Positions 1 through 32,370 of a stretch of DNA of 32,370 nucleotides are shown one piece after another. The translations under genes and the position numbers were made by a program. The stretch's first letter is position 1, and every line of letters begins with the position of its first letter. Location: positions 1 to 32,370 of the forward strand of contig JAQGKS010000118.1 of assembly GCA_028289965.1 (NCBI GenBank). The letters are read 5' to 3'. The DNA comes from Sphingomonas bacterium (GTDB lineage: Bacteria > Pseudomonadota > Alphaproteobacteria > Sphingomonadales > Sphingomonadaceae). The notes below the pieces were generated by a model. That model was given only the letters and a program-made list of their open reading frames with translations. It ran no database searches and was not told the DNA's origin.

Positions 1-905
1 AGTTCCTGGAAGGCGACGTTGACGTTGATCAGCGCGCGCGATTTCGGCGTGCCGCCATATTCCATGCCGTGGAGCAGCTCCTGCTTGAGGAACACCGCGA
101 ACTCGGGCTTCTTCTCGAGTGCGGCCACCGCCTGCTCGGGGGTCCGGCCGCGGGCGAGCGCGGTCTTGGCCTCGTTGAGCAGGGCCCGGTTGAACGCCGC
201 ATAGGCGCGCAGGCCGGCCCACGTATTGACGTGGCCGTGGCCCTCGATGACCTTGTCGACATTCTTGATGCGCTTGACCGCCTTCTCCAGCGTGTCGGGC
301 AAAGCGATCACGCTGCCGCCCGAGCCGGGATCGATCAGGGGCGCCATGTTCCACGCCATCAGGTCGCCGATCTGCATCGCGCGTTCGGACGGGAACACCA
401 CGAACGCATCGCCATTAGTGTGGCCCGCGCCGAAATAATAAAGGTCGATCCGGTCCTTGCCCTTGCCCAGCGTCGTCCGGTCGGTGAACGTGCGGGTCGG
501 CACCATCGCCGGGTTGGAGCGCGGATTGGCGGCGATCCACTTACGGTTATTCTCGTGCGTCACGATCTCGACGGTCGGCCGCGCCGCCTTGAAGAAATCG
601 TTGCTGCCATTGTGGTCGGGATGGACGTGGGTGTTGATGATCATCGTGACCGGCTTGTCGGTCACCGTCTTCACCTGGTCGAGGATCGTCTGGCCATAAT
701 TGGCGAGCTTGGTGTCGACCAGGACGACGCCGTCGGAGCGGACGAAGACCGTCGTGTTGCCGCCTCCGCCGAAGATCTTGTAGAGGTTGGTGCCGATCTT
801 CTGGATCGGCTCCGGCGGCGGAAGCGCGGGCCCGCGCTGGGCCGCGACGCCGACCGCCATCAGGCCGGTCAACGCGACCGTGGTCAGGATTGCCGTTCGC
901 TTCAT
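1..905 (-). CDS. Exported metallo-beta-lactamase-fold hydrolase (3' end outside window)
   Basis: An exported hydrolase of the metallo-beta-lactamase superfamily, probably with a dinuclear zinc site; the substrate is unknown. The first 22 or so residues are a Sec-type signal peptide ending near AQR. The metal-binding motif HxHxDH is complete (THVHPDHNG, His93-His95-Asp97-His98). Further ligands are likely at His162 (AGHTNGD), Asp181 (IGDLMAW) and the GHGH at 223-225. About 301 codons are visible and the C-terminus runs off the left edge. The ATG at 905 overlaps the stop of the upstream HupE-like gene (TAATG), so the two should be translationally coupled. Similar exported proteins include quinoprotein-associated 'SoxH-like' hydrolases and subclass B3-like enzymes. 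I cannot tell a beta-lactamase from another hydrolase, and the operon context favours a catabolic role. Confidence 0.88.
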   Translation of the reverse strand, partial: MKRTAILTTVALTGLMAVGVAAQRGPALPPPEPIQKIGTNLYKIFGGGGNTTVFVRSDGVVLVDTKLANYGQTILDQVKTVTDKPVTMIINTHVHPDHNGSNDFFKAARPTVEIVTHENNRKWIAANPRSNPAMVPTRTFTDRTTLGKGKDRIDLYYFGAGHTNGDAFVVFPSERAMQIGDLMAWNMAPLIDPGSGGSVIALPDTLEKAVKRIKNVDKVIEGHGHVNTWAGLRAYAAFNRALLNEAKTALARGRTPEQAVAALEKKPEFAVFLKQELLHGMEYGGTPKSRALINVNVAFQE

Positions 906-1972
906 TATATCCCCTCCGGAAAAAACAGCCGCTGTACGAACCAATAGGTGCCCGCGGCGATTACCACCGTCGAGCCAGCGACGACCACATGATGCGCCAT
1001 GGTGTGGCTCCGCCGGCGAATGAAGTCCAGCAGCGACGCAACCAGCAGGACGACGGCGAGCTGCCCCAGTTCGACGCCGACGTTGAACGAAAAGAGCGAC
1101 CATCCCAGCGCTTCCCGGGGCAGGCCGAAGCTCCGCAGCACGCTGGCGAAGCCGAAGCCGTGGACCAGCCCGAACAGCAATGCCACCCACGGGCGCAGAT
1201 CGCGCCCCTGTCCGCGCACCAGATTGTCGGTTCCGACAAACACGATGCTGAGCGCTATCGCGGGTTCGATGAACGAGGCTGGCGGGGTGACGATGTCGAG
1301 CGCGGCGAGCGAAAGGGTGATGCTGTGCCCGACGGTGAAGGCGGTAACGATGCGGATCAGCGTTCCCCAGCTACCGCCGAGCAGCAGCAGCGCGACCAGG
1401 AACAGCAGGTGATCGGGGCCGATCAGGATATGGTGGATGCCCGAGGCGATGAACGTCTTCATCACCGCGACCCGGCCGGCGGTCGTCCCCAGATAATGGG
1501 TCCGCGGCGGGCTGCTGCGGCTGAAGATCCATTGCTGCTTGAGCCCATCGCCCTCGTAGACGTTGACGAAGGTCTGGTGGTTCGGATCGTAGGGGAACAG
1601 CGCACCCGCGACGGTCAGCGCGCCGCCTTGGGCCGGGGCGGCGTGGAACGACAGCCGCAGCGCGGCGTCGTTCGGGACGGCGACGATCCCCGTCCATCGC
1701 GGGGTGAGGGAGGCGCCCCCGCTGCGCAGCATCAGCCGCGCGCCGACCAGCGCGGCGATCGCCCGTCGCCGGGGGCCGAGGATCTTCGGGTCGAGCAGCT
1801 GTTCCGGAGCGGCGAGGCCGAGATCGTGCGCGACGTCGATGACGTGGACGACGAGGGTGCCGTCGATCCCGCCATCGCGCAGATGGACGTCGAGATAGCT
1901 GAACGGCGCGGGATGGGCGAGCGCGGGTGTCGCGACGAACAAGGCGACGAGCAGCAACAGCCAGCGGAGCAT
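905..1972 (-). CDS. HupE/UreJ-family membrane protein
   Basis: A 355-residue membrane protein of the HupE/UreJ family, whose studied members are linked to nickel or cobalt uptake for hydrogenase and urease. It has an N-terminal signal peptide (residues 1-19, cut after ALA before HPAP), a soluble extracytoplasmic region of about 150 residues, then six or so hydrophobic segments from residue 170. The C-terminal half carries histidine-rich membrane motifs, GIHHILIGPDH (178-188), VGHSITL (214-220) and HGFGFA (271-276), as is usual in the family. I place the start at the ATG at 1972 because the signal peptide begins there; the open frame up to 2098 encodes an arginine-rich, non-exported-looking sequence. 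No hydrogenase or urease genes are nearby, so a role in metal supply to the coupled metallo-hydrolase is inference only. Confidence 0.85.
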   Translation of the reverse strand: MLRWLLLLVALFVATPALAHPAPFSYLDVHLRDGGIDGTLVVHVIDVAHDLGLAAPEQLLDPKILGPRRRAIAALVGARLMLRSGGASLTPRWTGIVAVPNDAALRLSFHAAPAQGGALTVAGALFPYDPNHQTFVNVYEGDGLKQQWIFSRSSPPRTHYLGTTAGRVAVMKTFIASGIHHILIGPDHLLFLVALLLLGGSWGTLIRIVTAFTVGHSITLSLAALDIVTPPASFIEPAIALSIVFVGTDNLVRGQGRDLRPWVALLFGLVHGFGFASVLRSFGLPREALGWSLFSFNVGVELGQLAVVLLVASLLDFIRRRSHTMAHHVVVAGSTVVIAAGTYWFVQRLFFPEGI

Positions 1973-2076
1973 CGGCGGGCGCGCTCTCGGGCCGCTATCG
2001 CGCGGAAAGGTACGGGCGCGCATGGCTTGCGGGGAAATGATCAGGCTCGATCGAACAGGTCGCCAAGGGTGCAAGC

Positions 2077-2112
2077 GGCGGCGGTGGGCCATGGTCATGC
2101 CCGACCGCCGCC
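2077..2112 (-). terminator. Hairpin downstream of the carboxylesterase gene
   Basis: GGCGGCGGT (2077-2085) pairs with ACCGCCGCC (2104-2112), and an inner GGGC/GCCC (2086-2089 with 2099-2102) extends the stem. It lies 18 bp after the esterase stop in the 157-bp gap before the HupE-like gene. No U-run follows on the minus strand, so this may be an attenuator or an RNA-stabilising hairpin rather than a true terminator. Confidence 0.35.
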
Positions 2113-2129
2113 ATTCCTTGCCAATTGCC

Positions 2130-3737
2130 TCAGCGGGCTCCGACGTCGCGCATGTGCAGCTTGTCGAAGAAATCGATCTTCGGCTGGGTCAGCCACGGAC
2201 CGCGTCCCGAACCATCGACATCGAGCACCATCGCCTCGGTCGCGCCAAGCTCGTTGACCCGCGGCCATTGCGGCAGGCCGGCGCCGTTCGGGTTGCCGGT
2301 GCGGGCGAAGTTCACCCAATAGCTCGAGACCTGATCGGCAAACGCCTGCTCGCGCGGATCGGCGCTCGCCAAAGCGACCGAGCTTTGCCCCGGGAAGGTG
2401 CGCGGCGCCTCCAGATTGTCGAAGACATAGGGGATTTCGGCGGTATGCGCCGCGCCGAGATTGGGCTTGCCGGGATCATAAGGCGGCTGGTGGGTGAAGT
2501 AATAGAGCCAGGCTTTCTTGCCGATCTTGGCCTGGCGCTCGGCGAACAGCCGCATATGCCATGCCAGGGTATCGGAGAAGGGCACCGACGCGACCTTCCT
2601 GGCCTCGTCGTCCGTGGTCGCCGGGTAGGCGGCGAGACCGACCTCGGCCAGATCGCCCCAACGCTTGGCCGCGCCCTCGCGCCACGTCGCGGCGGTCATC
2701 GGCGGGCCGAAACCGGCGGTGAAGGATCCTTCCTCGCCGTTCGACCCGACGAGCACGTCGACCGAATTCTGCCGGCCGGCGGCGAAGGTGGTCGACAGGT
2801 CTTCGGGGATGACCCAGCCATCGATGATCATGCCCTGCCGCGGAAGCTTGTCGAATGCCTCCTGCGCCGGCAGCGCGCGCAGTTCGGCGAGCGTCTTCTT
2901 GCCGATCGCCTCGGCCGCCTTGACCGCGGCCGCCTCGGCCGTCGCGCGCGGGATCATCTTGGCGATGCCGAGCCCCATCCACGCGCCGCTCTCGGCAATC
3001 GCACGGCGGAAGGTGCCCTTGGCGACGGGCGAGCCGACCAGCCCGGCGTTCATCGCCGCACCGGCGGATTCACCGAAGATCGTCACGTTGGCCGGATCGC
3101 CGCCGAAGGCGGCGATGTTCGCCTGGACCCATTTGAACGCCGCGATCGAATCCATCAGCGCGTAATTGCCCGACGCCTTGTGCGGCGATTCCGCGGTCAG
3201 CTCGGGATGCGCCATGAAGCCGAGCGATCCGACGCGGTAGTTGAAGGTGACCAGCACCACGCCCTTGGCGGCGAGGTTGTCGCCCTCGCTGAACGGAGCC
3301 GATCCGCCGCCTTCGCCATAGGCTCCGCCATAGAGCCAGACCATCACTGGCAGCTTTGCGCCCGCCTTCCTGGCCGGGGTCCAGACGTTGAGGTTGAGGC
3401 AATCCTCGGACATGCCGGGCGAATCCGGCATGTCCGTCGCCGGGTTGACGCGGCCCTTGCCGGGCGGCTGGATGCAGACCTTGCCGTAGGCATTGGCCTG
3501 GCGCACGCCGCTCCAGCGCTTGGCAGGCTGCGGCGCCTTCCAGCGCAGATTGCCGATCGGGGCCGCCGCGAACGGGATCCCCTTGAAGACCGTGACCCCC
3601 GGCTTCTTGCCGGGGGCTCCGGCGACGAGGCCCGTCTGCGTCTTGACGGGTTTGGTGAGCGCCGCGTGCGCTGCCGGCGCGGCGGCGAGCACCGCCGCCG
3701 CCAGAGCAATTCGCACCGTCACCGCACGTGCGCTCAT
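2130..3737 (-). CDS. Exported type-B carboxylesterase
   Basis: A 535-residue carboxylesterase of the type-B (cholinesterase-like) alpha/beta-hydrolase family, which hydrolyses carboxylic esters. A signal peptide covers residues 1-25 (cut after AHA), so it acts in the periplasm or outside. The family signature EDCLNLNV is at 111-118 and the oxyanion region YGGAYGEGG at about 136-144. The catalytic serine lies in GESAG (Ser224). Likely triad partners are a glutamate in the SNGEEGSF stretch (335-336) and His431 in GAAHTAE. Length and layout match full-length bacterial members. The ATG at 3737 directly starts the signal peptide and lies 5 bp after the stop of the preceding gene, so the two are cotranscribed. 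Co-location with a quinoprotein dehydrogenase suggests that one substrate is first oxidised and then hydrolysed, which is inference. Confidence 0.92.
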   Translation of the reverse strand: MSARAVTVRIALAAAVLAAAPAAHAALTKPVKTQTGLVAGAPGKKPGVTVFKGIPFAAAPIGNLRWKAPQPAKRWSGVRQANAYGKVCIQPPGKGRVNPATDMPDSPGMSEDCLNLNVWTPARKAGAKLPVMVWLYGGAYGEGGGSAPFSEGDNLAAKGVVLVTFNYRVGSLGFMAHPELTAESPHKASGNYALMDSIAAFKWVQANIAAFGGDPANVTIFGESAGAAMNAGLVGSPVAKGTFRRAIAESGAWMGLGIAKMIPRATAEAAAVKAAEAIGKKTLAELRALPAQEAFDKLPRQGMIIDGWVIPEDLSTTFAAGRQNSVDVLVGSNGEEGSFTAGFGPPMTAATWREGAAKRWGDLAEVGLAAYPATTDDEARKVASVPFSDTLAWHMRLFAERQAKIGKKAWLYYFTHQPPYDPGKPNLGAAHTAEIPYVFDNLEAPRTFPGQSSVALASADPREQAFADQVSSYWVNFARTGNPNGAGLPQWPRVNELGATEAMVLDVDGSGRGPWLTQPKIDFFDKLHMRDVGAR

Positions 3738-3742
3738 CCCGC

Positions 3743-4852
3743 TCACTTCTTGGCCGGAGCCGCGGCCGCTGCCGCATCCTTGGCACGCTGGGCGCGCGAG
3801 GCCGTGATATAGTTGCGGATCTGGACGTTGCCCTCGTGGCAGGCATATTCGAAGAAGTCGTACTTCTCGTTGCGCTGCCAATCGAGCCGCACCGTCCACG
3901 GCGCGGTCCACATCACCGGATCGGAGAAGGTCATCTCGTAGATGATCGTGTCCGGGCTGGTCATCGTCAGCCGCTCGATCACCTTGGCCTGATCGCTCAT
4001 CGCCAGGACGTTGTTCGGCGGTGCGCCGATCGTCGCCATGTTGAGCGGCGAGGCGCCGGTCTGAATGTTGTCGGTCTCGATCACCAGCGTATTGCCTTCC
4101 CAATGGCCGCGGCTGTCGCCCATCCAGGTCTTGACCTTGCTCGGCCGCGGCGGCTTGCCGTCGGTGCGGATGATCCGGGAATCGTGGATCATCTCGAGGT
4201 CGATCACGACCACGCCGGGCGCCTGGAAGATGCGGATGCCGTTATTGTAGCGGAACGGCAGCATCGAGGCGGGGAAGCCGCGCGAGATGCAGCGATCCCA
4301 ACTGTCGAAATCGCTGACCCAGTCGAACGTCTGGTCCTTGACCCAGCTCGAACGGCCGGTGTCGTGGCGACGCTGGCCCTCGGCGGTCAGGGCCGGCAGG
4401 CGGCCGTTGGCGGGTGCCACCAGCAGCGAGGTGCGGCGACCCGCGCCGGTCATCTCGACCCAATTGCCCATGCCGAGCTTGTTGGCCTTGGTCTCGGTTT
4501 CGGCGGCGTTCCTGGAACGCTCCATCCGCGCCTCGCGCTCGGCGAATTCCTGGTCGGTCAGGAAGACGCGATTGCCCTGCTCGGGGGTGCGCTGCAGCGG
4601 CAGGCCGCCGAGATGGTCGATCGGCCAGGTGCCGCGGAAATCGGGTTCGCCCCACGGCGTCTTCTTGGGCTGGTAGGTCTTGGGCACCGGCGGCAGGACG
4701 GTCAGGTCCCGCTGCGGGGCCCCGGCCGCCGCAGCCGGCTGGGTCGCAGCGGCCGGCTGGGCCGAAGCCGTGGCCAGGCCGAAAGCGCCGAGAGAGGCGG
4801 CGCCAAGCAGCGCCGAACCCACGGCAATGCGCAGAGTCTTTGCACGAGCCAT
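3743..4852 (-). CDS. Exported protein of unknown function
   Basis: A 369-residue exported protein without an assigned activity. A signal peptide covers roughly residues 1-31, followed by an Ala/Pro/Gln-rich linker. The mature part opens with WGEPDFRGTW and later has MGDSRGHWEGNTLVIET, a signature I associate with a large group of uncharacterised exported proteins common in sphingomonads and Acidobacteria. The C-terminus includes a segment rich in aromatics and acids (YDFFEYACHEGN) and an Ala/Lys tail. No catalytic motif is obvious. It sits between the quinoprotein gene (91 bp upstream) and the esterase gene (5 bp downstream), so it probably serves the same pathway, perhaps as an accessory or substrate-binding protein. 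The ATG at 4852 is chosen because the signal peptide starts there; the upstream open frame overlaps the quinoprotein gene. Confidence 0.85.
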   Translation of the reverse strand: MARAKTLRIAVGSALLGAASLGAFGLATASAQPAAATQPAAAAGAPQRDLTVLPPVPKTYQPKKTPWGEPDFRGTWPIDHLGGLPLQRTPEQGNRVFLTDQEFAEREARMERSRNAAETETKANKLGMGNWVEMTGAGRRTSLLVAPANGRLPALTAEGQRRHDTGRSSWVKDQTFDWVSDFDSWDRCISRGFPASMLPFRYNNGIRIFQAPGVVVIDLEMIHDSRIIRTDGKPPRPSKVKTWMGDSRGHWEGNTLVIETDNIQTGASPLNMATIGAPPNNVLAMSDQAKVIERLTMTSPDTIIYEMTFSDPVMWTAPWTVRLDWQRNEKYDFFEYACHEGNVQIRNYITASRAQRAKDAAAAAAPAKK

Positions 4853-4943
4853 TCTGGATCTCACTTTTGGGTTGAGGCGCGGGAGGCCCGCGGCGAGGTA
4901 ATGGGGTTGCGGATCGGCAGGTCGGCGGGATCGCGCCGGTTCA

Positions 4944-6911
4944 TCACCGCTTCCCGCCGGTCTTGGTGCCGGCCGGCAGGGCGAAGGCCATGAACTGGTT
5001 CGGTCCCGGCTTGGGCATGCCGAAGCCATCGGAGAAGGCGCCGTTGCCGCCGACCGGAATGACCACGAACTGCCGTCCACCGACTTCATAGATCGCCGGA
5101 ACGCCTTCGGATGCGGCGGGCAGATCGATCTCCCACAGCACCTTGCCGCTGTCGACGTCACGCGCGCGGAACTTGCGATCCGACGAGGTGCCGACGAACA
5201 TCAGGCCGCCGGCGGTGGTGACCAGGCCGCCGCGCGGAGCATGGCTGCCGACGCCGGTGATGCCCTTCTGCTCGAGCATCGTCACTTCGCCGTCGGGCAC
5301 CTGCCACAGGATGCGGCCCTCGTTCATGTCGTAGGCGGTGATCGTCGACCAGGGTGGGCCGACCGCCGAGAGGCTGTTGCTCTGCATCATGAAGTCGACC
5401 GGGGCGCGATAGGGGATCACGTCGCCGCCGCCATTGGGCATCGCCGCCAGCGCCTGCTCGCGTTTGTCGGCGGTCAGCTTGATGATCGTCGGCAGCGACT
5501 TCGCCGCGACGTAGAAGCGCTGACGCAGCGGATCGACCGACGACAGCCCGTAATTGGTGCCGCCATTATGCCCCGGCATCTGGATCGTGCCGCGGATCGT
5601 CGGCGGGGTGAACAGCCCCTCGTTGCGGTGGGTCCGGAAGATCTCGCGGACCTTGGCCTTGTCCGCCTCCGAAATGTGCGGATTAATATCCGCTTCGGTG
5701 AAGCTCTGCCGGGCGAAGGGCAAGGGCAGGGTGGGGAAGGGCTGGGTCGGCGAGGCCTTTTCGCCCGGCACGTCGGAGGCCGGCACCGGCCGCTCCTCGA
5801 TCGGCCAGATCGGCTTGCCGTCGCGGCGATCGAACACGAACAGGAAGCCCTGCTTGCTCGGCTGGACCAGCGCGGGGATCGCCTTGCCGTCGCGGTGGAT
5901 CGTCAGCAGCTTCGGGGCGGTGGGAAGATCATAATCCCACAGATCGTGATGGATCGTCTGATAATGCCAGACGCGCTTGCCGGTGCGGGCGTCGAGCGCC
6001 AGGATGCTGTTCGCGAACAGATTGTCGCCGGCGCGGTTGCCGCCGTAGAAATCGTACCGCGCGGTCCCGGTCGGGATGTAGACGATCCCGAGATCCTTAT
6101 CGATCGTCGACTCAGACCAGTTGTGGATGCCGCCGAAATTCTCGCGGCCCTTTTCCGGCCAGGTCTCCGACCCGAACTCGCCGAGCCGTGGAACGACGTG
6201 GAACTGCCACACCAGCGCGCCGGTGCGCACGTCATAAGCATGGATGTCGCCCGGCGCGGAGGCATAGTCATAGGCGCCCGCGGGCAGCGAGATGATCAGC
6301 AGATTTTCGAAGATCCGGCCGGGATTGTCGGTCTGGAGCGGGCGGATCTTGGTGAGATCACCCTGCAGCCCGGTGCGCAGATCGACCTTGCCGGCCTGGC
6401 CGAACGCCTCGATCGGTTCGCCCGTGTCGGCCGAGATGGCGCGCAGCATGCCGTCGTTGATGAACAGCAGGCGGCGATCGCGGCCGTCCGCGCTCTTCCA
6501 GAAATTCATGCCCCGGGCGCCAACGCGCCCCTTGTTGGTGCGGCGCCAAAGCTCCTTGCCGGTCGCGGCATCGAGCGCGACCACGGCGGAATCATGCGCC
6601 ACGACATACATCACGCCGTCGACGACCAGCGGGTTGAACCGGTTGCCGCCGGTTCCGGTGCCCGCCGGATAGATCCAGGCGACCTGCAGCTTGGTCACGT
6701 TCGCCCGATTGATCTGGTCGAGCGAGGAAAATTGCGAGGAATCGCCGCCGCCGAGATAGGAATCCCAGCCGACGAAGTCGAAGCTCGTGTCCGGGGTCGA
6801 AACGCCCGCTCGCGGAGACGGATTCTGGGCGCAGGCGGCGACCATCAGGGCCAGCCCGCACGTCATCACCCTCGTCCCGCCGCGAATAGAACGGCGCCAT
6901 CGCGCATGCAT
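4944..6911 (-). CDS. PQQ-dependent dehydrogenase lipoprotein (quinoprotein, glucose-dehydrogenase-like)
   Basis: A 655-residue quinoprotein of the eight-bladed beta-propeller type that should oxidise an alcohol, aldose or related substrate with pyrroloquinoline quinone. The leader ends in a lipobox (VAAC, Cys27), so it is probably a membrane-anchored lipoprotein. Propeller repeats are visible, such as VVALDAATGKELW near 110-122 and ILALDARTGKRVW near 303-315. The block HHDLWDYDLP followed 27 residues later by PSKQG aligns with the active site of membrane glucose dehydrogenase: Asp326 and Lys353 match Asp466 and Lys493 of the E. coli enzyme. There is neither the five-helix membrane domain of that enzyme nor a fused cytochrome domain. 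The divergent cytochrome c gene at 7208 may therefore be its electron acceptor. The ATG at 6911 is chosen because the lipoprotein leader begins there. The substrate cannot be read from sequence. Confidence 0.9.
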   Translation of the reverse strand: MHARWRRSIRGGTRVMTCGLALMVAACAQNPSPRAGVSTPDTSFDFVGWDSYLGGGDSSQFSSLDQINRANVTKLQVAWIYPAGTGTGGNRFNPLVVDGVMYVVAHDSAVVALDAATGKELWRRTNKGRVGARGMNFWKSADGRDRRLLFINDGMLRAISADTGEPIEAFGQAGKVDLRTGLQGDLTKIRPLQTDNPGRIFENLLIISLPAGAYDYASAPGDIHAYDVRTGALVWQFHVVPRLGEFGSETWPEKGRENFGGIHNWSESTIDKDLGIVYIPTGTARYDFYGGNRAGDNLFANSILALDARTGKRVWHYQTIHHDLWDYDLPTAPKLLTIHRDGKAIPALVQPSKQGFLFVFDRRDGKPIWPIEERPVPASDVPGEKASPTQPFPTLPLPFARQSFTEADINPHISEADKAKVREIFRTHRNEGLFTPPTIRGTIQMPGHNGGTNYGLSSVDPLRQRFYVAAKSLPTIIKLTADKREQALAAMPNGGGDVIPYRAPVDFMMQSNSLSAVGPPWSTITAYDMNEGRILWQVPDGEVTMLEQKGITGVGSHAPRGGLVTTAGGLMFVGTSSDRKFRARDVDSGKVLWEIDLPAASEGVPAIYEVGGRQFVVIPVGGNGAFSDGFGMPKPGPNQFMAFALPAGTKTGGKR

Positions 6912-6991
6912 GCGCGGCAGATTAAACACTCGCAGTCTCCCCCCGCATTCTCTGGTCGACCGGTCGTGGAATGCTGCTCGCCGGCCGTGGG

Positions 6992-7021
6992 AGTCTAGCC
7001 CATCTTCCGTTGTTGTGACAA
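6992..7021 (-). promoter_or_regulatory. Candidate promoter of the quinoprotein operon
   Basis: On the minus strand TTGTCA (7021-7016) and TAGACT (6997-6992) are separated by 18 bp, about 80 bp upstream of the quinoprotein ATG. The -35-like hexamer lies inside the dyad at 7006-7025, so a regulator bound there could block or recruit RNA polymerase. Assigned from hexamer match only. Confidence 0.35.
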
Positions 7022-7025
7022 CGGA
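7006..7025. promoter_or_regulatory. 20-bp perfect dyad, candidate operator
   Basis: TCCGTTGT, a 4-bp spacer TGTG, then ACAACGGA form a perfect 8-bp inverted repeat. It lies in the 296-bp spacer between the divergent quinoprotein and cytochrome c genes. It is the only strong dyad I see there and overlaps the -35-like element of the leftward promoter. No regulator gene is adjacent. Confidence 0.45.
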
Positions 7026-7121
7026 TCTTTGCTCGTACGGGGGCCGCGGGCGATGGGCACGCACCTGCTGCGCGCGTGCCACAGAGCGCCGATAAGCCCG
7101 GATATCGATCTCCGATGGCGG

Positions 7122-7149
7122 TTGACACCTCCCCGATCGCGCATAGCGT
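7122..7149 (+). promoter_or_regulatory. Candidate promoter of the cytochrome c gene
   Basis: TTGACA (7122-7127), 16 bp, then TAGCGT (7144-7149), about 58 bp before the GTG start at 7208. The -35 is a perfect sigma-70-type hexamer and the -10 is weak. Confidence 0.4.
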
Positions 7150-7207
7150 TGCGCCCAACAGTCCGCCTCGGCATAGCCGCCGTGGGCCAGCAAACAGGAG
7201 AGCCGTC

Positions 7208-7702
7208 GTGCCGGCAACTATCGTATCGACCGCCGCGAGGCTCGGCCTGACGACGATCGCGCTGAGCCTCGCATCGTGCGCCGCCAATGACCCTGGCACC
7301 GCGCCGGTGGCCTCGCCGAGCAGCGCCGCGGCTCCGGTCCCGGCCCCCGGCGCCGCTCCCCCGACTCCCGTTGCCGCCGCCCCGGCTGTCGCGCCGAGTG
7401 CCGCGGCACCACAGCCTGCCGCGCCACAGTCTGCCGCGCCCGCGGGCGTCACGCCGGCGATGCTCGATCAGGGGCGTGATCTGTTCACCAACTTTGCGTG
7501 CGGCAGCTGCCATGTGCTGGGCGACGCGGGCGCGACCGGGCATGTCGGTCCGGCGCTCGACGGCAATCCCAACCTGAGCCACGCCCTTGTCGTCGATCGC
7601 GTCGCCAACGGCCAGGGCGCGATGCCGGCCTTCGCGGGCCAGCTGAACGAGCAGGAGATCGCCACCCTCGCAAGCTATGTCGTCAAGGTTGCGGCCAAAT
7701 AA
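7208..7702 (+). CDS. Cytochrome c lipoprotein
   Basis: A 164-residue small monohaem cytochrome c. A short hydrophobic leader ends in a lipobox (LASC, Cys24), indicating a periplasm-facing lipoprotein. An Ala/Pro-rich flexible linker runs from about residue 27 to 82, followed by one cytochrome c domain. Haem attachment is CGSCH (98-102) and the likely distal ligand is Met139 in GAMPAF. The GTG at 7208 is preferred because CAGGAG lies 7 bp upstream and the signal sequence starts there; the open frame back to 7076 lacks export features. It is divergent from the quinoprotein dehydrogenase, and tethered cytochromes of this kind commonly take electrons from such enzymes. That partnership is inferred from position. 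Confidence 0.88.
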   Translation: MPATIVSTAARLGLTTIALSLASCAANDPGTAPVASPSSAAAPVPAPGAAPPTPVAAAPAVAPSAAAPQPAAPQSAAPAGVTPAMLDQGRDLFTNFACGSCHVLGDAGATGHVGPALDGNPNLSHALVVDRVANGQGAMPAFAGQLNEQEIATLASYVVKVAAK

Positions 7703-7730
7703 GGTCGGGCGTGGCGGCTGAGGCCTCCGC

Positions 7731-8678
7731 TCAGGCGGCCTCGGCAGTCTTGCGGGGGCCGGTGAGGTGGACGATCGCGGCGATCGCGCCGCCGACGACC
7801 ATCCCGACGACCGCCGATCCGAGCGCGAAGACGATCCACTCGACGAGGCCGGCGGCACCCCCGGCAGAGCGCGCGACGCCGACCGCGACATGATCGATCG
7901 CTCCCGGCACTGCCGCAAAGTGGAAATGCTCGAGCCCGTGGACAATGATCCCGCCGCCGACCCACAGCATCGCCGCGGTCCCAATCAGCGCTAATGCCTT
8001 CAGCAGCACCGGCATGGTGCGCACCAGCATGCGGCCGATCAGGCGCGCCGCCGACGTGCTCCGCTTGGCGAGGTGGAGGCCGATATCGTCCATCTTCACG
8101 ATCACGGCGACGACGCCGTAGACGCCCAGCGTGATGACGATGCCGACCAGCGCCAATATCAGCGCCTGGGTGACGAGCGGGCGATCGGCGATGTCGGCAA
8201 GGGCGATCGCCATGATCTCGGCCGAGAGGATGAAATCGGTGCGGATCGCGCCCGACACCTGCTGGTCCTCGATCTCCTTCGGATCGCCGCCCTCGATCAC
8301 TGCCTGGTGGCCGTGATCGTCGCCCGAGATCGCCTCGATGATCTTCTCGGCCGCCTCGAAGCAGAGATAGGCGCCGCCGGCCATCAGCAGCGGCGTGACC
8401 GCCCAGGGCGCGAACGCGCTCAGCGCGATCGCGCCGGGGAGCAGGAACAGCAATTTGTTGCGCAGCGAACCGAGCGCGATCTTCCAGATGATCGGCAGCT
8501 CGCGATCGGGGGTGAAGCCCATCACATAATTGGGCGTCACCGCGGTATCGTCGATGACGACGCCGGCCGCCTTGGCGCCCGCCTTGCCGGCGGCGGCCGA
8601 AACGTCGTCGAGCGAGGCGGCGGCGAGCTTCGCAATGGCCGCCACGTCGTCGAGCAGTGCTACCAACCCCGATGCCAT
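7731..8678 (-). CDS. DUF808-family inner membrane protein (YedI-like)
   Basis: A 315-residue multi-pass membrane protein of the DUF808 family (E. coli YedI type); the function is unknown. The N-terminus MASGLVALLDDVAAIAKLAA and the stretch TPDRELPIIWKIALGSLRNK (about 56-75) are family hallmarks. Several hydrophobic helices follow from about residue 76 to the C-terminus, and the region around 118-135 (EAISGDDHGHQ) is soluble and charged. Length is normal. It stands alone: the cytochrome c gene converges on it with a 28-bp gap, and the kinase gene upstream is 77 bp away on the same strand. Confidence 0.88.
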   Translation of the reverse strand: MASGLVALLDDVAAIAKLAAASLDDVSAAAGKAGAKAAGVVIDDTAVTPNYVMGFTPDRELPIIWKIALGSLRNKLLFLLPGAIALSAFAPWAVTPLLMAGGAYLCFEAAEKIIEAISGDDHGHQAVIEGGDPKEIEDQQVSGAIRTDFILSAEIMAIALADIADRPLVTQALILALVGIVITLGVYGVVAVIVKMDDIGLHLAKRSTSAARLIGRMLVRTMPVLLKALALIGTAAMLWVGGGIIVHGLEHFHFAAVPGAIDHVAVGVARSAGGAAGLVEWIVFALGSAVVGMVVGGAIAAIVHLTGPRKTAEAA

Positions 8679-8755
8679 GCTGATCTGATCTCCGTCCGCA
8701 AGTGAGGCGGCTTCCTAACTAGACCCGTCGCCCATGCAAGCCGTTCCGCGCCCGT

Positions 8756-10162
8756 TCAATCGCGCGCGCCGTCCGCTTGTTCCGGCGCGCGCGGCAGGAA
8801 GATGGCGGCGATCAGCCCGGTCGGCCGGTTCTGGGCGAGCGTCAGCCTGCCGCCATGGCTTTCGGCGACGCTCTTGGCGATCGCCAGCCCCAGGCCGCTG
8901 CCCCCCGTAGCGCGGTTGCGCGACTGTTCGAGGCGGTGGAACGGGATCAGCGCCTGTTCCATCTGATCGGGCGCGATGCCGGGGCCGGTATCGCTGATCC
9001 GCAGTTCGACCCCGTCGTCGCGCGCGATCAGCACGACTTCGGCGCCGCCGCCATAGGCGACCGCATTGTCGATCAGGTTGCGCAGCGCCCGCCGCAGCAG
9101 GGTCGACTGGACCTGGAGGACCGCGCGGGGCGACGGCGCGAACCGCACCGGCTCGCCCTGTGCCCGATATTCCTCAACCACCGCTTCGGCGAGCGCGGTC
9201 GCGTCGACCGGCCGGGATTGCTCGCGCACCCGGCCCGAGCGGGCGAGGACGAGGATGTCCTCGAGCATCGAGGCCATTTCCTCGATCTTGGCGACCGCGG
9301 CTTCGCGTTCCCCGTCGGGCTCCATGCTCTCGACCCGGATCCGCAGCGAGGCGAGCGGGGTGCGCAGATCGTGACCGATCGCGCCGAGCATCCGATCCTT
9401 TTCGTCGAGCAGCCCGACGACGCGCGCATTCATCGCGTTGAACGCCTCGATCGCCAGACGGAGGTCGTCCGGCCCGCCGGCGATGACCGGCTCCGGATCG
9501 CTCCGCCCGCGGAAGCGCTCCGCCGCGCGCGTAAGATTGTGCAAGGGGCGGGCGATGCGGCGCGCCATCCACACCGTCGCGCCGAGCACGATGAGGTAGA
9601 GCAGCAGCGTCGCCGCGGCGAGCCGTGCCGCAAACCACGGATCGCGGCGCGGCGTGGCCATCCGGCCGACCAGCCAGCGGCCGTCCGGCTGGCGCACCGC
9701 AAGACGCAGGAACTGGGTGTCGCCGCGTGGCCCGTCCTGGCGGGCGGAGGCGTTGGGCCGGCCTTGACGGACGGGGCGGTCGGCACGCGCCGGGCTGGTA
9801 TCGAGCCCGGCGCGGACGGTCGGCGCAGGCCGGCCGTTCTGGGCGAGCGCGCGGCTGAGCCGTTCCTCGGTCGCGCCGCTGCGGGCGTTGTCGGGGATGC
9901 CGCTGTCCGCCTGGACGGCGAAGCGCGCGCCGCGGTGCGAGTTGTCGGCGAGGATGGGCCCGCGGAACTCGGGCGCGGCCTGCGCCAGATCGGCGGCGAG
10001 ATCGGCGAAGCGGGTGATCGCCGGCGCCTCATTCTGGGCGAGGCTGAGCTTCTGCCGCTCGTTCAGGATCAGCCCGAGGTTGACGAGCTGCGCCACCAGC
10101 AGCGCCAGCCCGAGCAGCAGCGTCATCTGCCCGGCAAGGCTGCGCGGGAGGAGGCGCGTCAT
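8756..10162 (-). CDS. Sensor histidine kinase, EnvZ-like
   Basis: A 468-residue two-component sensor kinase. Transmembrane helices lie at about 11-33 and 181-201 and flank a periplasmic sensor region of nearly 150 residues that is unusually rich in Arg, Pro and Ala. A HAMP-like linker follows (about 202-253). The H-box GHDLRTPL gives His264 as phosphorylation site. The ATP-binding domain shows an N-box (RNLIDNAVAYGGG, Asn366), a G1 box (DTGPGI, 391-396) and a G2 box (GGSGLGLAI, 420-428). The start overlaps the response-regulator stop by ATGA, so the pair is coupled. The layout matches EnvZ/RstB-type kinases; the stimulus is unknown. Confidence 0.92.
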   Translation of the reverse strand: MTRLLPRSLAGQMTLLLGLALLVAQLVNLGLILNERQKLSLAQNEAPAITRFADLAADLAQAAPEFRGPILADNSHRGARFAVQADSGIPDNARSGATEERLSRALAQNGRPAPTVRAGLDTSPARADRPVRQGRPNASARQDGPRGDTQFLRLAVRQPDGRWLVGRMATPRRDPWFAARLAAATLLLYLIVLGATVWMARRIARPLHNLTRAAERFRGRSDPEPVIAGGPDDLRLAIEAFNAMNARVVGLLDEKDRMLGAIGHDLRTPLASLRIRVESMEPDGEREAAVAKIEEMASMLEDILVLARSGRVREQSRPVDATALAEAVVEEYRAQGEPVRFAPSPRAVLQVQSTLLRRALRNLIDNAVAYGGGAEVVLIARDDGVELRISDTGPGIAPDQMEQALIPFHRLEQSRNRATGGSGLGLAIAKSVAESHGGRLTLAQNRPTGLIAAIFLPRAPEQADGARD

Positions 10163-10881
10163 ATCCTGCGGACGTCGACGGCGAGCATGTAGCCGCCGCC
10201 CCACACCGTCTTGATCAGCTTCGGATCGGCCGGGTCGGCCTCGACCTTGCGGCGCAGGCGACTGACATGGTTGTCGATGCTCCGCTCGAACGCGGCAAGC
10301 TCCCGCCCCTGGCTCAGATCGAGCAGTTGATCGCGGGTGAGGACGCGCTTGGGGTGGGTGACGAAGGCGTGGAGCAGGTTGAACTCGCCGGTGGAAAGCG
10401 GGATCGCGACGCCCTCGCTGTCGACCAGCTCGCGCTCGCCGACGCGCAGCACCCATGGGCCGAAGCCGAACCCGGATGCCTCGGGGGCGTGGACCGGGGT
10501 CGCGCCATTGTTGCTGGCGCGGCGCAGTACCGCCTTGATCCGGGCGAGCAGTTCGCGCGGCGAAAAGGGCTTGGTGACATAATCGTCGGCGCCGATCTCC
10601 AGCCCGATGATCCGCTCCATCTCCTCGGCCTTGGCGGTGAGGAAGATCACCGGGATGGCGGTGGTCGCGCGGATGAAGCCGGCGAGCGAGATGCCGTCCT
10701 CCCCCGGCATCATGATGTCGAGCAGGACCAGATCGATGCCGTGCACCGCCAGGATCGCGCGCGCCGCGGCGGCATCCTCGGCCTTGCTGACGCGCACCCC
10801 GTTGCGCCCGAGATAGGCGGCGAGGGGACCGCGAATGTCGCGCTCGTCATCGACGAGGAGGATGTGGGGTTCGTCGGCCAT
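10159..10881 (-). CDS. OmpR-family response regulator
   Basis: A 240-residue response regulator with a receiver domain (1-120) and a winged-helix DNA-binding domain (about 140-236). Receiver residues are all present: Asp11 and Asp12, phospho-acceptor Asp55 in LLDIMMPGEDG, Thr82, and Lys104 in YVTKPF. The winged helix has the usual LSTGEFNLLHAF start and the DNHVSRLRRKVEADP recognition region. It is the partner of the coupled kinase at 8756-10162 and is the first gene of this two-gene operon. Targets cannot be deduced. Confidence 0.93.
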   Translation of the reverse strand: MADEPHILLVDDERDIRGPLAAYLGRNGVRVSKAEDAAAARAILAVHGIDLVLLDIMMPGEDGISLAGFIRATTAIPVIFLTAKAEEMERIIGLEIGADDYVTKPFSPRELLARIKAVLRRASNNGATPVHAPEASGFGFGPWVLRVGERELVDSEGVAIPLSTGEFNLLHAFVTHPKRVLTRDQLLDLSQGRELAAFERSIDNHVSRLRRKVEADPADPKLIKTVWGGGYMLAVDVRRI

Positions 10882-10916
10882 GGTTTCTTCTTAGGCGGCG
10901 GTGGCGACAAGGCGAA

Positions 10917-10943
10917 GCCCCGGGAGGAAGTTCCCCCCGGGGC
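10917..10943. terminator. Hairpin after the RcnB-like gene
   Basis: GCCCCGGG (10917-10924) and CCCGGGGC (10936-10943) form a perfect 8-bp stem with an 11-nt loop, 21 bp downstream of the RcnB-like stop and before the response-regulator gene. It has no clear U-run, so it is a GC-rich terminator candidate only. Confidence 0.4.
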
Positions 10944-10964
10944 CATGCGCTCCCGCCGTCCGGA

Positions 10965-11375
10965 TTAGCGGATCACGTTGGCGAGGATCGAGGCGATCAC
11001 GCCGCTGGTGATGCCGATCAGCACCGCATCATTGCCCGACTGGACCCAGCGATAGCCGCGCGGCGCATCGTGCAGCCGGTAGGCGCGCGGGCTGGAGATC
11101 ACCCGGTAGTTGCGGGCGTAGCGGCTGTCGAAGCGATCGCCCTTGTGCCAGCTGCGATACTGCGCCTGCTGGCGGCGGACTTCCTTCTTGTGGATGACGA
11201 CGCGCTTCTGGACCTGGCCGCGGTTGCGATACTGCCCCTGATCGCGACTTTGGGCGCCGCGATCGTTCTGCTCGGCGCGGCCGCCGCGATGGTCGTCCCG
11301 GCCCTGATAGGGCGCAGCGAGGACCGGGGTGGCGAGGACGCTGGCGGCGACGGCGGCGATGAGAAACTTCTTCAT
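10965..11375 (-). CDS. RcnB-family exported protein
   Basis: A 136-residue protein with a clear signal peptide (1-20, cut after VLA). It has an Arg/Gln/Asp-rich low-complexity middle (25-60) and a C-terminal RcnB-like domain: the YRVISSPRAYRLHDAPRGYRW segment (split here as YRVISSP and APRGYRWVQSG) followed by a hydrophobic end, GITSGVIASILANVIR. RcnB in E. coli is a periplasmic protein that affects nickel/cobalt homeostasis, while the many sphingomonad paralogues are uncharacterised. The hydrophobic tail suggests membrane association. It lies just upstream of the two-component operon, and a functional link is possible but not shown. Confidence 0.82.
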   Translation of the reverse strand: MKKFLIAAVAASVLATPVLAAPYQGRDDHRGGRAEQNDRGAQSRDQGQYRNRGQVQKRVVIHKKEVRRQQAQYRSWHKGDRFDSRYARNYRVISSPRAYRLHDAPRGYRWVQSGNDAVLIGITSGVIASILANVIR

Positions 11376-11582
11376 GGTGTGTCTCCTGGTGGGCGCCTCG
11401 TTCGGCGTTGAGCTGAAACTGGGCCCTCGCTGTCGCGTGACTTTGTCGGGGAGCGCCCGAAATTGTCGCGATTTGTATCGGTGGCGAGGGGGGCTGGCCC
11501 GGTCAGGAATCGTGTATCGAAGCGGGCACGCTGTGGCCGGCGATCTCCAGGGGTCGCCGGCCGGTTGCGGGCACCGGGGCGC

Positions 11583-11885
11583 TCAGCGCGCGGCGAGCCG
11601 GGTAACGGCGGGCAGGCTTGCCTGGGCATTGGCAATGGCGGCCTTGCGGCAGGCGACGATCTGCATGCGGAATGCCGGTTCGATCGGGCCGCACAGCGCG
11701 TTGGCGGCGCTGCGGATGCGGCGCTGAAGCGTCGCCGAACCATGCGGCGTCGTCAGGTCGAGATCGGCGTAGGAGACGCTCTGCTGGGTCGTTTCGGCGC
11801 GCACCGGGGCGGCCACGGTGACGGTGGCGACGATCGCGACGATGGCGCCGAAGCTGGCGAGCGTGCGGTTGCGGATGGCCTGCAT
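11583..11885 (-). CDS. UrcA-family exported protein
   Basis: A 100-residue secreted protein of the UrcA family, a small group typical of Caulobacterales and Sphingomonadales with unknown function. The signal peptide spans about residues 1-30 (cut after VRA). The mature part has the family pattern SYADLDLTTPHGSATLQRRI, then two cysteines (Cys65, Cys79) that could form a disulfide, and an Ala-rich C-terminus. I choose the ATG at 11885 because the signal peptide starts there; the upstream open frame to 12077 is spurious. It stands alone, 207 bp from the RcnB-like start. Confidence 0.85.
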   Translation of the reverse strand: MQAIRNRTLASFGAIVAIVATVTVAAPVRAETTQQSVSYADLDLTTPHGSATLQRRIRSAANALCGPIEPAFRMQIVACRKAAIANAQASLPAVTRLAAR

Positions 11886-12048
11886 GGTATGTCCCCTGGT
11901 TCCTGAACCGGCGTGAATGCCGATGCTGAGGAGACTGCAGGAGCCGTGCCAATTCACTCTCAAGGAGAGAAACTCGTGTGGCGTGCGATATGCGGTGGCG
12001 GCGATCGCAAATTCTTGAGGATTTCCGCCAAGAGATAGCGGATCGCGC

Positions 12049-12291
12049 CTAGGCCCCTTGGTGCAGCCTCGGTGCAACCGGTGGGCGCTCCGGCGCGTCA
12101 GGCCGGGTGGGCGGCGGGTCCGCGGCGGGATCGCGCCCGACTTCGATCATCGCCACCGGCGCGCCCTGCCCCTCGACGTAGCAGGCGTAACGATGCGGGC
12201 CGTCGCGCTCCTGCACGGCATCGCGGCGGACGCGCCGCAACTCCAGCACCACCGCGCACGCCACCGGACCGGCCAACAGCATCCACCACAT
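12049..12291 (-). CDS. Small single-pass membrane protein, hypothetical
   Basis: A possible 80-residue protein with an N-terminal hydrophobic helix (residues 1-18, MWWMLLAGPVACAVVLEL), a basic stretch, and a Pro/Arg-rich C-terminus. A purine-rich GGGGAG lies about 9 bp before the ATG. It matches no family I recognise. High G+C makes chance frames common here, so the helix and ribosome-binding site are the only support. It is divergent from lon. Confidence 0.45.
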   Translation of the reverse strand: MWWMLLAGPVACAVVLELRRVRRDAVQERDGPHRYACYVEGQGAPVAMIEVGRDPAADPPPTRPDAPERPPVAPRLHQGA

Positions 12292-12434
12292 CGCGCCTCT
12301 CCCCTGCGCGATGGGTAGCGCGGCGCGGTGGATCACCGATGCGGGATCTGCTCCACAGCGGCGCGATCTGCCATCGGAACGGGGCGCCGGCGACGCGTGC
12401 GGCCTGCGTTGCAGCACGGTCTTGGTTCGCTCTG

Positions 12435-12466
12435 CTTGATGGTTTTCGGCGGACACCCAATATAGG
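12435..12466 (+). promoter_or_regulatory. Candidate heat-shock (sigma-32) promoter of lon
   Basis: CTTG (12435-12438), 18 bp, then CCAATATAGG (12457-12466) differs at one defined base from the alphaproteobacterial RpoH -10 form CYTATNTNNG, about 40 bp upstream of lon. lon is a heat-shock gene in many proteobacteria. The assignment rests on the motif only. Confidence 0.4.
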
Positions 12467-12506
12467 CTGTGGTCGCCGGCTCCCGCCGGTGTCGTTCGGA
12501 GTATCC

Positions 12507-14915
<2,409 letters not shown>

Positions 14916-14951
14916 AGCGGATCGCTTTGGCGCCGGGATAGCCGCTTTTCT

Positions 14952-14991
14952 TTGACAGCTTGGTAGTGCCTGCCCTTAGATAAGGGCAGGC
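14952..14991 (+). promoter_or_regulatory. HU promoter overlapping a perfect 10-bp dyad
   Basis: A perfect TTGACA (14952-14957) is followed after 18-19 bp by a -10-like TTAGAT or TAGATA (14976-14982). The -10 lies in the centre of an inverted repeat whose arms GCCTGCCCTT (14968-14977) and AAGGGCAGGC (14982-14991) match perfectly around a 4-nt centre. Either a repressor binds over the -10, or the hairpin is the lon terminator; no U-run follows, which favours the operator reading. Confidence 0.5.
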
Positions 14992-15039
14992 GCGGCCGCG
15001 AGTCCGCTCAATCACCAAATCAGGCGGGGGCGTTGGGGC

Positions 15040-15315
15040 ATGAACAAACAAGAACTTATCGCGGCGGTGGCCGGCGTCACGGGTCTGAGCCGGAGCGATG
15101 CGAGCGGTGCGGTGGAAAGCGTGTTCGGAATCATCGGCGACACGCTGAAGAAGGGCGACGAGGTCCGCCTGGTCGGGTTCGGCACCTTCACCGTCAGCAA
15201 GCGCAAGGCATCGACCGGGCGCAACCCGCGCACCGGCGAGCCGATGAAGATCGCCGCCTCGTCCAACCCCAAGTTCAAGCCGGGCAAGGGTTTGAAGGAC
15301 GCCGTCAACCTGTAG
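15040..15315 (+). CDS. hupB: HU-family nucleoid protein
   Basis: A 91-residue HU-family histone-like protein that binds and bends DNA as a dimer. It begins MNKQELIAAVAG, has the core VRLVGFGTF (about 44-52), the DNA-binding arm with TGRNPRTGEP, and ends PKFKPGKGLKDAVN, all typical. Length is normal. It is the second gene of the common lon-HU order, with its own apparent promoter in the intergenic region. IHF subunits are an alternative, but the arm and C-terminus fit HU better. Confidence 0.95.
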   Translation: MNKQELIAAVAGVTGLSRSDASGAVESVFGIIGDTLKKGDEVRLVGFGTFTVSKRKASTGRNPRTGEPMKIAASSNPKFKPGKGLKDAVNL

Positions 15316-15370
15316 GCTTCTGCCGTCCGCAAGGCTGGACAAGCGCATCGCGGATGCGTATTCGCCAGCG

Positions 15371-15396
15371 CCGCAGCGGATACCATCACGCTGCGG
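15371..15396 (+). terminator. Hairpin downstream of HU
   Basis: CCGCAGCG (15371-15378) and CGCTGCGG (15389-15396) form a perfect 8-bp stem with a 10-nt loop, 55 bp after the HU stop and before tRNA-Val. A smaller stem (CGCATC 15344-15349 with GATGCG 15353-15358) precedes it. Neither has a U-run. Confidence 0.35.
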
Positions 15397-15432
15397 TCGA
15401 GGGTCGCTCCGGCGCCCTCATCGGCAAAGCGT

Positions 15433-15507
15433 GGGCGCGTAGCTCAGTGGTAGAGCACTGTGTTCACACCGCAGGGGTCGCTGGTTCAATCCCAGCCGCG
15501 CCCACCA
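15433..15507 (+). tRNA. tRNA-Val (anticodon CAC)
   Basis: A complete 75-nt tRNA with encoded CCA. The acceptor stem is GGGCGCG (15433-15439) with CGCGCCC (15497-15503), discriminator A, then CCA. The D arm is GCTC/GAGC. The anticodon stem CTGTG/CGCAG carries the loop TTCACAC, giving anticodon CAC, which reads valine GUG. The T arm is GCTGG-TTCAATC-CCAGC. An integrase gene ends 32 bp downstream, so its 3' end is the likely phage attachment site. Confidence 0.96.
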
Positions 15508-15539
15508 CGCTTTCTGGCAGATTTGCGCCGCTTTTTAGA

Positions 15540-16850
15540 TCAGGCTGCGACCAAGCGGCGGGGCTCTGATGGCACGTTACACCGGACACTCCGGTGTTGG
15601 GCCTCCGGAACGCGTTTCAGGATCTCGGAAACGACCTCCTCGATCGCGCGCTGCACCGTGCCCAAATAGCTTGGCGAATGCAGGGCATAGATCTCGGTCG
15701 TGTCGAGCAGGCGGTGCCCCATCTGTCCCGCCAGTTGCCAAGGGTCCACGCCCGATTCGCGCAGCGTCGTCGCCATGGAACGGCGGATCACATAGGGCAT
15801 GTAGTCGTCCATTAGGGGAAGGCGCAGTTCCTTCAGCATGCTCCGCCAAGCGGTCTTGATGCTGTCGACCGGATCGCCGGCCCAAGTGACGAAAGCCGAC
15901 GGCGCCGGGGCGGCCTCCGTGCCCGCCTCGTAGGTGTCGAGCACTTCGGTCAGGTGACCGGCAAGCCAAGGCCGCACCGGCACAATCGGCCGATGCTTGT
16001 CGGTCTGGATGCGGCCATGCGGATTGAGATCGAGAATAGTCGCGTCCCGCGCCCACTGCCGGCGCGTCGGCGCGAGATCGATGTCGAAGATCGCGTCGGG
16101 CCGGGCCAAGGTACAGATCCCGGCGACCAGGTATCGCTGCAGCGTCTTTCGCCGCGGGTTGTCGAACGCATAGGCGACCATGTCGGCCATCGCCGGCACG
16201 TCGATCCGTACCGTCTTGGGGCGAGAAACCTTCTTGCGGCCGAACGTCTCGAACGTCGGCGCATGCTCGATCTTGCGGGGCTTCGCTTTGAAAGCGTGGT
16301 TCAGTGTCGTCTTGAGCTGGATCACGCTTTCCTCGGTGGTGGCCGGGGATCGCGATCGGCTGACTGTCACGACGCCTTTGCCATTCCGCCATTCGACCGG
16401 ACGCGCGGCCGACCAGGTGCGAAAGCGGCGAACCCAATCATCGTCGATGTCGGCGCAGACGGTATCCTCCCGGCCCTCCGCCTCGAGATAATCGAGCACG
16501 TGGTTCAGCCGCGCTCGAATCGAGTCGATAGAAGGCCGCGACGCGGCCGCGTCGAGGTAGGCCGCGATCGCATCGGCAACCAAATAGCGCGCCGCGCTGG
16601 CCACCGTCTGTCCGCACGACGGGCAGTAGATCGGCGGCGGCTCCCCCGTGTCGAGGCAGTATTGAAGGTCTAGGGCCCGCTTGCCCGCTTCGTGCGCTGT
16701 CTCGCCTGTCGAACGGCTTCGGACCCGCTTCGCTGCGGCGTCGTAGCGGAAGATGGTGAGGTAAGGGGTGCGTAGCGAGCGGTCCCGCCGGCGGTCCCAG
16801 TCAAGCCAGAGGTGTCCGCGTTCGTAGATTGGTCTCGCATTGCGCGACAT
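15540..16850 (-). CDS. Tyrosine site-specific recombinase (phage integrase)
   Basis: A 436-residue integrase that should catalyse integration and excision at the adjacent tRNA-Val. The N-terminal part (1-75) resembles a short DNA-binding region and is followed by CPSC (76-79), an unusual CxxC pair. A SAM-like core-binding domain follows (about 90-190), then the catalytic domain. Likely catalytic residues are Arg250 (LARPDAI), Arg356 (YVIRRSMAT), His379 (QMGH) and Tyr388 (TTEIYALH). The first position of the usual HxxR box is Tyr353 here, a substitution also found in other family members. The gene points toward the tRNA and ends 32 bp from it. Its 5' end overlaps an upstream small ORF by 181 bp. 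Confidence 0.9.
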   Translation of the reverse strand: MSRNARPIYERGHLWLDWDRRRDRSLRTPYLTIFRYDAAAKRVRSRSTGETAHEAGKRALDLQYCLDTGEPPPIYCPSCGQTVASAARYLVADAIAAYLDAAASRPSIDSIRARLNHVLDYLEAEGREDTVCADIDDDWVRRFRTWSAARPVEWRNGKGVVTVSRSRSPATTEESVIQLKTTLNHAFKAKPRKIEHAPTFETFGRKKVSRPKTVRIDVPAMADMVAYAFDNPRRKTLQRYLVAGICTLARPDAIFDIDLAPTRRQWARDATILDLNPHGRIQTDKHRPIVPVRPWLAGHLTEVLDTYEAGTEAAPAPSAFVTWAGDPVDSIKTAWRSMLKELRLPLMDDYMPYVIRRSMATTLRESGVDPWQLAGQMGHRLLDTTEIYALHSPSYLGTVQRAIEEVVSEILKRVPEAQHRSVRCNVPSEPRRLVAA

Positions 16851-17011
16851 CGGGCCTGATCCTGCAGCAGCTTGGTCTTGGCCTCGCCCAGCTGAGCGAG
16901 GACGCTAGTGGTGTTGATCAGCACGTCGAGCTGGGCAGCTGTCAACTTCAGCCCTCGGCCGCGCTCCGAAGCCCGGCTCAACGCGCGCTCCAGATCCATC
17001 AGCGGCGTCAT
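16670..17011 (-). CDS. Small phage protein overlapping the integrase 5' end
   Basis: A possible 113-residue protein. The first 65 residues look like a real helical domain (MDLERALSRASERGRGLKL followed by a long amphipathic segment with LNTTSVLAQLGEAK-like character). The last 60 residues, Ser/Thr/Arg-rich, are read in a different frame across the integrase start. The ATG overlaps the methyltransferase stop (ATGA), the same coupling used throughout this operon, which supports translation. The 181-bp overlap with integrase is unusually long, so an integrase start farther downstream is an alternative. No family is recognised. Confidence 0.55.
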   Translation of the reverse strand: MTPLMDLERALSRASERGRGLKLTAAQLDVLINTTSVLAQLGEAKTKLLQDQARCRAMRDQSTNADTSGLTGTAGGTARYAPLTSPSSATTPQRSGSEAVRQARQRTKRASGP

Positions 17012-17592
17012 GCCGCCTCTCCGAACTTGTCGACGTCGTTGCCCCAGCTCTCCCAGCCCTTGCGGCGCCGGCGGGCGAACAGCTCGACATAGGGACCGTC
17101 GAACATCGCCTCGATGTCGCCGGCGACGCGATCGGGCTTGCGGCTATGCTCGCGCACCGGCTCGACGATCAGCTGGCGGACGCCGCGGCTTTTCGGCAGC
17201 CCCATGTTTCCGATCATGCCGAGCAGGCACATCTCGGGATTCGCCCGGGTGTAGTAGCCGGTGCCCATGTGCCAGCCTGTGTCCCGCTGCGTTCGCTTCG
17301 CCCAGGTGAAGGCGGTGGTGACGTAGCGGAAGCCCCATCGGCGCATCGTTTCCAGCCCATGCTCAAGCATCGGATCGGTGACCCACAGGAACAGGGCGCA
17401 GCTGTCGCCGGCAAGGTGCCCGACGGGCAGCGCCTTGATCTGCTCGATCGACATCGTCCGATAGTGGCGGTTGGGATTCCGGCTCTCGCCCTTCGCCGAA
17501 TAGTTTTCGAACGGCCACGCGGGATCCGCATGGATGACGCGGTAGCCGAACATCTGCAGGCCGGCGAAGGGCCATGAAGCCGCGGATGCCAT
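17008..17592 (-). CDS. MT-A70-family DNA adenine methyltransferase
   Basis: A 194-residue MT-A70-family methyltransferase, expected to make N6-methyladenine in DNA with S-adenosylmethionine. The catalytic DPPW motif appears as DPAW (23-26, in VIHADPAWPFENYS). Other family blocks are FLWVTDPMLEHGL (about 68-80), the TTAFTWAKR stretch and the EMCLLGMIGN region. The ATG at 17592 overlaps the previous stop (TGATG), and the longer upstream frame is spurious. No restriction enzyme is present, so it is an orphan, perhaps protecting phage DNA or altering host methylation signals. Its target sequence is unknown. Confidence 0.88.
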   Translation of the reverse strand: MASAASWPFAGLQMFGYRVIHADPAWPFENYSAKGESRNPNRHYRTMSIEQIKALPVGHLAGDSCALFLWVTDPMLEHGLETMRRWGFRYVTTAFTWAKRTQRDTGWHMGTGYYTRANPEMCLLGMIGNMGLPKSRGVRQLIVEPVREHSRKPDRVAGDIEAMFDGPYVELFARRRRKGWESWGNDVDKFGEAA

Positions 17593-17822
17593 CAGCGTGG
17601 CCGAGGCGCCGGCATGGCTGCCGCAGCAGCGGGGTTCAACCACAGAGCCTCGACGCGTGGACGGGCGCCGAGCTTCGACATCTGCAGCTCGAGGCGGTCG
17701 CGCGCGAGATCCAGCGACACGCGCTTGCCACCCTGGTTGCCATCGCGGAACAGCGCTTCGCGAGTGTGGCGCGAGCGCGGGCGACCAGCTGGCCAGGTGA
17801 GGGGATATGCTGCTGCGCTCAT
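17592..17822 (-). CDS. Small phage protein, hypothetical
   Basis: A 76-residue protein, coupled on both sides (ATGA at its start, TGATG at its stop), which supports translation. It begins MSAAAYPLTWPAGRPRS, which I have seen at the start of phage and prophage hypothetical proteins of alphaproteobacteria that continue with a J-domain-like helical region. The middle (about 30-60) is charged and probably helical, and the end is Ala/Pro-rich. Function is unknown. Confidence 0.72.
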   Translation of the reverse strand: MSAAAYPLTWPAGRPRSRHTREALFRDGNQGGKRVSLDLARDRLELQMSKLGARPRVEALWLNPAAAAAMPAPRPR

Positions 17823-18067
17823 AGCGCTTCTCCGGTGATGCGCGCGGCGATCGCCGCCGGCGGGTTGTCTCGGTGCCAGCGGCGCGCATCGAGGCAGGCG
17901 GCTGACCAGTCGCGGATCCGCTTCTCGGCCCAGGCGGCGCTGATCGCTTCGCGCAGCAGGCGAGGGGTGCGGAACCAGTGCGGGCGGCACATCAGGATGC
18001 CGCGGCGAACCTCCACGGTGCAGCCGGGAGCGTCGCAGATGCTCGGCGGGCGAGGGGCCCGCTTCAC
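17819..18067 (-). CDS. Small putative zinc-binding phage protein
   Basis: An 82-residue protein with Cys11, Cys16, Cys27 and His30 (CDAPGC ... MCRPHW), a plausible single zinc site, then a helical Trp-rich region (about 31-70). Its start overlaps the upstream stop and its stop overlaps the next start, both ATGA. Similar short CxnC...CRPHW proteins occur in phage early operons without assigned role. DNA or protein binding is a guess. Confidence 0.78.
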   Translation of the reverse strand: MKRAPRPPSICDAPGCTVEVRRGILMCRPHWFRTPRLLREAISAAWAEKRIRDWSAACLDARRWHRDNPPAAIAARITGEAL

Positions 18068-18279
18068 GCCCGCACCCAGCGGCTGATCTTGCGGAAGCCG
18101 AGCGCCCTGGCGACGCTCTCGCTCGGCGGGCGATAGCCGCGGGCAATCTGCGAGATGGCGCCGGCGCTTAGGCCGGCTTCGTGGGCGAAGCGCTTGCTCT
18201 CTCCGCGCCGCCGGACCCGGTCTCGGAGGGCGGCTAGAACCTCCGCGTCGCCCTCGATGACTTCGTTGCAGCCCGGCAT
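18064..18279 (-). CDS. Small helix-turn-helix protein
   Basis: A 71-residue protein with one helix-turn-helix: residues 28-55 (ESKRFAHEAGLSAGAISQIARG) fit the XRE-like pattern, with AGLSAGAISQIARG as turn and recognition helix. The C-terminus ALGFRKISRWVRA resembles the ends of small phage HTH proteins. It is coupled by TGATG to the upstream gene and by ATGA to the downstream one. It could be a Cro-like or excisionase-like regulator, and its position in front of the integrase operon end makes an excision-related role possible. Confidence 0.75.
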   Translation of the reverse strand: MPGCNEVIEGDAEVLAALRDRVRRRGESKRFAHEAGLSAGAISQIARGYRPPSESVARALGFRKISRWVRA

Positions 18280-18443
18280 CAGTGCAGCACCACGCTGCAG
18301 GTGGCGACGGTGATCGCCAGCATGCAGAGGATGGCGATGCGCGTCTCGCCCGCGGCGGCGGCCGAGACCGGGCCAGCGGGCTTGCAGGTGCGGCAGCGGC
18401 AGAACTGATCGTGGATCGTGCCAGGGCGTTCGATGAGGCGCAT
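18279..18443 (-). CDS. 54-residue membrane protein with CxCxxC motif
   Basis: A 54-residue protein with FCRCRTCKPAGP (14-25), a cysteine cluster that could bind a metal, and a C-terminal hydrophobic helix (about 34-53). A GGAG element lies 9 bp before the ATG, and the stop overlaps the next start (TGATG). Short proteins of this shape recur in sphingomonad prophages without known function. Confidence 0.68.
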   Translation of the reverse strand: MRLIERPGTIHDQFCRCRTCKPAGPVSAAAAGETRIAILCMLAITVATCSVVLH

Positions 18444-18502
18444 GGTGTCGCTCTCCGAGAGTTGGTTGAGGGGGGCGGCGCCGAGGGTGGGGCGGGCGGC
18501 GT

Positions 18503-18649
18503 TCACAGCCAGCCCAAAAGCTGGGCGATGCCGAACGCGATCCAGAGGATCGTCAGAGCCAGGCTCCCCACCAAAAGCGCGAGATACCGCAGGTGGTCGC
18601 CCCGGCTTTCGTGGCTGAGGCGGCCGAACAGGTTGGGCGCGTCGCACAT
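18503..18649 (-). CDS. 48-residue membrane protein
   Basis: A 48-residue protein with a soluble N-terminus (MCDAPNLFGRLSHESRGD) and one transmembrane helix (about 23-46, LALLVGSLALTILWIAFGIA). Its ATG overlaps the stop of the 155-residue gene (TGATG), the main support for translation. A 59-bp gap follows before the next gene. The function is unknown. Confidence 0.68.
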   Translation of the reverse strand: MCDAPNLFGRLSHESRGDHLRYLALLVGSLALTILWIAFGIAQLLGWL

Positions 18650-19116
18650 CACGCTGCCCGATCCAGCGGCAGCATCGCCTGCCACGTTCCGGCGGCACGA
18701 CGCTCGAGCTGCTCGCACCGCTTGCACCGCTCGCCTTCCTCGGCCCAGCTGTTCGATGCGCCCTCAAGATCGTTGGTCTCGGTCCATTCGTCCCAGCCAC
18801 AGGTGCGGCAGAGGCGCGGGTGCAGGTGTGCCGGATCCTCGGCGAGCTGGCGGTAGATCAGCGGATCGAACGGGAAGGCGCGGTTAATGGTCTCGGCGAC
18901 CCACTGATCCATGATTGCGTCGGGCTGCTCGAAGCCCAGGAGGATGGTCTCGACGTCGTCCTGATGCGCCGGGTTCTTCCAGAACGGCCGTGCCGCCTGG
19001 GCGATGGTGAGCCGGGCGGCTCCCCGGCGCAGGCGCAGATAATCCCACGGCTTGATCGGATCGGGGGTGGCAGCGGCGGCGCCGACGTCGGCGGTGATTT
19101 GCTGGTGAAGGGACAT
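18649..19116 (-). CDS. Phage protein with C-terminal zinc ribbon
   Basis: A 155-residue soluble protein. Residues 25-62 (WDYLRLRRGAARLTIAQAA onward) suggest an HTH-like helical part. Four cysteines near the C-terminus (Cys103, Cys106, Cys131, Cys134, as CRTC and CKRC) form a probable zinc ribbon. It lies 24 bp downstream of the 40-residue membrane ORF and is coupled to the next gene. I do not recognise the family; DNA binding is plausible. Confidence 0.78.
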   Translation of the reverse strand: MSLHQQITADVGAAAATPDPIKPWDYLRLRRGAARLTIAQAARPFWKNPAHQDDVETILLGFEQPDAIMDQWVAETINRAFPFDPLIYRQLAEDPAHLHPRLCRTCGWDEWTETNDLEGASNSWAEEGERCKRCEQLERRAAGTWQAMLPLDRAA

Positions 19117-19140
19117 GATCGTTCCTTATCGGGACGTGGA

Positions 19141-19263
19141 TCAGCGGCGCGCGGCGGCGGCGCGGGCGAGGACCACGATGAGCAGGATTGGCGCGGCGCA
19201 GATCGCCGCCGCGATGAGCAGCAGCAGGCGCAGGCGGCGCTGGCTGGTGGCGGACGCCGGCAT
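19141..19263 (-). CDS. 40-residue membrane protein
   Basis: A very small gene of 40 codons plus TGA. The protein has a short polar start (MPASATSQRR), one hydrophobic helix (about 11-34, with LLLLIAAAICAAPILLIVVL) and an Ala/Arg tail. Its ATG overlaps the GapR-like stop as TGATG, the same junction used by neighbouring genes, which supports translation despite the length. Function is unknown; a membrane effector or regulator is possible. Confidence 0.6.
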   Translation of the reverse strand: MPASATSQRRLRLLLLIAAAICAAPILLIVVLARAAAARR

Positions 19264-19667
19264 CAGTTTAGGCCCAGCGCGGCTTTGTACGCCTCGAGGA
19301 GCATGTCCTCTTCCCGCAGAGCGTCGCTGTCCCTTTTTCTGCGCGCAATGATCGCACGCATCGTCTTACCGTCGAAGCCGGTGCTTTTCGCCTCGGCAAA
19401 CACGTCGCTCAGCTCTTCCTGCGCGCCGAGGATCTCCTCGATTATGCCTTCGGCGCGCTCGATGAACTGGCGCAGCTGCTGCGCGGCGCTCTCGGCGCTG
19501 GCGTTCGTGATGGGGTCGGGCGCCTTGCGCTTCCGCTTGCCCTTCCCCTTCCCGGCAGGCTCTGCTGTGATGGCGCGCAGCTCGTGGCGCACGCCTCCGG
19601 CGCCGTCTGGCACGGCGGTGAAGCGCATGGGCGTGGATGGACTTGAGGCGCAGCTGTTCGATTGCAT
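19263..19667 (-). CDS. Phage GapR-family (DUF2312) DNA-binding protein
   Basis: A 134-residue protein whose C-terminal 75 or so residues match the GapR/DUF2312 family: LRQFIERAEGIIEEI, then DVFAEAKSTGFDGKTMRAII and the ARRKRD segment, ending with LEAYKAALG. GapR of Caulobacter is a nucleoid protein that encircles overtwisted AT-rich DNA ahead of replication and transcription. Here about 55 extra N-terminal residues include a very basic patch, KGKGKRKRK, not found in the roughly 90-residue host proteins, so extra DNA contact is likely. It lies 16 bp downstream of the primase-helicase, which suggests a role in phage replication or in competition with host GapR. An internal ATG at 19628 is an alternative start. 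Confidence 0.85.
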   Translation of the reverse strand: MQSNSCASSPSTPMRFTAVPDGAGGVRHELRAITAEPAGKGKGKRKRKAPDPITNASAESAAQQLRQFIERAEGIIEEILGAQEELSDVFAEAKSTGFDGKTMRAIIARRKRDSDALREEDMLLEAYKAALGLN

Positions 19668-19683
19668 CGCTCGGAGCCTTTCT

Positions 19684-22395
19684 TCAGCGGGGAGGGGTTG
19701 CCGGCGCGTGCGCCGGGTTATGGAAGCACCAGCAGTTCACGGTCTTTCCGACGCGCGAGTTGACCGGTTTGTAGTCGAGGAAGCGGCGGGCCTTGCTGGT
19801 GCGCAGCAGGCGCTTCAGCTCGTTGATCGGCGGCAGCGACAGGCGCAGATCGCCGCAACGTTGCTCGAACTGCACCAGGTTGATCGCGATGGTGTCAGCC
19901 GTGCGGCTATGGTTGATCCAGGTCGATGTCGCGTCGGTCTCCAGGCTCTGGATGTAATCGAACCGCTCCCAGAAGGTCTCGACGTGGGGGTGATCATGCT
20001 CGACCGCGCGCTGGCGTTCGGTCAGCATCGTGCGGATCTGATCGTGCGCCAGCTCGACGTCGCGATCGGGTAGGTTGGTGACGACCAGTCGCATCGCATC
20101 CAGCATCGCGGCGAGCTGCGCGTGGTTCTTGGCGAGGCGGCCGTTGCGGATGCCGGGTTGCTTGAGCATGGCCGTTTCGTGGACGGCAAAGCGCTCACGA
20201 TAGCGTTCAAGGATCAGCGCCTCGCGCCGAACAGCGTGGACGATGAAGCCCGAGACGTCGGCCATATCGAAGCGAGACAGGGCCTCGGCCGCCACCTTGG
20301 TGTGTGGCCCCCATCCCGCCTTGTCGAAGTGGATGGCCATGATGCGCTCACGCATCGCCGGCGACGCTTCAACCGGATCGTTCTGGACGATGGCGATCGC
20401 GCCGCGGAAGGGTGGCTCGAACGTCTCCATGCCGCCATTGGCGATCGCGCGCGTGCGGACAGCGCGACCGTTATAGGCTGTCTTCAACTCGTCCCATTCG
20501 AAGCGGCGGCCGTGCGGCGTATCCTGCCCGCGATCGCCCTCGATCAGCACGACGGGTAGATTGCCGACCTGGCCGAGGGTGCGGGCGATGCCGGCGTTCG
20601 TCGCCTTGGTCGGGTCGAAGCCTTCGTAATTGCCGGTGCGGCCGCAGAGCTTCCAGTAGAAAGCGAACAAAGTCGTCTTGCCGGTGCCGGGGATGCCGGT
20701 GGCTTCGAGAAAGGCGAGGCTCTCCTGAAAGCTGCGGATCTGCTCGGCAAACAGGCTGAGCATCCAGAAAGCGAGGGTGACGACGCCCTTCGATCCGAAG
20801 GCGGCTATGACGTGCGGCAGCCAGGCCAGATTGAGATTGTCCGGATCGTAGGAGATGCGGAGCAGCTGATCGGTGGTGCGCAGCTTCACCGAATGCTTGC
20901 CGAAGACGAAATAATCGTCCTCGTTCTTTTTGCAGACGCGTCCGTTGGAGACGCCGAGGTCGCCGAACAAATAGGCACCGTGATCGATCGAATAGCCGGT
21001 GTGCTGGATCGCCTCGACCATGCGGATCGCGGTCCATTGGCGCTGCATCAGCTTGTCGAGATGTTGGGTGGTGCCGGTGAACTGCGCGCCGGGTGCCACC
21101 GAGGAAAGGCGTTTCTTGAATTCGGCACCGGCGGCGCAGGCTGCGCCGGAGAAGGTGGCCTTGACGATCGGGCGAGGCGGATGGTCCCGCACGACGGGGA
21201 AGTCGATGCGGAAATAATAAGCGCCCTCGTCGAGGTTGGCGTCGCGCTGGAAGTAGAGGGTGCGGAAGGTGCAGTTGGCGAGTTCGGTGATCTCGACGGC
21301 CTCGCGCGCGGCGAGGTTCCACTGCTCCTCATAGGAGAGGCCACTCATCTCGGGCGAGTCCGCCCGGCTCTCGACGATCTCGTTGATCCGCTCGATGCGG
21401 AAGGTGGCCCAGAGCTGGCGGACCTTGTGGACGAGCGGGAAGGACGCTGTCTTGTGCCGCTGGTAGATCAGGAACGCCTTCTCGGCGGCGTTAGGGGCGA
21501 TCGTGACATCGCCGTTCCAGCGATATTCGTCGAGCAACTCGGGGGTGAGCTTCTCGGCCTGGGCGAGATCGTTCCAGTCGAGCTTCGTGCCCTCACCATC
21601 GGGGCGGACCTGAGCGGCGCCGGCGGCCCAGCCATCCTTGCGCGCCCGCTCGACGAACTTGCGGGTATAATCGACGCCGGCCTTGCCGACATCCAAGGCG
21701 AAGATCAGTTTCGGCCCGACACGGCCGAGATCGCCGGCGACGCGGCGCAGCTCGGCCAGCGCCTCCTCGGGATAGTTGTTGCACGACATCAGCGACACGG
21801 CGGTCAGCCCGGCGCCGCGCAGGGCGAGCGCGTCGAAGATGCCCTCGGCGAGCCACAGCTCGGACGCGCTGGCGAGCGTCGCGGCATCGTCGGTTGGGTG
21901 CTGCCACCAGCGGCCGCGATAACCCTTGCCCGGGGAGAAGCGGGCTTTCATGTCGCCGAAGCGGCCCGGCTGATCGATCAGCCGTTCCCAATAGGCGCCG
22001 CCGGGCAGGGGGAAGCGCACTGTGGCCGAGCCGATGTTCCGCTCGCGATCCTGATACCACTCCTCGGTGTAGGCGCCTTTCAGACCCAGCAGGTCGAAAC
22101 CCCGAGCGTGCGACAGGTAGGCGTCGGCGGCTGCGTTCGGCTCGCGGTCCGTCTTTTTGAAGCGCTTCGACCAGTCGTCGAAGATCTCCGGGTAGAGTTC
22201 CTTGACCTTCCCTTCCCAGCCACAGTTGTTTTCGCGGCCGCAGCGCACGGTCCAAGGCTTAGCGGCGTGGGTGTAGAGCGACTTCTTGGCACCGCATTCG
22301 GGGCAGCGCCCCTCGCGCAGCCATTCGCCGCGGTCCACCAGCCCGTAGTCGCGCTTCAGGCGCTGTGTGACTTCTCGGAGCAGATCGTCGCGCAA
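19684..22395 (-). CDS. Toprim primase-helicase (phage replication protein)
   Basis: A 903-residue replication protein combining primase and helicase regions. The N-terminus has a zinc finger (Cys31, Cys34, Cys52, Cys58; CPECG ... NCGWEG). A Toprim domain follows, with Glu184 in LWLAEGIFDAL and Asp235 in IFALDVGKAG; the usual second Asp of the DxD is Gly237 here. A central region of unknown fold precedes an ATPase domain with Walker A GIPGTGKTT (567-575) and Walker B-like VVLIEGD (615-621). The start is a TTG at 22395: no ATG or GTG exists in frame upstream before a stop at 22480-22482, and the zinc finger needs this N-terminus. It is the replication protein of the early operon, analogous in role to P2 gpA or P4 alpha but not the same family as gpA. 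Confidence 0.88.
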   Translation of the reverse strand: MRDDLLREVTQRLKRDYGLVDRGEWLREGRCPECGAKKSLYTHAAKPWTVRCGRENNCGWEGKVKELYPEIFDDWSKRFKKTDREPNAAADAYLSHARGFDLLGLKGAYTEEWYQDRERNIGSATVRFPLPGGAYWERLIDQPGRFGDMKARFSPGKGYRGRWWQHPTDDAATLASASELWLAEGIFDALALRGAGLTAVSLMSCNNYPEEALAELRRVAGDLGRVGPKLIFALDVGKAGVDYTRKFVERARKDGWAAGAAQVRPDGEGTKLDWNDLAQAEKLTPELLDEYRWNGDVTIAPNAAEKAFLIYQRHKTASFPLVHKVRQLWATFRIERINEIVESRADSPEMSGLSYEEQWNLAAREAVEITELANCTFRTLYFQRDANLDEGAYYFRIDFPVVRDHPPRPIVKATFSGAACAAGAEFKKRLSSVAPGAQFTGTTQHLDKLMQRQWTAIRMVEAIQHTGYSIDHGAYLFGDLGVSNGRVCKKNEDDYFVFGKHSVKLRTTDQLLRISYDPDNLNLAWLPHVIAAFGSKGVVTLAFWMLSLFAEQIRSFQESLAFLEATGIPGTGKTTLFAFYWKLCGRTGNYEGFDPTKATNAGIARTLGQVGNLPVVLIEGDRGQDTPHGRRFEWDELKTAYNGRAVRTRAIANGGMETFEPPFRGAIAIVQNDPVEASPAMRERIMAIHFDKAGWGPHTKVAAEALSRFDMADVSGFIVHAVRREALILERYRERFAVHETAMLKQPGIRNGRLAKNHAQLAAMLDAMRLVVTNLPDRDVELAHDQIRTMLTERQRAVEHDHPHVETFWERFDYIQSLETDATSTWINHSRTADTIAINLVQFEQRCGDLRLSLPPINELKRLLRTSKARRFLDYKPVNSRVGKTVNCWCFHNPAHAPATPPR

Positions 22396-22418
22396 GGTGC
22401 GGGGTTCTTTCAGGCAAG

Positions 22419-22476
22419 GCGGGGGCGTCTCCGGAAGCGGGGGCGTCCGGACGGGCTGGGTCTCGATGGGGGCGTC
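22419..22476. repeat. Three copies of GGGGGCGTC upstream of the primase gene
   Basis: GCGGGGGCGTC occurs at 22419-22429 and 22437-22447, and GGGGGCGTC at 22468-22476, in the 110-bp gap between the Ogr-like and primase genes. Starts of the first two are 18 bp apart. On the minus strand the repeats also read as a Pro-rich in-frame peptide just upstream of the TTG start. They could be binding sites, iteron-like elements or remnants of coding sequence. Confidence 0.5.
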
Positions 22477-22505
22477 AGATCAGGCGGCGGTCAGCCGCGC
22501 TGGGA

Positions 22506-22844
22506 TCAGCCGGGGGCGATCATGGCGTCACAGGGTGCAGGCAGCGGCTCGACGTCGTTCGCCGGGATCGGCATGTCGTCGTTGGCCGGCTTGGTCTTCG
22601 GCAGCACCGGCCCCGCCTTGGAGAAAGGGAGGTGGACTTCCGGGTTCGGCCGGGCGCTAGGCACGATCGTGCGAATGATCGAGATGGCGGCGACGCCGCT
22701 CCATCCGCATTCGTCATTCTCGCAGCGCAGGCGCAGCTCGCGATAGGTGGCGGTCACCTTCTCGCTGGTCCGCACGATCGAACGGGTATTGCAGTGTGGG
22801 CAGGTAATTGCCGGGAGTCGCACCCGGGTGATCTTCGGCTTCAT
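22506..22844 (-). CDS. Ogr/Delta-like zinc-finger late-gene activator
   Basis: A 112-residue protein with the Ogr/Delta zinc finger in residues 1-50: CPHCNTRSIVRTSEKV (Cys15, Cys18), then RLRCENDECGWSG (Cys41, Cys46). Ogr of P2 and Delta of P4 recruit RNA polymerase to late promoters, so this should switch on the tail and head operons. The remaining 60 residues are Pro-rich and probably disordered. Its ATG overlaps the upstream stop (ATGA). In P2 ogr lies just after gene D; here it is inside the early operon, before the replication gene, which would couple late expression to early transcription. Confidence 0.85.
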   Translation of the reverse strand: MKPKITRVRLPAITCPHCNTRSIVRTSEKVTATYRELRLRCENDECGWSGVAAISIIRTIVPSARPNPEVHLPFSKAGPVLPKTKPANDDMPIPANDVEPLPAPCDAMIAPG

Positions 22845-23335
22845 TGGGATCCCCCCATCTTCGTGGCGGTCGGCCCCGCGCCGAACGGCAGGAAGGACGT
22901 GATCCGGCGCTTCAGGCGGGAGAGGGCGCCGTGCGCCTCCTCGACCTCTGCCAGCGCGCGGTGAAACTGTGCCGGTGTGGCGGCGGGATCGAGGATCGCG
23001 ACCGAACAGGAGATTGCCTCGCCGGCGTCGCGCGATGCCTCCTCGATCGTCTGCAGCAGATCGCGCCGGCATACGTCCTGAACGGCAACCTGAACCTCGA
23101 GCTGGAAGGCATAGGCATCGAGCAATGGCGCATCCTCACCGCCCGCTGCGCGGTAGGCGGCGTCGAGATTGCGCGCCTGGTCGAGCGTGGGACTGCGGCC
23201 CGAATCGGGCTCGCTCCACAGGCGCACGATCCGCTCCTTGCGATCGACGACGCGCGCGGCACCGTCGAAGCCGATCAGCCCGGCGATGCGGGTGACGGCC
23301 TGGGCAAAGGTGAGGGGGGTGCGCAGCTTGGTCAT
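22841..23335 (-). CDS. Phage regulatory protein, CII-like (putative)
   Basis: A 164-residue soluble protein. The N-terminal half (LTFAQAVTRIAGLIGFDGAA, then DRKERIVRLWSEPDSG) looks like a helix-turn-helix domain of the type annotated as phage regulatory protein CII-like in prophages. The C-terminal half is helical, with acidic and Ala-rich segments. It is second in the early operon, coupled by ATGA to the Cro-like gene and to the Ogr-like gene. A role in the lysis/lysogeny choice or in replication control is inferred from position and fold. Confidence 0.65.
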   Translation of the reverse strand: MTKLRTPLTFAQAVTRIAGLIGFDGAARVVDRKERIVRLWSEPDSGRSPTLDQARNLDAAYRAAGGEDAPLLDAYAFQLEVQVAVQDVCRRDLLQTIEEASRDAGEAISCSVAILDPAATPAQFHRALAEVEEAHGALSRLKRRITSFLPFGAGPTATKMGGSQ

Positions 23336-23661
23336 GCCCGCGCGCGCCGTTGCGAAAGCGCGCCCCGATCGCACGCGACGATCGGGGCGCCAGTGGCTAC
23401 GGTCCCTTCGTTGCACTTGGTGAGAGGATTAAGTGCAGGGTCCGCAGGGTAGAGATCGGGGCGAAGCAGGTGGCGAGAGACGCCGGTCTCCGCCTCAGTG
23501 GTGAGGACGTACTCGGCGGGCAGCCGTTTGCCGCTTTGCAGCCACTTCCAGACAGCCGTCTGTGACACGCCGCAGAGGCGGGCGAAGGCCGACTGAGAGC
23601 CGCTGCGCACGACGGCGGCTTTAAGAGCCTCAAAGGGGGTCACGGGGGGAACGTCGGGCAT
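23332..23661 (-). CDS. Cro/YdaS-like HTH repressor
   Basis: A 109-residue DNA-binding protein of the YdaS/Cro type. The helix-turn-helix is SQSAFARLCGVSQTAVWKWL (about 25-44), followed by the family stretch LPAEYVLTTEAETGVSRHLL and RPDLYP. It is the first gene of the leftward early operon and divergent from the CI-type repressor, the classical place for Cro. The ATG at 23661 starts just inside the operator region; the TTG at 23670 would add three residues. The C-terminal 35 residues are not conserved-looking. YdaS was named as an antitoxin, but no toxin partner is adjacent, so a Cro role is preferred. Confidence 0.82.
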   Translation of the reverse strand: MPDVPPVTPFEALKAAVVRSGSQSAFARLCGVSQTAVWKWLQSGKRLPAEYVLTTEAETGVSRHLLRPDLYPADPALNPLTKCNEGTVATGAPIVACDRGALSQRRARA

Positions 23662-23671
23662 AACAACCAAC

Positions 23672-23687
23672 TACAACCAGAGTTGTA
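23672..23687. promoter_or_regulatory. Operator O1, 16-bp dyad
   Basis: TACAAC-CAGA-GTTGTA is a perfect inverted repeat 10 bp upstream of the Cro-like ATG. Together with O2 it gives the shared form TRCAACCARAGTTGTA. A further half site ACAAC is present near 23663-23667. Confidence 0.75.
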
Positions 23688-23719
23688 TGATGGTCAACAC
23701 CTAAATTTCCCTGTTGCCC

Positions 23720-23735
23720 TGCAACCAAAGTTGTA
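23720..23735. promoter_or_regulatory. Operator O2, 16-bp dyad
   Basis: TGCAAC-CAAA-GTTGTA matches O1 at 14 of 16 positions and lies 9 bp upstream of the repressor ATG. Its centre is exactly 48 bp from that of O1. An extra GTTGC half site (23713-23717) abuts it. The positions fit control of both divergent genes by CI and Cro. Confidence 0.75.
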
Positions 23736-23744
23736 GGGGGAAGA

Positions 23745-24404
23745 ATGATCAAGGTTGAGCGCCTGGCGGAGCGCATGCGGGCAAAGGGGCTCTCGCAGGC
23801 AGAACTTGCGCGCCGGGTCGGCATCTCCCAGCAGGCCATCGGTAAGCTCGTGAACGGAAGTTCGCGCAGCACACCGCACATCGGGCAGATCGCCACTATT
23901 TTAGAGACGTCCCCAGCATATCTTGTTGGCCAATCGGATGACCCCGCTGAAGGTGCGCCGCTGCTAGCGACGCCGGAGGTGATCGCAGATCAGCTCGAAC
24001 TCGTCCGCATCAACGAGGTGTCGCTCGATTATGGGATGGGCGGGAGCTATCTCGACGATGCCGTCGAGTTGATCCCGCGCTATTTCCCCGAGGTATGGCT
24101 GCGCAGCGTGACAGATACGCCGCCAGAAGCCCTATTCTTCGCACGCGGGCGCGGGGACTCGATGCAGCCTACGCTCCTGGATGGAGACATGGTGCTAATC
24201 GATCGGTCGGAGCGGATGATTCGCGAGCAGGATCGGATTTGGGCCATCGCGTACGGTGACATCGGATCGATCAAGCGTCTTCGCCGCACGCCTCGGGGGG
24301 AGGTTAAGGTGATGTCCGACAATCCGACTGTGTCCGAGGAAGTGATCGGCAGCGATGACTTGTACGTGATCGGGCGCGTTGTGTGGATTGGCCGTAAGAT
24401 CTAA
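23745..24404 (+). CDS. CI/LexA-type repressor with S24 peptidase domain
   Basis: A 219-residue prophage repressor. The N-terminus is an XRE helix-turn-helix (LSQAELARRVGISQQAIGKL, about 16-35) and the C-terminus an S24 (LexA/UmuD-like) autopeptidase domain with Ser139 in GDSMQPTL and Lys177 in GSIKRL. RecA-stimulated self-cleavage after DNA damage would release the lytic operon. The usual Ala-Gly or Cys-Gly cleavage pair before the peptidase domain is not obvious; a Gly-Gly at 99-100 (YGMGGS) is the nearest candidate. The start ATG follows a strong GGGGGAAG. It is divergent from the Cro-like gene across two operators and is the first gene in the direction of the accessory block. Confidence 0.92.
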   Translation: MIKVERLAERMRAKGLSQAELARRVGISQQAIGKLVNGSSRSTPHIGQIATILETSPAYLVGQSDDPAEGAPLLATPEVIADQLELVRINEVSLDYGMGGSYLDDAVELIPRYFPEVWLRSVTDTPPEALFFARGRGDSMQPTLLDGDMVLIDRSERMIREQDRIWAIAYGDIGSIKRLRRTPRGEVKVMSDNPTVSEEVIGSDDLYVIGRVVWIGRKI

Positions 24405-24462
24405 TCGATCGCACCACGATCGCCATGCTACCGGTCGGAAAGCGGACGGGCGGTAAGCGCCG

Positions 24463-24476
24463 ACTTGCGGATATTC
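24463..24476 (+). repeat. Intergenic repeat, copy 1 (core)
   Basis: ACTTGCGGATATTC, 22 bp before the start of the 161-residue gene. It matches the cores of copies 3 and 4 at 12 of 14 positions. An upstream AAGCGGACGG (24440-24449) may belong to the same decayed element. Confidence 0.5.
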
Positions 24477-24498
24477 ATCCGCACTGTAGCGTGACGGC

Positions 24499-24984
24499 AT
24501 GGTCACAGTGTTCATGCCGCTACTCAACGAGGGAACCGATGTTTGGCGGCCTGTCGAAGTGACCCCGCACGACGGAGCATCGTATCGGGTGGACGGTCCG
24601 ATGCCGCCTGACGAGGCGTGGGAGTTCACGCCGGGCAGTCTCATCAAGTGCAGGTGGAAGAAGTTTGGTGACGGTGAACACAGGCTGATACCAGTCGGGT
24701 CCGCCTGGACGGTTAGCTCCGCACTTGGAGATCATTTGAGACGGAGCGCCGGTATCTCAATTGGCTCTCTCCCATTGATAGCCGCGGTTGGCTGGCTGCC
24801 TCGCGGCCCTGAGGGGCGCACAGAGATTGTTCCAGTTCTGCTGACCAGCACAGTCTGGACGCTCATTGCTGTCATCACGTTAATCTGGCTGAAGCCTCGG
24901 GCACTCTTCGGCAAATCGGCAATTTGGTCAATGCTCGGCTTCGCCATCCTTTTCTGCTTGGTAGGCCTTTCCGGCGAACTCTGA
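24499..24984 (+). CDS. Accessory membrane protein with N-terminal EGTDVWRP domain
   Basis: A 161-residue protein of unknown function. Residues 1-66 form a small soluble domain with EGTDVWRPVE and PDEAWEFTPGSLIKC. I associate this pattern with stand-alone bacterial proteins of unknown function. It is joined to three transmembrane helices (about 85-100, 111-131, 141-157). Such a fusion looks unusual. It lies 94 bp after the repressor on the same strand, in lower-G+C DNA, so it may be expressed in the lysogen. No Shine-Dalgarno is obvious before the ATG. A superinfection-exclusion or stress role would fit the position but is not supported by homology. Confidence 0.7.
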   Translation: MVTVFMPLLNEGTDVWRPVEVTPHDGASYRVDGPMPPDEAWEFTPGSLIKCRWKKFGDGEHRLIPVGSAWTVSSALGDHLRRSAGISIGSLPLIAAVGWLPRGPEGRTEIVPVLLTSTVWTLIAVITLIWLKPRALFGKSAIWSMLGFAILFCLVGLSGEL

Positions 24985-25099
24985 ACGAGGTCGGCGTTCC
25001 ACCAGTTTTCACCATTGGGGCATAAGGAGTCGGCGATCGATCCTAGTGGCAGCAAGCGTCCCAATAGCAAACCACCGGCAAGTCTGCGATGATCGAGGA

Positions 25100-25351
25100 A
25101 TGAAGCGGAAGAACCTCATTCTTGGCTTGAACGCGGCGCTAGCTCCGGTGCTCATTACACTCACCTTGGTTGCGTCCCAGTCCGACGAACTTAGGACGCT
25201 CGTAGCGCGCGAGGACGGCGGAATGCATGGCGTTCTTGCGATCATGGTTGCAGTCGTGACGGCGTATTCCGCAGTGTTCCAACTGTGGCTTGCCAAAATA
25301 TTTTGGGAGCCCCGTCTCAATCGGGCCCTTGACAAGAATGGTCGTCGTTGA
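25100..25351 (+). CDS. Small two-helix membrane protein, hypothetical
   Basis: An 83-residue protein with two hydrophobic helices (about 6-25 and 44-65) joined by a charged loop (SQSDELRTLVAREDGG) and a basic C-terminus. A GAGGA element touches the ATG, closer than normal, so the true start may differ slightly; the frame extends back to 25046 without a better start. It is the second gene of the accessory block, 115 bp after the first. I recognise no family. Small membrane proteins near phage repressors are sometimes exclusion factors, which is only a hint. Confidence 0.55.
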   Translation: MKRKNLILGLNAALAPVLITLTLVASQSDELRTLVAREDGGMHGVLAIMVAVVTAYSAVFQLWLAKIFWEPRLNRALDKNGRR

Positions 25352-25359
25352 AGGCTCAT

Positions 25360-25393
25360 TGAACGGCAGCTACCCACCATCAACGGCCGATCC
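25360..25393 (+). repeat. Intergenic repeat, copy 2 (degenerate)
   Basis: This copy aligns loosely with copy 4: CAGCTACCCACC corresponds to CTGCTTTCCACC, and the following CGGCCGATC to CGGACGTTC. It is the weakest copy listed and lies directly after the 83-residue gene. Confidence 0.35.
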
Positions 25394-25627
25394 AACCCGT
25401 CATGATGAGGGTGCCGTAGATCATGGGCAGCCGTAATAGGCGAGCACTGCAGGAGTGGCGATGAGGAGGACGAACCCCGCTGACGCCTTTCGGCTGACCA
25501 CGTGGTGACAATACCCTGCGGCCGTCGCGCGGCAATCTTCGGTCCGCAGATAAATCGCGTCAAATGCCGACAGTGGGTGGCCACCACCTTCAGCCGGACC
25601 CTCGATCCGAAGCCGCCATCGAGAAGC

Positions 25628-25659
25628 AGACGTCAGCTAGCGCCTAGTTGCGGACATTC
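25628..25659 (+). repeat. Intergenic repeat, copy 3
   Basis: The core AGTTGCGGACATTC (25646-25659) is preceded by AGACGTCAGCTAGCGCC, which lines up with the GCGACTGCTTTCCACC part of copy 4. It lies 25 bp before the ATG of the 211-residue gene. Confidence 0.5.
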
Positions 25660-25684
25660 GGAGCGCCGGTTAGGGTGGCCTTTG

Positions 25685-26320
25685 ATGAAGTCGGCTGCTT
25701 GCCTCTGGCTCTTTGGGATCGGATTCGCTGCACTTGCCGTCTTGCTCGCCTGCGTGTCTAAGTATATTGGCAATGAGGATTATCGTAGGCTGGCATTGAT
25801 CGCGCAGAATAATACCCGAACATATGTCGATCAATATGTCGCTTCTCGACACATTGCGGGCGACGAGGTCGCCTTGATGCTCGCACACTTGCCACCACCA
25901 CCGTCGCTAGGGGCGGAGAGTGTGCGGTTCGTGGCGGTCCCGACCTGTGCCAATACGATGTTCGCCTTTTCCCTCGCTGCCGACGGCACCGGCCGCCTAA
26001 TCATCGTCGTCCGGCAGCAGGGTGCCAACCTCCATTCGGTCGCAAGCAGACGAACATTCAGCATGCCTGCAACTGTCACCAAGTCTTTGTTGGCAGAGTT
26101 CGACCGGCTTGCACCTCCTTGGCAGGGTGATGCAGAAATCGCCTTTGATGGGACCCACGTTGGCTTCGAGCGCGCTCATGCCGGAACAACCTTTTCCGGA
26201 GGCGACGCTACCAGTACGTACGCACATCTAGCGGCTGCCGTGAAATCCTTGCTGACTCCCTATGTCGCCGAACTCGCAGGAGTAGATCATGCTTGGCTTC
26301 ATCCTTCAGCGGGCTGCTAA
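25685..26320 (+). CDS. Accessory exported or membrane-anchored protein, hypothetical
   Basis: A 211-residue protein that I do not recognise. It begins with a hydrophobic leader (about 4-24) ending VLLAC, which could be a lipobox (Cys23) or a membrane anchor, so the rest (25-211) is extracytoplasmic. That part is mixed alpha/beta in appearance, with PPPPSLG near 74-80 and strands such as RLIIVVRQQG. G+C here is about 47-55% by eye, well below the phage and host genes. The ATG at 25685 is chosen because the leader starts there; the open frame upstream to 25502 lacks coding character. It stands as a single gene with its own spacer on both sides. Confidence 0.6.
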   Translation: MKSAACLWLFGIGFAALAVLLACVSKYIGNEDYRRLALIAQNNTRTYVDQYVASRHIAGDEVALMLAHLPPPPSLGAESVRFVAVPTCANTMFAFSLAADGTGRLIIVVRQQGANLHSVASRRTFSMPATVTKSLLAEFDRLAPPWQGDAEIAFDGTHVGFERAHAGTTFSGGDATSTYAHLAAAVKSLLTPYVAELAGVDHAWLHPSAGC

Positions 26321-26361
26321 ACTTTAGTGGCAGAACGAAGCTCGCCGAAGCCTGTCCGGAG

Positions 26362-26391
26362 GCGACTGCTTTCCACCACTTGCGGACGTTC
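26362..26391 (+). repeat. Intergenic repeat, copy 4 (best preserved)
   Basis: GCGACTGCTTTCCACC followed by ACTTGCGGACGTTC (26378-26391). This copy shares its left half with copy 5 (14 of 16 bases in CTGCTTTCCACCACTT) and its right half with copies 1 and 3, which links all of them. Confidence 0.55.
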
Positions 26392-26503
26392 AGGCTCCCG
26401 CCTATGCCCCCATGGGTGAGGCTTGGTTCGCCGGGATGACTTTTGGACCCTCTCCGATTCCAATACCACAAATGAATGCAGCGGCGTCCGGCGGAGAAAT
26501 GTC

Positions 26504-27028
26504 TTGCGTACCGAGAAGCTTGTCGCGGGCCTCCTAGCTTGCCTATTTGGCAGCTCCGAAATCAACGCTGAGGTCGTTAGTTTTGACTGCGACACGCCGG
26601 GAAGCCATTCGTCAGAGTTTGCACGTGACGTGTCTAAGACGTCCCTTGAAGCTGGCGGCGCGGTCAGGTTGGTCGAAGAGCGGCCGTTTAGAAATGCGAT
26701 TCCGGCGGCGAATATATTCTTCAGTAAGGAGCCAGGCGTGGCCCTCGTCGGCCTCAGGTTCATTGCTTATCCTGAGAAACGAAAAGTGATTTCGGTTATG
26801 CTCTTCCGAGACGGCCAGCCCGACGCTCAAAAAGTGATAGCCGAGATCCAGAAGACCAGCGATGCGATCCCGTTCAATATGTCCATGCGGGATCAAGAGG
26901 TCACCGTGGTCGTTGCAGGGCAGACATTCGTGATGCCTGTCTCCAAGGGAACGGTGAAGCAGATCTCGCTGTCCTGCTTCAGCGCCCAATTCAAGTTTGC
27001 GGCTGTTGAACTCAAGGAGTCCGATTGA
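26504..27028 (+). CDS. Accessory exported protein, hypothetical
   Basis: A 174-residue protein with a signal peptide (about 1-22, ending SSEINA) and an exported domain of about 150 residues containing two or three cysteines and beta-rich stretches such as RKVISVMLFRDG. The start is best placed at a TTG (26504), because GGAG lies 7 bp before it and the signal peptide begins there; an upstream TTG at 26423 would add 27 residues and hide the leader. I recognise no family. It is the last gene of the accessory block and faces the convergent tail operon. Base composition is unlike the phage genes on either side, suggesting later acquisition. Confidence 0.6.
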   Translation: MRTEKLVAGLLACLFGSSEINAEVVSFDCDTPGSHSSEFARDVSKTSLEAGGAVRLVEERPFRNAIPAANIFFSKEPGVALVGLRFIAYPEKRKVISVMLFRDGQPDAQKVIAEIQKTSDAIPFNMSMRDQEVTVVVAGQTFVMPVSKGTVKQISLSCFSAQFKFAAVELKESD

Positions 27029-27368
27029 TAGCCGGTTGTGGCGGTTGCCGACCTTCAGCGGTATCTCTCGGTCGGTGGACTCAGCAGCGCGTTCGGTGGG
27101 TTGGCGTCGTATCGCAGTATGCTGGGGCTTCGGCGCTACGTCGGCGTGTGGGGCAGGAAATTTGCCAGCGGCCAAGGCGCTTTTTGCGCGAGCGTGGCGC
27201 AGATGTCGTCATATCGCATGAACGATCGGCGCGCCTCAGGCTGACGAGTTATCGCACGCAAGAAGTCCGCCAGCGTGTCCGATCACTCCCTTCGATCTGA
27301 AAAAACGAGCGTCCGCTATCCACCACTTCCCGCCGTTTCGTTGATGGCTCTACGGCCTAGGCCATGTG
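27029..27368. other. 340-bp spacer between accessory block and gene D
   Basis: No gene is supported on either strand; short frames here lack starts with ribosome-binding sites and any domain. It contains repeat copy 5 and a 10-bp palindrome GGCCTAGGCC (27354-27363) next to the gene D stop. Convergent transcripts should end here, but no classical terminator is visible. Confidence 0.5.
27309..27339 (+). repeat. Intergenic repeat, copy 5
   Basis: GCGTCCGCTATCCACCACTT followed by CCCGCCGTTTC. The left part matches copy 4 at 14 of 16 bases; the right part is diverged. It lies 30 bp from the gene D stop. Confidence 0.45.
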
Positions 27369-28388
27369 CTATCCGCTCACTTCCAGCTGCAGCGACGTGG
27401 TGAGTCCGCGGTCGGTAAGGCTGTGCGCCACTTCCGCCACCAGCCACTGGACAGCATCGATTGACGCCTTGAAGCCCTCAGCCCTGGCGCGCTGCTCCGG
27501 GTAGATGTCGGGTCGACCGAGTGCCAGGTCGAAGCTCAGCTTGAGCGGTTGCCGCATAGCCCGCCCGCGCTCAGCCTCCGCCGCGCGGCGCGCCGCGGCC
27601 TCGGTCGGATACACCCGCGACAGCCGCTTCACCTTGGCCGTGCCGCCGGCGGTGACGTCCTGCTTCTTCGCGCCCTTGCGATCGTGCCAGCTGGCGGTGA
27701 CGCCAGAGACCTCCTCGCGCTTCTCGATGCGGAAGCTGTGCCGATCGCCGTCGCGCCGACGGATCGTGATCGAGGGGAGCGGCTTGCCCGCGGGCGTGGT
27801 GCCGGCGCCCTTGCGCGCGAAGATCAGGCTGCCGCGCTTGATGGTGGCAACCGCATCATGCTCGCGGCCGAGGCGGCGCAGCAGCGCCAGATCGCTCTCC
27901 CGGCTCTGCGCCGCGGCCGTCACGGCTATGCCGGCGAGCGCCGGCGCGCAGCGTGCGATGAGCTTGTGGCGCGCGGCGACCTCGGCGACGATCGCGCCGA
28001 TCGTCGTGTCGTGCCAGCTCTTCTCGCGGCGGGTGCGGATATCGCTCGTGAAGTCGGCCGAGCGCGCGCGGATGGTGATGATGTCGGGCGGCCCGCTATG
28101 TTCCACTTCGTCGACGGTGAAGCTGCCCTTGTCGACCAGCCCGACCTTGACGTCGCTGCCCTGTTTCCAGCCCAGCTGGACGTGGAGCAGCGCGCCGGTC
28201 TTCGGCAGTGCCATGCGGCCGTCGCTGTCATCAATGACGATGTCGAGCTGGTCGGCCTCGTCACCGCGCTTCTCGGTCAAAGTGAGCGAGACCAGGCGCG
28301 GGCGGATGCGGTTCGTCAGGTCGGCGCCGTCGAGCGTCACCTTGAAGTCGGCAATGTTGGCGGTAAAGGGCGCGGGGGCATCGGTCAT
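27369..28388 (-). CDS. D: Phage late control gene D protein (tail spike hub)
   Basis: A 339-residue P2 gpD-family protein, the baseplate hub component of contractile-tailed phages related to T4 gp27 and VgrG. It has the family's N-terminal region (DFKVTLDGADLTNRIRPRL), an internal block SADFTSDIRTRREKSWHDTT (about 110-129), then DLALLRRLGREHDAVA (about 165-180), and a C-terminal region with VYPTEAAARRAAEAE. The length is normal. Its ATG overlaps the gpU stop (ATGA). It is the last gene of the leftward tail operon, as in P2, but it is followed by accessory genes on the opposite strand instead of ogr. Confidence 0.92.
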   Translation of the reverse strand: MTDAPAPFTANIADFKVTLDGADLTNRIRPRLVSLTLTEKRGDEADQLDIVIDDSDGRMALPKTGALLHVQLGWKQGSDVKVGLVDKGSFTVDEVEHSGPPDIITIRARSADFTSDIRTRREKSWHDTTIGAIVAEVAARHKLIARCAPALAGIAVTAAAQSRESDLALLRRLGREHDAVATIKRGSLIFARKGAGTTPAGKPLPSITIRRRDGDRHSFRIEKREEVSGVTASWHDRKGAKKQDVTAGGTAKVKRLSRVYPTEAAARRAAEAERGRAMRQPLKLSFDLALGRPDIYPEQRARAEGFKASIDAVQWLVAEVAHSLTDRGLTTSLQLEVSG

Positions 28389-28777
28389 TTCGCCGGCTCG
28401 GGGCCATCGACGGCGAGAAGATCGAGGGCGAAGTCGATCCGCAGCGGCGTGCCGTCGGCCATGAAGACCTTCTGCCGCTCATCGAGCGCGGTGATGACGA
28501 AGGCGCCGTAGACCCGGCCTGCGCCATCGACCAGCGACCAGGCCTGCCCGCTTGCGCCCATGGTGCGCAGCTCCTCGAGCGCGGCGGTGACGTCGCCCAG
28601 CTCGGCGAAGGCGGTTCCGGTGAGGCTGATCGTGTCGTCGCCTGGGCCGGTGAACTGGGTCGCATCGCGCGCGCCGACGCGGGGGCTGCGGCCGTGGCGC
28701 CAATCGGTGCGGCGCTGCAGCTCATCATGCGCGAACGTCGGGATCGAGAAGGCGAACATGCCGAGAGACATCAGCAT
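28385..28777 (-). CDS. U: Phage tail protein U (gpU family)
   Basis: A 130-residue gpU-family tail protein. Hallmarks are the N-terminal MFAFSIPTFAHDELQRRTDW, the central ARDATQFTGPGDDTISLTG and the DFALDLLAVDG end. In P2 gpU is needed for tail completion. A GGAG lies 7 bp upstream of the ATG inside the end of the tape-measure gene region (3-bp gap). It is coupled to gene D by a 4-bp overlap. Confidence 0.9.
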   Translation of the reverse strand: MLMSLGMFAFSIPTFAHDELQRRTDWRHGRSPRVGARDATQFTGPGDDTISLTGTAFAELGDVTAALEELRTMGASGQAWSLVDGAGRVYGAFVITALDERQKVFMADGTPLRIDFALDLLAVDGPEPAK

Positions 28778-28780
28778 CGG

Positions 28781-31348
28781 TCAGCTCCAGTCGGGTTGAT
28801 CGGCAAAGCGGGAGCGCGACGCGGCGGCCTGCTCGCGCTGCAACTTCTCCCACTCGACGCGGACCGCGCGCGCTATATCCTGCGGGCTCTGACCGGGCGC
28901 TCCGTAGACGTTGATCGTCACCGGCGCTGGCGCGGCAAGTGCTGCAGCTGCTCCAGCGGCGGCCGCGCTGCCGCCGGCGCTGCCTGCGGCGATCGCGGGA
29001 ACCGCAGCGCCCACGGCCATCGCCGCCGCAACCTCGCGCGAGAGGCGCTGCACGCGACGGATCGGTTCGCTCGCGCCTTGATGGATGCCGAGGGCGAGCC
29101 CCTCCGATATGAACCCGCCGAAGCCCATGAATACGCGGCTGGGCGAGTTGATGCCGGCACCCTTCTTGAACCCGGAGGCGACCGACTTGGCGAGCGACGT
29201 CGCGGCCGACCAGGCAGCGCCCGGTGCGCTGGCGATGCCGCGGATCAGCCCCTTAACGATATAGACGCCGAAGCTGTAGAACATGGCCGGCAGCGTCGTG
29301 AATGCAGCCACGATTGCTGTGCGCAGGGTGGTGAAGGCAAAGGTCCAGCCCCGACCGAGTAGCCCCGGCAGCGTGCCCGTGAACCAACCGAACGCGGCTG
29401 CGCCGAAGCGGTACAGCAAGCCGAGCGCGAAGCCGTTCATGTTGCCGATCGCGCCGAAGATGCCGGCGATGCCGCCTGCAAAGACGGACCTGATCGCCTG
29501 CCAGATGCTGCCGAACCAACCGGCGATCGCACCCCAATTATTATAGATGAGGTAGGCACCGGCGGCGATCGCCGCGATACCGGCGACAATGCCCGCGGCG
29601 ATACCGATCACCGGAAGCAGGCCGATCCCCAGCGCCCCCGCGACGAAGCTGAGCGCGGCAAACGGGGCGAGCGCCCCGGCGGCGGCGAACGCCAGCCCGC
29701 CCATGACGATGGTGAGGAGAGCGAGGCCGCCAGCGAGCAGGCCGGCCCATTTGGCAGCGGTCGGAAAGCGCGTGGCCATGTCGCCCGCCCAGGTCGCGAA
29801 GCCGGTGAGCTTGCCGAGGAGCGCGGTTGCGCTCGGCAGCAGCACGGCACCCATGGTCAGGCCGAGCACCTTGGCGCTGATGGCGAACTGCTTTGACTTC
29901 TCGGCGCCGTCCTTCAGCCGCTCGGCGAAGTCGGCATCGGTCACGCCCTTGGCGGCGAAGGCGTCGGCGCGGATCCGCTTATATTCGTCGATGTTCTGGA
30001 TCAGCGGACGAAGCGCCTGCTGGACCTGCGCGTCCTCGAACAGGAAACCGAGCCGGCTGAGATCGCCCTTCAGCGTCTTGTTGGTCAGCTCGGTGATCGC
30101 CTCGAGCGGCGTCTTGCTCTCCTTGTAGGCGTGCTGCAGCGCCGCTGGCAGATCGACGCCGAATTCCTTGAACTTCTTGATCGTGCCGGGCGCCGCCATC
30201 TTCTGCAGCAGGTTGGCGATGTTGGTCGCGGCCGAGGCGCTATCGCCGGTGCCCTTGCGGGCGATCTGCAGCGCCGCGGCGAGATCCGCGACGGCGCCGA
30301 CGCCCTTCTGGCCGAGCCCTTGCGCGGCCGCGGTCAGCATCGGGAAATGCTGCGCCATATCCTTGATCTCGAAGGCACCGCTCTTGCCGGCCTGCGCCAT
30401 GACGTCGATTACGCGAGCCGTCTGTGCGACCGGCACCTTGAGGTTGTCGTTGGCGGCGAAGGCGGCGGCCGACAGGTCGCGGATCTCGGCCTTGTAGGCG
30501 GTGGCCGCGCGGCCGATCGGCGTCATCATCCGCACCGCCTGGCGCGGATCGAGCCCGAAGCCGGAGAGCGCATCGACGCCCTCCTGCAGCGCATCGGGCA
30601 GCTGGTTGGCGGCCTTGGCCGCGGCGAGCAGGCCGAGGCCCATCTGCCGCGCTTCCTCGCGCGACAGGTTCGCCTTCTGGGCGATGTCGGTCATCACCGA
30701 CTGGTAGGCCATGGCCGACTTGATCGAGCCCAGGACGGGCGCGCCGGCGGCGACGCCGGTGCCGATCGAGGCCGCGCCGCCGGCGGCGAGGGCCGTCGCG
30801 CGTCCCTGAATGCGGCCGAAGTTTTCGCGCGCGGCGCCCATGCGCCGGCTGCGGTCTGCGAGCTGCTGAACCCGCCGGCTCTGCTCGGCCAGCTCCTCAT
30901 TGGTGCGGGCGATCTGGGAATGGAGGGTGCGCTCATATCCCGCCAGATCGCGGGTCTCGGCACCTGCCGCCCGCATGCGCTCGCGCACTTCTCGCAGAAG
31001 AGACGATTCCTCCCGGTGGCGGCCCGACAGCATCGACACCTCCCGCTGCGCCTTCTGATAATTGGCCGTCATGCGCTTGGTGGGATTGTCGCTCGCAGCG
31101 ATCTCCCGGGCGAGCGCCGCCACCCACGTCTCGGCCGCGCGCAAATCGTTGCCGGTTGCTCGGACGTCCGCGCCCAGCTTGCGGAAGCCGGCCATATCCT
31201 CTTGCGCGCGGGTCAACTCCTTCAGCCGATCGCGCGCGATCTTCAGCGCCTGGGCAGCGCGGGTGGAGCCGCCGGCGATGTCGCGTAGCGGCTTGGTGAC
31301 GCGATCGCCGGCCTCGAGCAGCATGCGGATGCGCAGGTTCCGGTCCAT
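28781..31348 (-). CDS. T: Phage tail tape measure protein (gpT)
   Basis: An 855-residue tape measure protein that sets tail length and later leaves the tail during DNA injection. Residues 1-190 are charged and strongly helical (coiled coil), starting MDRNLRIRMLLEAGDRVTKP. The conserved TP901/P2-type core follows (AMAYQSVMTDIAQKANLSRE, about 215-235). A long hydrophobic zone at about 545-660 (LLAGGLALLTIVMGGLAFAA and following) could span the host membrane. The C-terminus has NSPSRVFMGFGGF and an Ala-rich tail. A GAGAGG ribosome-binding site precedes the ATG, 10 bp after the E' stop. Length fits a P2-size tail. Confidence 0.92.
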   Translation of the reverse strand: MDRNLRIRMLLEAGDRVTKPLRDIAGGSTRAAQALKIARDRLKELTRAQEDMAGFRKLGADVRATGNDLRAAETWVAALAREIAASDNPTKRMTANYQKAQREVSMLSGRHREESSLLREVRERMRAAGAETRDLAGYERTLHSQIARTNEELAEQSRRVQQLADRSRRMGAARENFGRIQGRATALAAGGAASIGTGVAAGAPVLGSIKSAMAYQSVMTDIAQKANLSREEARQMGLGLLAAAKAANQLPDALQEGVDALSGFGLDPRQAVRMMTPIGRAATAYKAEIRDLSAAAFAANDNLKVPVAQTARVIDVMAQAGKSGAFEIKDMAQHFPMLTAAAQGLGQKGVGAVADLAAALQIARKGTGDSASAATNIANLLQKMAAPGTIKKFKEFGVDLPAALQHAYKESKTPLEAITELTNKTLKGDLSRLGFLFEDAQVQQALRPLIQNIDEYKRIRADAFAAKGVTDADFAERLKDGAEKSKQFAISAKVLGLTMGAVLLPSATALLGKLTGFATWAGDMATRFPTAAKWAGLLAGGLALLTIVMGGLAFAAAGALAPFAALSFVAGALGIGLLPVIGIAAGIVAGIAAIAAGAYLIYNNWGAIAGWFGSIWQAIRSVFAGGIAGIFGAIGNMNGFALGLLYRFGAAAFGWFTGTLPGLLGRGWTFAFTTLRTAIVAAFTTLPAMFYSFGVYIVKGLIRGIASAPGAAWSAATSLAKSVASGFKKGAGINSPSRVFMGFGGFISEGLALGIHQGASEPIRRVQRLSREVAAAMAVGAAVPAIAAGSAGGSAAAAGAAAALAAPAPVTINVYGAPGQSPQDIARAVRVEWEKLQREQAAASRSRFADQPDWS

Positions 31349-31358
31349 GTCGCGCCTC

Positions 31359-31475
31359 TCAGGTGTCGGCCTTGACGCGCTCCGCTGCGCGCGCGTGCCA
31401 TGCCATCAGTTCGGGCAGGCTCATCCCGTCCATCGCGGACGGGGGCCAGTGGAAGACGATGGCGAGATCCGCCAT
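31359..31475 (-). CDS. GpE-family tail protein (E' reading frame)
   Basis: A 38-codon frame beginning MADLAIVFHWPPSAMDGM and ending AERVKADT, a clear GpE-family (P2 E') sequence. Its own ATG exists, but the frame stays open upstream to the slippery site at 31526-31532, so the main product is expected to be the C-terminal part of an E-E' fusion. It lies 8 bp past the stop of E and 10 bp before the tape measure gene. It acts with gpE as a tape-measure chaperone. Confidence 0.82.
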   Translation of the reverse strand: MADLAIVFHWPPSAMDGMSLPELMAWHARAAERVKADT

Positions 31476-31801
31476 TGCCTCGTCTATGCTTGCGGGGAGG
31501 CCGCCTGCTTCGCGGCTGTCGGCAGCAAAAAATCCATGACCTCGCCGCCGAACTGCATGAAGTCCGCCGGGTCCATCGCGACGACGTCGGGCTTCTGCAA
31601 GATCGGGGTGGTGATGCGCGGCGCCAGCGTCTCGAGCGAGGCATAATCGAGCTGGCTGAGCGCGAGCAGGGTCAGCCCGCGCAGCTCGCCGGCGCCGGGC
31701 TTGCGCACGACGATCTCGGTGCCGGCGGGATGCACCACCTTGCCATCGATCGTGATGTCGAAATCGAGGGTGAAGCGGCGAAGGGTGGGCGTGTCGGACA
31801 T
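31359..31801 (-). CDS. E-E' fusion tail-assembly chaperone made by -1 frameshift
   Basis: Predicted 147-residue product. Translation starts at the E ATG, proceeds to Asp90-Phe91-Leu92, slips back one base on T TTT TTG, and continues through 17 codons with no stop into the E' frame. The junction reads Asp-Phe-Phe-Ala-Ala-Asp. In P2 the equivalent fusion is made in minor amounts and is essential for tail assembly, like lambda G-GT. Register and absence of stops were checked base by base; frameshifting itself is inferred. Confidence 0.8.
31484..31801 (-). CDS. E: Phage tail assembly protein E
   Basis: A 105-residue tail assembly chaperone of the P2 gpE/Mu gp41-like type. It starts MSDTPTLRRFTLDFDITIDG, has LRGLTLLALSQLDYASLETL (40-59) and a conserved RITTPIL, then DPADFMQFGGEVMDFLLP near the end. 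A GGAG lies 6 bp before the ATG. The frame ends 14 codons after the slippery site. The longer open frame reaching 32266 overlaps FII and is not coding. It lies 62 bp downstream of the tail tube gene across a strong hairpin. Confidence 0.9.
   Translation of the reverse strand: MSDTPTLRRFTLDFDITIDGKVVHPAGTEIVVRKPGAGELRGLTLLALSQLDYASLETLAPRITTPILQKPDVVAMDPADFMQFGGEVMDFLLPTAAKQAASPQA
31526..31532 (-). promoter_or_regulatory. -1 ribosomal frameshift site T TTT TTG
   Basis: On the minus strand the heptamer TTTTTTG lies in the E frame as GAT TTT TTG (codons 90-92), the exact X XXY YYZ register for -1 slippage and the same heptamer type used by P2 gene E. It is the only such run near the end of E. 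Confidence 0.85.
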
Positions 31802-31833
31802 GGGAAGCTCCAAGGGATGAAAGGCCGGCGAGA

Positions 31834-31857
31834 CGGGGGCGCTGCCAGGCGCCCCCG
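31834..31857 (-). terminator. Hairpin between tail tube and E genes
   Basis: CGGGGGCGC (31834-31842) pairs perfectly with GCGCCCCCG (31849-31857) around a 6-nt loop, 6 bp after the FII stop. No U-run follows, so partial termination or mRNA stabilisation are both possible. Either would raise tail tube (a major structural protein) over downstream assembly factors. Confidence 0.5.
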
Positions 31858-31863
31858 GAGGAA

Positions 31864-32370
31864 TCAGAACAAGCCGAGCGCGGCGCGGCGTTCGGCCATC
31901 AGGTCGACGCCGCCGACGATGTGGACCATGCCGAGAACGTCGATCTCGATCTCGGTGCGGCCGTTCCAGATCAGCTTGTAGTAGGAGACCGACGTCTTGA
32001 CCTTGAACTCGCCGCCTTCGCCTGGCTTCCATTCGCCCATGTCGATTTCGGAATGGCGGCCGCGCAGGACGATCTCGATGCGGGTAAGCTCGCCGGTGTC
32101 GTCGGCCTGGAACGTGCCGACGAAGCGCAGCCCGGTCATTCCGGCCTGGGCGAAGCCGGACTGGCGTAGGACATCGCGCACCGGACCTCCGATCGACCAT
32201 TCGGCCTCGAGCTTCTCGCCGCCCATGTCGATCTCGATGGGGGTATCCATGCCGCCGCCGCGCCACTCCTCCATCTTGCGGGTGAGCTTGGGGGGCGTGA
32301 GGCTGGCGACTTCGCCGAGATAGGCGGAGCCTGCATTGAAGAGCATCAGATCCTTGATCTTGCGGGGGAG
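31864..32370 (-). CDS. FII: Major tail tube protein FII (5' end outside window)
   Basis: The P2 FII-family tail tube protein, which polymerises as the inner tube of the contractile tail. Diagnostic segments are LTPPKLTRKMEEWRGGGMD, FVGTFQADDTGE, and IVLRGRHSEIDMGEWKPGE, followed by VEIDVLGM-like and VDLMAERRAALGL ends. The internal ATG at 32346 is not the start: the frame continues to the edge as LPRKIKDLMLFN, matching the conserved N-terminus (PRKLK) of this family. So 169 codons including the stop are visible and only a few N-terminal residues are missing. The tail sheath gene FI should lie just beyond the right edge. Confidence 0.93.
   Translation of the reverse strand, partial: LPRKIKDLMLFNAGSAYLGEVASLTPPKLTRKMEEWRGGGMDTPIEIDMGGEKLEAEWSIGGPVRDVLRQSGFAQAGMTGLRFVGTFQADDTGELTRIEIVLRGRHSEIDMGEWKPGEGGEFKVKTSVSYYKLIWNGRTEIEIDVLGMVHIVGGVDLMAERRAALGLF

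Follow-up and report, generated by a model that had tools for sequence, protein, structure and literature searches.

P2-like phages are known for a fixed genomic position at which the cargo differs from member to member, some carrying restriction-modification genes there; in P2 the old/tin locus lies between gpA and gpQ (PMC9122126). In integrons and CALINs, one small, mostly orphan gene lies between co-oriented palindromic sites, arrays are strain-specific, units are duplicated and moved whole, and phage-borne CALINs exist (PMC9892861); integrons are reported to be very rare in Alphaproteobacteria, in which a few complete ones occur (PMC9024848). The pdif (Xer/dif) modules of Acinetobacter likewise place genes between short imperfect palindromes and involve tyrosine recombinases; their dif sites are 28 bp long (11+6+11), and each module is flanked by a C/D and a D/C site (PMC6449649). 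REP/RAYT systems consist of short palindromes dispersed in intergenic DNA.

Here we describe a block of four genes that shares features with each of these systems. It occupies positions 24405-27368 of a 32,370-nt contig of Sphingomonas bacterium (GCA_028289965.1 JAQGKS010000118.1:1-32370), the whole of which was analyzed and is called the window below. The most economical account of the block, to which we give a probability of about two in three, is that it is a short, partly decayed sphingomonad cassette array in the cargo site between gene D and the CI repressor of a P2-like prophage.

The cargo site between gene D and the CI repressor

The site is bordered on the left by the CI repressor (23745-24404, plus strand; HTH_3 and Peptidase_S24 in Pfam, phrog_4 in PHROGs) and on the right by phage gene D, which encodes the tail protein gpD on the minus strand (27369-28388; phrog_52 at E 1e-130, Phage_GPD). 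Between them, just as an earlier note on this DNA had reported, lie four plus-strand open reading frames of low G+C, here called A (24499-24984, 161 aa), B (25100-25351, 83 aa), C (25685-26320, 211 aa) and D* (26504-27028, 174 aa, TTG start), the last name keeping the fourth gene of the block distinct from phage gene D. Their G+C contents are 0.584, 0.560, 0.572 and 0.549, compared with a window value of 0.666. The spacers, which measure 94, 115, 333, 183 and 340 bp in order from CI to gpD, are also low in G+C, so that the low G+C marks the whole island. Elsewhere in the contig, a tRNA-Val gene (cac, 15433-15507) directly adjoins the phage integrase (15540-16850), a position that is probably both the attachment site and the prophage's left end; the contig stops at 32370 and the right end falls beyond it. 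The phage early region also holds a gene (17008-17889) that we take, by eye, to encode an MT-A70-like (m6A-type) methyltransferase.

We took 80 viral contigs with a gpD relative, and the border could be placed in 64 of them. Fixed flanks around variable cargo were found in all 64, in the same order as in the window (D, then a variable stretch, then CI, cro or the next early gene), and the same variation was seen at 20 loci in sphingomonad prophages. In the 42 contigs that yielded a CI gene, the interval measures 18 bp to 6.8 kb with a median of 1.4 kb; the longest interval among the 64 contigs reaches 7.6 kb, and all 55 that exceed 600 bp have a G+C below that of the late side, with a mean difference of 0.093. 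The comparison with related phages that the earlier note had proposed thus bears out the swapping of content at this locus. The cargo includes a C5 methylase with Vsr, a HATPase-type restriction protein and a type IIG-like enzyme, as well as HIRAN, DUF2939 and small membrane proteins. The D-CI interval serves generally as a site for cargo. It resembles the best-known P2 hotspot in its variable cargo, fixed position and, in some members, restriction-modification genes, but it lies between gpD and CI rather than between gpA and gpQ (PMC9122126), and its cargo here is what we read as a repeat-bounded cassette array; the likeness to old and tin that had been drawn for this block does not extend to position.

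In the D-CI interval of L086, L109 and L129 a DNA cytosine methylase stands beside ATPase-like proteins, with Vsr in L086, where it was tested; PADLOC gave no match for the two L086 partners or for two proteins from L129, which are perhaps an unlisted defence system. In L115, L124, L145, L152 and L114 we found a recurring family with two transmembrane (TM) segments (MRDFLA...ALVKPMPRLGMGTRK), which has no Pfam match (L152 copy), lies beside a HIRAN-type protein in several contigs, and is a second envelope-protein cargo of the site.

The four proteins and their relatives

No significant match to any of the four proteins emerged from Pfam, PHROGs, PADLOC or NCBIfam, gene A giving a weak match to SitI3 immunity (E 0.058), and no nucleotide matches to the block were found in phages and plasmids. 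A single query, made by joining the four proteins, was run by tblastn against 397 same-family genomes, and relatives of A, C and D* were found as single genes in other genomes. The relatives of A are stand-alone chromosomal genes in five genomes, matching only the first ~66 residues at 37-49% identity; those of C are lone genes in five genomes (22-30% identity) in which the motif DGT..FER..G...SG is conserved; and the D* family, with ten sequences, is found in Sphingomonas, Novosphingobium and Pelagerythrobacter and has FDCD and C...QFKF invariant. These relatives support the reading frames of C, of D* and, over its N-terminal domain, of A; B, for which no relative was found in the 397 genomes, is the least certain of the four genes. 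Seen by eye, the neighbours of the relatives are mostly what we take to be ordinary chromosomal genes, for example recA, ribosomal-protein and DNA-repair genes; these neighbourhoods contain no piece of this P2-like prophage, and the relatives of A, C and D* are absent from the phage contigs scanned.

The four products had been described as membrane or exported proteins. By hydropathy this holds for A, in which a soluble N-terminal domain (residues 1 to ~66) is followed by two C-terminal TM segments, for the orphan B, with two predicted TM segments, and for C, with one N-terminal TM anchor; the N-terminal hydrophobic stretch of D* is weaker (hydropathy peak 1.38) and we read it as a probable signal peptide, with D* probably exported. 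The single-sequence fold of C was unusable (pLDDT 46), and D* was modelled as an all-beta jelly-roll (pLDDT 84.5, pTM 0.79) whose best Foldseek matches are galectins (galectin-10), CBM66 and alginate lyases (E ~3e-6 to 2e-5, with galectin-10 and CBM66 at 3e-6; TM-scores 0.4-0.6); from this predicted fold and these matches, a sugar-binding or adhesive role for D* is plausible. The products of the block look envelope-directed, and some component of the cell envelope is probably what they bind or modify.

The earlier note had gone on to propose that the genes could form a superinfection-exclusion or host-fitness set. Its view of them as accessory, envelope-directed and placed at a site of swapped content stands. 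The link to exclusion is not supported as proposed: nothing ties the four genes to it, a PADLOC search returned no match up to E 1, and the relatives of A, C and D* were found only as lone chromosomal genes; superinfection exclusion is a possible, putative role of the block. That reading also overlooked the palindromic repeat in the spacers and, with it, the repeat-bounded cassette array that in our view accounts best for the layout.

A palindromic repeat in the block and in sphingomonad arrays

The sequence TTGCGGACRTTC is common to the spacers before C and D* and occurs before A with one mismatch. In other sphingomonads there are many copies of a longer palindrome of ~37 nt, with the consensus GAACGTCCGC-TTTCCACCCATT-GCGGACATTC and ~10-bp arms around 12 bp. 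A position weight matrix (PWM; null maximum 4.9) trained exclusively on repeats from outside this genome, chiefly those of G013 and G010, locates plus-strand copies in the window before C (25626-25662, score 23.2), before D* (26358-26394, score 31.8) and after D* (27305-27341, scores 21.1 and 19.4), the last being partly decayed with a degenerate right arm. A covariance model that leaves out the window copies (R1) also reports those before C (25.1 bits, E 2e-5) and D* (25.6 bits, E 1.4e-5), and does not report the copy at 27305 at E up to 5. A plus-strand half-copy before A (24443-24479) has the right arm TTGCGGATATTC only, and is weak because its whole-site PWM score of 2.8 lies below the null maximum; no repeat was found with the PWM in the spacer between A and B. 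This erosion (a half-site before A, an A-B spacer free of copies, and a degenerate arm in the copy that follows D*) counts against the cassette reading.

Within the assembly that contains the block (3.0 Mb in 301 contigs, with 87% completeness) the core TTGCGGACRTTC has exactly two copies, both in the block; since it is absent elsewhere in this genome, the block was probably imported. Neither the window block nor an array matched Rfam, and base-pair covariation in the hairpin is not above that of shuffles, so we make no claim of RNA structure. No prior account of the sphingomonad repeat or of a cassette system was found in the open-access papers searched and, as the search covered open access only, the repeat may already be described in the subscription literature.

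At least one repeat match is present in 128 of 249 family genomes, and some have more than 20, clustered; with up to 27 candidates scored per genome, these per-genome counts are lower bounds. Among 20 array regions, picked post hoc for holding repeat clusters, 64 of 66 pairs of neighbouring repeats share one orientation; the typical spacing is between a few hundred bases and ~1 kb, and the interval often holds a single small gene. By mechanical gene calls, the longest open reading frame (ORF) in an interval is co-oriented with the repeats in 38 cases and opposed in 29, which is no clear bias and weighs against the cassette reading. The repeat also lies just upstream of the start, on the gene's strand, in eight of the ten chromosomal relatives of A and C.

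Three exchanges follow the repeats, each with unrelated flanks: a cassette duplicate within G141 (L219) that is 97% identical over 520 bp, repeat to repeat; a repeat-bounded C-type cassette shared by G177 and G320, which are two species (89.7% over 814 bp); and two loci of G013 whose match (93.8% over 497 bp) has both ends at the palindrome centre. The G141 array, of about nine intervals, lies beside tRNA-Val, and four congeners of G141 have an empty site, where the same flanks stand 73-334 bp apart with no repeat. Because the same repeat separates long rows of exchangeable single genes in related bacteria, the block looks like imported cassettes. The D-CI intervals of the other phages examined, in both the viral contigs and the sphingomonad prophages, contain no convincing array, so that the phage case is one prophage and the chromosomal arrays are those of many genomes; repeat matches in the D-CI interval of L141 (E 0.04 and 0.19) were weak and treated as chance. 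A dense repeat variant, CTAATGTCCGC...GCGGACATTAG, is found around recombinase genes in G152 and G242 (L270 and L271), and is possibly a lineage-specific version of the site.

Dispersed palindromes are frequent in bacteria, and the block could be an ordinary moron block, its four genes having been gained singly at a cargo site that accepts any content while REP- or MITE-like palindromes, now decayed in the window, came along. However, co-oriented arrays, repeat-bounded exchanges and a repeat before the relatives of A and C are unexpected of passive REPs, and in contrast to REP/RAYT systems the repeat-rich genomes checked have no Y1 (IS200-like) transposase (0/7, controls positive); the repeat is not of the RAYT type. 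We consider such a piecemeal origin unlikely.

Position relative to gene starts bears on a second alternative, in which the repeat is a 5' regulatory element (an operator or leader hairpin) of co-regulated envelope genes and not a recombination site. Starts fall 10-32 nt past the repeat in 29 of 79 cases, against 32% at random, which is no enrichment and counts against the cassette account; a start peak at +20 nt (9/79) is enriched and was spotted after the fact. The right arm lying ~20 nt before many starts would suit a regulatory element, as would the frequency of exported or membrane-bound products, a hydrophobic N-terminus being found in 17 of 42 cassette ORFs and in 30 of 144 background ORFs (p 0.01), a bias that also suits the make-up of the window block. 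The repeat copy after the last gene (27305), the exchange boundaries inside the repeat and the shuffle-level covariation all speak against this explanation, which we regard as quite improbable.

A candidate recombinase and the proposed movement of cassettes

A tyrosine recombinase of ~208 aa, essentially a catalytic domain, is encoded within or next to arrays of G013 and G141. Of the 14 genomes checked that have both, 10 have it no more than 1.5 kb from a repeat, a limit chosen post hoc, and this proximity has p 7e-8 under a chance expectation of 10% that is an assumption. Judged by proximity, it is the best candidate for acting on the repeat. Its co-occurrence with the repeat is weak (13 of 29 repeat-rich genomes versus 70 of 220 others) and its family is common among plasmids of proteobacteria, PLSDB giving 350 records at E 1e-30, so that it may instead be a passenger. 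Copies of the family are found at L219:13105-13731 and L231:5717-6343, and many copies among the matches listed are annotated as a generic integrase or unannotated.

With co-oriented sites around single genes (64/66 pairs) and three whole-unit exchanges, the repeat-bounded arrays have the same layout as integrons, and both the phage-borne CALINs and the few complete alphaproteobacterial integrons cited above would leave room for a true integron array (attC, CALIN) with unusual sites. Yet the R' box GTTRRRY occurs in 2 of 105 repeat copies and the R'' box RYYYAAC in 0 of 105, and the better of two recombinases scores 23 bits on the integron-integrase model, far below the cut-off of 265, the other giving no match; near the block in its own genome, no IntI-type integrase was found. 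Because the repeats lack the attC boxes and the enzyme does not resemble IntI, integron membership fails, and we hold an integron origin to be very improbable. Nor does the repeat agree with the pdif module, with its 28-bp 11+6+11 site and inverse flanking orientation (PMC6449649): here ~10-bp arms surround 12 bp, and co-oriented copies form chromosomal arrays in sphingomonads. We could not match this mode of gene swapping to known integron or dif systems.

In the cassette account that we favour, a cassette would be one small, usually orphan gene between two ~37-nt repeats, often beginning ~20 nt past the repeat. Cassettes would move as units, with exchange at or inside the repeats, and the most likely agent would be a tyrosine recombinase such as the ~208-aa enzyme, although such boundaries could also result from homologous recombination or from the action of a different enzyme. 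The prophage would have taken its cassettes from another sphingomonad, the direction of transfer that we infer, and would have kept them, presumably expressed and functional, as lysogenic cargo. We tentatively suggest, at somewhat less than even odds, that this represents a new sphingomonad cassette system apart from integrons and dif, in which the ~208-aa recombinase, a catalytic domain only, would act on the ~37-nt sites and so build arrays of small orphan genes, many of them envelope-directed, and that a P2-like phage has captured such cassettes and can carry them between species.

The cassette reading is directly testable, with the site, the candidate enzyme, the cassettes and the empty sites all named. 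If it is true, a separate system would account for the way in which sphingomonads collect single small genes and trade them, and a temperate phage would be a carrier of their cassettes.

Follow-up and report, generated by a model that had tools for sequence, protein, structure and literature searches.

The window, that is, the whole stretch of DNA analysed, is the entire contig C175 of 32,370 bases, which ends within the tail tube gene FII. A series of tail genes occupies the minus strand at this end. FII (31864..32370; PF04985, 195.2 bits), whose 5' end is cut off by the contig end, is followed by gene E (31484..31801), a tail assembly chaperone gene of 105 aa with its ATG at 31801 and its stop at 31484. 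E matched the phrog_103 tail protein (E=1.1e-25) and PF10109 (Phage_TAC_7), the latter barely above the cut-off (26.4 vs 25 bits), and both matches identify an E-family chaperone in frame 0, as in a P2-type E/E+E' pair. Next come the GpE domain E' (31359..31475; 38 codons plus a stop; phrog_6416, E=4.2e-19), the 855-aa tape measure gene T (28781..31348; PF10145, 64.4 bits; phrog_28, E=1.1e-108), the 130-aa tail gene U (28385..28777; PF06995, 131.2 bits) and the 339-aa tail/baseplate hub gene D (27369..28388; PF05954, 50.1 bits; phrog_52, E=1.2e-130). The P2 tail operon has this same order, FII-E-E'-T-U-D. A 148-aa open reading frame adjoining D (26317-26763, minus strand) matched none of the Pfam and PHROG families. 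The rest of the prophage, at 15540-24404, comprised genes for an integrase, a DNA methyltransferase, a 903-aa primase (phrog_1139), an Ogr-like zinc finger and a CI-like S24 repressor.

Close to the end of E, the minus strand carries the slippery heptamer T TTT TTG (31526..31532), read from 31532 to 31526. This is the sole copy of TTTTTTG in the window, counting both strands. Its offset in the E frame is 269, and it reads GAT TTT TTG across codons 90-92, in the register of a -1 slip. The first shifted codon, GCT, begins on the G of the heptamer. From there the -1 frame passes through 55 codons before it reaches a stop, at 31361-31359. These comprise a bridge of 17 codons (31476..31526) and the 38 codons of the ATG-initiated frame at 31475-31359, so that the GpE domain is entered without an intervening stop. 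The match of this domain to PF06528 reached 71.6 bits for the 38-aa open reading frame and 69.9 bits for its longer frame, with a cut-off of 23. The original prediction had described this heptamer in register at codons 90-92, a 55-codon open -1 frame with a 17-codon stop-free bridge, and a GpE-family frame reached by the shift. The position and offset of the heptamer bore out the first point, the 69.9-bit match to PF06528 confirmed the last, and every number given there held.

Among the closest known systems are E and E+E' of bacteriophage P2, for which Christie et al. 2002 is cited. The P2 record (NC_001895) annotates E+E' as a -1 product, and its annotated site, 19685, is the base right after TTTTTTG. 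P2 and the window thus share the same heptamer in the same register, the -1 shift, a GpE domain in the shifted frame (MADVAVIFHWPP in P2, MADLAIVFHWPP in the window) and the location between FII and T. They differ in the length of E (91 aa in P2, 105 aa in the window) and of the bridge (18 and 17 codons, respectively). In addition, E+E' of P2 overlaps the start of T, whereas E' in the window stops ahead of the T start codon. Excerpts of PMC3091744 describe the P2 shift at TTTTTTG as conserved in three Burkholderia phages, place it after the terminal G of the heptamer, and report no hairpin predicted within 60 bp. These P2-like phages, KS5, KS14 and KL3, resemble the window in the TTTTTTG site, in E and E+E', and in that a downstream hairpin was not found, but they have other hosts, and their E+E' is about half identical to that of P2 (PMC3091744, excerpts). 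The Stenotrophomonas phage Smp131 (JQ809663) likewise has E, E' and the joined frameshift product annotated, according to excerpts of PMC3931495; its site differs, however, in being T7G rather than T6G, with T7C in related prophages, and an additional small gene lies between E' and T. The gpG/gpGT pair of lambda also involves a -1 frameshift, located shortly before a gene for a tail chaperone ends (PMC5009743, in part), but is without sequence similarity (PMC3931495, in part). The statement in the original prediction that the mechanism is established for P2 and similar chaperones is consistent with the P2 record and with the descriptions of the site in PMC3091744 and PMC3931495.

We then compared 121 GpE-domain loci, the window's own included, many of which are redundant. 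A heptamer was counted if it lay in slip register in the 40 codons that precede the GpE domain. TTTTTTG was found in register in 93 of the 121 loci, T6N in 107 and some X XXY YYZ heptamer in 120, in a set that is biased towards T6 sites because 98 of the loci were found by search patterns that included a -1-frame peptide beginning FF. Among the remaining 23 loci, which the GpE domain alone had retrieved and which include the window's own, T6N was present in 12 and an in-register heptamer in 22. Clustering of 120 loci at 90% identity (one of the 121, with less than 200 nt upstream, was dropped) gave 70 clusters, with TTTTTTG in 46 and T6N in 58. The other clusters had C CCT TTC (4), C CCT TTT (2), G GGA AAG (2) or single other heptamers, with G GGA AAG as a second candidate in one further cluster; loci with two heptamers received a single label in this clustering, as L121 also carries GGGAAAG and L123 also CCCTTTG. 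No heptamer fitted the search pattern in one cluster of the 70, represented by one locus of the 121 (L116), which keeps GAT TTT where its relative L092 carries G GGT TTT.

The site is conserved among the relatives of the window. The closest of them (L012, L017-L026 and L094-L098) without exception have TTTTTTG, and their bridges are 16 or 17 codons long. The titles of L094-L097 name Sphingomonas, Novosphingobium or Sphingomonadaceae; L098 comes from an uncultured bacterium, L017-L026 from viral contigs and L012 from a genome. The original prediction had proposed that relatives without the heptamer or bridge would speak against it. Most relatives keep the site, some distant ones have another slippery heptamer, and one of the 121 loci has none by pattern. 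Residue identity over the overlap, in 20 clusters of the same length, was 44% in the -1 frame and 42% in the 0 frame, and conservation of the overlap therefore cannot show which frame is selected.

In distant GpE carriers, T6N is replaced by other slippery heptamers. C CCT TTC stands at the corresponding place in L118, L126, L128 and L129, and G GGA AAG, which is the lambda heptamer, in L122 and L127. In L118 and L123 about 485 codons are open in the zero frame ahead of the GpE heptamer, many more than an E gene would take up, and in L118 (the same place as L136:4194-5981) this long frame encodes a TPR protein whose C-terminus is E-like. Two genomes of one genus (L136, G222:C22:8000-22091, and L137, G319:C13:11000-28000) each have three GpE domains within about 8 kb, adjoining Mu-like tail genes (DNA_circ_N and GpP-like in both, and Gp45 too in L136). 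All three GpE domains of L136 come after an E-like (PF10109) stretch, two of these stretches being just under the cut-off or weaker, and the first GpE domain lies at the C-terminal end of a TPR-repeat frame of 595 aa.

The six T's might simply be the chance outcome of encoding Asp-Phe-Leu in E, with E' as a relic. At this composition, finding TTTTTTG anywhere in the window is indeed no rare event, with a mean of 0.72 in shuffled sequences. The register and place of the heptamer are another matter. When E was re-encoded synonymously in 20,000 trials, with codon usage taken from the tail genes themselves, an in-register T6N arose in just 47 within the 110 nt that lead up to the GpE Met. Within FII, E, T, U and D, with the site excluded, Phe is encoded by TTT at 6 of 61 codons and Leu by TTG at 7 of 150, and the default codon choice of these tail genes thus runs against TTT TTG. 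Across the clusters, the density of T6N in the 120 nt preceding the GpE domain (67 in 8,400 nt) was 33.6 times that in the remaining same-strand sequence of the same loci (78 in 328,927 nt). The use of TTT in all 58 T6 clusters is a circular statistic and was given no evidential weight. The open bridge, which the original prediction had emphasized, was observed as described but is weak evidence, because a bridge of at least 17 codons stayed open in 18,314 of the 20,000 re-encodings (92%); the real -1 frame is open well past the bridge, its open stretch in the contig reaching back 141 codons from the GpE domain on the upstream side. Together with the re-encodings, the conservation of place and register across relatives and the strong conservation of the GpE domain make a chance origin extremely unlikely. 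Polymerase slippage is possible at homopolymer runs, and the T run might cause transcriptional rather than ribosomal slippage. The T7 runs in some relatives, among the loci compared and in excerpts of PMC3931495, would fit this. However, the site of most relatives is exactly T6G, in register for a tandem slip, and the corresponding place in some distant ones is taken by non-homopolymer heptamers, C CCT TTC and G GGA AAG among them, which leaves transcriptional slippage with a close to negligible probability.

Another route to E' would be termination at the E stop and reinitiation at the ATG at 31475, giving E' alone in place of the fusion. This ATG sits 8 nt past the E stop, a distance that many relatives preserve, and a motif-based call gives ATG there in 45 of the 70 clusters; the annotation of Smp131 also has a separate E' coding sequence besides the fusion. 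In 16 of the 70 clusters, however, a different codon occupies the position, and nine gave no clear call. The ATG of the window is preceded by just GAGG, two bases off, which leaves too little room for a good ribosome-binding site. Such a route would also have no need of an in-register heptamer, yet the heptamer is kept. We consider it very unlikely that reinitiation replaces the fusion. Both routes might operate together, with E' made as the -1 fusion and also as a free 38-residue protein from the same ATG, in which case the phage would have a free GpE domain in addition to E+E'; this we regard as improbable, though less so than reinitiation alone.

Taken together, the protein families, the gene order, the identical annotated site of P2 and the relatives support the reading in the original prediction. 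The feature is most probably the E/E+E' tail-chaperone pair of a P2-type prophage, including the -1 slippage, and from the sequence we put the probability of this at about 0.93. Under this E/E+E' reading, most ribosomes would translate E through to its own stop and release the 105-aa protein. A minority would pause on U UUU UUG once Phe and Leu have been decoded, and the Phe and Leu tRNAs would both slip one base back onto UUU UUU (tandem -1 slippage). The shifted ribosome would then read the 55 codons of the -1 frame to give a 147-aa E+E' fusion. The analysis establishes the heptamer and its register, the open frames, the protein families, the order of the genes and the conservation of the site; slippage, its rate and the chaperone role are inferred. 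By analogy with lambda gpG/gpGT, from which the chaperone roles of E and E+E' are carried over, the tape measure protein would be the binding partner of E, and the E' part would recruit the tube protein.

The main fusion junction should read Asp-Phe-Leu-Ala-Ala, because the P2 record and the excerpts of PMC3091744 place slippage after the decoding of TTG; the peptide expected to span it under tandem slippage is ...GGEVMDFLAADSR. The original prediction had named an Asp-Phe-Phe-Ala-Ala junction. This would be a minor product, as a Phe-Phe junction would arise only if slippage precedes Leu decoding. We also looked for a downstream pseudoknot or hairpin, and none of three folds of 60-100 nt clearly beat shuffled sequences (z values of -0.11, -0.96 and -0.89). 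A stimulatory RNA structure is no requirement, being absent from P2 and its relatives according to the excerpts of PMC3091744.

The visible tail genes are intact, with T, U, D, E and E' all being unbroken frames. The original prediction had gone on to take the intact signal as an indication of a functional tail module, which overreaches because FII is cut by the contig end and because, in the window's own 87%-complete assembly, a search for the sheath family yielded a single match that fell below the cut-off, and a search for the P2 GpO-like scaffold family found none.

The site is real, was correctly read, and is of an ordinary kind already well described in P2-like phages. It matters chiefly for annotation, as gene callers would report E alone, with E' missed or misplaced. 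It also adds a high-G+C prophage, with its nearest named relatives in Sphingomonadaceae, that keeps a six-T site against its own codon usage.
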